The translations under genes were made by a program, and so were the position numbers. Of a stretch of DNA of 64,000 nt, positions 1-64,000 are shown one piece after another. The stretch lies in NCBI RefSeq assembly GCF_003112575.1, contig NZ_BEWC01000001.1:62001-126000 (forward strand), given 5' to 3'. Position 1 is the first letter of the stretch. Each line of letters opens with the position of its first letter. This stretch comes from Streptomyces ardesiacus. GTDB lineage: Bacteria; Actinomycetota; Actinomycetes; Streptomycetales; Streptomycetaceae. The notes beneath the pieces are model-generated. The model was not told the origin of the DNA. It was given only the letters and a program-made list of their open reading frames with translations, and did not search any database.

Positions 1-149
1 AAGTGGTCGTGCGGCGGCCGCGGATGCCGGAAGGCGAGCCCGCGCTTCACCAGCGCCGTGAGCTGCGCCTCCGCGCCCCTCAGGCGCCCGGTGACGGGAT
101 CGGCGGCGGCGATGATCCGCCGTTGCGCGGCGGTGGGCGACAGTGCCAC
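1..149 (-). CDS. Partial hypothetical protein, N-terminal end only
   Basis: The reverse strand opens at a GTG preceded by a GGAGGGA ribosome site and stays open to the window edge, giving 49 codons beginning MALSPTAAQRR. The visible part is basic and Ala/Arg-rich with no motif I recognise. It lies upstream of the next reverse-strand gene's stop-distal side (the phosphatase ends at 188), so both run leftward and could be co-transcribed. The carboxyl end lies outside the window, so no function is offered. Confidence 0.55.
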   Translation of the reverse strand, partial: MALSPTAAQRRIIAAADPVTGRLRGAEAQLTALVKRGLAFRHPRPPHDH

Positions 150-187
150 GGCGTCCCTCCTTCCCCCAACGGTCACGCCTTCGAAGA

Positions 188-787
188 CTACGACGGGGGT
201 CTGACATTCCAGGCGGCGATCACCGGCCGCCCGTGCTCGGTGCCCAGCCGGCACAGCGTGCCGGTGCCCAGTTGGAACAGCGCCCCGTGCGACGCCGGAA
301 GACCCAGGTGCCGGGCGGTCAGCACGCGCAGGAAGTGCCCGTGTGCCACCAGTACGACGCACCCCTCGGTGTCGGCGAACGCGGCCTCCACCGTGGCCAG
401 CACCCGGTCGGCCCGCTCACCCACCTGCTCGGGCGTCTCCCCGGGGTGGTCCGGCGGCCCGGGCGCGACCCCGTCCGTGAACAGGAACCAGTCCGGCCGG
501 CTCCGGTGGATCTCGACGGTCGTGATCCCCTCGTAGCCGCCGTAGTCCCACTCGTGCAGGTCCGGCTCGACGCGCACCTCGTGCAGCCCGATCAGCTCGG
601 CCGTCTCCCGGGCCCGCTGGAAGGGGCTCACGAAGGCGGCCCCGATCCGGTGGGACCGGATCAGCGGCACCAGGCTCCGCGCCTGCTCCCGCCCCTTCTC
701 GGTCAGCGGAACGTCCGTCAGCCCGGTGTGCCGCCCGGACCGCGACCACTCGGTCTCGCCGTGCCGGACCAGAAAAAGATCACCCAT
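188..787 (-). CDS. Histidine phosphatase family protein (phosphoglycerate mutase-like)
   Basis: 199 residues, a normal length for a single-domain member of the histidine phosphatase superfamily. The N terminus carries the phospho-acceptor signature LVRHGETEW at residues 6-14, and the second catalytic histidine sits in VLVAHGHFLRVL near residue 150. Conserved arginines of the phosphate pocket are visible (SPFQRARETA). The family removes phosphate from small metabolites or proteins in the cytosol; the substrate cannot be told from sequence. Many relatives are called phosphoglycerate mutase, but the short length and lack of insertions fit the broad-specificity phosphatase branch better. It is divergent from the + strand gene at 845, leaving about 57 bp for both promoters. 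Confidence 0.9.
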   Translation of the reverse strand: MGDLFLVRHGETEWSRSGRHTGLTDVPLTEKGREQARSLVPLIRSHRIGAAFVSPFQRARETAELIGLHEVRVEPDLHEWDYGGYEGITTVEIHRSRPDWFLFTDGVAPGPPDHPGETPEQVGERADRVLATVEAAFADTEGCVVLVAHGHFLRVLTARHLGLPASHGALFQLGTGTLCRLGTEHGRPVIAAWNVRPPS

Positions 788-844
788 GCCTCCAGGCTAC
801 GGCGGGCCGTTCGCCCCGGCCCTCTGTCAGTGGCGTCTGCTTCA

Positions 845-1315
845 GTGAACCCCGTGAGTGACGACTACCTGACCGTGATACCGACCGACCCCTGGTGGCA
901 GCCCGCCGAGGAGGCGGCCGAGCGGGCCGCGGCGGTCGTGGCCGCGCTCCTTCCCGACCGGGACGGAGGGGGAGAGCAGGAGGTCACCTGGCACGACACG
1001 GTCGAGGTCGTCACCTGCGGACAGAACCTGGAGCGCATCCGCTGCCCGGGATGCGGGGCGGACCTGAGCATGCGGTGGTGGGGGCGGGAGGTGACGCTCC
1101 GGCAGGAGGAGGGCTTCACCACGCTGGGCGCCGCGCCGCCCTGCTGCGGGGTTGAGACCTCCCTCAACGACCTGGTGTACGACTGGCCGTGCGGCTTCGC
1201 CCGGTTCGAGATCGACGTGCTCTGTCCGGAGCGGGGCCCGCTCAGCGCGAGGGAACTGGCCCGGGTCGCCGAGGCGCTCGGCCACCCGGTCCGTCAGATC
1301 CTGTCCCGGTTCTGA
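845..1315 (+). CDS. Conserved hypothetical protein with CxxC and CC motifs
   Basis: About 156 residues. GTG codons at 830, 845 and 854 are all in frame; 845 or 854 is most likely because translation from 830 would leave almost no leader after the divergent phosphatase. The protein has a CPGCGADL knuckle near residue 60 and PCCG near residue 100, so four cysteines could bind a metal. No catalytic family is recognised. The composition is acidic with many tryptophans (DPWWQP, MRWWGRE). It converges on the aminotransferase gene with a gap of only 17 bp. Confidence 0.75.
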   Translation: MNPVSDDYLTVIPTDPWWQPAEEAAERAAAVVAALLPDRDGGGEQEVTWHDTVEVVTCGQNLERIRCPGCGADLSMRWWGREVTLRQEEGFTTLGAAPPCCGVETSLNDLVYDWPCGFARFEIDVLCPERGPLSARELARVAEALGHPVRQILSRF

Positions 1316-1332
1316 GGTCCCGGCGCGCGCCT

Positions 1333-2541
1333 CTACTGCCGGTATCCGCTCAGGAACCGCCCGATGCGTCCGATGGCCGCCTCCAGGTCCTCCGCGTGGG
1401 GCAGGGTCAGGATGCGGAAGTGGTCGGGGCTCGGCCAGTTGAAGCCGGTGCCCTGGACGACCTGGATCTTCTCGCGGAGCAGCAGGTCCAGGACGAAGCG
1501 CTCGTCGTCGTGGATCTTGTGGACCGCCGGGTCGATGCGCGGGAAGGCGTACAGCGCGCCCTTGGGGCGGACGCAGGAGATGCCGGGGATCTCGTTGAGC
1601 TTCTCCCAGGCCACGTCCCGCTGTTCGCGCAGCCGTCCGCCGGGTGCGGTCAGCTCGCGGATGGACTGGCGGCCGCCGAGCGCGGCCTGGATGGCGTACT
1701 GGGCGGGCGCGTTGGCGCACAGCCGCATGGAGGCCAGCATGGTCAGGCCCTCCAGGTAGTCCCTGGCGTGCTGCTTGGGCCCGGTCACCACCAGCCAGCC
1801 GGAGCGGAAGCCCGCCACCCGGTAGGTCTTGGACAGGCCGCAGAAGGTCAGCACCACCAGGTCCGGGGCGAGGGCGGCGGCCGAGTGGTGCACCGCGTCG
1901 TCGTACAGGATCTGGTCGTAGATCTCGTCGGCGAGGACCATCAGGCCGTGCCGGCGGGCGAGGTCGAGGATGCCCTCGACGATCTCCTTGGGGTAGACGG
2001 CGCCCGTGGGGTTGTTGGGGTTGATGATGACGACCGCCTTGGTGCGGTCGGTGATCTTCGACTCCATGTCGGCCAGGTCCGGGTACCACTCCGCCTGCTC
2101 GTCGCAGAGGTAGTGCACCGCCCTGCCGCCCGCGAGGGTGGTCACCGCCGTCCAGAGGGGGAAGTCGGGGGCGGGGATCAGCACCTCGTCGCCGTCCTCC
2201 AGCAGGGCCTGGACGGCCATGGAGATCAGCTCCGAGACGCCGTTGCCCAGGTACACGTCGTCCACGTCGACCTCCAGGCCGAGGGCCTGGTAGCGCTGGG
2301 CGACGGCCCGGCGGGCGGAGAGGACGCCGCGCGAGTCCGTGTAGCCGTGCGCCTGCGGGAGCATGCGGATCATGTCCTGGACGATCTCCTCCGGCGCCTC
2401 GAAGCCGAAGAGGGCCGGGTTGCCGGTGTTGAGGCGCAGGACGCTGTGGCCCGCCTCCTCCAGCGCGTTGGCGTGCTCGATGACCGGGCCGCGGATCTCG
2501 TAACAGACCTCGCTGAGCTTGTTCGACTGCCGGAACTCCAT
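1333..2541 (-). CDS. alaA: Alanine transaminase AlaA-like, PLP-dependent aminotransferase
   Basis: 402 residues, fold type I class I/II aminotransferase. The N-terminal stretch (SNKLSEVCYEIRGPVIEHA, then LNTGNPALFGFEAPEEI) matches the AlaA family closely. The PLP lysine lies in CGLSKTYRVAGFRSGW around residue 240, the NPNNPTGAV motif that contacts the cofactor phosphate region is present near residue 175, and the substrate-carboxylate arginine region is in the C-terminal third. AlaA makes alanine from pyruvate and glutamate in the cytosol. The assignment to the AlaA branch is from remembered family sequence; the precise amino donor is inferred. It is divergent from the HxlR regulator at 2629, and the two operator dyads in the 87-bp gap could control both genes. 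Confidence 0.85.
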   Translation of the reverse strand: MEFRQSNKLSEVCYEIRGPVIEHANALEEAGHSVLRLNTGNPALFGFEAPEEIVQDMIRMLPQAHGYTDSRGVLSARRAVAQRYQALGLEVDVDDVYLGNGVSELISMAVQALLEDGDEVLIPAPDFPLWTAVTTLAGGRAVHYLCDEQAEWYPDLADMESKITDRTKAVVIINPNNPTGAVYPKEIVEGILDLARRHGLMVLADEIYDQILYDDAVHHSAAALAPDLVVLTFCGLSKTYRVAGFRSGWLVVTGPKQHARDYLEGLTMLASMRLCANAPAQYAIQAALGGRQSIRELTAPGGRLREQRDVAWEKLNEIPGISCVRPKGALYAFPRIDPAVHKIHDDERFVLDLLLREKIQVVQGTGFNWPSPDHFRILTLPHAEDLEAAIGRIGRFLSGYRQ

Positions 2542-2571
2542 GCGCGGCTTCCCCTCCGGAATCTGGTGTTG

Positions 2572-2621
2572 CTTGGTTTTACCAAGTAGCAGCTTGGAAA
2601 GTCCAACAACTTGTCTACACT
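2572..2621 (+). promoter_or_regulatory. Promoter and two operator-like dyads of the HxlR gene
   Basis: Two inverted repeats share the TTGG/CCAA core: CTTGGT-TTT-ACCAAG at 2572-2586 (perfect 6-bp arms) and TTGGA-AAG-TCCAA at 2594-2606 (perfect 5-bp arms). A -35-like TTGGAA (2594-2599) and a -10-like TACACT (2616-2621) are spaced 16 bp apart, so the second dyad overlaps the -35 and spacer. The ATG at 2629 is only 7 bp after the -10, which suggests a leaderless transcript. Autorepression by the HxlR protein is the inferred role. Confidence 0.6.
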
Positions 2622-2628
2622 GCGTCGC

Positions 2629-3285
2629 ATGTCACCTCGTCCTCGCCGTAGCTACGACCAGTACTGTTCCGCCGCCCGCGCGCTCGACGCCGTCGGCGAC
2701 CGCTGGACCCTGCTGATCGTCCGGGAGCTTCTCGCCGGTCCGCGGCGCTACACCGACCTGCACGCCGACCTGCCCGGCGTCAGCACGGACGTCCTCGCCT
2801 CGCGGCTCAGGGACATGGAGCGCGACGGGCTGACGACCCGGCGCCGGCTGCCCCCGCCCGGCGCGGTCTCCGTCTACGAACTCACCGCGCGGGGACGGTC
2901 CCTGCTGCCGGTCCTGGAGGCGCTCGGCACGTGGGGCGCGGGCGAGTTGGGGGAGCGGCGGCCCACCGACGCCGTACGGGCGCACTGGTTCGCGCTGCCG
3001 CTGCTGCGGGCCCTGCGGGAGGCCGGGGTGACCGAGGGACTCGTCGAAGTGCGGCTGGAGGAGGGGGACTTCCATCTGTACGCCGGTGCCGGTGCCGAGG
3101 GGGAGGGCCGTCCGGTGTACGGCGACGGGCCGGCGCCCGGGGAGCCCGACGCCCGGCTCGTGCTGGACGCCGGGACCTGCGCCGCCCTCGGCCGGGGCGG
3201 GACGGGCCTGCGGGACGCGGTGCGCGACGGCCGTGTCGTCGTCACCGGCGACGGCGCCGCGGCCAAGGCGCTCAGGGAGGGCTGA
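2629..3285 (+). CDS. HxlR-family winged-helix transcriptional regulator
   Basis: 218 residues. Residues 5-100 form the HxlR winged helix: an upstream Cys in YDQYCSAARAL, then DRWTLLIVRELLAGPRRYTDL and GVSTDVLASRLRDMERDGL, which holds the recognition helix and wing. The C-terminal 100 residues form an extra domain seen in some actinobacterial members, of unknown ligand. The ATG at 2629 is chosen because the putative -10 is 7 bp upstream and no ribosome site exists further up. HxlR proteins answer to small reactive molecules or redox state and usually control the divergent neighbour, here the aminotransferase gene. Confidence 0.88.
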   Translation: MSPRPRRSYDQYCSAARALDAVGDRWTLLIVRELLAGPRRYTDLHADLPGVSTDVLASRLRDMERDGLTTRRRLPPPGAVSVYELTARGRSLLPVLEALGTWGAGELGERRPTDAVRAHWFALPLLRALREAGVTEGLVEVRLEEGDFHLYAGAGAEGEGRPVYGDGPAPGEPDARLVLDAGTCAALGRGGTGLRDAVRDGRVVVTGDGAAAKALREG

Positions 3286-3290
3286 AACGG

Positions 3291-3318
3291 CGGGAGGCCC
3301 GCCGAAGCGGGCCTCCCG
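3291..3318. terminator. Bidirectional hairpin terminator
   Basis: A perfect 12-bp stem (CGGGAGGCCCGC / GCGGGCCTCCCG) with a four-base loop lies between two convergent genes, 5 bp after the HxlR stop codon. There is no T-tract, as is usual in Streptomyces. Confidence 0.75.
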
Positions 3319-3341
3319 GTGACACGGTGGGCGAGGGCGCG

Positions 3342-4148
3342 TCAGGCGCCGGGCGGCACCCGGGACGGCCGTCCCGAACCACGGGTCAGCGCGTATCCGC
3401 CGATGCCCGCGAGCGCGGCCAGCACGGCCCCGATCCCGCTCCACACCCAGCGGTCCGACCACCAGCCCGACGACCAGCCGTCCTCCGGCTCGATGGCGGA
3501 CAGGACGGCGCTCTTGTCGTCCTCGTCGCCCTTGCCGTCACCGGAGGTCACCGCGATGCCCGGCACCAGCGGCTCGGCCAGCGAACCGTCCACCGCCGCG
3601 GCGCCGCCGATGTCCTTGGACTCCACCCGGACCTCGGCGGAGACCGGCATGCCGAGGTCGGAGGCCGGCACGTTCACCGCCGTCAGCCGGAGGTAGTACG
3701 TGCCCGGCAGCGGGTCGTTGGACCACGGCTCGGACCAGGCGCGCACGGTGCGCAGGACGCAGGCCAGTTCCAGGGAGGAGGTGCGCGCGTCCGCGGTGCG
3801 GGTCTGGGCGCCCCACTGGCAGGCCTGGCGGCGGCGCAGACCGTCGTACACGTCGACCCGCCAGGTCTGCGGGGCGTGCGTCTCGAGCAGCTTCACCGTG
3901 GCCTTCACGGTGGGACGCTGCTCCGCGTCCGCGGGGAACGACCAGTACAGGTAGTCGCCCGCGGCGCCGTTGGCCGTGGCCGTCTGCCCCTGCTCGAACT
4001 CGGCGGCCGTGCGGAAGGACGTGCCCGCCGTGGTCGGCGCGCCACCGTCCGGGGACGGGCTCGCGGAGGGCGAGGCGTCGGCCGCGGCGGGTGCCGCGGC
4101 GAGGCCGAGCAGCACCACGGCCGCCGTCAACGCTCGGGTGAAACGCAT
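3342..4148 (-). CDS. Secreted, membrane-anchored protein paired with a VWA protein
   Basis: 268 residues. Residues 1-25 are a signal peptide (MRFTRALTAAVVLLGLAAAPAAA). A Ser/Pro/Gly-rich stretch follows, then a beta-rich extracellular domain, an acidic linker and a C-terminal hydrophobic segment (SGIGAVLAALAGIGGYAL) with a short basic tail. The start ATG overlaps the stop of the upstream VWA gene (TGATG at 4150-4146), so the two are translationally coupled. The domain resembles the beta-sandwich following the VWA domain in its partner, suggesting both face outside and may bind each other. No enzyme motif is seen and the function is unknown. Confidence 0.82.
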   Translation of the reverse strand: MRFTRALTAAVVLLGLAAAPAAADASPSASPSPDGGAPTTAGTSFRTAAEFEQGQTATANGAAGDYLYWSFPADAEQRPTVKATVKLLETHAPQTWRVDVYDGLRRRQACQWGAQTRTADARTSSLELACVLRTVRAWSEPWSNDPLPGTYYLRLTAVNVPASDLGMPVSAEVRVESKDIGGAAAVDGSLAEPLVPGIAVTSGDGKGDEDDKSAVLSAIEPEDGWSSGWWSDRWVWSGIGAVLAALAGIGGYALTRGSGRPSRVPPGA

Positions 4149-5413
4149 CAGTTGGTCCTCCAGATCGCGAACCGCCAGCGCGAGAGCCAGCCCCACAGCA
4201 GACCGGCGACGAAGCCGACCAGCACCAGCAGGCCGAGCAGCCACCAGCCGCGCCCGAGGCCGAAGGCGGCCACGTCGGCGGAGTCGTTCGGACCGTCCAC
4301 GACGTCGACGGTCAGCTCCAGCGGCAGACCGGGCGTGGTCTTCACACCGGAGGCGACGGAGAAGGAGTTGGTGACCTGGAGGCACACGGTCTCGGCCGGG
4401 GCGTCCTCCTCGTCGCTCTCCGCCTTGGGATAGCGCAGGCCCGTCGAGAGCACGTCGGTACGGCCGTTGCCCGCCGCCTCGCCGCGCACGATCTCCCGGC
4501 CGTGCACCGTCACCGCGCGCAGCAGCACCCCGTAGGACGGGTTCACGGCCCGGTCGGCGCCCACGCTCACGGAGGCGCGCAGCTCCTGGCCCGGTTCCAC
4601 GTCCACCCGGTACCAGCGCTGCTGCCCGAACTCCTCGCGGTCGGTGTACAGCCCGGACTTCAGCGTCGGCGCCTTCGCGCACGCGTCGGCGCCCTCGGTG
4701 GCGACCGGCGTCACCACCGGGTCGGCCGCGCGGTCCACCAACTGGTTGACCTTGTCCGTCAGTTCGTCCGCGTGCGCGACCGAGGTGTAGGTGCCGCCGG
4801 TCGCCTCGGCGATGCAACTGAGCTGCTGACGCAGCTTGGTGTTGGGGACCAGACCCAGCGTGTCGATAGTGATCCCGATGCCCTTGGCGGCGATCTCGCG
4901 GGCCACCTCGCACGGGTCGAGCGGGGCGCAGGTGTCCTCGCCGTCGCTGATCAGCACGATCCGCTTGGAGCCGTTGCCGCCGTCGAGGTCGTCGGCCGCC
5001 TTCAGCAGCGCGGGGCCGATCGGCGTCCACCCGGTGGGCGAGAGGGTGGCCACCGCCGTCTTCGCCTCGGTGCGGTCCAGCGGGCCCACCGGATAGAGCT
5101 GCGCGGTGTCCTTGCACCCGGTCTTGCGGTCGTCGCCCGGATAGTCGGCGCCCAGCGTGCGGATGCCGAGCTGCACCTCTTCCGGTGTCGCGTCGAGCAC
5201 CTCGTTGAACGCCTGCTTCGCCGCGGCCATGCGCGTGCCGCCGTCGATGTCCCGGGTCCGCATCGAACCGCTGACGTCGAGCACGAGGTCGACCTTCGGC
5301 GCGTCCTCACCCGTGGGTTCACCGGCGACCGCCCCGGCCGGGAACGCCATCCCGGCCGCCAGCGCGGCGAGCAGGGCACAGGTACCCGCCGCCAGCCGTG
5401 TTCTTGTGATCAT
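4148..5413 (-). CDS. Secreted, membrane-anchored von Willebrand factor A protein
   Basis: 421 residues. Signal peptide at 1-30 (hydrophobic LAAGTCALLAALAAGMAF). The VWA domain spans roughly 40-225, with the MIDAS metal site DVSGSM near residue 47, a downstream threonine in the SPTGWTPIG segment and the aspartate of LISDGEDT. A beta-rich domain (about 240-380) follows, then a transmembrane helix (WWLLGLLVLVGFVAGLLWGW) and a basic tail. The layout places the VWA domain outside the cell, where it would bind a protein or metal-dependent ligand. It is coupled by overlapping stop/start codons to the 268-residue partner. Ligand unknown. Confidence 0.88.
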   Translation of the reverse strand: MITRTRLAAGTCALLAALAAGMAFPAGAVAGEPTGEDAPKVDLVLDVSGSMRTRDIDGGTRMAAAKQAFNEVLDATPEEVQLGIRTLGADYPGDDRKTGCKDTAQLYPVGPLDRTEAKTAVATLSPTGWTPIGPALLKAADDLDGGNGSKRIVLISDGEDTCAPLDPCEVAREIAAKGIGITIDTLGLVPNTKLRQQLSCIAEATGGTYTSVAHADELTDKVNQLVDRAADPVVTPVATEGADACAKAPTLKSGLYTDREEFGQQRWYRVDVEPGQELRASVSVGADRAVNPSYGVLLRAVTVHGREIVRGEAAGNGRTDVLSTGLRYPKAESDEEDAPAETVCLQVTNSFSVASGVKTTPGLPLELTVDVVDGPNDSADVAAFGLGRGWWLLGLLVLVGFVAGLLWGWLSRWRFAIWRTN

Positions 5414-5475
5414 CGGCGGATCCTATTGATCAGTGGCGCCGCGCTCCAAAACGAGACCGTGCGGACACCGCGACG

Positions 5476-6993
5476 TCACCCGTACCGCAGGGGATGGGGC
5501 AGCTCCGTCCACAGGTCCCCCGGTGTTCCCGGCGAAGTCCGCATCAACGTCAGCGCCTTCACCGGAAGCGGACCCTCGCGCAGGGCCACGAGGTCCTCGG
5601 TGTCCGGAAGTTGGGGCATCACCGCCTCCAGGACCCCGCACAACGCCGGTCCCGAACCGGCCGTCGCCGCCAGCGCGCCGCCCACCAGCGAGCCGAACAA
5701 CTTCCGGCGCAGCGCCACGGGTTCGTCGGTGAGCACCCGGTCGGGCAGGTGCGGGACCGGGATGCCGTGCCGGGCCAGACGGGCCGGGGAGACGCGGATG
5801 TCGGCCAGGTCGCGGTAGACCAGACGCAGGGGAGCGCCCGCGGCGGACAGCACGACCAGCAGGTTCTGGCCGTGCGCCTCCAGGGCCACGCCCAGCTCCA
5901 GCGCGCGCAGCCCGACGGTGAGGGCGAGACGGGCGAACGCCGCCGACCACGCGGGGGAACGGGGCAGGCCGGTGGTCGCCAGCGCCGCCACCGGGACCAC
6001 GTGCTCGCCCGGCCCCGCGTACTCCCGCGGCGACTCGCGCAGTACGGCGGCCAGGTCGGGGGAGTGGGCGGTGGCCGCGCCCAGCGTACGGGTCACGTGG
6101 AGCAGGCCGCCCGTGCGCGCCGCCAGGTCCTCCCCGAACGACGACAGGTCCGCCGACGCGGCGACCGAGGCGACGGAGATGTCCCGCACCGAGGAGGTCA
6201 GCCGGGCGCTCAGCGCGGTCTTGACGTGGGGGCCGCCGGGCACGGCGAGGGTCCGCAGGGGCATCAGCGGATGCGCGTCGCGCCACGCCAGACGAGGCCG
6301 GTCGAGCACATGGGCCGCCTGCCACGGATGCACCGGCACCAGCACCCGCGCCCCGTCCCGCAGCTCCCGCGGCCACGCCCCCGCCACCAGGCACTCCGCC
6401 GCCGCGACCGGCACCAGCCCCAGCCCCACCACCGGCCCGTGCTCGGGCCCGTACGCGAGCTGCTCCGCCACCGAGAAGCCCGGCCGGGCACGGCAGCCGG
6501 GGTGGTACGGATGCCCGTCGACCACCCGCCGCTCCCAGCCCCAGTCGCTGTCCGGCCACTCGTCCGGGTGATTCTCCCGCGCCCCCGCCCGGGGCTGCCC
6601 CGCCCGCGACAGCGCCAACGACGCGGCGCTGTGGCCCAGTTCCCGGGTGAAGCCCGCCGCGTGCGGTACGGCCAGGTCGGTCATCAGCCGCTCCGGGTCG
6701 TCGTAAGCGGCCTCGTCCAGCCGCACGACCGGGACGTACGCGTCCGTGCGGTACGGATCGGCGGCCGGACCGGTCAGCCGGCGGCCGTCCCGCAGGCGCA
6801 GGACGACCGTGTCCCCGGCCCGCTCCCGGCCCTCGATCCAGGGCAGCGGTTCGAAGGCGAGGGCGCGCCACAGCCGGGTCAGCACGGCCGCGCGGGCGCC
6901 GGGCAGCTCGGCCGTGAACCGGGCGACCAGACCGGGACGGGCGGCCGCCAGCTCGCCGGCGACCTCGGTCGCCGCACTGGGGGGACGGTGCAC
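5476..6993 (-). CDS. IucA/IucC-family NIS siderophore synthetase
   Basis: 505 residues from the GTG at 6993, which has a GAGGAG ribosome site; the frame stays open further upstream but would run into the promoter of the divergent gene. Family marks are GHPYHPGCRAR near residue 160 (nucleotide and citrate pocket), VHPWQ near residue 222, the KTALSARLTSSVRD stretch, and a C-terminal FhuF-like section with HGQNLLV. These enzymes adenylate a carboxylate, usually citrate or an intermediate, and join it to an amine or alcohol without an NRPS. The substrate type cannot be assigned. It pairs with the divergent paralogue at 7154. Confidence 0.85.
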   Translation of the reverse strand: MHRPPSAATEVAGELAAARPGLVARFTAELPGARAAVLTRLWRALAFEPLPWIEGRERAGDTVVLRLRDGRRLTGPAADPYRTDAYVPVVRLDEAAYDDPERLMTDLAVPHAAGFTRELGHSAASLALSRAGQPRAGARENHPDEWPDSDWGWERRVVDGHPYHPGCRARPGFSVAEQLAYGPEHGPVVGLGLVPVAAAECLVAGAWPRELRDGARVLVPVHPWQAAHVLDRPRLAWRDAHPLMPLRTLAVPGGPHVKTALSARLTSSVRDISVASVAASADLSSFGEDLAARTGGLLHVTRTLGAATAHSPDLAAVLRESPREYAGPGEHVVPVAALATTGLPRSPAWSAAFARLALTVGLRALELGVALEAHGQNLLVVLSAAGAPLRLVYRDLADIRVSPARLARHGIPVPHLPDRVLTDEPVALRRKLFGSLVGGALAATAGSGPALCGVLEAVMPQLPDTEDLVALREGPLPVKALTLMRTSPGTPGDLWTELPHPLRYG

Positions 6994-7153
6994 GGGCTGG
7001 CTCCTCGGGTACGGGTACGGGTGGGACGGCGGCACGGCGGAGGGCGGACGACGGTCATGACGCGCGGCACGACCGCTCGCACGACGAGAGACATACTGAT
7101 CGTCCTGATCGTCTCCGTCCTCCTCTCCGCCATCGACCGACCGTAGGGAACGA

Positions 7154-8689
7154 GTGGAACGCGTGGATCTCCTGCCCCCGCCCGCCGGCGCCGACTCCCG
7201 GGACGACGCGGCGCGGCGCGCCGACGCGTACGCGGCCGTACCGCTGCTCAACTGCCTGCTGCGCGAGGTGGCCGAACCGCTCCCCCATCCCGGCGCCCGC
7301 CCCGTCTACCGGCTGCCCGGCGGCAGACTGCTGCGGGTGCGGCGGGGACGCAGGCCCGCCGAGCCGGAGGTCCGCACGGCGGACGGCTGGCACCGCGTCG
7401 ACCATGCCGAACTGGTGAAACTCGTCGCCGACGCACTGCGGCGGCACACCGGGGTGTCCAATCACGAGCTGCCCACTGAGATCACCGACAGCCGCGACGC
7501 GGTGGCCGCGCTGCTGACGGCACGCGCGCGTGCCACCCCGCCCGCGGACACCTACCTCCGCTCCGAGCAGTCGCTGCTCACCGGCCACACCCACCACCCC
7601 GCCCCCAAGGCGCGCGGCGGCGGCCCGCAGGCCGGCTGGCTGCCCTACGCGCCCGAGGCGTACGCCCGCTTCCCGCTGGTGCTGCTCGGCGTGCGCGAGG
7701 ACACCGTCGTCGACGAGGGCGACACCGCCGCCCTGGACGCCCTCGGCAAGGCCCCGCCCGGCTACCGCCTGCTGCCCGCCCACCCCTGGCAGCTCGAACT
7801 GACGGCCCCGGCCCTCGCCCCCGCCTTCGCCGACGGGCGCCTCGTCCGGGTGGGCACGACCGGCTTCTTCGTCTGGCCGACGGCCGCGGTCCGTACCGTG
7901 TACGCGCCCGAGTACCCGCCGGGACGGGACCTGTTCCTGAAGTTCAGCCTCGACGTGCGCATCACCAACGACATCCGCCGCCTGTGGCGCCACGACCTCA
8001 TGCGGCTGCGCCGCACCGACACGGCCGTCACCGAGGCCTTCGCCTCCCTCCAGCCCCCCGCCGCGTGGCTGGGCGACCGCGGCCACCGCACCGCGGACTT
8101 CGCCTTCGAGGAACTGGCCGTGGTCGTCCGCGACGGAGTGCGCGACCACCTCGTGCCCGGCGCGACCCCGCTCCTGGCCGCCGCGCTCGTGGAGGGCTTC
8201 CCCGGCAGCCCGCTGGCGGCCAGCCCGGACCCGGCGGCCTGGTGGGAGGCGTACCTCGCCGCCGTCGTCCCGCCCGTCCTGACCGCCTTCGCCGACGACG
8301 GCGTCGTCCTGGAGGCGCACCTCCAGAACACCCTGGTCGCCGTGGACGCGGCGGGCGTCCCCGTGCAGGCGCTCTTCCGGGACGCGGAGGGCGTCAAACT
8401 GCTGCCGGACACACCCCGGGCGGCCGGCTGGGAACGCCTGGTCTACTGCCTGGTCGTCAACCACCTGTACGAGGTCGCCGCCGCGCTCGCCGAACACCAC
8501 CCCGGCCTCGATCCCTGGCCCGCCGTCCGCCGCGCCCTGGCCCGCCACGACCTGCCCGAGATCCCCGCCCTGCTCACCGCCCCCGCCCTCCCCGCCAAGA
8601 CCAACCTCCTGCTGCGCTGGACCGGCGCGGACGGCGCCGCCGCCCGCTACCGGCCGCTGGCCAACCCGCTGCGCGGGGCACCGGGGTGA
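7154..8689 (+). CDS. IucA/IucC-family NIS siderophore synthetase
   Basis: 511 residues from GTG 7154, with AGGGA 5 bp upstream (a second in-frame GTG is at 7163). Family motifs include GHTHHPAPKARGG near residue 143, PAHPWQ near residue 209, KFSLDVRITNDIRR and, in the C-terminal half, EAHLQNTLV plus FRDAEGVKLL. It is a distant paralogue of the divergent 505-residue protein, and the two share a promoter region of about 160 bp. Together they could build a bis-amide siderophore. No amine-supplying decarboxylase, transporter or reductase gene flanks them within this window, and I see no iron-box-like dyad between them. Confidence 0.85.
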   Translation: MERVDLLPPPAGADSRDDAARRADAYAAVPLLNCLLREVAEPLPHPGARPVYRLPGGRLLRVRRGRRPAEPEVRTADGWHRVDHAELVKLVADALRRHTGVSNHELPTEITDSRDAVAALLTARARATPPADTYLRSEQSLLTGHTHHPAPKARGGGPQAGWLPYAPEAYARFPLVLLGVREDTVVDEGDTAALDALGKAPPGYRLLPAHPWQLELTAPALAPAFADGRLVRVGTTGFFVWPTAAVRTVYAPEYPPGRDLFLKFSLDVRITNDIRRLWRHDLMRLRRTDTAVTEAFASLQPPAAWLGDRGHRTADFAFEELAVVVRDGVRDHLVPGATPLLAAALVEGFPGSPLAASPDPAAWWEAYLAAVVPPVLTAFADDGVVLEAHLQNTLVAVDAAGVPVQALFRDAEGVKLLPDTPRAAGWERLVYCLVVNHLYEVAAALAEHHPGLDPWPAVRRALARHDLPEIPALLTAPALPAKTNLLLRWTGADGAAARYRPLANPLRGAPG

Positions 8690-8710
8690 AGGCCCCGGGG
8701 ACGGTGCGTC

Positions 8711-9073
8711 CTACGAGGTGGCCAGCCCCAGCCAGACAGTCACGGCCGCCGTGGCGGCGAGCCCGACGTTGAGCGTGATCCGGCGGTCCTCGCCGGTCAG
8801 GTGGACGGTGATCGCACCCGCCTGCAGGAGGACGAAGCCGATGGCCGCGGCCGGTGCCAGCAAGGGGGCGATGCCGGTCAGCCGGGGGAGGACCAGGCCG
8901 GTCGCACCGAGGAGTTCGACCGCCCCCAGCGCCCTGAGGACGGGCAAGGGCACACGATCGACCCAGGCCATCATCGGGCGGAGCCGATCGCGGCTCCGGC
9001 TCACCTTCAGCGCACCGGAGTAGAAGGAGAAGAGGGCGAGCAGTCCCGCGACTGCCCAATAGGCGATGTTCAT
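8711..9073 (-). CDS. DoxX-family small membrane protein
   Basis: 120 residues with four hydrophobic segments (about 3-22, 45-63, 70-92, 102-118), typical of DoxX/DoxD-like proteins of the inner membrane. The family motif region FYSGALKVSRSRDRL follows helix 1, and helix 2 begins with VLRALGAVELLGATGL. It lies 65 bp downstream of the cupin gene on the same strand, so the two are probably one transcript. DoxX-like proteins are linked to redox or quinone processes, but no reaction can be assigned here. Confidence 0.82.
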   Translation of the reverse strand: MNIAYWAVAGLLALFSFYSGALKVSRSRDRLRPMMAWVDRVPLPVLRALGAVELLGATGLVLPRLTGIAPLLAPAAAIGFVLLQAGAITVHLTGEDRRITLNVGLAATAAVTVWLGLATS

Positions 9074-9138
9074 GGTTCCCGTTCATGGGCCACCGGTTCG
9101 CGGGGCCCGTCGATTGCGTACGTGCTGTCCCGGGGGCG

Positions 9139-9639
9139 TCAGGCGAGGTCGGTGGCGGGCTCGGTCGCGTAGCGGCTCATCGCGTCGGCGGTGTCCCGCG
9201 GTGTCGGTGGCCGGCCACCGGCGAGCACCTTCTCCAGGTCCCGGAAGTACTGCACGTACAAGTCGGGGGTGAAGGTGCTGAGCATGACGACGGGCTGGTC
9301 GGAAAGGTTGGCGAAGGTGTGCGGGGTGCCGGGCGGAACCATCACGAGCGTGCCCGTGGTGGCGTCGTACTCCTCGTTCCCCACGGTGAACCGCACGGTG
9401 CCGGAGAGGACGTAGAAACCCTCGTCGTGCTGGGAGTGGCGGTGCTGGGGCGGCCCCTGGGTGTGCGGGGCGAGGACGGACTCCGCGATCGCGAGGCGGT
9501 GGCCGGTGTGGCTGCCGTCCTCCAGGACGCGCATGCGCGTGGTGCCCAGAACGATCGTCTCGCCCTCGCCGGGACCCACCACCGATACGGCGGAGTCGGC
9601 CTGCGGCTCGTTGGTTCCTGCTTCTTCGGTCATGGTCAC
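9139..9639 (-). CDS. Cupin-domain protein
   Basis: 166 residues. A single cupin barrel covers about 40-130, with the first metal motif GPPQHRHSQHDEGFYVLSG (three His and a Glu) and the second motif PGTPHTFANL. The intact ligand set predicts one bound metal, either as a small dioxygenase/isomerase or as a sensor domain; the reaction is unknown. It is the first gene of a likely cupin-doxX unit, divergent from a LysR regulator whose operator-like palindrome lies 50 bp upstream of this start. Confidence 0.85.
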   Translation of the reverse strand: MTMTEEAGTNEPQADSAVSVVGPGEGETIVLGTTRMRVLEDGSHTGHRLAIAESVLAPHTQGPPQHRHSQHDEGFYVLSGTVRFTVGNEEYDATTGTLVMVPPGTPHTFANLSDQPVVMLSTFTPDLYVQYFRDLEKVLAGGRPPTPRDTADAMSRYATEPATDLA

Positions 9640-9688
9640 GAGTGCACCGCCGACGCCCCGCCGGTGTCCAAAACCCGTTCCGCATCGC

Positions 9689-9707
9689 CGATACCCGCTG
9701 GGTATCG
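9689..9707. promoter_or_regulatory. LysR-type operator palindrome
   Basis: A perfect 19-bp dyad, CGATACCC-GCT-GGGTATCG, contains the LysR box ATAC-N7-GTAT (T-N11-A form). It sits 8 bp before the LysR GTG start and 50 bp before the cupin start, the usual place for autoregulation and divergent control. Confidence 0.65.
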
Positions 9708-9714
9708 TTGCAGC

Positions 9715-10566
9715 GTGGAGCTACGGACCTTGCGCTACTTCGTGGCCGTCGCCGAGGAACGCCACTTCGGCCGGGCCGCCGCCCGACTGCACATGAGCCA
9801 GCCGCCGCTGAGCCGGGCGATCAAGCAGTTGGAGGCGGAGGCCGGGGCTTTGCTGTTCTCCCGCTCGTCCACCGGCGTCGCGCTCACTCCGGTGGGCACG
9901 GTGCTGCTCGACGAGGCGCGGGCCCTCCTCGACCACGCCGACCGCGTCCGTGTGCGCGTGAGAGCGGCGGCCGGCGTCGCGTCCCTCACCGTCGGCATCC
10001 TGGGCGACGGCGCCGACCCGGGTGTGTCGAGGCTGGCTGCCGTCTATCGCCGAAGCCATCCCGGCGTCGGCATCCGCGTCCGCGACGCCGATCTGAGCGA
10101 CCCCACGTGCGGGCTGCGCGCCGGACTGGTCGACGTCGCCCTGACCCGGGCGCCGTTCGACGAGACCGCCCTGACGGTGCGTGCGCTGCGGACCGACCCG
10201 GTCGGGGTGGTCCTGCGCGCCGACGATCCGCTGGCCGGCCGCGATCAGCTCCGGCTGGCCGAGCTGGACGACCGCCGCTGGTTCCAGTTCCCGCAGGGCA
10301 CCGACCCCGTCTGGCAGTCGTACTGGAACGGCGGCAGGCCGCGCGAGGGACCGACGGTGCGGGCCGTCCAGGAATGCCTGCAGGCCGTGCTGTGGAACGG
10401 TACGGTCGGTCTGGCCCCGCTCGGTCACGACCTGCCCGCGGACCTGGCCGTGGTGCCGCTGACCGACATGGAGCCGAGCCGAGTGGTGGTGGCGTGGAAC
10501 AGAGGTGACACCAACCCGTTGATCCGGTCCTTCGTCAGGACCGCGACAGCCGCGTACCTGCCTTGA
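9715..10566 (+). CDS. LysR-family transcriptional regulator
   Basis: 283 residues. The N-terminal winged helix is typical: LRTLRYFVAVAEERHFGRAAARLHMSQ, then PPLSRAIKQLEAEAGALLF. A helical linker and a periplasmic-binding-type effector domain (about 90-283) follow, ending in an ordinary C terminus. GTG 9715 is chosen because the conserved family start is at the LRYF segment and the operator lies just upstream. It probably controls the divergent cupin-doxX pair in answer to an unknown small molecule. Confidence 0.9.
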   Translation: MELRTLRYFVAVAEERHFGRAAARLHMSQPPLSRAIKQLEAEAGALLFSRSSTGVALTPVGTVLLDEARALLDHADRVRVRVRAAAGVASLTVGILGDGADPGVSRLAAVYRRSHPGVGIRVRDADLSDPTCGLRAGLVDVALTRAPFDETALTVRALRTDPVGVVLRADDPLAGRDQLRLAELDDRRWFQFPQGTDPVWQSYWNGGRPREGPTVRAVQECLQAVLWNGTVGLAPLGHDLPADLAVVPLTDMEPSRVVVAWNRGDTNPLIRSFVRTATAAYLP

Positions 10567-10755
10567 GCAGCCGAAGCGGTGCCGCCGCGGCTCGTGAACA
10601 CGACCGACGCCGCGGCTCTCGGGCCGCACTGGTTCCCCGGTCCGTCGCGGTTCGGGGCGTCCCTCACCTCCGGGTGCGTCGTCTCCGATGAGTTCACCCA
10701 CCGGCGGAGGTCTCAGGTGACCCGGAGCCCGACTCGTGACAGGAGACCTCCCCGC

Positions 10756-11430
10756 ATGACCCGCATGACTGACCCGAAGCCGACCGCGGGACGCGACCGA
10801 GGGGCCGGCGTCTGGCCCTCGATCCACACGGAACGCGCGGCGCTCGCGGCCGACCTGGAAAAGCTGACCGACGACCGGTGGACGACGCCGTCGCTGTGCC
10901 GCGGCCTGACCGTGCGCGAGGTCCTGGCCCACCTCACGGCCGGCGCGAGCCTCAACACGGTCCGCTGGCTGGCGGGGGTGATCCGCTGCCGGTTCGACTT
11001 CGACAAGCAGGTGGCCGTGCGGCTGGCCGAGCAGCTCGGCGCGGATCCGGCCGAGACCCTGGAACGGTTCCGGCGCGTGGTGGCGAGCACGACCAAGCCG
11101 CCCCTGCCCCCCGTCGCCATGCTGGGCGAGACCCTGGTCCACGGCGAGGACATACGACGCCCCCTGGGCATCCACCGCGCCTACCCGATCGACGTGATCA
11201 CGCGGGTGGCCGAGTACTACCAGGGCTCGGACATGGTGGTCGTCGCCAGGAAGCGGATCGCGGGGCTGCGGCTCACCGCGACCGACAGCACGTTCACGAC
11301 CGGTTCCGGGCCCGTGGTGTCCGGCCCGACCACGGCCCTGGTGATGGCCATGACCGGCCGCGAGGCGTACTGCGACGACCTGGAGGGCGAGGGCGTGGAA
11401 CTGCTGCGCGGGCGCTGCGGCACGTCATGA
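10756..11430 (+). CDS. Maleylpyruvate isomerase-family mycothiol-dependent protein (DinB-like)
   Basis: 224 residues from ATG 10756 (a second ATG is at 10765; AGGAG upstream serves either). The four-helix DinB/MDMPI fold is suggested by LEKLTDDRWTTPSLCRGLTVREVLAHLT near residues 30-60, the first metal-ligand helix, and by LGETLVHGEDIRRPLG near residue 125, with the His of the second and third ligand positions. Proteins of this group use mycothiol to isomerise or conjugate small molecules in actinobacteria. The true substrate is unknown. It converges on the DUF397 gene across a hairpin terminator. Confidence 0.8.
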   Translation: MTRMTDPKPTAGRDRGAGVWPSIHTERAALAADLEKLTDDRWTTPSLCRGLTVREVLAHLTAGASLNTVRWLAGVIRCRFDFDKQVAVRLAEQLGADPAETLERFRRVVASTTKPPLPPVAMLGETLVHGEDIRRPLGIHRAYPIDVITRVAEYYQGSDMVVVARKRIAGLRLTATDSTFTTGSGPVVSGPTTALVMAMTGREAYCDDLEGEGVELLRGRCGTS

Positions 11431-11436
11431 GTGGGG

Positions 11437-11463
11437 CCCGCCCCGGGACAGCTCCGGGGCGGG
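11437..11463. terminator. Bidirectional hairpin terminator
   Basis: A perfect 10-bp GC stem (CCCGCCCCGG / CCGGGGCGGG) with a 7-base loop fills the 37-bp gap between two convergent genes. Confidence 0.7.
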
Positions 11464-11467
11464 TCGC

Positions 11468-11713
11468 TCAGGAGTGGGCCGTGTACGTGAGGAAGCGGGT
11501 CCATGCCTCCGGGGAGACGGCGAGCCGGTTGCCGTGCGGCGCCTTGGAGTCACGGACGTGAACGGTGCCGGGGCAGGACGCCACCTCGACGCAGTCGCCC
11601 TGACTGCCGCTGCTGTAGCTGGACTTGTGCCAGGACAGGGCCACCTCGACGCAGTCGCCGTCGCCGCCGCTGCTGTACGAGCTTTTGAACCAGACCAGTT
11701 CCGTAGTGCTCAT
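11468..11713 (-). CDS. DUF397 protein with duplicated core motif
   Basis: 81 residues. The DUF397 signature W-x-KSSYSSG-x-GDCVEVA occurs twice in a row (FKSSYSSGGDGDCVEVA then HKSSYSSGSQGDCVEVA), followed by the VRDSK-x-PxG-xL end of the domain. Most members carry one copy. The start ATG overlaps the stop of the upstream XRE gene by 4 bp (ATGA), so translation is coupled. DUF397 proteins are partners of Scr1/BldB-type regulators in Streptomyces and are thought to antagonise the paired DNA-binding protein; that role is inferred from family knowledge. Confidence 0.88.
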   Translation of the reverse strand: MSTTELVWFKSSYSSGGDGDCVEVALSWHKSSYSSGSQGDCVEVASCPGTVHVRDSKAPHGNRLAVSPEAWTRFLTYTAHS

Positions 11714-12543
11714 GAGGCTCCTCGCATCTGCTGCAACAGGCTCAGGGAGTCGTCGAGGGAGAGAGCCTGTGACCGCATCCTGGCATACCTCATCTGGAGG
11801 ACGCTGACCTCCTTCCGCTCGGGGACGAACATGCCCCCGCGCTGACCCTCGTTGTACGCGAACCAGCGCGCGTCGGGCGTCTCCAGGAGCTGCATCGGGC
11901 CGTCCAACCCTGCGTGCGCGTTCCGCACCAGGGGCATCAGCTGCACCTCGACGTTTCGCAGCTCGGCCAGTCCCAGCAGGTGGTCGATCAGCTCCCGCGT
12001 GACCTCCGCCCCGCCCATGCGCCGCAGGAACATGTGCTCCTCCAGAATGAAGCTGAACGCCGTGTTCGGCCGCTCCCTCAACAGGCGCTGTCGTTCCGCT
12101 CGTGCCGCCCACTGGGCCTCGACCTGGTCGTCGCTGAGTGGCGGCAGTTGGTTGGTGAACAGCGTGCGCGCGTACGCCTCGGTCTGCAACAGGCCCGGAA
12201 TCAGGCGGCATTCATACGTATACAGACTCACCGCCTCCGCCTCGAACCGCGCCCACTGGCGGAACCAGCTCGCCAGCCCCGGTTGCCGCGACAGATGCCG
12301 TGCCGCACCTCGCAGCGCGCCGAACGCTTCGAGGACCTCCTCGGCGCGGGTCACGAAGTCCCCCGGAGGGAACCGCCGCCCCTGCTCGATGGAGGCCACC
12401 GTCGGCACCGAGTACCGCACTCGTGGCGCGAACTCCTCCTGGGTCAGCCCCGCCCGTTTGCGGAAGGCCTTGACGACCTCGCCGAACGCCTTGAGGCTGT
12501 CCGACGCCTCCGGCTCACCCGCGCCGCCCGTACCGTCCGTCAT
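11710..12543 (-). CDS. XRE/Scr1-type regulator with DUF5753 domain
   Basis: 277 residues from ATG 12543, preceded by GGGAGG; an earlier in-frame start 48 bp upstream lacks a ribosome site. Residues 18-75 form an XRE helix-turn-helix (FRKRAGLTQEEFAPRVRYSVPTVASIEQG). The C-terminal two thirds is the DUF5753 domain, with YECRLIPGLLQTEAYARTL and LMPLVRNAHAGLDGPMQLL. It is coupled to the DUF397 gene, the usual two-gene arrangement in Streptomyces. Targets and signal are unknown. Confidence 0.9.
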   Translation of the reverse strand: MTDGTGGAGEPEASDSLKAFGEVVKAFRKRAGLTQEEFAPRVRYSVPTVASIEQGRRFPPGDFVTRAEEVLEAFGALRGAARHLSRQPGLASWFRQWARFEAEAVSLYTYECRLIPGLLQTEAYARTLFTNQLPPLSDDQVEAQWAARAERQRLLRERPNTAFSFILEEHMFLRRMGGAEVTRELIDHLLGLAELRNVEVQLMPLVRNAHAGLDGPMQLLETPDARWFAYNEGQRGGMFVPERKEVSVLQMRYARMRSQALSLDDSLSLLQQMRGAS

Positions 12544-12683
12544 CCGGGACACCTCCCACCCGTCACACCCGTTCAACGGGCCCATGGTCACGGACGGTTA
12601 CTCCTACTGTCCACCGTCCGCACCCGTACGCTCACCGTGCGTACCGGTCGGTGATCTGGTGGGAGGGCGACGTCGCAGGTGGG

Positions 12684-13178
12684 ATGGGCCGCATGAGACC
12701 AGCCTCCACCCCCCGACTCCCGGTCACCGCGCGTGTGTTCGTCCAGCGGTTCAGCTCGACCCCGCGCGGTGCGCGACTCGCCCGGCACCTCGCCCTGCAC
12801 CGGCTGGACACCTGGGGCGTCCCGTACGGCTCGGCGCTCTCGGACACGGCCGCCCTGCTCGTCGCGGAGCTGGCGGCCAACGCCGTGACGCACGGGCGGG
12901 TGCCGGGGCGGGACATCGAGGTGGGACTGCGGCTCGACGCGTACACGCTGCGGATCGACGTCTCCGACAGCCGGGGGGAGCGGCGCCCGGAGATCACGGC
13001 GGCACCGGAGGGCGAGCACGGGCGCGGGCTGCTGCTCGTGGAGGCGCTCGCCGACCGGTGGGGCGTCTTCGACCGCGTGCCCGTCGGCAAGACCGTCCGT
13101 GCGGAGCTGGACCTGCCTCACGGGTGGCCCAGCGCCACCGGCAGGTCGGAGCGGCCGTTGACGCCGAGGGCGCGGTAG
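12684..13178 (+). CDS. Histidine-kinase-like ATPase (anti-sigma/RsbW-type)
   Basis: About 164 residues; starts at ATG 12684 or 12693 both follow a G-rich site. The GHKL ATP-binding elements are present: the N box in LLVAELAANAVTHG near residue 65, the DVSDSRGERRP G1-like segment and GRGLLLVEALADRWG for G2. Short Streptomyces proteins like this bind ATP and often act as anti-sigma or phospho-relay switch kinases. The last 20 residues are unusual, because the reading frame runs 61 bp into the antisense strand of the LuxR-type gene that ends at 13118. Confidence 0.85.
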   Translation: MGRMRPASTPRLPVTARVFVQRFSSTPRGARLARHLALHRLDTWGVPYGSALSDTAALLVAELAANAVTHGRVPGRDIEVGLRLDAYTLRIDVSDSRGERRPEITAAPEGEHGRGLLLVEALADRWGVFDRVPVGKTVRAELDLPHGWPSATGRSERPLTPRAR

Positions 13179-15691
13179 GTGTGCGTCAGGTGGAGCTCCA
13201 CCGTGCGGACGCCGACCGACAGTTCCCGGGAGATGGCCGTGTTCGACCACCCCTTCGCCGCCAGCAGGGCGACCCGTAGCTGGGCCGGGCTCAGCCGGGA
13301 CCGGTTCGAGTCCGGTGGTGCGGTGAGCCGGGCGGCGACCTCCGCGGTGAGCGGGAAGGTGCGGTCCCGCCCGACCGCCTCGTCGAGCAGGCGGCGCGCC
13401 TGCTGCGGCAGTCCGGTGTCGGACGGGCCGGAGGCCAGGGCCGCCACCGCGCGGGCGTACAGGCGCCGGGGCGGCATGTCGGCCAGCAGACGGAGCGCGG
13501 TCCGTATGTGGACGAGTGCCGCACGGCCGGAGAGGGCGAGCCCCGACCACAGGTGCACCGCCCCGACCGTGCCGGGCGCACCCCAGGACCGGGCGGCGGC
13601 GAGGCTCTCGGCGACCAGGCGCCCGGCGGTGTCCGGGGCGGCGCAGGCCACCTCCGCGACGGCCAGGTGCGAACCCCAGGGAAGGACGGCCGGGTTCACG
13701 CAGCCCAGCGCCCGTGCCATCCGGCCGCACTCGCGCAGGTAGGCCCTCGCCTCGGACGGACGGCCCGTGCGCAGGCACAGGACGCCCCGGGCGAACAACA
13801 ACTGGGCGGGGCCCAGACCGTGCTCGTCGCGGCCGGGCGGGCGGCCCGGGCGGGCCAGGACCGATTCCGCCAGGTCCGTCCTTCCGGTCTCGACGGCGAC
13901 GAGCACCTCCACCGCGGTCAGTCTCGCCAGGGTCCGCGGATGCCAGTCCCGCCGGGGCACCTCGTCGGTCGCCTCCGCCAGCCACTGGCCGGCCCGCTCG
14001 GGCTCGCCGGTGCGCAGGGCGAGTTCGGCGAGGTCCAGCAGGGCGTGCCCGGCCACGGGCGGCATCCCGCGCCGCCGGGCCTCGGCCGCGATCCGCAGCG
14101 ACTCGGCCCGGGCCGGTGCCACGTCCTCGGTGACGGCCAGCACGCGCGAGGCGACCAGCCGGGGTGTGAGCAGCCCGCCCCTGCCCGCCCGGATCAGCAC
14201 GGCCCCGGCCAGCCGGCGCGCCTCGCCGATCCGCCGGCCGTCCAGACAGTGCCGCCACGCCCCGGCCGCGGCACGGGGCGCGTCGAAGCCCGGCGCGTCC
14301 CCGGCCTCCCGCGCGCCCGGGGAGATGAGGTCCGCCACGCGTGCCGACCCCGTCGGACTGGCCTCCACGGCCAGCGCGTGCAGACCGCGCAGCGTCCGCC
14401 CTTCCGCTCCCGTCCCCGCGCGGGCGGCCGCCGCACCGAGCGCCGCCGCCGCGTCGTCCCCGGCGCACAGGGTCAGCATGTCGGCGGCGAACAGCACCGC
14501 CCCGGAGTCGTCCGGGACCTCGGCCTCCAGCAGGATCCGCCGGAACGCGCGCTCGGCCGCCGCGGGCCGCCGCGCCCACTGCGCCTTCGCCAGCTCCAGC
14601 AGCGTCTTCGCGGGCGGGCGGGCCGCGGCGGCGTGGTCGAGGGCGCGGTCCAGGAGGACCACCGCCGTCTCGTCGTCGCCGGACCGCCGCGCGGCCGTGC
14701 CCGCCGCGTGGAGCGCGTCGGCCACCCACGGTTCGTCCAGCGAGATCCGGGAGACCAGCAGCCCGAGCACCTCCGGCGCGAAGTCCTCGCGGCGTGCCAG
14801 CCGTACGGCACGCTCGTGGAGCAGTCGGCGCCGGTCGGCGTCCAGCAGCGCGAGCAGCCGTTCCGCTGTCAGGGGGTCGTACACCCGGGGACGGACGAGT
14901 GAGCCGAGCAGGCCGGCCACCGCCGGTTCCGTGCGGGCCTGTTCGCCCTCCGGCGGGGTGAGCCCGGCCAGCTCGCCGACCTGACGGAACGAGAAGTGGC
15001 CCGCGGCCACCGCGCTCGCCGTGACGAGCGCGGACGCCTGCGGGGAGGACCCTGCCAGGACGGTGCGCAGGTGGTGCCGTCCCACTTGGTCGGCGAGCGC
15101 GGCGAACGCGTCCGGGTCGGGCGGCGTGCCGGGCCACCGCCGCAGCACCGGGCACAGGACCGCCGGGTTGCCGCCGGTCGCCGCGGTCGCGGCCGGCAGG
15201 AGCGCGTCGGCCGCCTCCCGGCCGTACGCCCGGACGAGCAGCGCCCCCACGGCCTGGTCGGTCAGCGGACGCGACGACAGTTCGTACCGGCGGCCCCGCT
15301 GGGCGTCGGGCGGCAGCGGGAGCGAGGCGTCGCACCCCCCGGTGAGCGCCCGCAGCACGGGCCCGGGCCGCGGGGCCGCGTCGGAGACGGGACCGGCCGC
15401 CTCCGCCACCGGGCCGGTGGGGACGTCGTCGGTGAACAGTGCCCACGGTCCGGTCTCCGGGGCCCGTGCGGGCTCCGTCACGACGTGCAGGCCGGCTCGG
15501 CGGGCGAGTTCGGCGCCCGCCGCCAGCAGGGCGCTGCGCCCCGTGCCCGGGCGCCCGCGGACCACCACGGTCGTGGCCGCGCCGTTCAGGGCCCGGCGCA
15601 CGGCCCGCTCCCACACGGCCAGTTCACCGGTCCGCTCCACGAGCCCGGAGGCCGGTGCGGGCGAACAGGGGGCCACGGAAGCCGTGTTCAC
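13118..15691 (-). CDS. Large ATP-binding LuxR-family regulator, second gene of a coupled pair
   Basis: 857 residues. N-terminal AAA-like domain with an altered Walker A GRPGTGRSALL near residues 45-55 (Arg in place of Lys) and a weak Walker B; a long alpha-helical repeat middle; and a C-terminal LuxR helix-turn-helix LSPAQLRVALLAAKGWSNTAISRELSV near 795-850. The GTG start overlaps the stop of the upstream paralogue by 4 bp (15688-15691), so the pair is translationally coupled and may work as a hetero-complex. LAL proteins usually switch on antibiotic clusters; that this one controls the NRPS operon about 10 kb away is inferred from position. Confidence 0.85.
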   Translation of the reverse strand: MNTASVAPCSPAPASGLVERTGELAVWERAVRRALNGAATTVVVRGRPGTGRSALLAAGAELARRAGLHVVTEPARAPETGPWALFTDDVPTGPVAEAAGPVSDAAPRPGPVLRALTGGCDASLPLPPDAQRGRRYELSSRPLTDQAVGALLVRAYGREAADALLPAATAATGGNPAVLCPVLRRWPGTPPDPDAFAALADQVGRHHLRTVLAGSSPQASALVTASAVAAGHFSFRQVGELAGLTPPEGEQARTEPAVAGLLGSLVRPRVYDPLTAERLLALLDADRRRLLHERAVRLARREDFAPEVLGLLVSRISLDEPWVADALHAAGTAARRSGDDETAVVLLDRALDHAAAARPPAKTLLELAKAQWARRPAAAERAFRRILLEAEVPDDSGAVLFAADMLTLCAGDDAAAALGAAAARAGTGAEGRTLRGLHALAVEASPTGSARVADLISPGAREAGDAPGFDAPRAAAGAWRHCLDGRRIGEARRLAGAVLIRAGRGGLLTPRLVASRVLAVTEDVAPARAESLRIAAEARRRGMPPVAGHALLDLAELALRTGEPERAGQWLAEATDEVPRRDWHPRTLARLTAVEVLVAVETGRTDLAESVLARPGRPPGRDEHGLGPAQLLFARGVLCLRTGRPSEARAYLRECGRMARALGCVNPAVLPWGSHLAVAEVACAAPDTAGRLVAESLAAARSWGAPGTVGAVHLWSGLALSGRAALVHIRTALRLLADMPPRRLYARAVAALASGPSDTGLPQQARRLLDEAVGRDRTFPLTAEVAARLTAPPDSNRSRLSPAQLRVALLAAKGWSNTAISRELSVGVRTVELHLTHTYRALGVNGRSDLPVALGHP

Positions 15692-18312
15692 GAGGCGTCG
15701 CCCAGCGCTCGCGCGGAAGCGGGCTGGGACGGGTGGGCCGCGAACCATTTCGTCAGGCCCGCGCGGCCGGTGACACCGAGCTTGCGGTAGACGTTCGTCA
15801 GGTGGTACTCGACCGTGCGGGCGGTCAGGCACAGGGTGTCCGCGATCGCCCGGTTCGACTTCCCGGCGGCCGCCAGCTCCGCGACCGGGCGTTCGGCCTG
15901 GCTGAGCACGGCCGGGGCGTGGCGGTCCGCCGCCGAGCGGAGTGCCCGCCGGGCCTGGTCGGCGACGGAGCCGAGGCCGCACCGTGCGGCGGTCGCCAAC
16001 GCGGTGCGCAGCCGGGGGTGCGCACCCCGGTCCGAGCGCCGCAACAGCTCCGTGCCGAGGTGCAGTTCGGCCAGGGCGTGGGCGTGCCGGTCGGAGCTGC
16101 GGGCGAGGACCCGGGCGCTCTCGGTGAGCAGCTCCACGCGGTCCGAGGGCCCGGCCACCATGCTCCGGGCCAGCAGACCGAGCCCCATACTGCGTGGCGT
16201 CAGCCAGCGTTCGGCCAGCTCCTGTCCGTGCTCCGCCCGCTGCGCGGCCTCGCCCGGCCGGTCCAGCAGCATCAGCAACTCGGTGCTGTGCAGCCACCAG
16301 AGGGTGAACACGGGGTTGCCCACACCGGCCGCCTCGAGACTCGTGCCGCACCGTTCCAGCAGGCGCAGGGCCTGCTCCGGCCGGCCGCGGCCGCGTTCGA
16401 CCAGGGCCAGTGCCGTCAGGTGGTGGTGGTGTTCCCAGAAGCAGTCCTCCAGACGCCGGCCGTCGATCCGGCGCAGCGCCTCCTGCGCCCGGTCGAGGTC
16501 GCCCCGGGCGACCAGGGCGCGGGCGAGGGCGATGGTGGCCAGCGGGTTTCCCCCGGTCGCGCCCTCGGCGTCGGCGAGACGCGACGCCGCCGACGCGGCC
16601 TCCGCGGCCTCGGTCGCCCGGCCCGCGTCGAGCAGCACCAGCGCCCGCACCGAGGCGGCGTGCGACTCCGCCCACAGCTCTTCGCGTTCGGCGCTGTCCG
16701 CGACGATCCGCTGCAGGTGGTCGAGCGCGGTCGCGGTGTCGTCGGCCAGGGTGAGGACCCGCGCCGCGGCGACCGCGGCCCAGGCGGTGTGCGGCCGTCC
16801 GGACCAGATGACGCGGCGGGCGTCGGCGACCGCCGTCTCCCGTGCCTCGGGTCCGTCGGCGGTCAGCGCGGTGCGCAGGGCACGGGCGGCGAGGACCAGG
16901 TGCTCGGTCGGGCGGGCGAACGCCCGTGCGGAGGCGGCGGGTCGGGGCGAGACGGGGGTGGGGGGAGGCGTGGAGGACGCGGGGCCCGCAGGGGCGGCGG
17001 GGGCGGTGCCCGTGTCCCGCGGGCCGGGCCCGGCCGGTGGTGCGTCCTGTCCGCCGGCCGTCGTCCGCCGCAGCAGGGTGCCGAGCGCGGCCGGTGAGTC
17101 GGGGGAGTCGTGCAGCATGAGGGCGACGAACGGGAGCAGGCCGGCCGCGTGGTCCCGGATCGGCCGGTGCGCCGTGCCCGACGGCGCACCGGCCAGGCGG
17201 GCGAGGTGGGCGCGGGCCGCCGACGGGTCGATGTCGACCAGTGCCTCGGCCAGGTCCAGGTGCACGGCGGCGTCCTCGGTGCCGGCGGCATGGAGCCGCG
17301 TGAGGTACGCGACCGCGGCGGCCGGACGGTGGTGCCGGGACGCCGCCGCCGCTTCCCTGAGGACGGTACGCATCCAGGGACGGTCCAGCCTGCTCTGCTC
17401 CAGCAGCAGGTCGGCGACCTGCTCCACGGGTGCGGCCGCGTCGTTGAGGATCTCGGCGGCCTGGGCGTACCACCGCTGCCGTTCGCCCTCCGACAGCGTG
17501 TCCCACAGGGGGCGGGTCCCGCGAAGGGGCAGCGGGCCGGGGAGGAGACCGCGGGTCCCGGCCTCCTCCAGGAGCCGGTCGGCCGCCTGGGGCGGGAGTC
17601 CGGCCAGGGCGCCGACGAGGTCGGGATCGGTGCTGTGGAGCGCCGCCGCGGCCCGCGCGACGGCGAGCAGCCGCGGCTCGCTGCGGGCCAGTTCGGCCAC
17701 GTCCTCGGCGGCCGGCGCGGTCGTCCCGGCCGGCCGCGGGCGGGCGGAGTCGACGACCGTGCAGTAGTCCCGTGTCGCCAGTTCGTGGAAGGCCGCCGCC
17801 GCGGGCGTGGGCACGCCGCGCGGAAGGTGCAGCAGTACGGTCAGCGGCTCGGGGTGGGAGGAGCGCATCAGCTCGTCGATGAAGCGGAGCGTGCCCTCGT
17901 CGCACCACTGCGCGTCACCGATGGCGAGGACGAGCGGCCCACGGGCCAGAAGACCGCAGACCACCGTGTGCGGCGCGTACCGCGCGCCACGACCGGAGGG
18001 CGGTGCCCCGAGCAGGCGTCGCAGCACCGCGTGTTCGGTGCCGGCCGTCTCGCGCAGGCAGCCCACCCGCCGTACGTTCGCCTCCCGTCCGTACGCGGTG
18101 CTGACGTGGTGGGCGACGGTGTCCATCGAGGAGTGGCCGGGAGGGTCGAGCATCACCACGCAGCGCGCGCCGCGGTGTTCGCCCCGGACCGGACAGGCCG
18201 ACGGCCCGTGCGGCGCGGCCGGTCCCGCGACGGCCCCGGTCCGGGGGGAGCGGGAGCGGGAGACTGGTAACGAGGGATACGGATGCGCCGGATTCGATCG
18301 TCGCGACCACAT
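15688..18312 (-). CDS. Large ATP-binding LuxR-family regulator with eroded Walker A
   Basis: 874 residues if translation starts at ATG 18312; its AAGGA lies only 2 bp upstream, so the start is uncertain, and GTG/ATG codons at the VVMLD segment are alternatives. The region where Walker A is expected reads LDPPGHSSMDT and lacks the GKT/S lysine. A Walker B-like LVLAIGDAQWCD follows near residue 140. The middle is helical repeats with a Pro/Ala-rich linker around 450-490. The C-terminal LuxR domain is LSQAERPVAELAAAGKSNRAIADTL. With the 18312 start, codon 15 is TTA, which would make it dependent on the bldA tRNA. Confidence 0.8.
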   Translation of the reverse strand: MWSRRSNPAHPYPSLPVSRSRSPRTGAVAGPAAPHGPSACPVRGEHRGARCVVMLDPPGHSSMDTVAHHVSTAYGREANVRRVGCLRETAGTEHAVLRRLLGAPPSGRGARYAPHTVVCGLLARGPLVLAIGDAQWCDEGTLRFIDELMRSSHPEPLTVLLHLPRGVPTPAAAAFHELATRDYCTVVDSARPRPAGTTAPAAEDVAELARSEPRLLAVARAAAALHSTDPDLVGALAGLPPQAADRLLEEAGTRGLLPGPLPLRGTRPLWDTLSEGERQRWYAQAAEILNDAAAPVEQVADLLLEQSRLDRPWMRTVLREAAAASRHHRPAAAVAYLTRLHAAGTEDAAVHLDLAEALVDIDPSAARAHLARLAGAPSGTAHRPIRDHAAGLLPFVALMLHDSPDSPAALGTLLRRTTAGGQDAPPAGPGPRDTGTAPAAPAGPASSTPPPTPVSPRPAASARAFARPTEHLVLAARALRTALTADGPEARETAVADARRVIWSGRPHTAWAAVAAARVLTLADDTATALDHLQRIVADSAEREELWAESHAASVRALVLLDAGRATEAAEAASAASRLADAEGATGGNPLATIALARALVARGDLDRAQEALRRIDGRRLEDCFWEHHHHLTALALVERGRGRPEQALRLLERCGTSLEAAGVGNPVFTLWWLHSTELLMLLDRPGEAAQRAEHGQELAERWLTPRSMGLGLLARSMVAGPSDRVELLTESARVLARSSDRHAHALAELHLGTELLRRSDRGAHPRLRTALATAARCGLGSVADQARRALRSAADRHAPAVLSQAERPVAELAAAGKSNRAIADTLCLTARTVEYHLTNVYRKLGVTGRAGLTKWFAAHPSQPASARALGDAS

Positions 18313-18443
18313 AATCCTTACGATATGACAGCGGTGTGCGTTGTTGTTGGCGCTCCCGTGCCCACGCGTCCAGGCGGCTCGCCGGGGCCGGCCGGGTCCG
18401 GGCACCCCACGACCGACCGGCTCGGCCGGTGAACGGAGGCTCC
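18313..18443. promoter_or_regulatory. Divergent promoter region of the LuxR-type regulators
   Basis: 131 bp separate two divergent LAL genes. The stretch around 18311-18350 is locally AT-rich (runs such as cataatcctta and tgttgttgg), unlike the surrounding sequence, and fits promoter DNA for the leftward pair. I could not define -35/-10 pairs with confidence, nor a clear dyad. Confidence 0.45.
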
Positions 18444-21269
18444 GTGCGGCTCCTGGAGCGGGAACAGGGCCTCGACACGGTCCGGCGTGCGCTGGACGGC
18501 CTGCGGGCGGACGGGACGGTGCTCACGGCGGTCACCGGGACTCCGGGCACGGGACGGTCGGCCTTCCTCGACGCGGTCGCCGCCCACGCCGAACAGGCCG
18601 GCTGCGTCGTACGCCGGGCCCGGGGCAGCCGGCTGGCGCGCGGACTGTTCCTCGGCGACCCGGCCGCACCCCTTCCCGATCCCACCGCCCGTCCGCTCGT
18701 GCTGCTCGTCGACGACCTGCAGTGGGCGGGGGAGCCCGCCCTGGCCCGGCTGTCCGTGCTGCTCGCCGACCCGGGGCCGGGCCGGCTGTTCCTGGTGGTC
18801 GCCGTGTGCGAGGGCGAGTTCGCCGCCGAAACGCCCGGGGTGCAGGACGTCCTGCTCCGGGCCGACCACGTGGTCCGCACGGGACCGCTCGGGCCGCAGG
18901 GCGTGGGCGCGCTGCTCGGCGAACACGGTCATGTGCTCGCGGACGGCCAGGTCCGCGCCTGGCACCGCGCCACGGGAGGCAATCCGGCCCTCGTCACCTC
19001 GCTGCTGGAGCGTCTGGACCGTGCCGAACGCCCGGCCCGCGCACGCCTGCTCGACCTCGCCCGCGCCCGGCCGGCGCCCTGGCGCCTGCGGTCGCGCGTG
19101 GCCGCGGCCCTGACCGGACACCCGGACTCCGTCGGCCGCCTCGCCGCCTGCGCCGCGCTCCTCGGCGGCGGGGCCCCGACGTCCGTTCTCGCCCGCCTCG
19201 CGGAGCTGGACCCGGGCGAGGCGGACCGGGCGGCCGGTGCCCTGTCCGCCCTCGGCTGGGCGGCCGACCGCTGGACCCCGCCCGTCCTGTGGGACTGCGT
19301 CCGGGAGGCCGCGGAGGAGGGCGTCGCGCTCACCGACCGGGGCCGACTGCACCGCCGGGCGGCCGAGTTGCTGTACGTCGCGGGGGAACCGGCCGAGCGC
19401 GTGGTCCGCCATGTCATGGAGGTCGGCCCCGGCGCCTGGACCGGTGCCGCGGGACTGCTGCGGGACAGCGCCTGCGAGTTGTGGCGGCTCGGCGACGACG
19501 CGCTCGCCGCCCGGGGGCTGCGCCGCGCCCTGCGCGAGTTCCCGCCCGACAGCCCGCGGCGCGGCGACCTGCTGACCGCCCTCGCCGACGTGGAACGCGA
19601 GGCCGACACCTCCGCGATGCTGCGGCACGTGGGCCAGGCCCTGCCCCTGCTGGGCACGGTGGAGGAGCGCGCCGCGATCGTCTCCTGCGTACCGCTCACC
19701 CTGTTCCTCTCCGCCCCGCACGCCGTCGCCGAGCTGCTGGAACTGGCCGGTGCCGGGCACACCCCGCGGACACCGGCCGCGGCCGGCGCGGACGCGGGGG
19801 CCGCGGGGCAGGCACGGGCCACGGCCGGCACGGGAGCCGTTGCCGCCGCCGCGGTGCCGGGCGCGCCGCGGGCACGGCACCCCGGGCCGCGGCTGGAGGC
19901 CCGGGTACGCCTGGCGGGTCTGGGCGACCCGGCGGCCCACGACGACGCCGTCGACCGGCTGCGGAACCTCGCCCCCGTCCCGGACGCCGGGCCCGACGAC
20001 GCGGCCCTGCGGGAGCTCACCGCGGTCCTGGTCTTCGCGGGAACCCACGGCGGACGGCTCCGGGCCGACGAGGTCGCCCGGCGCACCCGGTGGCTGCTGG
20101 AGCACGATCCGGCCTCGGCGGTCGCCCGGTACACGGCCTGCGCGCTGACGATCGCCTGCGCGGCCGTCGCCGAGACCGGCGAACCGGCCCGCTGCTGGCT
20201 GGACATGGCACTCGAGACGGCACGAGGGCGCGGCGACCGGCGGCTGCTCACGGCGGTGCTGAGCTGGCGCGCGCTCACCGCCGTGCACGAGGGCCGGCCC
20301 GCCGACGCACGGGCGGACGCGCGCAGGGCCTGCGCGGCCTTCCCCGACCCGGGCCGGGACCCGTCGGCGGACGCCCCGGAGGACCACGACTGGCTGACGG
20401 TGCTCGCTCTGACCTCCGTGGCGGTGGAGACGGGCGACGCCTGGCTGGCGGAACGGTTGCGCGACCGGCTGGCCCAGGGACCGGGCGCCGGACAGCCGGT
20501 GTGCCGGCTCGCCCTGCGGGTGCTGCGCATCCCCCTGACCCCGGAACGGGAACTCCCCGTCGTGGTCGCCGACCTGCTGGACGCGGCACGTCACGCGCAG
20601 GCCGCGGGCTGGTGCAACCGGATCCTGTTCCCCGTCGACCTGTGGTGCGTGCCCCTGCTGCTCCGCGTCGGCGACCCGGAGGCCGCGCTGCGCCTCCTGG
20701 CCGACGCCTGCGACCGGGCGCGGCGCTTCGGCGCCCCGGGCGCGCTCGGCCGGATCCTGCGCATGTGGGGCACCGTGGTGCGCGGCCGCTACGCCCTGTC
20801 CCTGCTCTCCGAGTCCGTCGCCGTCCTCCGGCCGAGCTCCAACCGGCTGGAACTGGGGCGGTCGTTGACGGCGTACGGCAACCGGATGCGGGCGGCCGGA
20901 CGGCCGGGACACGAGGAGATCCTCGCGGAGGCGGACCGGATCGCCGAGGCCACGGGCGAGGCGGTGCTGCGGCGCTGGACCGAGGTGCGGCAGCCGCTGC
21001 CGCCCGGCGCACCGCCGTACGCGGACGCCCCGGTGGCCTGCGGGACCCTGAGCGACACCGAGCGTCGGGTCGCCTCGCTGGTCGCCCTCGGTCACACCAA
21101 CCAGGACGCCGCCGACGCGCTGGGAGTCACCCGCCGCGCGGTGGAGAAGATCCTCACCAGGCTGTACCAGCGGCTCGAAGTGGACGGCAGGTCCGGGCTG
21201 GTCCCGGCGGTGCGACGCATGGCGGGCAGGGCGGCCTTCGGTACGGGTGTGCTCGCCGACCGACTGTGA
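18444..21269 (+). CDS. Large ATP-binding LuxR-family regulator, divergent third copy
   Basis: 941 residues from GTG 18444, which has a clear GGAGG 5 bp upstream; the frame is open further up but without a ribosome site. Walker A is GTPGTGRSAF near residues 31-40, with Arg instead of Lys. Walker B is LVLLVDDLQWAG near residue 85. A helical middle follows with an Ala/Gly-rich linker about residues 430-475. The C-terminal LuxR helix-turn-helix is LSDTERRVASLVALGHTNQDAADALGV. It is divergent from the coupled LAL pair and upstream of a PAS-LuxR gene on the same strand, and so is a likely cluster regulator. Confidence 0.87.
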   Translation: MRLLEREQGLDTVRRALDGLRADGTVLTAVTGTPGTGRSAFLDAVAAHAEQAGCVVRRARGSRLARGLFLGDPAAPLPDPTARPLVLLVDDLQWAGEPALARLSVLLADPGPGRLFLVVAVCEGEFAAETPGVQDVLLRADHVVRTGPLGPQGVGALLGEHGHVLADGQVRAWHRATGGNPALVTSLLERLDRAERPARARLLDLARARPAPWRLRSRVAAALTGHPDSVGRLAACAALLGGGAPTSVLARLAELDPGEADRAAGALSALGWAADRWTPPVLWDCVREAAEEGVALTDRGRLHRRAAELLYVAGEPAERVVRHVMEVGPGAWTGAAGLLRDSACELWRLGDDALAARGLRRALREFPPDSPRRGDLLTALADVEREADTSAMLRHVGQALPLLGTVEERAAIVSCVPLTLFLSAPHAVAELLELAGAGHTPRTPAAAGADAGAAGQARATAGTGAVAAAAVPGAPRARHPGPRLEARVRLAGLGDPAAHDDAVDRLRNLAPVPDAGPDDAALRELTAVLVFAGTHGGRLRADEVARRTRWLLEHDPASAVARYTACALTIACAAVAETGEPARCWLDMALETARGRGDRRLLTAVLSWRALTAVHEGRPADARADARRACAAFPDPGRDPSADAPEDHDWLTVLALTSVAVETGDAWLAERLRDRLAQGPGAGQPVCRLALRVLRIPLTPERELPVVVADLLDAARHAQAAGWCNRILFPVDLWCVPLLLRVGDPEAALRLLADACDRARRFGAPGALGRILRMWGTVVRGRYALSLLSESVAVLRPSSNRLELGRSLTAYGNRMRAAGRPGHEEILAEADRIAEATGEAVLRRWTEVRQPLPPGAPPYADAPVACGTLSDTERRVASLVALGHTNQDAADALGVTRRAVEKILTRLYQRLEVDGRSGLVPAVRRMAGRAAFGTGVLADRL

Positions 21270-21582
21270 CCGGCGGCCGACGGCCGGCGGTACCTGACCG
21301 GTGCACCGAACGGGTTACTCGCGGGTAGAGCGGATTCCGCCCCGGCCGTCACGGAAAATGTGGGTCGAAATGCCGGAAAATCCTGGTGGGACGGAGGGTG
21401 CCGAATGCTTTCGGGGGTCGTTTCCCGCTCTTTGCCGGTGCCCGGTGACGGTCTCTCCGAACCCGCGCGGAGGCGACCACAGTCTTTCGCCGCAAGCCCC
21501 CGGTTCGATTGCACGCCGACCTTCCCGCTCCGTAGCCTGGCTCGCAGCCAGTGAACGCCTGGAGGAGGGAAGGAGGGCTTGT
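21270..21582 (+). other. Intergenic stretch upstream of the PAS-LuxR gene
   Basis: 313 bp with no convincing coding sequence on either strand. It must hold the promoter of the PAS-LuxR gene, and its last 30 bp form a strong purine-rich ribosome site (GGAGGAGGGAAGGAGG). I see no obvious terminator hairpin after the LAL stop and no clear operator dyad. Confidence 0.5.
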
Positions 21583-22425
21583 ATGGCCCACGCGAAGACC
21601 GGCACGGTAGAGGGGCCCTTTCGTGCGACGGAAGCGTGTGCTACGCTCCGCGGCGCATGTCCGGGCCCCGTCGAAACGCTGCAGGAAATAGATTCTTCCC
21701 GGTACGACGCGGAAATAGGAAGCGAGAAGTACCGCGACGCATTGCGGTCTTTTTTCGAGCACTCCGGAATCGCCCTCGCCGTCCTCGACCCGAATCTGCG
21801 GGTGCGTTCCGTCAGCAGTCCCCTGATGCCCCGGTGCGCCCGGCGGCCGGACGAACTGCGCGGACGCGAGCTCGTCGAGTTCCTGCACCCGAGTGTGCGC
21901 CGGCAGACGCTGCGTCAGTTCGGGAGGCTCGTGCAGGGCCACCGTTCCCGTCTCGTCGGGCACTCCCTCGTCCTGTCCGTCCACGGGACCACGGTGTCCG
22001 GCCGGGTCACCGCGTTCCCGGTGACCGGTGACGCCGGCCGGGTCGAGATGATCGTCGTCCAGTTCATGCCCGAGACGACGGCCGACGACCGCGCGGCGCG
22101 GGACGGCTCCCGGTGGAAGCTGGCCCCCCTCAGTGCGAAGGTCCTCGAAGGCGTCGCGGCGGGCGACCCGACGGTGCGTCTGGCGGCCAAGCTGTTCCTC
22201 AGCCGGCAGGGCATCGAGTACCACGTCGGCATGCTGCTCAGGCAGTTCGACGTGCCCAACCGGACGGCACTGGCGGCGAAGGCGTACTCGATGGGGCTGT
22301 TCAGCCTCGGGGCCTGGCCGCCGAGGGTGCTCCCGGACTGCATCCGCTCGGACCAGCAGACGGCGGAGGCCGGCTGCGGCGGGGGCGGCCGTCCCCGGTC
22401 GCAGCGCCAGACCTCGGGCCGTTGA
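21583..22425 (+). CDS. PAS-LuxR-type transcriptional regulator
   Basis: 280 residues. ATG 21583 follows an exceptionally purine-rich ribosome site. Residues 55-165 look like a PAS domain (FFEHSGIALAVLDPNLRVRSVS, then a PxELRGRELVEFLHP-like segment and a VRxFPV strand). The C-terminal 90 residues hold a LuxR-like helix-turn-helix: LAPLSAKVLEGVAAGDPTVR then LFLSRQGIEYHVGMLLRQFDV, with RTALAAKAYSMGLF after it. Small PAS-LuxR proteins such as PimM are activators in Streptomyces antibiotic clusters. The role here is inferred from its place before the NRPS operon. The C-terminal tail is Gly/Arg-rich. Confidence 0.82.
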   Translation: MAHAKTGTVEGPFRATEACATLRGACPGPVETLQEIDSSRYDAEIGSEKYRDALRSFFEHSGIALAVLDPNLRVRSVSSPLMPRCARRPDELRGRELVEFLHPSVRRQTLRQFGRLVQGHRSRLVGHSLVLSVHGTTVSGRVTAFPVTGDAGRVEMIVVQFMPETTADDRAARDGSRWKLAPLSAKVLEGVAAGDPTVRLAAKLFLSRQGIEYHVGMLLRQFDVPNRTALAAKAYSMGLFSLGAWPPRVLPDCIRSDQQTAEAGCGGGGRPRSQRQTSGR

Positions 22426-22490
22426 GCCGGCCGGCACGCCGGGCACGTCAGGACGGCGGGCACCGCGGGACCTCGCGCGTCCCGGCACAC

Positions 22491-22556
22491 CGGGCACCCC
22501 GGCACACCGGGCGCCCCGGACACCGAGCACCCCGGACATCGAGCACGCCTGAACGA
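22491..22556 (+). repeat. Four short tandem repeats of 16-17 bp
   Basis: Two 17-bp units of CCCGGCACACCGGGC(A/G)C are followed by two 16-bp units of CCCGGACA(C/T)CGAGCAC. They fill the gap between the PAS-LuxR and response regulator genes and end 8 bp before the GTG. The first pair contains internal dyads (CCCGG/CCGGG). Confidence 0.75.
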
Positions 22557-22563
22557 GGATGAT

Positions 22564-23298
22564 GTGAAACTACTGGTCGTTGAGCCCAACGAACGGGTGT
22601 CGGTGGCCCTCGGCGCGGCTCTGGAGGAACAGGGACTCGAGGCGGTGTGCGCGTCCACCGGCGGAGCCGCCCTGGGCCTGCTGGAGCGGGCCCGGCCGGA
22701 CGCGGTCCTGCTCGACCTCGCCCTCTCCGACTGCGACAGCTACTGGCTGTGCGGCGCGATACGCGCCACCGGCACCGTACCGATCCTCGTGACCAGTGCA
22801 CGAGACGATCACCAGTCGTGTGTGCGAGCGCTCGACCTGGGCGCCGACGACTACCTCGTCAAGCCCTACAACCTGGCCGAACTCCTCGCCCGCACCAGGG
22901 CCGTCGTACGCCGCAACGCGCCGGCCGGGCCCGCCGCCGCCGGGGGCGCCCCCCGGCCCGGCCCCGCCGAGGACGTCGCCGACGAGCCGCCGCCGGACCT
23001 GTTGCTGGCCGGGCGGGTCAGGGTCGACCTGCGGGAACGGGTCGTCCTGGTCGACGGAGCCCCGACCGAACTGCCCGACGAGGAGTTCGACATCCTCGCC
23101 GCGCTGGCCCGGCGACCGGGCGAGGCACTGAGCGCCGACCGGATCGTCGAGGAGATCGTGCGGGCCCAGCGGGCGTCCCTGCGCGCGACGGTGCCCGCCC
23201 GGCTCGCCGCCCTGAGGGAACGGCTCGCACCCTCCCGCCTCGTGGACTCCCCCGAGGACGGGCTCTACCGGATCCGCCAGACCGGACCCCACGCCTGA
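22564..23298 (+). CDS. Orphan OmpR-type response regulator
   Basis: 244 residues, GTG start. The receiver domain is at 1-115, with phospho-acceptor Asp51 in PDAVLLDLAL, a Thr/Ser in ILVTSAR and the conserved lysine in DDYLVKPYNLAEL. The first acidic pair is altered (VVEPNE rather than a DD pair), which may weaken magnesium binding. A proline-rich linker leads to a C-terminal winged helix (about 155-240) with ELPDEEFDILAALARRPGEALSADRIVEEI. No sensor kinase lies nearby. It is probably another regulator of the NRPS cluster. Confidence 0.83.
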   Translation: MKLLVVEPNERVSVALGAALEEQGLEAVCASTGGAALGLLERARPDAVLLDLALSDCDSYWLCGAIRATGTVPILVTSARDDHQSCVRALDLGADDYLVKPYNLAELLARTRAVVRRNAPAGPAAAGGAPRPGPAEDVADEPPPDLLLAGRVRVDLRERVVLVDGAPTELPDEEFDILAALARRPGEALSADRIVEEIVRAQRASLRATVPARLAALRERLAPSRLVDSPEDGLYRIRQTGPHA

Positions 23299-23537
23299 CG
23301 GCCGGTGCGGACCGTGGCCCTGCCCCGGCCGCCGCGGAGGGGCCGCAACGCCGTGCGGCCCCGCGACCGCCGGGGCAAGCCGGGGCCCGCAGGTCTGGGA
23401 ATTCTTTCAGTGATCGGTGCCGGGACCGGCGCGTCGCCCACCGCACGGGGGAACGTGGTCGGCGAAGTCCGGCGGCGCGTCCGCGACGCCCGCGGAGCCG
23501 GTCCACGGGGAGCGCACCGCGCGGCCCCCGCCAAGTG

Positions 23538-23545
23538 AAAACGTT
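23538..23545. promoter_or_regulatory. AAACGTTT dyad before the subtilase gene
   Basis: The sequence GAAAACGTTTC contains a perfect 8-bp palindrome like LacI-family operators. It lies 18 bp before the ATG of the subtilase-like gene in an otherwise GC-rich gap. It is short, so the call is tentative. Confidence 0.3.
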
Positions 23546-23563
23546 TCTCTCGAGGGGACAGAA

Positions 23564-24748
23564 ATGTCGTCAGAACGGCTCGCCCGTCGCCGTCCCACAC
23601 CGATCACCGCCCTGGCCCTGGGCACCCTGCTCTGCGTGGGCGCGACGGCGGCCCCGGTACACGCGGCCGATGCCGCGACCGTCGTCAACGCGGGCAGCGA
23701 CCGGGCGGTGGACGCGAGCTACCTCGTCGTCTTCGAGGACGGAGCCAAACCCGACCTCGCCGGCGCCTACGGGGTGCGGGTGCGCGACACGTTCGACCAC
23801 GCGCTGCGCGGTGCGCTCGTCGAGGGGAGCGAGCGGCAGGCCCGGCGCCTGGCCGCCGACCCCGGGGTGCGCCTGGTCGAGCAGAACACCGTGGTGCACC
23901 GTGCCCGTTCCCCGAAGGCGACCCAGTCGTCCCCGCCGTCCTGCGGGCTCGACCGGATCGACCAGCGGGCGCTGCCCCTCGACGGCTCCTACAGCTACCC
24001 CCGCTCGGCGGGCCGGGGCGTCGACGTGTACGTGATCGACACCGGCATCGACTACGACCACCCGGAGCTGAGGCCCCGCGCCGAGTTCGGCTTCGACGCC
24101 TTCGGCGGCGACGGCGGCGACGAGCACGGCAACGGCACCCACATGGCCGGCGTCATCGGCGGCACCGAGCACGGCGTCGCCAAGCGGGCACGGCTGATCT
24201 CGGTGAAGGTGCTCGACGCGCAGGGCGGCGGCACCCTCGCCGGGGTGGTGGCCGGGATCGACTGGGTCACCGAGCACGCGCACGGGCCCTCGGTCGCCAA
24301 CTTCGTCATCGGGGCCCCGCCGAGCGAGGTCCTCGACGACGCGGTGCGCCGCTCCATCGGCGCCGGGGTCACGTACGTGATGTCGGCCGGCGCCGACGGC
24401 GTCGACCTCGCCGACTCCTCGCCGGCCCGGGTGGCCGAGGGCCTCACCGTCGGTGCCTCCGACTGCGACGACCGGGTCGCCCCGTTCAGCAACCACGGCA
24501 AGGGGCTGGACCTCTACGCCCCCGGGGTGGACATCCCCTCCGCCCGGCCGGGCGGAGGCACCGCCACCGAGTCCGGCACCTCGGTCGCCGCCGCGCACGC
24601 CTCCGGCGCCGCCGCGCTCCTGCTGGGCGAGCGGCCGAACGCCTCCCCGCGGGCCGTGAACAAGGCCCTGAAGAACCGGGCCGTGAAGAACGCGCTCACC
24701 GGCGTACCGGCCGGCACCGCCGACAAGCTGCTGAGGACCGCACCGTGA
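23564..24748 (+). CDS. Subtilisin-like S8 protein, secreted, oxyanion residue altered
   Basis: 394 residues. Signal peptide at 1-35, an inhibitor-I9-like propeptide at about 45-110 (YLVVFEDG...RLVEQNTVV), then an S8 domain. The triad is present: Asp159 in VIDTGID, His193 in GNGTHMAG, Ser340 in ESGTSVAAA. The oxyanion Asn, normally in AAGN, is Ala277 (MSAGADG), and the usual PHVAG after the serine is AHASG. It may be a weak or non-cleaving protease. It follows the response regulator by 265 bp and precedes the ABC genes by 70 bp; peptide maturation or immunity are possible roles but unproven. Confidence 0.85.
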   Translation: MSSERLARRRPTPITALALGTLLCVGATAAPVHAADAATVVNAGSDRAVDASYLVVFEDGAKPDLAGAYGVRVRDTFDHALRGALVEGSERQARRLAADPGVRLVEQNTVVHRARSPKATQSSPPSCGLDRIDQRALPLDGSYSYPRSAGRGVDVYVIDTGIDYDHPELRPRAEFGFDAFGGDGGDEHGNGTHMAGVIGGTEHGVAKRARLISVKVLDAQGGGTLAGVVAGIDWVTEHAHGPSVANFVIGAPPSEVLDDAVRRSIGAGVTYVMSAGADGVDLADSSPARVAEGLTVGASDCDDRVAPFSNHGKGLDLYAPGVDIPSARPGGGTATESGTSVAAAHASGAAALLLGERPNASPRAVNKALKNRAVKNALTGVPAGTADKLLRTAP

Positions 24749-24818
24749 CGCCGAGCCCGCGCGACACCCCGATGTCGCCCCGACCCACTCGCACCCCTCC
24801 ACGGCACCGGGCGGAACC

Positions 24819-25796
24819 TTGCTGACCATCCGAGACCTCGTCAAGCGCTACCGGGACGGCACCCGCGCCAACGACGGCATCAGCCTGAGCGTCGAGGCCG
24901 GCGAGGTGGTCGGCCTGCTGGGGCACAACGGAGCAGGGAAGACCACGCTGATCAACCAGGTGGCCGGGCTCGTGGTTCCCACCTCCGGGACCATCCGCGT
25001 CGACGGCTGCGACCCGGTCGCCGAACCCGCCCGGGCCCGCCGGGTGGTCTCCGTGATGCCCCAGGGCCACGCCCCGCTGACCGGGGTGACCCCCCGACAG
25101 GCCATCAGGACGATGGCCCGGATCCGGGGCCTGGACAAGCGGGCCGCCGCCGAGCGGACCGGGGAACTGATCGACGCGCTGGACCTCGGCACGTGGGCCG
25201 ACACCACCGGGGAACGGCTGTCCGGCGGCATTCGCCGGCTGACCGCCTACGGCATGGCGGCGGCCGAGCCCGGCCGCGTCGCCATGCTCGACGAGCCGAC
25301 CAACGACGTGGACCCCGTGCGCCGCAGGCTGCTGTGGCGGCAGATCCGCGCACTCGCCGACCGCGGGCACGCGGTGCTCCTCGTCACCCACAACGTGGTG
25401 GAGGCCGAACGGAGCGTGGACCGCATCGTCGTGATGGGCGCCGGAAAGGTGCTGGCGGAGGGCACCGCCGCCCAGTTGCGGTCCCGGGCGCCCGGCGACC
25501 TCAGACTGGAACTGACCGCGGCCGTCCCGGACCGCCTGCCGGAGCTGCCGGCCCGGCTCCCCGTCGAGGGGCCGCCCCTGGTCGCCTCCAGACGGATGGC
25601 GGTGCCCATCGCCTCCGGCGCGGCCTCGACGGCCCTCGCCTGGGCCCAGGAGCTGCGCGACGCCGGGCAGATCGACGAGTTCGCCCTCGTGCCGGTCGGC
25701 CTGGAGGACGTGTACCTGCAACTCGTCGGCGGCGAGGACACCCCTGGCGGACCGGGGACGGAAGAGGGGGAGAAGGGTGACTCACTGGTTGCGTAG
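24819..25796 (+). CDS. ABC transporter ATP-binding protein, drug-exporter type
   Basis: 325 residues from TTG 24819. Walker A GHNGAGKTT near residue 40, Q-loop VMPQGH, signature LSGGIRRLT (Ile where Gln is usual), Walker B RVAMLDEPTNDVDP and switch LLVTHN are all present. The C-terminal 90 residues are an extension like that of DrrA-type ATPases. It overlaps the permease gene by 20 bp. Together they form an ABC-2 exporter, which in a peptide cluster usually serves self-resistance or export; the cargo is inferred. Confidence 0.9.
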   Translation: MLTIRDLVKRYRDGTRANDGISLSVEAGEVVGLLGHNGAGKTTLINQVAGLVVPTSGTIRVDGCDPVAEPARARRVVSVMPQGHAPLTGVTPRQAIRTMARIRGLDKRAAAERTGELIDALDLGTWADTTGERLSGGIRRLTAYGMAAAEPGRVAMLDEPTNDVDPVRRRLLWRQIRALADRGHAVLLVTHNVVEAERSVDRIVVMGAGKVLAEGTAAQLRSRAPGDLRLELTAAVPDRLPELPARLPVEGPPLVASRRMAVPIASGAASTALAWAQELRDAGQIDEFALVPVGLEDVYLQLVGGEDTPGGPGTEEGEKGDSLVA

Positions 25797-26514
25797 TTAC
25801 GGCCTGTTGCTGGGATGGACCGCGTTGCGCAGCCGCGCGACCCTGCCCCTCAACCTCGTCATCCAGACCTGCCTCGCCGTGGGCATCATCGTCGGATTCG
25901 CCTACCTCGTGCCCGAGATGGACGACGCCACCGCGCTCTACCTGGCGACCGGTGCCCCGGTGCTCGGCCTCATCACCGTGGGCATGGTGATCGGCCCCCA
26001 GGAGGTGGCGTCCTCCAAGCAGGAGGGGATCTTCGACTTCAACCGCTCCCTGCCGGTGCCCAGAAGCGCCCTGATCGCCTCGGACGCCACCATCGCGCTG
26101 CTCACCGCGCTGCCCGGCATGGTGGCCGCGCTCGTCGTCGCGGCGCTGCGCTTCGACCTGGACCTCGACATCAGCCCGCTGGTGCTGCCGGCCGTCCTGC
26201 TGACCGCCTTCACGGCCATCGGACTGGGATACGGCATCGGGTACGGAATGGCTCCGCCGGTCGCCCGGCTGATGTCCCAGCTCGTCGTCTTCGTGGCGCT
26301 GATGTTCTCGCCGATCACCTTCCCGGCCTCCCGGCTGCCGGACTGGTTCGAGTCCGTGCACACGGTGCTCCCGTTCCAGTACATGGCCGAGGCGGTCCGG
26401 GACACGCTCGCCACCCCGGCGGACGGTGTCTCGGGGCTTCCCTTCGCCGTCCTGGCGGCCTGGTCCCTCGGCGGGTTCCTGCTGACCCACCGGGTGATCA
26501 CCCGCAGGCCCTGA
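25777..26514 (+). CDS. ABC-2 type transporter permease
   Basis: 245 residues from GTG 25777. Six hydrophobic segments fit an ABC-2 permease (about 20-45, 55-75, 105-130, 138-160, 165-190, 220-240). The pattern PITFPASRLPDWFESVHTVLPFQYMAEAVRD near 175-205 is typical of the family before the last helix. It overlaps the ATPase gene by 20 bp and is coupled to it. It is followed by a very stable bidirectional terminator. Confidence 0.9.
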   Translation: MTHWLRSYGLLLGWTALRSRATLPLNLVIQTCLAVGIIVGFAYLVPEMDDATALYLATGAPVLGLITVGMVIGPQEVASSKQEGIFDFNRSLPVPRSALIASDATIALLTALPGMVAALVVAALRFDLDLDISPLVLPAVLLTAFTAIGLGYGIGYGMAPPVARLMSQLVVFVALMFSPITFPASRLPDWFESVHTVLPFQYMAEAVRDTLATPADGVSGLPFAVLAAWSLGGFLLTHRVITRRP

Positions 26515-26518
26515 CCGC

Positions 26519-26567
26519 GCGGACGGGGCGACCGGGCGGGGACGTTCCCGCCCGGCGCCCCGTCCGC
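26519..26567. terminator. Strong bidirectional terminator
   Basis: Two stacked stems of 11 bp (GCGGACGGGGC / GCCCCGTCCGC) and 9 bp (CCGGGCGGG / CCCGCCCGG), with a small internal bulge and a 6-base loop, lie between the permease stop and the convergent M23 gene. Confidence 0.85.
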
Positions 26568-26629
26568 CGTCCCCGGGGTCCCTGCCGCCGCACCCGTTCC
26601 CCCGGACGCCGGCCCGCGGGGCAACGACC

Positions 26630-27826
26630 TCAGAACGGCTCCACGACGGACCCCTCGCGCGGCGCGGCCCCCTCGACGACACGGAACCCGCCGCCCGGCC
26701 CCCGGTTCCACTCCCGGTACGCCGGGAAGCGCATGGGCAGCCCCCGGGCCACGGAGAGGTCGGCGCTGTCCATGGCCTGGACGTGCACGTGCGGCTGGGT
26801 CGAGTTGCCGGTGTTGCCGCAGTCCGCGATGTGCCGGCCCACGGACACCGTGTCGCCGACGGCGACGCGGACCGAACCGGCCTTGAAGTGCACCAGGGCG
26901 ACGAACGGACCGCTCGGGGAGAGCGCGATGATCACGTGGTTCCCGGCGATGGCGCGCACCCCCTCGCGCAGCCGCGCCCCCTGCCCCAGCATGTAGGGCA
27001 CCAGCGCCAGTTGCGACCGCCGCGCCTCGTGGTCCGGCTCGGCGTCGTGGGCGGCGACGATCCGCCCGGCGACGGGGGCCAGCACCGGCAGGCCGAAGGC
27101 GTGGAACAGCTCCGGCGGCTCGGTGGCGAGGAAGGTCCGCCAGGACCGGGTCCCCGCCGTGCGGTGCCGCTCGTCCACGGCGACGAAGTCGATGGCGTGA
27201 CTGCTGCCGAGGAGGCTGGTGCCATGGCTGGGGACCCGCCGGCCCGGACTGTTCCTGACCTGCCACGGGCCGGTGAAGGGCAGTGCGATCGTCACGCCCG
27301 CCGCCCGGGGATCCTGTCCGGCCGGCTCGCCCGACCGGGCCAGCACGACCGACGCGGTGCCCGTGGCGAGGGCGGAGGCGCCGATCGCGACGGTGCGGGC
27401 CACGAAGAGCCTGCGCGCGGGATCGTCGTCGGCCGCCCGGGGCCCGGCCGCGCCCGCGGCGGCCCCGCCCTCGCGCTCCCGCGGGACCGCGTCCGGAGCG
27501 GGGGCGGCCCGGCGGGCCGCGAGACGCCGGACCAGCGGGCGGACGGCCTCGCCGAGGAGCACCGCGGCGGTCAGGCACAGCAGCAGCGTCGGCCACACGG
27601 CGGCGACGCGCGCGGCGACCCACCGGACGCCGGGGGAGGGCTCGGCGGGACCCGCCGTCAGCACGAGCAGGGTGAGCGCGGCCGGCAGCCACGCCAGCGC
27701 CGCGCCGAGGCGCCGCCCCCGGCTCCCCGGGACCGTCACGTCCTTGACGAGCCGTCGGTACAGGTACCGGTGGACGGCCACCAGGAGGCAGAGGAGCAGG
27801 GCCGAGGTCAGCAGTGCAAGGGCCAT
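26630..27826 (-). CDS. Membrane-anchored M23-family (LytM-like) peptidase
   Basis: 398 residues. Three N-terminal hydrophobic segments (about 3-22, 42-60, 74-96), a basic/Ala-rich linker, another hydrophobic segment at about 140-160, then an extracytoplasmic M23 domain from about residue 200. Metal ligands are visible: His of SSHAIDFVAVD near residue 210 (HxxxD) and the HxH of QPHVHVQ near residue 344. Classical M23 enzymes cut peptidoglycan cross-bridges, so this could trim cell wall. It is divergent from the NRPS operon across an 800-bp gap and convergent with the ABC genes. Its link to the cluster is uncertain. Confidence 0.83.
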   Translation of the reverse strand: MALALLTSALLLCLLVAVHRYLYRRLVKDVTVPGSRGRRLGAALAWLPAALTLLVLTAGPAEPSPGVRWVAARVAAVWPTLLLCLTAAVLLGEAVRPLVRRLAARRAAPAPDAVPREREGGAAAGAAGPRAADDDPARRLFVARTVAIGASALATGTASVVLARSGEPAGQDPRAAGVTIALPFTGPWQVRNSPGRRVPSHGTSLLGSSHAIDFVAVDERHRTAGTRSWRTFLATEPPELFHAFGLPVLAPVAGRIVAAHDAEPDHEARRSQLALVPYMLGQGARLREGVRAIAGNHVIIALSPSGPFVALVHFKAGSVRVAVGDTVSVGRHIADCGNTGNSTQPHVHVQAMDSADLSVARGLPMRFPAYREWNRGPGGGFRVVEGAAPREGSVVEPF

Positions 27827-28638
27827 GGACGGGGCTCCCGGAGAGGTAGGAACGCTGTGCGGCGGGCGCCCGCGGGGGCCGCGGGAGGCCGGGGTGCGGG
27901 CTTGTGACGGGTCGGGCGGGTGGCGCGTGACCGCACCACGTAGGGCTTTCCCACCTCACCCCGGGGCACACCCGGGCGTCCCGGGGTGAAACCAATGAAT
28001 GGACTTTCTCCTAGTTCCGCGACGCGTGAGCCGGACCGGCCCGCGCGAATCGGGGCGGTGCCATTCTGAATCCGCGCAGGTCAGTGGCGGCGGTGGAGTG
28101 GAAATACCGATCCGGTGGCGGTTCCCGGCGGCGGACCGGATCTGTTGACAGCGTTCGTTCGAGTCGACGAACATGCACACCGATGCGGAACGAGTGAAGC
28201 CACTGCCGCCGCCCCGCGAGGGAGCGGGCGAGTGTTCTTCCCATTCCTGGTGAACTCAGGGAAACAGCGCATGTACGGGGGCTTCGGGTATGGAGATGCG
28301 TGATGCATTGATTCTTGTGCCGCCTGCCCGTCACGACGTCTCGACGCGGTCGCCGCTGTCGGGTCCGGACGGGCGGAAGGCCAGGTCGGAGTGGGTCCGA
28401 CGGGCCTGACACCGGGACAGCCGACGCCGTCGGACGCCGGCCGAAAGGGCGCGCCGACGCGATTTTCGGACCGGGAAGAACGGATTCACCATCGCGTGCC
28501 CCGGCCGGTACGGGTTCAGTGCGCTACTGGTCGGAACATCGGGATCCGGTTTTGATTCGGGTCTTTGTCCGCCGGGGGCGCACCCCCGTTCGGGACCGGA
28601 TCGCAGGCGCGTGCCATCGTTCATGACTCCAGGGGATT
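27827..28638. other. Long intergenic region upstream of the NRPS operon
   Basis: 812 bp with no convincing gene on either strand; the short open frames lack ribosome sites and family likeness. Base composition falls in several stretches, unlike the coding DNA. It must contain the promoters of the M23 gene and of the NRPS operon. A TTGACA lies at 28145-28150, followed by the dyad listed separately, but no good -10 lies at the right spacing. Confidence 0.55.
28153..28172. promoter_or_regulatory. Operator-like dyad in the NRPS leader region
   Basis: GTTCGT-N8-ACGAAC, perfect 6-bp arms, directly follows a consensus TTGACA (28145-28150). It is a candidate binding site for one of the cluster regulators, about 470 bp before the first NRPS codon. 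Confidence 0.35.
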
Positions 28639-31600
28639 GTGGTCTTGAGTACTTCTCGTAACTCGGCAGAAAACCTCCCTGTCTTCCCGGAAGACCGGGA
28701 GGTGGAGACTTCCTGCCCGGCGTCGCCCACCGAGCAGGGGATTCTCTTCCAATCCCGCCACGGAGAAGGAGCCGGCCTTTTTCACACACAGGTCCTTCTC
28801 GACGTCGCCCGGGACATCGATCCCGACCTCTTCCGCCGCTCCTGGGCGGCGGTGGCGGCCCGGCACGCGGCGCTGCGGACCTGCTTCCCCGACCCCACCG
28901 GCGAGGGGCCGTCGCGCACCGTGCTCAAGCGCGTGGAGGTACCCCTGGTCCACGAGGACTGGCGCGGACTCGACGAGGAGCAGGTGGCCGAACGGCGAAG
29001 GGCCCTGCTGCGCGAGGACCACGAACGGGGGTTCGCCCTGGACCGGGCGCCGTTGTGGCGGCTGCACGTGGCCCGCCTGGAGCAGGCGCGGTACCAGGTT
29101 CTGTGGAGCCTGCACTACGTGCTGACGGACGGGCGCGGCCAGGAGACGGTGCTGCGCGAGGTGGAGCGGACCTACGGTGCGCTGCTCGCGGGAACGCCCC
29201 TGGACCTCCCGGCGCCCACCCCGTTCGAGGCGTACGCCGACTGGCGCGGCGGGCAGGACAGCGACCGGGCCGAGGCCTTCTGGCGCGAGGAGTTGCGGGA
29301 GGCCGAGGCGGCCGATCCGCTGCCCGTCGAGTCCCCGGCCCCGGCCTCCGCCGGGGCCGGGGCCGGACCGGCCGGCGAGCCGGACGGTGCTCCGGCGACG
29401 GTCCGGTACGCACAGGCGGCCGTCGTCCTGGACGAGCGCGAGACCACCGCCCTGCGTGCCGCGGGCCGTGACCACGGCCTCACCCTCACCACCCTCGTCC
29501 AGGGCGCCTGGGCCTTCCTGCTCAGCCGCTACACCACCTCCGAGGACGTCGTCCTGGGCGTGACCACCCCCGGCCGCCCGGCCGAACTGCCCGGCGCGCA
29601 GGACCTGGTGGGGCTCCTCGTCAACACCCTCCCGCTGCGCGTCCGGATGCCGTCCGAGGCGCCCTGGGCGGAGTGGATGCGGGAGCTGCAGGAGACGTAC
29701 GCCCGCGTCCGGGAGCACGAGTACCACCCCCTGGTGCGGATCCAGCAGTGCGGCGGTATCGGCTCGGGCGAGTCGCTCTTCGAGACCGTCGTCCTGGTGG
29801 AGGACTGGGCGGACACCGGGGACGGGACGGACGCCGGGGACGGGACGGACGCGGAGGACGGGACGGGCGCCGAGGACGGCGCCGCCACCGAACCCGGCCC
29901 AGCCCTGCGGATGAACCGGGTCCATGAGGAGAGCCACGCCCCCTACCCGCTGAGCCTGGTCGCCACCCCCGGCCGGCGCCTCGCGCTCACCCTCCACTAC
30001 GACACCCGGCGCCTCGCGGCGGCGACCGCCGAGCGGGCCGCGGGCCACCTGCGCCGCGTCCTCACCGACCTCACCGCCCGGCCCCACGCCCGCACCGGGG
30101 AGCTGGCGCTGCTCACCCCCGCGGAGTTCGACCGGCTGGTCCACGAGTGGAACGACACCGACACCCCCTACTCGCGGGACCTGTGCATCCACGAGCTCTT
30201 CGAGCGGCAGGCGCGGCGCACGCCCGACGCCCTGGCCCTGCTCTTCCAGGACGAGCGGTGGACGTACCGGGAGGTCGACGAGCGGGCCAACCAGATCGCG
30301 CACCTCCTCACCCGCCTCGGGGTGGCCCGCGGCGACCACGTCGCGATCCTCCTGGAACGCCGCGCGGAGATGATCCCCGCCCTGCTGGGCATCCTCAAGG
30401 CCGGCGCCGTCTACGTCCCGCTGGACGTCAACGCCCCCGTCAAACGCTGGCACTGGATCGTCAACGCGCTGAAGACCACCTGCGTCCTCACCCAGCACTC
30501 CCTCGTGCCCCGCCTGCTGTCCGAGGACGGCGTGCCCGACCTCGCGCACCTCCTGTGCCTCGACCCCGGCGACGCCCCGGACCCGGACCTCCCGGCCGAC
30601 GGGCACCCCGCCCTGCACGGCGCCGAGGCGCTCGCGGACATGCCCCGCGACGGCCTTCCCCGCCGGGCCACCGCCGACGACCTGGCCTACGTCATCTTCA
30701 CCTCCGGCTCCACGGGCACGCCGAAGGGCGTCACGGTGGCCCACGCCCCGGCCGTGAACCTGATCGAATGGGTCAACACCACCTTCGGCGTCGGCCCCGA
30801 CGACCGGATCCTGTTCGTGACGGCGCTCACCTTCGACCTCTCCGTCTACGACGTCTTCGGCATCCTCGCCGCCGGCGGATCGATCCGGATCGCCACCGGT
30901 GAGGAGATCCAGGAACCGGCCGCCCTGCTGCGCCGCCTCGCCGACGAGCCCATCACCTTCTGGGACTCGGCCCCCGCGGCCCTGATGCAACTGGTCCCCC
31001 TGCTCCCCACCGACGGCGACGGCGCCCACCGGGTCGTCTCCCGTACCCTGCGCCTGATCTTCATGAGCGGGGACTGGATCCCGGTCCACTCGCCGGACCT
31101 GATGCGGACCGTGTTCCCCGCCGTGCGGGTCGTCGGCCTCGGCGGAGCCACCGAGGCGACCGTCTGGTCGAACTTCTTCCCCGTCGCGGACGTCGACCCC
31201 GAGTGGAAGAGCATCCCCTACGGCAGGCCCATCCAGAACGCCCGCTACTACGTCCTCGACGAGAGCCTGCGCCCCTGCCCGCTCGACGTGCCGGGCGACC
31301 TGTACATCGGCGGCCCCTGCCTCAGCTCCGGATACGCGAACGAGCCCGGCCTGACGGCGTCCAAGTACCTCCCGTCGCCGTTCGCCGGTTCCCCCGGAGA
31401 ACGCCTGTACAAGACGGGCGACATGGCGCGCTGGCGCCCGGACGGCAACCTGGAGTTCCTCGGACGCACCGACTCCCAGGTCAAGATCCGCGGCTACCGC
31501 ATCGAACTGGGCGAGATCGACAGCACCCTGAACGAACACCCCGTGGTCCGGGACGCGGCCACGATCGTCCGCGAGGACCGGTCCGGCGACCGGTCGCTGG

Positions 31601-34600
31601 TGAGCTACGTGGTGCTGGACCCGAGCCGCGCCCGCTCCCTCGTGCGGGAACTGGACAACGACGGCCACCGCGACGGCGACGATCCGCTCGCCGACAAGCG
31701 GGTCGAACGCTGGCGCGAGGTCTACGACTCCTTCGACGCCGACGCGGCGAAGGAGTCCGCGGACGGCAACGACTTCTCCGGCTGGAACAGCAGCTTCACC
31801 GGTCTGCCCCTCCCCGCGGAGGAGATGCGGGACTGGCAGGAGGACACGGTCCGGCTCATCCGCGCCCACCGGCCGCGCGCCGTCCTGGAGATCGGCTGCG
31901 GCACCGGCCTGCTGCTCTTCCCGCTCGCCGGGGAATGCCGGCGGTACTACGGCACGGACTTCTCCACCACCGCCCTCGCCTCCGTCCGCGGCCGCCTCGA
32001 CGACCGCCCGGACCTCAAGGACGCGGTCGTCCTGCACCGGTGCGAGGCCGACGCCGTCGGCGACCTCCCCCTGGAGCCGGTCGACACCGTCGTCGTCAAC
32101 TCCGTCGTCCAGTACTTCCCCGACGTGGACTACCTGGTCCGCGTCCTGGACCAGGCACTGTCGCGGGTCGGCGACGGCGGACGGATCATCGTCGGCGACG
32201 TACGGAGCCTCCCGCTGCTCGACGCCTTCCACGCGGCCGTCGAGGCGGACCGCGCCCCGGACGCCACCACCCGGGCGGAGCTGTGGCAGCGCGTCCAGCA
32301 GCGTGTGCGCCAGGAGGAGGAGCTGACGCTCGACCCGGCCTTCTTCCACGCCTGGGCGGCCCGCTCCGGCCGGATCCGCCGGGTGGAGGTACGGCCCAAG
32401 GGCGCACGCCACCTCAACGAGATGTCGATGTTCCGCTACCAGGTGGTCCTGCACGTCGCGCAGCCCCTCCCGGACGCCGCCACCGCGGCGCCCGACTGCC
32501 CCGAGCACGACTGGACCGCCGACCGCCTCGGCACCGCGGCCCTGCGGGAGCTGCTCGCCGCCGGCCCCGACCGGCTGCGGCTGCGCAACGTGCCCAACGC
32601 ACGCGTCGAGGAGGCCGTGCGCACCCTGCGCTGGCTGAAGAGCGGCGCCGGCCTGGAAACCGTCGGGGCCTGGCGCGCCCAGGACCGGCCCGCCGACGGC
32701 GTCGACCCGCAGGAGCTGCGCGAACTCGCCGAGCAGGCCGGCTACCTGGCCGCACCCGACTGGAGCCGGCACGGCGGCGACGGCGGCTACGACGTCCTGC
32801 TGACCCGCGTCGGCACGGAACCGGCCCCGGACGCCGCCCGGTTCGTCGTCCCGACGGCACCCGGCGAGGGTCCGGAGGAGCAGGAGGAGCACGACTGGTC
32901 GCGGTACGCCAACCAGCCCCTCAAGGCCGAGATCCAGTACCTCCTGGTACCGCGGCTGCACGCCCACCTCGCCGAGCGGCTCCCCGGCTACATGGTGCCC
33001 TCCGACCTGGTGCCGCTCGACTTCCTCCCCGTCACCTCCAGCGGCAAGCTGGACCGGCGCGCGCTGCTGCTCCCGCAGGCGTCCAGGACCGCGGGAGCGA
33101 CCGCGGCGCTGCCGGCCCGCACCACCACCGAGGCACTCCTCGTCTCGATGTGGGAGCAGATCCTCGACCGCTCACCCGTCGGCGTCCTCGACGACTTCTT
33201 CGAACTGGGCGGACACTCGCTGCTCGCCGTGCAGCTCGCGGCCCGCATCCGGCAGGTGTTCTCGCTGGAGGTGCCGGTCCGCCTCTTCTTCGACCTCCCG
33301 ACGATCGCCGAGGTCGCCCGCGAGATACGGCGGCGCCAGGACGAGCGGCAGCCGCAGCCGGCCCGCCCCCTCGTCCCCGTCCCCCGGGACGGCGAGCTGC
33401 CCGCCACCTTCGACCAGCAGCGGCTGTGGTTCATCGACCGGATGAGCCCCGGAACCACCTCCTACACCGTCAACTGGCTCGTCCCCCTGCCGGCGTCCCT
33501 CGGCGCCCCGGTGATCGGCGAGGCGCTCGGACACATGCTGCGCCGGCACGAACCCCTGCGCACGACCTTCCGCGAACGCGACGGCCGGGTCTGGCAGGTC
33601 GTCGGCGACGGGTGCGCCGTCGAGGTACCCACGCTGGACCTGTCCGGTCTCCCCGAGGACGAGAGCGAACAGCGCACCCGGGACGAGATCCGCCAGTGGT
33701 GGGACCAGCCGTTCGACCTGGTCGAGGGGCCCCTGCTGCGGGCGCTGCTCGTCACGTGGTCGCCGACGGAGCAGATCCTGGCGCTCAGCGCCCACCACCT
33801 GGTCTTCGACGGCTACTCGATCGGCGTCTTCGGCCAGGAGTTCCTGGAGATCTGCCGGGCCCTCGACGCCGGCGAACCGTGCCCGCTGCCCGACCTCGCC
33901 GTCCAGTACGCCGACTACGCGGTGTGGCAGCAGGGCCTGCTGGAGGAGGAGCGGCTCGGGCACCAGCTGGAGCACTGGCGCCGGCAGCTCGCCGGGGCGC
34001 CCGAACTCCTCACCCTGCCCACGGACTTCCCGCGACCGGAGGTGCAGAGCCTGCGCGGCGACTTCCTCAGGCGGCAGCTGACGCCGGAGGCGACCCGCCG
34101 GATCGCGGAACTGAGCCGCGACTACCAGGTCACCACCTACATCACCACGCTCAGCGCCTACGCGGTCTTCCTGGCGCGGCACAGCGGCCAGGACGACCTG
34201 GTCATCGGGGTGCCGATCGCCAACCGCAACCACGTCGAACTGGAATCCATGATCGGGTTCCTGGTCAACACGATCGCCCTCCGGGTGGACCTGCGCGACA
34301 ACCCGACCTTCGAGGACGTCCTGCTCCAGGTCCGCAGGCGGCTGTTCGACGCCCAGAGCCACCAGGAGGTCCCCTTCGAGCGGCTGGTCGACGCGCTCCG
34401 GCCGGCCCGGAGCCTGGGCCACAACCCGGTCTTCCAGGTGATGTTCGCCGACGAGAGCCTGCCCCTCCTCGACCACCCGTCGGCCCTGGTGCAGCCCAGG
34501 CCGTGGATGCACAGCCTGATCGCCGAGGGCATGAGCGTCGGCGTCTCCCGCTTCGACCTCACCCTCATGATCCAGTCGGCACCGGAGGGCATGCACTACG

Positions 34601-37600
34601 GATTCGAGTACTCCACCGACCTGTTCACCGCCGAGACGGTCGCGCGCATGGCCGACCGCTTCGAGGTGCTCGTCCAGGCCGCGCTGGCCGACCCCGGACA
34701 GCGCGTCGGGGACCTGCCGCTCGTCGACGCCGCCGAGCGCGACCGGATCGTGGAGCGGAGCCGCGGGCCCCGCAACCCGGCGGCGCTCGCGCCGGTGTCC
34801 CTCCCGGCGCGGTTCCGCGAACAGGCGCGTCGGACCCCGGACCGGACGGCGATCGTGGACGGCGACCGCCGGGCCACCTACCGCGACCTCGACCTGCGGT
34901 CGAACCGCCTCGCCGCACTGCTGCGGGACCGCGGCGTCCGGCGCGAGAGCCTCGTCGGGCTGTGCCTGTCGCGCTCCGTCGAGAGCGTCGTCGCCCTGCT
35001 GGCGGTCGTGAAGGCGGGCGCGGCGTACGTGCCGCTGGACCCCTCCTATCCGCGCGAGCGCCTGGGCCACATGGCCGAGGACGCCGGACTGCGGGTCGTC
35101 CTGACCGAGCGTTCGGCGGCCGGCGCGCTGCCGGAGACGGACGCGCGGGTGCTGGTCGTCGAGGACCTGTGGCCCGAGCTGGACCGGTGGCCCGACGGCG
35201 AATCCGGCCCGGACCTGACCGCGGACGACCTGGCCTACGTCATCTACACCTCCGGTTCCACGGGCCGGCCCAAGGGCGTGGCCGTGACCCACGCCGACGT
35301 GGTCGCCCTGGCGCTGGACAGCCGCTTCGCCCAGGGACACGAGCGCGTCCTCATGCACTCGCCGCAGGCCTTCGACGCCTCCACCCACGAGGTCTGGACG
35401 CCGCTGCTGTCCGGCGGCCGGACGGTGGTCGCGCCGCAGACCGCGCTGACCGCCGAGGCGCTGCGCGAGCTGGTCGCCCGGCACGAGGTCACGGCCGTGT
35501 TCCTCACGGCCGCGCTGTTCCACCTCTTCGCCGAGCAGGACCCGGGCTGCTTCGCGGGCCTGGCGGAGGTGTGGACCGGGGGCGAAGCGGTACGGACCGA
35601 GGCGGTGCGCAGGGTCCGCGAGGCGTGCCCGGGCCTGGTGGTCGTGGACGTCTACGGACCGACGGAGACGACGACCTTCGCCACCTGCCACCGCATCGAA
35701 CCGCAGGACCCCACGCCCACTGTGCTCCCCATCGGCCGGCCGCTCGACAACACCCAGGCCTACGTGCTGGACGGCCTGCTTCAGCCGGTGCCGGTGGGTG
35801 TGGCGGGGGAGTTGTATGTGGGTGGGGCGGGTTTGGCGCGTGGTTATCTGGGGCGGCCGGATGTGACGGCCGAGGCGTTTGTGGCGAATCCGTTCGGTGG
35901 TGCGGGGAGTCGTTTGTATCGGACGGGGGATCTGGCGCGTTTTCTGCCTGATGGGAATGTGGAGTTTTTGGGGCGGGTGGATGATCAGGTGAAGATCCGG
36001 GGGTTCCGGATCGAGTTGGGTGAGGTCGAGGAGGTGGTGGCGCGGCATTCGGGGGTGCGGGGTGTGGCGGTGGTGGTGCAGGAGGAGGGTGCGGTGCGGC
36101 GGTTGGTGGCGTTTGTGGTGGTGGCTGGTGGGGTGGGGGGTGAGGAGTTGCGGTCGTTCGTGGGGGAGCGGTTGCCGGCGTACATGGTGCCGGGGGTGTT
36201 TGTTGTGGTGGACGAGTTGCCTTTGGGCCCGAGTGGGAAGGTGGACCGGGCGGCGTTGTCGGGGTTGTTGGGTGAGGGTTTGGGGGCGGGTGAGGGTGGT
36301 TTTGTGGCGCCGCGGACGGAGGTGGAGGAGAAGCTTGCTCTGGTGTGGGGTGAGGTGTTGGGGACGGGTGTTCCGGTGGGGGTGCACGACAATTTCTTTG
36401 CTCTGGGTGGGGATTCGATTCTGAGTCTTCAGGTGATTTTCCGGGCGAAGCAGTTGGGTCTGTTTTTTTCGGTGAAGCAGTTGTTCGAGTTTCAGTCGGT
36501 TGCGGCGTTGGCGCCGGTGGTGGAGTTGCGTGGTGGGGCCGGGGTGGTGGCCGAGCAGGGTGTGGTGACGGGTCGGGTGGCGTTGACGCCGGTGCAGCGG
36601 TGGTTCTTCGCTCAGGATTTCGCTGTTCCGGGGCATGTGAACCAGTCGGTGCTGGTGGAGGCGGAGGCGGGGCTGTCGGCGGAGCAGTGGCGGGTGGTGG
36701 TGCGGCGGGTGCTGGAGCAGCACGACGGACTGCGCACCCGCTTCTTCCAGGAGGACGGTGCCTGGTGCGCCGAGCTGACCGGGATGCCCGAGGAGACGCC
36801 GTTGCGGGTCGAGGACCTGTCGGGGTGCCCGGAGGGTGAGCGGGAGGCGCGGTTGCTGGAGGTCGCCGGTGCCGTCCAGGCCGGCCTGGACCTCTCCCGG
36901 TCCCCGCTGCTGCGCGCCGTCCTGTTCACCGGCCTGGAGGACGGAGGGCGGAAACTCCTCCTCGTCGCGCACCACCTCGTGGTCGACGTCGTCTCGTGGC
37001 GGGTGATCCTGGAGGATCTGGAGACGCTGTGCGGTCAGGTCCGGCGGGGTGAGGACCTGGTGCTGCCGCAGAAGACGAGTTCGTGGCGGCAGTGGGCGGC
37101 CCGGCTGGCCGAGGAGGCCGGCAGCGAGACGACCGCGGCCGAACTGCCCTACTGGCAGCAGCAGTCGGCCCCGCCCGCACACCCCGTGCCCATGGACGGT
37201 CCGGGCGAGGACGACACCGTGGGTGGCGGCCGGGTGGTCGAGGTGGTGCTGGGTGAGGCGGAGACGCGGGCGTTGCTGCGGGACGTGCCGTCGGTGTTCG
37301 GGACGCGGGTCAACGACGCGTTGCTGACGGGTGTGGCGTCGGCGGTGGGTGCCTGGTGCGGGAGCGGCCGGGTGCGGGTGGACGTGGAGGGGCACGGGCG
37401 GGAGGACCTGTTCGAGGACACGGACGTGTCGCGGACGACGGGCTGGTTCACCACGATCTCGCCGTTGGACCTGCCGGTGCCCGCGGCGGACCGTCCGGCG
37501 GAGGGGCTCAAGGAGATCAAGGAACTCCTGCGGGCCCGGCCCAGACAGGGCATCGGCCACGGCCTCCTCGCGTACGGAGGTGCCGATTCCCCCCTGCACG

Positions 37601-39544
37601 GGGCCGAACCCGCGCAGATCAGCTTCAACTACCTGGGCCAGTTCGACGGGTCGTTCGCCGGCAGCTTCGCCGCGTCGTCCGGTACGGCGGGCCCGGACTG
37701 GGCGCCGGTGAACCGGCGGCCGTATCTGATCGACGTGGTCGGTCATGTCCGGGACGGGCGGCTGCGCATGCAGTGGACGTACAGTCCGTCGGCGCACCGG
37801 GAGGAGACGGTGCGGGAGGTGGCCGAGCGGACGCTGGGCGTGCTGTCGGCGCTGGCCGAGGAGGCACGGCGTCCGCAGGTGCAGGGGTACACGCCGTCCG
37901 ACTGGGAGTTGTCGGGTCTCGACCAGCGGCAGGTGGACGACCTGGTGGCCGCTCTGCGCGGGCATCCGGCGTGGCGGGACGCCACCACCGCCCGCCCCCT
38001 GGAGGACTGCCTGCCGCAGACCCCCGTCCAGCAGGGGCTCTGGTTCCAGAGCCAGTTCGCGCACGGTGAGGGCGTCTACCACGTCCAGCTCATCCTGAGC
38101 ATCGGTCAGCACCTGGACGTCGGGGTGTTCCGGGAGAGCTGGGCGCAGGTGATGCGCCGGCATCCGATCCTGCGGACGGGGTTCTGGACCACCGGGGACA
38201 ACCGGGCGCTGCAACTGGTGTGGGCGGATCTGCCGGTCCCGCTGGAGGTGGCCGACTGGCGTGACGGGAGCGCCGAGGAGCAGCGTGCGCGGCTGGAGGC
38301 GTATCTGGCCGGAGACCGGGCGCGGGGTTTCGGGCCCGAGGACGCTCCGCAGTGGCGGATGCTGCTGGCCCGTACCGGTGAGGAGAGGTACGAGCTGGTG
38401 TGGAGTGCCCACCACACGATCCTGGACGGCTGGAGCATCAGTCTCGTCCTGGGTGACGCGGTGCGGTGGTACGGGGCCCTGCTGGAGGGGCGTGTGCTGG
38501 ACAGGCCCGCGCCGCGTCCCTACCGGGACTACGTGGCCTGGCTCGGCGAGCAGGACCTCCGGCAGGCCGAGGACTACTGGCGCCGCACCCTCCAGGACGT
38601 CCAGCCGGCCGAACCGCTCAGCATCGAGCGGCACGCGGCCGGACGGTCCGAACCGCCCGGGACCGGTGGGCAGGCCGAGTACGACTTCCTCTTCGGCGTG
38701 GAGGAGACCCGGCGCCTGCAGGAACTCGCCCAGACCCGCCAACTGACCCTCAACACGGTCCTCCAGGGCTGCTGGGCACTGCTGGTCGGCCGCTACTCGG
38801 GCCGCGAGGACGTCGTCTTCGGCACCGTGGCCTCGGGTCGCCCGGCCGAGATCGAGGGCATCGAGCGGACCGTCGGCCTCTTCATCAACACACTGCCGCT
38901 GCGGGTGCGGATGCCCGCGCAGAGCACCGTGCTCGCCTGGCTGCGGGAGCTGCAGGAGCAGAACCTGCGCATGAGGCAGTACGAGTACAGCCCGCTCAAC
39001 AAGGTGCAGCAGTGGAGCGGGCTGCCCGCCGGCGCCCCCCTCTTCGAGACCCTGTTCGTCTTCGAGAACTACCCGGTGGACAAGGACGACGAGGCCGCCC
39101 TGCGCTACGACCTCACCCGCTCCGAGGAACGGATCAACTACCCGCTCGGGGTGGTGGCCACCCTGCCGCCCGGGCAGCAACGTCTGCGGATCGTCGTCCA
39201 GTACGACACCGCACGGTTCGACCCCGAGACGATCGAGCGCATGCTCGGCCACCTGGGCAGCGTCTGCTCCCAGCTCACGCGCGAGCCCGACATGCGACTG
39301 GGCGACGTCAGCGTCCTGACGGACGAGGAACGCCGCCACATCCTCCGACAGGGCAACGCCGTCCCCCTGCAACGGACGGACGAGACCGACCTCGACCTGT
39401 CCGCGCTGGCGGCGGGAACCGCCGGAACCGCCGAAGAACGCGAGCTTCTCGAACAACTCGTCGCAGAAGTTCAGGGCATGTCGCCGAGCGATCTCCAGGC
39501 CCAGATCCCGCACGCCGCCCCGGCTACCGAGACGAGTGACCACC

Positions 39545-39552
<8 letters not shown>
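28639..39552 (+). CDS. NRPS 1: C*-A(Cys)-NMT-PCP / C-A-PCP-E / C
   Basis: 3637 residues from GTG 28639 (TTG 28645 has better spacing to AGGGG). Module 1: a C domain with an HYVLTDG motif at 159-165, where the catalytic second His is Tyr; A1 (Asp at 733) with pocket residues DLYDFSLVWK, close to the Cys code; an N-methyltransferase inserted in the A domain (VLEIGCGTG at 1082, NVPNARV later); PCP serine at 1527. Module 2: C with HHLVFDG at 1719; A2 (Asp 2246) with DAHFWGVTFK, unclear, aliphatic-like; PCP GGDS serine at 2593; epimerase [10 protein letters not shown] at 2778. A final D-accepting C (HHTILDG at 3258) has no A domain and passes to NRPS 2. An acidic C-terminal helix may be a docking element. 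Expected start: N-methyl-Cys joined to a D-residue. Confidence 0.95.
29821..29874 (+). repeat. Three in-frame 18-bp repeats in the first C domain
   Basis: Units of GACGGGACGG(A/G)CGC(C/G)G(G/A)G encode [18 protein letters not shown] at residues 395-412. They form an acidic insert in a surface loop, directly after the [10 protein letters not shown] strand of the C domain that has lost its catalytic His. Confidence 0.8.
35791..36758 (+). repeat. Near-identical A8-PCP-E cassette, copy 1 (module 2)
   Basis: This 968-bp block is repeated at 40625-41592 at a constant offset of 4834 bp with only a couple of mismatches seen. It covers the end of the A domain, the PCP and the start of the E domain. 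Its codons end largely in G or T (gtg, ttg, ggt), unlike the C-ending codons around it. Near-identity resumes in patches further on (about 36830-37577, 37697-38040, 38107-38592). Confidence 0.9.
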
Positions 39553-49270
<9,718 letters not shown>

Positions 49271-49332
49271 GAAACGCCGGCGCGCACCGTGCACCGCGGT
49301 GCGTGCCCGCCAGGCCCAAGGAGACGAAGACC

Positions 49333-50631
49333 ATGTCCGCAGTCCAGCCGGCGGCCCCGGACCGGGAGACACCCGGGGACGAGGCGCCGTTCGCGGCCGA
49401 GACGTCCATGACCAGCCCCCGGATCGCCGCCCTCGCCGCGGCCGTCGACGCCGGGAACCACGCGGCCGTCGAGGAGTTCTGGAAGGAGGCCGCCGAGACC
49501 GGCACCCCCCTGATGGAGCCGACCGACGACGAGTCCCTGACCCTGGTCACCTTCCTGTGGCGGGACCCGGGCGACACCGAGAACGTGATCGTGCTCTTCT
49601 GCAGCGCGCCCAGCGGCGACCTGCGGGAGTTCCGCATGGAGCGGATGCCGGGCACCGACCTCTGGTACCGGTCCTACCTCATGCCCTCCCGGCTGCGGAC
49701 CACCTATCTGCTCTCGGTCAACGACCCGATGGAGCCCTTCGAGTCGTACGCGCAGGTGCTGCGCCGCCTGCCCGAGTACGAGCCCGACCCCCTCAACCCC
49801 CGCGACTACACGCTCACGGGCGACCGCGACCGGTTCCGGGTGTCGGTGCTGGAACTGCCCGCCGCGCCCCCGCAGCCGTGGAACATCCCGCGGCGCGGTG
49901 TGCCGAAGGGCCACAGCAGGATGCAGACCATGGACAGCGCCGTGCTCGGCACCCGCCACCACGTCAGCGTCCACACCCCGCCCGGCTACACCGCCGACGG
50001 CGACGAGTACCACGTCTTCCTGCTCTTCGACGGGTGGTCCTACTACAACTTCGCGGCCATCACGACCGTCATGGACAACCTCCTCTACGCCGGCCGCATC
50101 CCCCCGTACGTCCTGGTGATGCACACCAACGAGGACCAGGAGATCCGCGCCCGCGAACTGACCTGCCACGACCCGTTCAACGCGTACCTGAACCAGGAGC
50201 TGATGCCCTGGGTCCACGCCAATTACCACATCACCTCGGACCCCGCGAAAACCGTGGTCGGCGGCTCCTGCTTCGGCGCGCTGGCCGCGATGTACGCCGC
50301 CTACCGCACCCCCGAGCGGTTCGGCTGCGTCATCTCCCAGTCGGGGTCGTACTGGTGGCCCGGAAAGGACGTACCGGAGAAGGAGGAGGAATGGCTGACC
50401 CGGCGGTTCGAGGAATCGCCGAAACTCCCGATCCGATTCTCCATGGACATCGGAAGCCTTGAGCGCTCGATCGTCGACCACGACCCGATGACGAGCCACC
50501 GGAACATGGTGGCCGCCCTGGAAAAGAAGGGCTACGAGGTCGACTTCAGCGAATTCCTGGGAGGCCACGACATGGTCTGCTGGCGCGGCACCGTCGTCGA
50601 CCGGCTGCGCTCCTTCCACCCGGGCCGGTAG
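49333..50631 (+). CDS. Enterochelin esterase (Fes/IroE)-like alpha/beta hydrolase
   Basis: 432 residues; ATG 49333 follows AAGGAG. The N-terminal third (about 40-165) resembles the Fes N-terminal beta-sandwich (VTFLWRDPGDTENVIVL), and residues 190-432 form the esterase domain. The nucleophile is in GGSCFGALAAMYA near residue 315 and the catalytic His in GGHDMVCWRG near residue 418. Fes enzymes cut ester bonds in siderophores. Here, 62 bp after an NRPS that lacks a thioesterase, a role in releasing or cyclising the peptide through an ester is plausible; hydrolysis of the product or of mis-loaded carriers is the alternative. Confidence 0.87.
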   Translation: MSAVQPAAPDRETPGDEAPFAAETSMTSPRIAALAAAVDAGNHAAVEEFWKEAAETGTPLMEPTDDESLTLVTFLWRDPGDTENVIVLFCSAPSGDLREFRMERMPGTDLWYRSYLMPSRLRTTYLLSVNDPMEPFESYAQVLRRLPEYEPDPLNPRDYTLTGDRDRFRVSVLELPAAPPQPWNIPRRGVPKGHSRMQTMDSAVLGTRHHVSVHTPPGYTADGDEYHVFLLFDGWSYYNFAAITTVMDNLLYAGRIPPYVLVMHTNEDQEIRARELTCHDPFNAYLNQELMPWVHANYHITSDPAKTVVGGSCFGALAAMYAAYRTPERFGCVISQSGSYWWPGKDVPEKEEEWLTRRFEESPKLPIRFSMDIGSLERSIVDHDPMTSHRNMVAALEKKGYEVDFSEFLGGHDMVCWRGTVVDRLRSFHPGR

Positions 50632-50688
50632 CGCGCACCGAGCACACCGGCCGGAAAGCACCGAGAACGCACGCGAAAGGTGAACCAG

Positions 50689-51816
50689 ATGAGTGCAGCC
50701 ACGATCACCGTGCTGCCGGGCGACGGGGTCGGCCCCGAGGTGACGGCCCAGGCACTGGCGGTGCTGCGCGCCGTCGAGGAGACGTACGGGCACCGCTTCA
50801 CGGTCCACAAGCGACGGGTCGGCCTGGACGCCATCGCCGCCGAGGGCGTCGCGATCTCCGACAGCACCTTCGAGATCTGCGGCCAGAGCGACGCGATCCT
50901 CTTCGGCGCGATCGGCAGCCTGCCGCCCGGCGCGGACCGCGGCGTTGGCCCCCGGCCCGAGGAGGCCCTGTTCCGCCTGCGCAAGGAGTTCGGCTTCTTC
51001 GCCAACCTGCGCCCCGTACGGCCCTTCGAGGCCCTGTACGGCGCCTCCTCGCTCAAGCCCGAACACCTCAAGGGCGCCGACCTGCTCTTCGTGCGGGAAC
51101 TGTCGGCCGGGCTCTACTACGGGCGCCTGGAATCCGTGCCCGGCAAGCCGAGCGAGATCCGCCGCGCACCGCACGGCACCGAAGCCGTGGACACCCTCCT
51201 CTACACCGAGGAGGAGATCGAACGCGTCGTGCGCGCCGCCTTCGAGATCGCGCTGCTGCGGGAGCGGAAGGTCACCTCGGTCGACAAGGCCAACGTGCTC
51301 AGCTCCTCCGTCCTGTGGCGCGAGGTGGTGGAGCGGGTGGCGGCCGAGCACCCCACCGTCACGTACGAGCACATGCTGGTCGACGCCTGCGCCATGCGCC
51401 TGATCAGGACGCCGTCGGAGTTCGACGTCGTCGTCACCGAGAACCTGTTCGGCGACATCCTCACCGACGAGGCGTCGATGCTGACGGGATCCATCGGCAT
51501 GCTGCCGTCCGCCAGCCTCGGAACCCGGCGCACGGCCGGCGGCACCTTCGGGCTGTACGAGCCGATCCACGGCTCCGCCCCCGACATCGCCGGCCGGGAC
51601 CGGGCCAACCCGGTGGGCGCCGTCCTCTCCGGCGCGCTGCTGCTCCGGCACTCCCTCGGCCTCACCCGGGAGGCCGCCGCCGTCGAGGGGGCCGTCGAGG
51701 CGGTGATCGGCGAGGGCCTGCGGACGCCCGACCTCGCGGAGCCCGGCAGCACGGTCGTCGGCACCCGGGAGATGGGGCGCCGCATCACGGACCGGGTGCG
51801 CTCGGCCTCCGCCTGA
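50689..51816 (+). CDS. 3-isopropylmalate dehydrogenase-like oxidative decarboxylase (LeuB homologue)
   Basis: 375 residues from ATG 50689. Beta-decarboxylating dehydrogenase fold: PGDGVGPEV at the N terminus, RPEEALFRLRKEFGFFANLRP near 85-105, the SVDKANVL catalytic segment with Lys near 200, NLFGDILTDEASML near 250, and the GSAPDIAGRDRANP nucleotide loop near 300. The pocket helix has a Phe where IPMDH usually has the second Leu of GLL, hinting at a different side chain. It should oxidise a 3-alkylmalate to the 2-oxo acid with loss of CO2, using NAD. It lies in the NRPS operon with LeuA, LeuC and LeuD homologues. Confidence 0.9.
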   Translation: MSAATITVLPGDGVGPEVTAQALAVLRAVEETYGHRFTVHKRRVGLDAIAAEGVAISDSTFEICGQSDAILFGAIGSLPPGADRGVGPRPEEALFRLRKEFGFFANLRPVRPFEALYGASSLKPEHLKGADLLFVRELSAGLYYGRLESVPGKPSEIRRAPHGTEAVDTLLYTEEEIERVVRAAFEIALLRERKVTSVDKANVLSSSVLWREVVERVAAEHPTVTYEHMLVDACAMRLIRTPSEFDVVVTENLFGDILTDEASMLTGSIGMLPSASLGTRRTAGGTFGLYEPIHGSAPDIAGRDRANPVGAVLSGALLLRHSLGLTREAAAVEGAVEAVIGEGLRTPDLAEPGSTVVGTREMGRRITDRVRSASA

Positions 51817-51898
51817 CCCCGCCGCATCCCGGCCCCCCCCGCGGCCACCGCCGTACGCGTGCGGCACACGACGAACAGACGACTGGAGTCCCCCACGC

Positions 51899-53347
51899 AT
51901 GACCACGTCACACAGCGCCCCCCGGGCCGTCCCGGCCGGCCTCGGCGCACAACGCCTGGCGGTCCGGGAAGCCCGTCGCGACCTGGTCCGGCACCACCGC
52001 TCCGTCCGGGCCGACTCGGCGGAACCCCCCATCCGCGTCATGGCCCGGCTCATCACGGACCTCGAACGGGAGTGCGCACACCGGGGGTTCGCCCCGGCCG
52101 CCATCCGGCTGGAGATCGTCAACCGGACCATCGGCGACGTGAACGTGCGGCTGATCGACGAGTGCGACGGGGAGGAGGGCGGCCCCGGGGACTACCGCCT
52201 GCTCGCCGACGAACTCGGGATCGCCCTGCCCGGCGAGGAACTGCACGGCCGGCCGGCAACCGGGAAGGGCTACCAGTGGCTCCGGGACCGGATGGCGGAC
52301 GAGGAACGCGACCTCCTCGACGCCGGGTACGACCCGCGGATCTACGACATCCAGGGGGTCGGCAACCCGCTGCTGCGCGGCCGGCTCGCCGCCGACATGG
52401 CGCGGTGGGGCGTGAGCGCCACCGCCGAGCAGGTGGCGCTCGGCCTGGGAGCGGGGGACTGCATCGACAAGATCTTCCGCGGACTGGCCGCTGCCGCCCG
52501 GCGCCGGGACGAGCCGCCCGGGGCGCTCCTCTTCGCGGCGCCCGGCTTCAACATGCCCGAACTGCAGGCCGAGACCTACGGATACCGGCTGCACCGGGTG
52601 CACACCCGGGCCGAGGAGCGGTTCAAACTCACCGGCGAGCGACTGGCCCGGCACCTGCGGGACAACCCGGACGTCAGGGTCTTCTACCTGACCGTGACGA
52701 ACAACCCCACGTCCCTCGCGTACACGCCCGGCGAACTGACCGCCCTCATGGAGGCCGTACGGCATTCCGCAGACCGGGGCCACCCCGTCCACGTCCTGGC
52801 CGACCTCGCCTACATCGGCACCGGACGCCCCGCCGAGGACGAGGCCCGTATGCGGGCGCTGGCCTCGGTCCCCGGGGCGGCCGAGCGCCTGATCTACGTG
52901 AACAGCTTCTCCAAGACGTTCAGTCTGACCGGAGACCGGTTCGGCTGGGCCGTGTTCGCGGACGCGGAACTGTCGGCCGCCATGCGACCGAGCTGGATGA
53001 ACAGCGTGAGCTGCCTGCCCGGGGAATGGCAGCTGCGCTTCATGGCGTACCACACCCTGTTCGCCCGGCACCCCGAGCTGGTGGAGAAGATCCGCGGCCT
53101 CTACCGGCTGCGCCGTTCCCGTCTGCGCACACAACTGCGCCTGCTGGACGAGGAACACGACCTTTTCGAGACCATTCACACGGACGACGACGCGACCATT
53201 TACCTCTGGTGCCGCCTCAAGGCCGGCCAGGACTGTTTCTCGGTCCTGGAGAAGACCGGCATCGCCGGTATCCCGGGATCCACCTTCGGCTATTCCGACG
53301 ACTACATCCGCTTCTCGGTCGGCATTCACCCGGTCGTCATGGACTGA
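51899..53347 (+). CDS. PLP-dependent class I/II aminotransferase
   Basis: 482 residues, ATG 51899. The first 130 residues extend beyond typical class I enzymes. The PLP domain follows: GLGAGDCIDKIFRGLA near 180, APGFNMPELQAETYGYRL, TVTNNPTSLAYTP (Asn contact) near 265, DLAYIGTGR and the Schiff-base lysine in YVNSFSKTFSLTGDRFGW near 340. An arginine-rich C-terminal domain ends FRFSVGIHP-like. It most likely aminates the 2-oxo acid made by the neighbouring Leu-type enzymes, giving a non-standard amino acid for the peptide. That pairing is inferred from the operon. Confidence 0.87.
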   Translation: MTTSHSAPRAVPAGLGAQRLAVREARRDLVRHHRSVRADSAEPPIRVMARLITDLERECAHRGFAPAAIRLEIVNRTIGDVNVRLIDECDGEEGGPGDYRLLADELGIALPGEELHGRPATGKGYQWLRDRMADEERDLLDAGYDPRIYDIQGVGNPLLRGRLAADMARWGVSATAEQVALGLGAGDCIDKIFRGLAAAARRRDEPPGALLFAAPGFNMPELQAETYGYRLHRVHTRAEERFKLTGERLARHLRDNPDVRVFYLTVTNNPTSLAYTPGELTALMEAVRHSADRGHPVHVLADLAYIGTGRPAEDEARMRALASVPGAAERLIYVNSFSKTFSLTGDRFGWAVFADAELSAAMRPSWMNSVSCLPGEWQLRFMAYHTLFARHPELVEKIRGLYRLRRSRLRTQLRLLDEEHDLFETIHTDDDATIYLWCRLKAGQDCFSVLEKTGIAGIPGSTFGYSDDYIRFSVGIHPVVMD

Positions 53348-53408
53348 CCCCGCTCACCGCCTTTCGGCGCGTCGTCGACGGCAAGAGATCTTCCGAAACG
53401 GAGAGACC

Positions 53409-54800
53409 ATGCAGAAGGACGCACACGGACACACGGACAGCACCGCGGACGACATCGACTCCCTCGACGTCCCCGTCAACTTCAACTGGAACCGGGACCC
53501 GAGCCCGCTGACGCCGCTGCCGACGAGCATGCCCGGCGAGCCCCTCGCCTCCCAGGTCGCCGGGGCCCACGTCCTGTCGGAGTGCCTGCGCGACGGCCTC
53601 CAGGGCATATCGGGATACCCGCGGGTCGACGACATGATGCGGTACCTGCACCTGCTCCACGCCTTCGGCATCCGGCACGCGACGGTCGGGATCTACCCCG
53701 GCAACGCAGACCGGATCAACGCGCGGATGAAGCAGCTGCTGGCACGGATGCGGGACGAACTGCCCGGCATCGTGCCCTCCGTGCTCTCCATGTGCACCGA
53801 GGAGTCCCTCCGGTGGACCGTCGAGTGCAAGGAGATCCACCCCGCGCTGGAGTCCGTCGTCTTCATGGGCAGCGCGCCGTCGAGACGCCTCGTCCAGGGC
53901 TGGGGGCTGGACTTCGTCCTGGACCGGATGGAGACGTTCATCAAGAAGACCGTGGAGATGGGGATCCCCGTCATCGCGGGCACCGAGCACACCACCCAGA
54001 CCACGCCCGAGGACCTGCGGGCGATCACCCGCACCCAGGTCGAGAGCGGCGCCTACATCGTCGCCCTCGCCGACACCATCGGGGTCATCCGCCCGCTGGG
54101 CACCTACCGCATCATCCGCTTCGTCCGCGACGAACTCGACGCGCTGGGCGTGCCGGACATGCAGGTGGACTGGCACGGCCACCGCGACACCGGCAACGCC
54201 CTCGGCAACGCCATGGCCGCGGTGGCGGCCGGCGCCAACCGGATCCACGTGGTCGCGCGGGGCGTCGGCGAACGCTCGGGCAACGCCTCCCTGGAGGAGA
54301 TCGTCCTCAACTTCGCGGCGATCCAGGCGGAGGCCGGCCTGCCCGTCCCGTGGGACATGTCACGGCTGCTCGAACTGATCACCTGCTACCAGGAGATGGT
54401 GGGCGTGGAGCCCCCGGAGCACGGCGTGCTCGGCAAGCGCTACAGCCACACCTCGTCCGGCATCCACACCGACGCCATCCTCAAGGCCCACCACCTCGCC
54501 GACCGGGCCCGGGAGGCGAACGCGCCCGAACTCGAGGCGCGCCTGCGGGAGATGTCGCGCACCGTGTACTCCGCGGTGGACCCGGCCGCCATCGGCGGCA
54601 GCCCGTCCGTGGCCGTCAGCCCCTGGAGCGGCCAGAGCTCCGTGCGGCTGGCCTGCATGCTGAGCGGCCGCGACCCCCGCGACCTGTCCCCGGAGACCGT
54701 CCAGCAGCTCCTGACCCGCGCCAACGAACTGGGCCGCGAGCTGACCCCCCAGGAGCTGGAGGAGGGACTCACCAAGGCGCCGGCCGCCCACCCCGCCTGA
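53409..54800 (+). CDS. 2-isopropylmalate synthase-like Claisen enzyme (LeuA homologue)
   Basis: 463 residues from ATG 53409. DRE-TIM barrel at about 45-320: ECLRDGLQG (Arg and Asp of the metal/enolate site), DWHGHRDTGN (two metal histidines) and GERSGNASLEE (metal Asn). After the barrel, GKRYSHTSSGIHTDAILK is the communication subdomain. The protein then ends about 130 residues short of actinobacterial LeuA, so the leucine-feedback domain is missing. The expected reaction is condensation of acetyl-CoA with a 2-oxo acid to a 2-alkylmalate. The accepted oxo acid is unknown. Confidence 0.9.
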   Translation: MQKDAHGHTDSTADDIDSLDVPVNFNWNRDPSPLTPLPTSMPGEPLASQVAGAHVLSECLRDGLQGISGYPRVDDMMRYLHLLHAFGIRHATVGIYPGNADRINARMKQLLARMRDELPGIVPSVLSMCTEESLRWTVECKEIHPALESVVFMGSAPSRRLVQGWGLDFVLDRMETFIKKTVEMGIPVIAGTEHTTQTTPEDLRAITRTQVESGAYIVALADTIGVIRPLGTYRIIRFVRDELDALGVPDMQVDWHGHRDTGNALGNAMAAVAAGANRIHVVARGVGERSGNASLEEIVLNFAAIQAEAGLPVPWDMSRLLELITCYQEMVGVEPPEHGVLGKRYSHTSSGIHTDAILKAHHLADRAREANAPELEARLREMSRTVYSAVDPAAIGGSPSVAVSPWSGQSSVRLACMLSGRDPRDLSPETVQQLLTRANELGRELTPQELEEGLTKAPAAHPA

Positions 54801-54848
54801 ACCGGACCCCTCCCGCCACGCGACACCCCTCGAAGGAGCAACCGACCG

Positions 54849-56252
54849 ATGCCCCGCACGATGTTCGACAAGATCTGGGACGCGCACGTGGTGCGCGACG
54901 AACCCGGCGAGATACCGATGCTCTACATCGACCGGCACCTCACGCACGAGGCGACCTCGCCGCAGGCCTTCGCCGGGCTGACCGAACGCGGCCTGCCGGT
55001 GCACCGTCCCGAGACCGTGGTCGCGGTGATCGACCACAACGTCCCCACGACGCCGGGACGCCGCCTGATCGACGTCATCGACCAGCAGAGCGTCGTCTGC
55101 ATCGAGACGATGGAGGACAACGCCCGCGACTTCGGCGTCCGGCTCCTGGGCATGAACGACGACGACCAGGGCATCGTGCACGTCATCGGTCCCGAACTGG
55201 GCCTGTCGCTGCCCGGCATGACGGTCGTCTGCGGCGACTCCCACACCTCGACCCACGGCGCCCTCGGCATCTTCGCCATGGGCATCGGCACCAGCGAGGT
55301 GGAGCACGTGCTCGCCACGCAGTGCCTGCTCCAGCAGAAGCCCCGCACGATGAACATCCGCATCGACGGCACCCTGGCCCCGGGCGTGAGCGCCAAGGAC
55401 GTCGCGCTGGCGATGATCCGCAGGCTCGGCACCGACGCCGGCACCCACCACGTCATCGAGTTCACCGGCTCCGCCGTGCACGCGCTGTCCATCGAGGGCC
55501 GCATGACGCTGTGCAACATGGCCATCGAGGCGGGGGCCCGGGCGGGCATGGTCGCCCCCGACGACGTGACGATCGAGTACGTGCGCGGCCGGCGCCACGC
55601 GCCCTCCGGAGAACTCTTCGAGCGGGCCGCCGAGCAGTGGCGGCAACTGGCCGCCGACCCCGGTGCCCGCTACGACGCCGAGCACCACCTCGACGTGGAC
55701 GACCTGGTGCCGCAGGTCACCTGGGGCACCAACCCGGGGATGGTCGCCGACGTCACGGGCACCGTCCCGGACCCGGCGGCCGAGAGCGATCCCGTCCTGC
55801 GCGCCGAGCGGGAGAAGGCCCTGGAGTACATGGGCCTGGAGCCCGGCCGGCGGATCGACGAGATCCCGGTCGACACCGTGTTCATCGGGTCGTGCACCAA
55901 CTCCCGGCTGGAGGACCTGCGGCTGGCCGCCGAGTTCGTCGCCGGCCGGAAGGTCGCGCCGGGCGTGCGGGCCATCGTCGTGCCCGGCTCCATGGCCGTC
56001 CGCCGCGCCGCCGAGGCCGAGGGGATGGCGGACGTCTTCCGCGCGGCGGGCTTCGAGTGGCGCGAGCCCGGCTGCAGCATGTGCATCGCGATGAACGGGG
56101 ACCGCCTGTCCGCCGGCGAGCGCTGCGCCTCGACGAGCAACCGCAACTTCGAAGGACGTCAGGGCAAGGGCGGCCGCACCCACCTGGTCAGTCCGGCGAC
56201 CGCGGCCGCCACGGCCGTGGCCGGCCGGTTCGCCGACGTCCGCGACCTGTAG
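54849..56252 (+). CDS. 3-isopropylmalate dehydratase large subunit-like (LeuC homologue)
   Basis: 467 residues, the normal length of LeuC; ATG 54849 follows AAGGAG. Aconitase-type [4Fe-4S] ligands are present: Cys in [14 protein letters not shown] near 345 and the pair in [13 protein letters not shown] near 405-408. The [13 protein letters not shown] substrate segment is near 130 and [12 protein letters not shown] near 425. With the small subunit that follows, it should isomerise 2-alkylmalate to 3-alkylmalate by way of the alkene. No residue is missing, so activity is expected. Confidence 0.92.
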
Positions 56253-56264
56253 AGGAAGGACCCC

Positions 56265-56888
56265 ATGGAGAAGTTCATCACGCACGACGGCATCGCGGTG
56301 CCGCTGATGCGCTCCAACGTGAACACCGACGACATCGTCCCCGCCCGGTTCCTCAAGTCGATCAGCCGTTCAGGCTTCGGCCGGCACCTGTTCGGCAACT
56401 GGCGCTACCTGGAGGACGGGACCACTCCCGACCCGGACTTCCCGCTGAACGCGCCCCGGTACCAGGGCGCCTCCGTCCTCGTCGCCGGCGAGAACTTCGG
56501 CTGCGGATCCTCCCGCGAGCACGCGCCCTGGTCCCTGCGGGAGTTCGGCTTCCGGTGCGTGGTCGCGCCCGGCTTCGCGGACATCTTCCACAACAACTGC
56601 TTCAACAGCAGCATCCTCCCGGTCAGTCTGGAGACGGCCGAGGTCGAGGCGATCGCGGAGGGCCTGGCGGACGGCGCGTCGCCGACCCTGCACATCGACC
56701 TGCCGGCCCAGACGGTGACCACCGCCGACGGGCGGACCTACCGGTTCAGGATCGACCCCTTCAAGAAGAACTCGCTGATGGAGGGGCTCGACAACATCGG
56801 CTGGACGCTCTCCCACCGGGACCAGGTCCATGCCTACGAGGAGCGCCGCAGGCAGGAGGCGCCCTGGCTCTTCCCCCGGTCCGCCTGA
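56265..56888 (+). CDS. 3-isopropylmalate dehydratase small subunit-like (LeuD homologue)
   Basis: 207 residues, the usual size of LeuD, starting 12 bp after the LeuC stop with AGGAAGGA before it. The swivel-domain motif ENFGCGSSREHAPW lies near residues 77-90, NTDDIVPARFLK near 22-33, and ISRSGFG / VVAPGFADIFHNN are conserved. It forms the heterodimer with the preceding subunit. Confidence 0.92.
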   Translation: MEKFITHDGIAVPLMRSNVNTDDIVPARFLKSISRSGFGRHLFGNWRYLEDGTTPDPDFPLNAPRYQGASVLVAGENFGCGSSREHAPWSLREFGFRCVVAPGFADIFHNNCFNSSILPVSLETAEVEAIAEGLADGASPTLHIDLPAQTVTTADGRTYRFRIDPFKKNSLMEGLDNIGWTLSHRDQVHAYEERRRQEAPWLFPRSA

Positions 56889-56936
56889 CCCGGCCGCACA
56901 CCCCGACCCGAACAGCACAGAGCCTGGAGCCCGGAA

Positions 56937-57137
56937 ATGGAAGCACAGCAGATGAAGGTCCTCGTCAACGACGAGGAGCAGTACTCCCTGTGGCCGGCCT
57001 ATCTCGCCGTCCCCGAGGGATGGCGGGAGACGGGAACGGCCGGCTCGAAAGAGGAGTGCCTCGAGTACGTCAGGGAGGTCTGGGTCGACATGCGCCCCAA
57101 GAGCCTGCGCCTGCAGATGGAGCAGTCGGCCGGCTGA
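56937..57137 (+). CDS. MbtH-like protein
   Basis: 66 residues; ATG 56937 has GGAG 8 bp upstream, and a second in-frame ATG is at 56952. The family signature is complete: NDEEQYSLWP, PEGW, then CLEYVREVWVDMRPKSL. MbtH proteins bind the A domains of NRPSs and help their folding and activity. As the only MbtH gene in view, it is the likely partner of the five A domains here. Confidence 0.95.
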   Translation: MEAQQMKVLVNDEEQYSLWPAYLAVPEGWRETGTAGSKEECLEYVREVWVDMRPKSLRLQMEQSAG

Positions 57138-57186
57138 CGGCGCGGCCCGAGACGAAACGTTCGCGACACCGACCAAGGAGCCACTC

Positions 57187-57528
57187 ATGGACGAACTCCT
57201 CCGACGCCTCTCGGCCGAGGGGCAGAAGACGGCGGCCGGCGGACCCTCCCCCTCCGTGGAGGACCTCCGGCGGCGCGTCGCCGAGAAGGGGTACGTGTTC
57301 ATCAAGTTCACCGACACGGCCGGCGGCACGGACCTCGGCGTACGCGTCGACGCGGACGCCTGCGACCTCAGCGGGGCCGACTTCGCGCGGGGCATCGGCA
57401 GCGTGCACATCGAGGGCACGCTGACGCTGAACCTGGTGAAGGTGCGCTGTGTCACCGACATCGAACTGTCGTCGCTCACCGGTACCGGGCACCTGGTGCC
57501 GGTGGAGGAGGCCGTCGCCGCGCGTTAG
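57187..57528 (+). CDS. Small protein of unknown function, last gene of the NRPS operon
   Basis: 113 residues. ATG 57187 follows AAGGAG with good spacing, 49 bp after the MbtH gene. The N-terminal 35 residues are helical and charged (MDELLRRLSAEGQK). The rest looks beta-rich: YVFIKFTDTAGGTDLGVRV, then SVHIEGTLTLNLVKVRCVTDIEL. There is no signal peptide or membrane segment. I do not recognise the family. The fold suggests a small beta-sandwich or ligand-binding domain; a catalytic role cannot be shown. A strong terminator lies 59 bp after the stop. Confidence 0.85.
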   Translation: MDELLRRLSAEGQKTAAGGPSPSVEDLRRRVAEKGYVFIKFTDTAGGTDLGVRVDADACDLSGADFARGIGSVHIEGTLTLNLVKVRCVTDIELSSLTGTGHLVPVEEAVAAR

Positions 57529-57865
57529 CCCGCGGCCGGGGCGGCGTCCCGTCGGCCCCCGCCCCACCCCCGAGTCCTCTCCCCGAGGAAAGCGGCGGTA
57601 CGGATCCCCTCCCGTGCCGCCGCTTTCCGCGTCGTGGGCGGCCCGGCTCTCCCCGACCGCGTGGCACACCTTCTGGCCGAGATCGTGCGGGCGGCGCCGC
57701 GTCCGGGCAGCGTGACGGCTGCGTGTCGCTCGGTGGTGACAGTATCGTCGATCTACTGCAACCCTCGAGGTGGCGCGAATTCGTACCCCGCCGGGCCATA
57801 ATCGCTGACGTTGTGCCACGGCGGCTCGATGGCGGGAGCCGGTCGACGGATGGACGGGGGCTGGG
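57529..57865. other. Gap between NRPS operon and LuxR gene
   Basis: 337 bp without a gene. It holds the operon terminator (57587-57628) and, between about 57700 and 57860, the promoter of the LuxR gene. The latter part is less GC-rich (around tgacagtatcgtcgatctactgc), as expected for promoter DNA. No clear operator was found. Confidence 0.55.
57587..57628 (+). terminator. Strong terminator of the NRPS operon
   Basis: 17-bp stem, GGAAAGCGGCGG paired with CCGCCGCTTTCC plus four more pairs and a T-G wobble, with a 7-base loop. It lies 59 bp after the last operon stop codon. Confidence 0.85.
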
Positions 57866-58564
57866 ATGAACCAGGGTTCGGTCAGGGTGGCGGTGGTGGC
57901 GCGGGGCGAGGTCGCGCGCAGTGGCCTCGCGGCCATGCTGCGGGAGGCGGCCCGGGTGAAGCAGACCACCGTCTTCCGGCCCGAGGAGTTCACGACGGCG
58001 TCGCCCGAGGACGCGGTCCAACTGCTCATCCTCTCCTGCGACGTGGTGGTCATGTGGTGTGTCAACGGCTCCGGCACCGGTGAGGAGGCGTGGGCCGTCC
58101 GGCTGGCCGAGGTCGTCCGCCGCAACGGGGTGCGGGTCCTGCTGGTGCTGCCCGGTGCCGAGGTGCGGCGGGCCGCGTCGGGCGCGGTGGTGCCCTGCGA
58201 CGGGATCCTCGACCAGGAGGCGCTGACGGTCCACGGGCTCGACGAAGCGCTGCGGAAGGCCGTCGAGGGAACGCAGCCGGCACCGGTCGCGCAGCCGCCC
58301 CGGCAGCGGCGCACCGCGGGGGAGCGGTCCAGGCCCCCCGGAAGACAGTTCACGGAGCGGGAGAGACGGGTGCTCGAACTGCTCGTCGAAGGGCTCAGCA
58401 ATCGGCAGATCGGCCAGGCCCTCGGCGTGTCCGAGCACGTGGCCAAGCGCACCGTGGCGATCGTGCTCTCCAAGCTCGACAGCCCCAACCGCACCCAGGC
58501 GGCGGCCGTCGCCCTGCGCGAGGGACTCGTGGGGTCCGGACCGGACGCGGCACTGGGCGCGTAG
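57866..58564 (+). CDS. LuxR-family regulator with receiver-like N terminus
   Basis: 232 residues, ATG 57866. Residues 1-120 resemble a degenerate receiver (VRVAVVARGEVARSGLAAML), but the phospho-Asp position and partner acids are not evident, so phosphorylation is unlikely. A basic Pro/Arg linker (130-160) leads to the LuxR domain FTERERRVLELLVEGLSNRQIGQALGV and SEHVAKRTVAIVLSKLDSPNR. It lies just beyond the NRPS operon terminator and could belong to the cluster or to the flank. Confidence 0.85.
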   Translation: MNQGSVRVAVVARGEVARSGLAAMLREAARVKQTTVFRPEEFTTASPEDAVQLLILSCDVVVMWCVNGSGTGEEAWAVRLAEVVRRNGVRVLLVLPGAEVRRAASGAVVPCDGILDQEALTVHGLDEALRKAVEGTQPAPVAQPPRQRRTAGERSRPPGRQFTERERRVLELLVEGLSNRQIGQALGVSEHVAKRTVAIVLSKLDSPNRTQAAAVALREGLVGSGPDAALGA

Positions 58565-58622
58565 GACGCGGGGTGGGCGGCGACGGCGGGTCGACCCCGC
58601 GGTGGGTCAATATGCTCGCCCC

Positions 58623-59537
58623 ATGCTCACCGAAGTCACCGCCACCCGCTACGTCGAACCCCTGCGTTCCGGCGGCTCCGTGCCCGCCGTCGTCGAGGCC
58701 GACGACCTCGGCACCTACGTCCTGAAGTTCACCGGCTCCGCGCAGGGCCGCAAGGCGCTGGTCGCCGAGGTGGTCGTGGGCGAGCTGGCCCGGGAGCTGG
58801 GGCTGCGGGTGCCGGAGCTGGTGCTCGCGCACTTCGACCCGGCGCTCGCCGAGGCCGAGCCGCACCAGGAGGTGCGGGACCTGCTGCACGCCAGCGCGGG
58901 GCTCAACCTCGGCATGGACTACTTGTCGGGCGGCGCCGACTTCACGCCCGAGGTCGCCGAGGTGTTCCCGGTGGACGCGCGGGAGGCCGGGCGCGTCGTC
59001 TGGCTGGACGCGCTCACGGTGAACGTCGACCGGACCGTGCACAGCTCCAACCTCATGGTCTGGCCCACCCTCGGCACCGCGCCCCCGCGCCTGTGGCTGA
59101 TCGACCACGGCGCGGCCCTCGTCTTCCACCACCGCTGGGGCGTCTCCCCGCCCGAGAAGGCGTACGACTTCCGGCACCACGCCCTCGGCCACTACGCGCC
59201 CGACCTCCCGGCCGCCGACGCCGAGCTGGCGCCCAAGGTGACCCGGGAGCTGCTGCACGAGGTGGTGGGCAGGGTGCCCGAGGCCTGGCTGACCTGCGAG
59301 GCCGGGTTCGACACGCCGGACGCGGTGCGCGCCGCCTACGTGGACTACCTGCACGCGCGCGTGCGGGCCTCCCGCCAGTGGCTGCCCACCGGCTTCCCGA
59401 GCCGTGAGGAACTCGCCGCCGAGAACGCCGCCCGCGCGGCGCGCACGCAGCGGGGGCGGCCCGACTGGCTCAAGCGGGTCCCCGACCTGCACGGCAAGCC
59501 GCCCGCCGAGCAGGACTGGTCCGTGCACCTGGGCTGA
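58623..59537 (+). CDS. HipA-like kinase family protein
   Basis: 304 residues from ATG 58623; a -10-like CAATAT lies about 15 bp before, and there is no ribosome site, so the mRNA may be leaderless. The fold marks are YVLKFTGSAQGRKALVAEVVVGELAREL near 30-60 (nucleotide Lys), DALTVNVDRTVHSSNLMVW near 128-148 (catalytic Asp and Asn) and LWLIDHGAALVFHH near 160 (metal Asp). It matches stand-alone HipA-like proteins of actinobacteria rather than HipBA toxins, as no hipB-type gene precedes it. Substrate unknown. Confidence 0.8.
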   Translation: MLTEVTATRYVEPLRSGGSVPAVVEADDLGTYVLKFTGSAQGRKALVAEVVVGELARELGLRVPELVLAHFDPALAEAEPHQEVRDLLHASAGLNLGMDYLSGGADFTPEVAEVFPVDAREAGRVVWLDALTVNVDRTVHSSNLMVWPTLGTAPPRLWLIDHGAALVFHHRWGVSPPEKAYDFRHHALGHYAPDLPAADAELAPKVTRELLHEVVGRVPEAWLTCEAGFDTPDAVRAAYVDYLHARVRASRQWLPTGFPSREELAAENAARAARTQRGRPDWLKRVPDLHGKPPAEQDWSVHLG

Positions 59538-59542
59538 CACAC

Positions 59543-59585
59543 GTCCGCGCTCCCGGAGCCGCGGTACGGCGCCGGGAGCGCGGAC
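59543..59585. terminator. Bidirectional hairpin terminator
   Basis: A perfect 14-bp stem (GTCCGCGCTCCCGG / CCGGGAGCGCGGAC) with a 15-base loop lies in the 67-bp gap between convergent genes. Confidence 0.75.
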
Positions 59586-59604
59586 CGTCGAGCGTGCCCG
59601 GGCG

Positions 59605-61227
<1,623 letters not shown>

Positions 61228-61346
61228 GAGCTGTCACTTCCTTCAGCGGTGGCACCGGGTGCCAGAGGGTGCGTATGGGGCATTACGCACTCGCCGTGCA
61301 GCGGAGTGCTTCTGGTCAGTGGATAGTAGTTTCCTCATCGTGGAAC

Positions 61347-61363
61347 TTCAATGGTTTGTTGAT
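61347..61363. promoter_or_regulatory. Candidate AllR operator upstream of malate synthase
   Basis: TTCAATGGTTTGTTGAT is an imperfect dyad sharing both arms (TTCAA / GTTGA) and length with the perfect dyad at 63706-63722 before allantoinase. It lies 120 bp upstream of the malate synthase start. Confidence 0.4.
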
Positions 61364-61411
61364 GTCGAGATTCTCCGGGTCGAGGGAAGGTGGCGCTGGG
61401 TGCCACCTCCC

Positions 61412-62035
61412 TCACTCAAGGTGGCCCAGGTCCGCCTCGGTGTCGATGTCGTACGGCCGGGCCACGTCCCCGCACTCGACGAGGACGATCTCCGCCTCGT
61501 GTTCCCGGAGATAGGCGCGGGCACCCCGGTCGCCGGCGGCGGTCGCCGCGATCCCGGCCCAGTGCGCGGCGCCGAGCAGCACCGGATGCCCGCGCACGCC
61601 CGCGTACGCCGCCGAGACCAGCGACGTCTCGTCCCGGTACCCGGCGCGCACCCGGGCCGTCGCCTCGGCCCCGATGCCGGGCTGGTCCACCAGGCAGACC
61701 AGGGCCGCCCGCGCTCCGGTGCCGGTCAGCGAGCGGAGTCCGGCCCGCAGGGACGAACCCATGCCCTCGTCCCAGCCGGGGTTGTCCACCAGGACGCAGG
61801 CATCGAGCGCCGCCCGTGCGCGGACGTCCGCGGCGCGGGCCCCCAGGACGACGTGGACGCGGGCGCAGCCGGCGGTGCGCAAGGTATCGGCCGCGTGTTC
61901 GACGAGCAGGCGTCCGCGGTGGTGCAGCAGTGCCTTGGGGCGGCCGCCGAGCCGCCGGCCGCCCCCGGCGGCCAGCACCAGCCCCGCCACCGGGCCGCCC
62001 ACCTGCTCCTGCGTCTGCGCTTCGTCGTCGGTCAT
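61412..62035 (-). CDS. MobA-like NTP transferase (MocA/molybdenum cofactor type)
   Basis: 207 residues. The nucleotidyltransferase loop LAAGGGRRLGGRPKALL lies near residues 20-36, followed by LLVEHAADTL, VLGARAADV and VDNPGWDEGMGSSLRAGL, then LVCLVDQPGI with the metal Asp. This pattern is that of MocA-like enzymes, which add CMP or GMP to the molybdenum cofactor. Such genes sit near purine-catabolism genes because xanthine dehydrogenase needs the cofactor. It lies between malate synthase and a DUF5955 gene. Confidence 0.88.
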   Translation of the reverse strand: MTDDEAQTQEQVGGPVAGLVLAAGGGRRLGGRPKALLHHRGRLLVEHAADTLRTAGCARVHVVLGARAADVRARAALDACVLVDNPGWDEGMGSSLRAGLRSLTGTGARAALVCLVDQPGIGAEATARVRAGYRDETSLVSAAYAGVRGHPVLLGAAHWAGIAATAAGDRGARAYLREHEAEIVLVECGDVARPYDIDTEADLGHLE

Positions 62036-62200
62036 GCGTCCTGCATACCCGACGGCCCGCCAAACGCCAGGGTCCGCAGGGCGGTTGCGGAGAAGTTCCG
62101 GAGACTGAATTTCGGTCCCCGTGGTGGCGCGTCCGGCGGGGGGTGGCGTTTACTGGCCCGCGCACAACAGGGTGCGTGGGGGAGGCCGGGGAGGGCTGTG

Positions 62201-62512
62201 GTGCGGAGCGTGGGGCAGCGGTACGTGACCGTCGGCGACGAGGACGTGAGGGTGGTGGCGCTGCGGACCGCGGTGTCCCGGGTGCGCCGGCAGCTCGCCC
62301 TGCTGCCCGCCGACTTCCCCGACCGCCAGATCGCCGAGGAGGAACTGGCCGACCTCGCCGCGATGGCGGGTCACGGCGTCCCCGAGGCGCCCCGGCTGCG
62401 CCGCTCCCTGCTGCTGATAGCCGGTGCGATCGGCTCCGTCAGCGCCCTGAAGCCGGGGCTGACGGAGGTCCGTCACGCCGTGGAACTGTTCGGCGATCCG
62501 CCGCGCCGCTGA
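62201..62512 (+). CDS. DUF5955-family small protein
   Basis: 103 residues from GTG 62201 (GTG 62198 is in frame but only 2 bp from the GGAGGG site). The sequence VGQRYVTVGDEDVRVVALRTAVSRVRRQLALLP, then RRSLLLIAGAIGSVSAL, is typical of DUF5955. It is mostly helical and function is unknown. The stop codon lies inside the first unit of an 18-bp tandem repeat. Confidence 0.82.
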   Translation: MRSVGQRYVTVGDEDVRVVALRTAVSRVRRQLALLPADFPDRQIAEEELADLAAMAGHGVPEAPRLRRSLLLIAGAIGSVSALKPGLTEVRHAVELFGDPPRR

Positions 62513-62553
62513 GCGCCGCCGCGCCGCTGAGCGCCGCCGCGCCGCTGAGCGCC
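62500..62553 (+). repeat. Three perfect 18-bp tandem repeats
   Basis: GCCGCGCCGCTGAGCGCC occurs three times with no mismatch. The first copy includes the last codons and TGA stop of the DUF5955 gene. Confidence 0.9.
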
Positions 62554-62556
62554 GGG

Positions 62557-62631
62557 GCGCGGGCCCCGGAGCGTGTGGCGGGAGCGCGGGCCCCGGGGCG
62601 TGTGGCGGGAGCGCGGGCCCGGAGCGGGTGG
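62557..62631 (+). repeat. 27-bp tandem repeats, about 2.7 copies
   Basis: Two 27-bp units (beginning GCGCGGGCCCCGG and ending GTGTGGCGGGA, one mismatch) are followed by a partial third. They lie in the gap between the DUF5955 gene and the convergent IclR gene. Confidence 0.8.
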
Positions 62632-62688
62632 CCGGGGTGTGCGACCCGGGTGCGGGCCCGGCGCGCGACCCCGGCGCGCGGGCGCGGA

Positions 62689-63513
62689 TCAGACCGCCGG
62701 GCCGCCGTTCGCGCCGTTCGACGTGCCGTTCGAGGTCAGCAGGGCCTCCGACAGCTCCGCCGCCACCTGCTGGAGCAGGGGCACCATCCGCTCGGTCGCG
62801 GCCTCGGTGACCCGGCCCGCCGGACCGGAGATCGAGATGGCCGCGGCGGTGGGGGAGTCCGGCACGGAGACGGCCAGGCAGCGCACGCCGATCTCCTGCT
62901 CGTTGTCGTCGATCGCGTAACCCTGGCGGCGCACGTCCTCCAGGGCGGCGATGAAGCCGTCCGGGGTGGTGATCGTCTTGTCGGTCGCGGCCGGCATGCC
63001 GGTACGGCCCAGCAGGGCCCGCACCTCGTCCGCCGGGAAGTCCGCGAGCAGCGCCTTGCCGACGCCCGTGGAGTGCGGCAGGACCCGTCGGCCCACCTCG
63101 GTGAACATGCGCATCGAGTGCTTGGAGGGCACCTGCGCGACGTACACGATCTCGTCGCCGTCGAGCAGGGCCATGTTCGCCGTCTCGCCGGTCTCCTCGA
63201 CCAGCCGGGCCAGGTGCGGGCGGGCCCAGGTGCCGAGCAGCCGGGAGGCGGACTCGCCGAGGCGGATCAGGCGTGGGCCGAGGGCGTAGCGGCGGTTGGG
63301 CTGCTGGCGAACGTATCCGCAGGCCACGAGGGTGCGCATCAGGCGGTGGATGGTCGGCAGCGGCAGCCCGCTGCTGGCCGAGAGCTCGCTCAGGCCGACC
63401 TCGCCCCCCGCGTCCGCCATCCGTTCGAGCAGGTCGAAGGCGCGCTCCAGGGACTGGACGCCACCGGTGGCGGACCTGGCGGAGTCGGTGGTGCTGGCGC
63501 TGGACGTCGGCAC
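62689..63513 (-). CDS. allR: IclR-family regulator, AllR-like
   Basis: 274 residues. N-terminal winged helix: QSLERAFDLLERMADAGGEVGLSELSASSGLPLPTIHRLMRTL near 20-65. The IclR effector domain follows (LARLVEETGETANMALLDGDEIVYVAQV, HSTGVGKALLADFP, and GYAIDDNEQEIGVRCLAVSV). Placed between malate synthase and allantoinase, it matches AllR, which represses the allantoin pathway until allantoate or glyoxylate builds up (family knowledge). The divergent allantoinase promoter carries two palindromes that could be its operators. Confidence 0.88.
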   Translation of the reverse strand: MPTSSASTTDSARSATGGVQSLERAFDLLERMADAGGEVGLSELSASSGLPLPTIHRLMRTLVACGYVRQQPNRRYALGPRLIRLGESASRLLGTWARPHLARLVEETGETANMALLDGDEIVYVAQVPSKHSMRMFTEVGRRVLPHSTGVGKALLADFPADEVRALLGRTGMPAATDKTITTPDGFIAALEDVRRQGYAIDDNEQEIGVRCLAVSVPDSPTAAAISISGPAGRVTEAATERMVPLLQQVAAELSEALLTSNGTSNGANGGPAV

Positions 63514-63565
63514 GGCACGTTCCTTTCGGGGCTGGCGGGAGGAAAGAAGCGTACCCGGCGGCCGG

Positions 63566-63617
63566 TTGACTACCGGCTTGTACGTAGCTACGTTCTGCTT
63601 GCTGGAATTCTAATTCC
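63566..63617 (+). promoter_or_regulatory. Allantoinase promoter with palindromic operator
   Basis: TTGACT (63566-63571), a 17-bp spacer and TACGTT (63589-63594) form a good promoter. The spacer and -10 hold ACGTAGCTACGT (63582-63593), a perfect palindrome. GGAATT-CT-AATTCC (63604-63617), also perfect, lies at the expected transcription start. The transcript would have a leader of about 165 bases before GTG 63769. Confidence 0.6.
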
Positions 63618-63705
63618 GCTTTGTGGAAACGTCCAGAGCGGGGTCATTGGGCATGCCAGCACAAAGGGTGCCTCTTGACGGCCTCGGAGTCGGAGTGAAG
63701 ACTCC

Positions 63706-63722
63706 TTCAACAGAACGTTGAA
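63706..63722. promoter_or_regulatory. Second candidate AllR operator
   Basis: TTCAAC-AGAAC-GTTGAA is a perfect dyad in the allantoinase leader. A related imperfect copy is found upstream of malate synthase (61347-61363). A further inverted repeat, GGAGTC-N8-GACTCC, lies just before it. Confidence 0.45.
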
Positions 63723-63768
63723 ATCCGACGGCAGAGGCAGAGAAGCACAGGCAGAGAAGGGGATCCGG

Positions 63769-64000
63769 GTGTCCGAAGCTGAACTGGTGCTGCGTTCGAC
63801 GCGCGTCATCACTCCCGAGGGGACCCGCGCCGCGTCCGTCGCGGTCACCGGGGAGAAGATCACGGCGGTCCTGCCGTACGACGCCCCCGTCCCGGCGGGC
63901 GCCCGCCTCGAGGACGTCGGCGACCACGTCGTCCTGCCCGGACTGGTCGACACCCACGTGCACGTGAACGACCCCGGCCGCACCGAGTGGGAGGGCTTCT
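63769..64000 (+). CDS. allB: Allantoinase, N-terminal part
   Basis: 77 codons to the window edge, starting at GTG 63769 with AGAAGGGG upstream. The protein starts [18 protein letters not shown], and the amidohydrolase metal motif [13 protein letters not shown] with two His ligands is visible near residue 65, followed by RTEWEGF, which is typical of AllB. It hydrolyses allantoin to allantoate. The rest is outside the window. Confidence 0.9.

Follow-up and report, generated by a model that had tools for sequence, protein, structure and literature searches.

Among the closest described systems, the mycoplanecin cluster makes homoleucine through MypK and MypL (PMC10817943), and the Hph enzymes HphA, HphB and HphCD provide homophenylalanine and homotyrosine (PMC12961565). 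The nonribosomal peptide synthetase (NRPS) pair considered here also has a published counterpart: nrps-3 of S. diastaticus subsp. ardesiacus, with the domain strings C/A(cys)/MT/T-C/A(val)/T/E-C and A/T/E-C/A/T-C/A(ser)/T and the product given as mCys-Val-x-x-Ser, appeared in a 2018 catalogue as an orphan with no named product, alongside nrps-iii of S. coelicoflavus, in tables that give NRPS genes only (PMC5932044). With regard to product release, ObiF and SulM employ a Cys nucleophile to free NRPS products as strained rings, a beta-lactone or a beta-lactam (PMC6668435, PMC11298585). MbtH proteins act as small partners of A domains (PMC6668435), and CBF-beta increases the DNA binding of RUNX without contacting DNA itself (PMC1395345). 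A literature search returned no paper combining isopropylmalate synthase, nonribosomal peptide synthetase and homologation.

The window, a stretch of 64,000 nucleotides from Streptomyces ardesiacus, carries an NRPS pair with the domain order of nrps-3 and nrps-iii, its proteins measuring 3,637 and 3,244 aa as against the published 3,616 and 3,241 aa (PMC5932044). The initial annotation knew of no matching product, which holds for the literature searched, but the pair had already been catalogued as an orphan (PMC5932044). The NRPS cluster itself is thus not new; its new parts are a hydrolase and, above all, a family of proteins resembling CBF-beta. The operon combines a five-module NRPS that lacks a thioesterase with a second, complete LeuB–aminotransferase–LeuA-like–LeuC–LeuD set (Table 1). 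From its sequence, we consider it reasonably probable that the assembly line yields a pentapeptide, with a chain-lengthened amino acid from this set taken up at A3 or A4. With its full Leu-type set, this orphan cluster is a good place to look for a peptide whose lengthened residue is new.

Table 1. Genes of the cluster, with positions in the window, strand, and the evidence or domain content on which each assignment rests.
Feature	Position	Strand	Evidence and remarks
Subtilase, PF00082	23417-24748	+	Pfam; Asp/His/Ser motifs intact; cluster member
ABC transporter ATPase, probable export	24819-25796	+	Pfam; kept in F63 (82%) and G775 (75%)
ABC-2 type membrane protein, probable export	25777-26514	+	Pfam; kept in F63 (90%) and G775 (82%)
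M23 peptidase	26630-27826	-	Pfam; HxxxD and HxH motifs; kept in relatives
NRPS1	28639-39552	+	C1-A1[MT]-T1-C2-A2-T2-E2-C3
NRPS2	39536-49270	+	A3-T3-E3-C4-A4-T4-C5-A5-T5
Enterochelin-esterase-like hydrolase, 432 aa	49333-50631	+	Predicted trans-acting release enzyme
LeuB-like dehydrogenase	50680-51816	+	TIGR00169 417.6 bits, cut-off 353.2; 40% to host LeuB
PLP-dependent class I/II aminotransferase	51899-53347	+	Passes Pfam cut-off; N-terminal extension of ~150 residues
LeuA-like (HMGL-like) synthase	53409-54800	+	Passes Pfam cut-off; rare subfamily
LeuC	54849-56252	+	TIGR00170 709.4 bits, cut-off 560.25; 57% to host LeuC
LeuD	56265-56888	+	TIGR00171 248.1 bits, cut-off 116.25; 45% to host LeuD
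MbtH protein	56937-57137	+	PF03621 76.1 bits, cut-off 27
CBF-beta-like protein (CBFbL), 113 aa	57187-57528	+	Sequence match and predicted fold; predicted NRPS accessory

The two NRPS genes overlap by 17 bases, and a domain scan finds five AMP-binding and five PP-binding stretches in their products, with an MT domain inside A1, which confirms the five modules first proposed from the letters alone. Seven condensation-family domains accompany them and are, by position and likeness, five C and two E domains. E2 is assigned by its position and its likeness to E3, and an E domain is also given for the catalogued pair (PMC5932044). C1 most resembles C3 and C4 (38%), both of which follow E domains, and it carries HYxxxDG in place of HHxxxDG in the window, S. 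coelicoflavus, Streptomyces sp. F63 (L002) and G775, a genome of another family. Having lost the second motif His, C1 may not condense, so that module 1 is the probable starting point of the chain. At the other end, no thioesterase is found on NRPS2 in any of these four genomes, the protein stopping about 60 residues past the last carrier motif.

The A-domain signatures are DLYDFSLVWK (A1), DAHFWGVTFK (A2), DIWNSGGIAK (A3), DFWNVGVIFK (A4) and DVWHMSLVDK (A5). Judged against reference codes, A1 is presumably Cys-like, yet has Asp at position 278, and A5 is presumably Ser-like. The N-methyl-Cys start and Ser end originally proposed agree with the MT domain in A1 and the presumably Ser-like A5, with the Asp in A1 as a reservation. 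In both F63 and G775, which retain the Leu-type set, the A2 signature reads DAYWWGGTFK, which we take to be a Val-like code; A2 being Val-like there despite the set, a lengthened amino acid more likely goes to A3 or A4. The A4 shape is kept in relatives (DFWNVGVVFK, DFWSVGVVFK), A3 of F63 reads DIWSSGGIAK, and the A3 and A4 codes match no code known to us. The predicted peptide order would be N-methyl-Cys (A1 and MT), a D-aliphatic residue (A2 and E), D-X (A3 and E), X (A4) and Ser (A5). A-domain codes can mislead for homo-amino acids, as with a homoleucine A domain predicted as ornithine (PMC10817943).

In the absence of a thioesterase, the Fes-like hydrolase likely frees the peptide from T5 in trans. 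The protein passes the enterochelin-esterase model PRK10439 (238.2 bits, cut-off 222), and in alignment with the solved Fes structure 2b20 its Cys313 matches the Ser in GQSFGG, the catalytic Ser of GxSxG being absent. Among the window hydrolase and the best 120 of 594 relatives, the nucleophile residue is Cys in 61 of 121 and Ser in 60 of 121, and within these the Cys type consists precisely of the window protein and its 60 best-scoring relatives. Moreover, when 84 LeuA-like and 118 hydrolase proteins, drawn from 120 listed each, are paired by equal contig size as a proxy for a shared contig, 17 pairs above 5 kb emerge, and the hydrolase is of the Cys type in all 17 and of the Ser type in none. 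The Cys313 enzyme is hence a likely trans-acting release enzyme, which would take the peptide from T5 by hydrolysis or by cyclisation; it might close a ring on the terminal Ser, or else, since the PRK10439 model is passed, act on a finished ester.

The last of these options leads to the alternative that survives best, although we hold it unlikely: a siderophore-like ester product, opened by the hydrolase so that the metal is released, in the manner of Fes acting on enterobactin. The passed PRK10439 model speaks for it, as do the terminal Ser module, a feature also of enterobactin synthesis, and CBFbL relatives that lie on two cyanobacterial plasmids beside TonB receptors and AraC regulators. 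It is opposed by the replacement of the nucleophile Ser by Cys, also in the 17 relatives paired by proxy with LeuA-like proteins, and by the scan of the cluster and its flanking genes, which contains no catechol, hydroxamate or iron-uptake gene. Release of the finished peptide from T5 remains the preferred role of the hydrolase.

The genes downstream of the hydrolase were read correctly as LeuB, aminotransferase, LeuA, LeuC, LeuD and MbtH homologues: LeuB, LeuC and LeuD exceed the cut-offs of their NCBIfam models and the other three those of Pfam. Beside the NRPS genes there are thus a LeuA-type synthase, a LeuC/D-type isomerase, a LeuB-type dehydrogenase and an aminotransferase, which together compose a homologation set. 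The predicted structure of the aminotransferase, built from four sequences, is weak (mean pLDDT 63.2). The host holds its own LeuA elsewhere (C7:293801, 880 bits), together with its own LeuB (C2:1103344) and LeuC/LeuD (C2:1132454). The nearest host relative of the LeuA-like protein is a citramalate synthase (C2:1106124; 637.1 bits, cut-off 450) at 27-31% identity.

The LeuA-like synthase falls under the cut-off of every LeuA model that it matches, for example TIGR00973 (82.9 vs 598.7) and PRK00915.1-2 (104.4 vs 517), and its best NCBIfam score, with the homocitrate synthase model TIGR02660, does not pass either (117.7 bits, cut-off 462.9). It is also rare: at E <= 1e-60 the genus has it in 1 of 392 genomes and the class in 2 of 394, the window's genome being counted in each case, and no relative is found on plasmids at E 1e-50. 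In alignment with solved relatives, its Arg-Asp, Glu and His-x-His motifs, which we take to be catalytic, are intact. Its pocket, with three of the four positions located by their distance from the aligned Glu and Thr, consists of V150, G191, A219 and A221 as against H105, S147, N175 and P177 in N. meningitidis IPMS (3RMJ). The four positions are presumably the same as H167, S216, N250 and P252 in another published IPMS numbering. Those IPMS residues are the positions changed in MAM (PMC8490860). For MAM, which acts on a methionine-derived oxo acid, the structure 6E1J has V182, G225, A253 and P255 at the four positions, so that A221 differs from both enzymes. Additionally, Ile189 stands, by counting, at the position of the homocitrate-synthase Arg, the residue for the distal carboxylate on the substrate side chain (PMC12961565). 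On these scores and residues the protein is no ordinary LeuA, and the MAM-like pocket changes together with Ile189 suggest that the likely substrate is a neutral oxo acid larger than 2-oxoisovalerate.

In the proposed pathway, the LeuA-like synthase would condense acetyl-CoA with such a neutral 2-oxo acid, LeuCD would isomerise the product, LeuB would oxidise and decarboxylate it, and the aminotransferase would convert the resulting oxo acid to the amino acid. The original suggestion of a lengthened amino acid for one of three A domains gains from the complete second set, the separate host set and the MAM-like pocket, and is refined to A3 or A4 by the presumably Val-like A2 of F63 and G775. 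The LeuA-like subfamily is, moreover, a fresh source of homologation enzymes.

Two further readings of the Leu-type set have to be weighed. That it merely boosts ordinary leucine or 2-oxoisocaproate supply for the NRPS would agree with LeuB, LeuC and LeuD passing ordinary leucine-pathway models; this reading is nevertheless rather doubtful, because the LeuA-like protein fails all matched LeuA models and has lost the IPMS pocket residues, because the host owns separate LeuA, LeuB and LeuC/D, and because no A-domain code resembles known Leu codes. Still less probable is an alkylmalate or diacid end cap, such as Leu-type enzymes provide in belactosin and cystargolide, or a homocitrate-type product, in place of an amino acid: homocitrate synthase is the best model of the LeuA-like protein, though far under cut-off, and the N-terminal C1 could accept an acyl cap, but LeuB and the aminotransferase lie inside the set, Ile189 occupies the homocitrate-synthase Arg position, C1 lacks its second motif His, and no separate cap ligase gene occurs among the genes scanned.

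The last gene of the operon, initially listed as an unknown protein, proves to encode a CBF-beta-like protein by sequence match and predicted fold. The window CBFbL scores 24.7 bits against PF02312, where the Pfam cut-off is 25, and 27 of 30 relatives match this family at E <= 1e-3. Four of the five plasmid copies exceed the cut-off (31.5-37.7 bits; the fifth scores 19.7), as does one of four separate copies scanned from 11 further ones. The predicted structure of CBFbL has the CBF-beta fold. A search of its sequence profile against solved structures gives no match at E 1e-3, and at E <= 10 all 10 matches are CBF-beta, the best at E 1.3, so that homology is not proven by sequence alone in that direction. 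In NCBIfam, the window CBFbL has no match, and two of four relatives have hits far below cut-off.

The genomic surroundings of CBFbL are consistent across 23 places, comprising the window, S. coelicoflavus, F63, five places in four plasmid records, and a further 15 from 13 of 250 genomes in G775's family. NRPS domains or MbtH lie nearby in all 23, spanning three phyla. An MbtH gene or domain is near in 18 of the 23 (stretches of 3.3 to 40 kb), namely 8 of 8 outside G775's family and 10 of 15 inside it, where the extra-genome search used an MbtH model from four sequences and the window's own A and C domains as query, so that misses weigh little; each of the five places without an MbtH match in the stretch contains an A or C domain. 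The distance between the CBFbL and MbtH matches is 52 to 649 bases at the 8 places outside the family and in G775. In two genomes, a single open frame, 189 codons long in one and 183 in the other up to the stop, encodes MbtH together with a CBF-beta-like part; Pfam confirms the MbtH part, and only the family profile the CBF-beta part (E 5.5e-30 and 1.5e-11), with no PF02312 match in either fusion. In genome G1232, a short copy of 86 aa is flanked by two NRPS genes and shares four bases with the end of the first. At 13 further CBFbL places of G775's family, no LeuA-like, LeuC, aminotransferase, hydrolase or subtilase gene is found in the fetched stretch, which ties CBFbL to the NRPS and not to the Leu-type set. 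The S. ardesiacus genome has two MbtH genes and one CBF-beta-like gene; CBFbL is found in the same 2 of 394 class genomes as the LeuA-like protein and in 1 of 356 genomes of the phylum, the window's own. By record name, CBFbL copies also occur in Chloroflexota.

By analogy with CBF-beta and MbtH, CBFbL is probably another small NRPS partner, and in this operon MbtH and CBFbL would each likely serve the NRPS as a non-catalytic partner. More broadly, we lean towards regarding the CBFbL proteins as bacterial relatives of CBF-beta that form an undescribed family, serve as non-catalytic NRPS partners beside MbtH and are sometimes fused to it, in which case animal CBF-beta would have relatives in bacterial peptide-antibiotic and siderophore factories. 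The term undescribed rests on the literature search, which returned no paper joining core binding factor beta with nonribosomal peptide. By title, the CBF-beta literature among the matches listed concerns animals. If this assignment is true, CBFbL is a bacterial cousin of a leukaemia-related animal protein and a second small NRPS helper beside MbtH.

From 49333 to 57528 all genes run on the + strand, 12 to 82 bases apart. No promoter- or terminator-like sites emerge from a consensus scan of 49000-58200 (shuffles mean 0.2 and 2.4), a result of little weight at 73% GC; the single transcript claimed at the outset is plausible on strand and spacing. In F63, the hydrolase through the 113-aa gene are retained at 73-88% identity, and the CBFbL gene is the last cluster gene; the LuxR, HipA-like kinase and malate synthase genes to the right of the operon have no match in the compared F63 stretch. 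In G775, where NRPS1 and NRPS2 sit on separate contigs, the subtilase directly follows the 113-aa gene. The Leu-type set stays with the operon in four genomes (window, S. coelicoflavus, F63 and G775). The subtilase, the ABC pair and the M23 peptidase are likewise retained with the cluster in S. coelicoflavus, F63 and G775, and by this retention the region 23417-27826 is part of the cluster. In what we take to be the oxyanion Asn region, the subtilase has AGA instead of AGN. The initial annotation was accurate in the genes it named, but it missed the hydrolase and these upstream genes and did not notice that a terminal thioesterase is lacking.

Compared with known systems, the locus resembles the mycoplanecin cluster in placing a LeuA-type synthase, LeuD and an aminotransferase in an NRPS cluster for lengthened aliphatic amino acids; as described for mycoplanecin, however, host LeuB and LeuC are borrowed and LeuD is fused to the aminotransferase, whereas here the LeuA-like synthase, LeuB, LeuC, LeuD and the aminotransferase are separate genes of the operon (PMC10817943). 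The Hph pathway is alike in tying a LeuABCD-like set to an NRPS product, and the selection residues reported for HphA are Ala73, Asp157, Ala159, Met186 and Ser242, where the window protein has Ile189, Gly191 and Ala219 at the three mapped positions (PMC12961565). CBFbL is similar to animal CBF-beta in sequence and predicted fold; the animal protein has a RUNX partner, whereas CBFbL is bacterial, has no known RUNX partner and is encoded with NRPS and MbtH genes. The hydrolase shares both Pfam domains of Fes (2b20, 3mga), PF11806 and PF00756, aligns over residues 59-424 of its 432 and conserves GGHDxxCW, but differs in having Cys313 where Fes has its nucleophile Ser. ObiF and SulM are cis thioesterase domains, whereas the window hydrolase is of the Fes type and predicted to act in trans (PMC6668435, PMC11298585); if true, release of an NRPS product in trans by a Cys-nucleophile enzyme of this type would represent a new mode.

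The two E domains of the NRPS pair (36571-37884 and 41405-42727) share 91% identity, and domains C3 and C4 share 74%. Similarity of this degree suggests that the modules arose by duplication not long ago or have exchanged sequence through gene conversion. The C1 domain of NRPS1 (28639-39552, residues 150-170) carries an HYxxxDG motif rather than HHxxxDG in four of four orthologues. Additionally, the aminotransferase (51899-53347) bears an N-terminal extension of ~150 residues, which returned no match in a Pfam search and contains many positions that are invariant across four orthologues.

The cluster subtilase retains intact Asp, His, and Ser motifs in alignment with its orthologues on L029 and L024, two stretches from other genomes or plasmids. 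The AGN expected at the oxyanion hole reads AGA in the window, AGA in L029, and GGA in L024; because of this replacement, the subtilase may have weak or changed proteolytic activity.

Features and their coordinates
Feature	Sequence	Coordinates	Strand	Basis or position
Cluster subtilase	Window	23417-24748		Alignment
Subtilase orthologue	L029	12295-13494		Alignment
Subtilase orthologue	L024	16605-17804		Alignment
LuxR-type regulator and HipA-like kinase	Window	57866-59537		Right of operon
Natural MbtH to CBF-beta-like fusion	L059	1498-2064	-	
Natural MbtH to CBF-beta-like fusion	L062	1240-1788	+	

The LuxR-type regulator and HipA-like kinase are retained in S. coelicoflavus; in the Streptomyces sp. 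relative F63, neither is matched to the right of the operon, and a LuxR relative sits upstream.

Among the matches listed, a Listeria welshimeri protein on a 1.3 Mb contig (P0298) is a Cys-type relative of the hydrolase at 52%. The matches listed for the LeuA-like enzyme include four proteins (P0085, P0090, P0099, and P0108; 44-46% identity) that are Patescibacteria by name, bacteria with small genomes.

Natural fusions of MbtH to the CBF-beta-like protein represent two genera. The CBF-beta-like gene also adjoins MbtH on a plasmid of the Rickettsiales symbiont Candidatus Bandiella numerosa (L048, L049), which additionally bears sbnA, sbnB, and a 7-kb NRPS gene.
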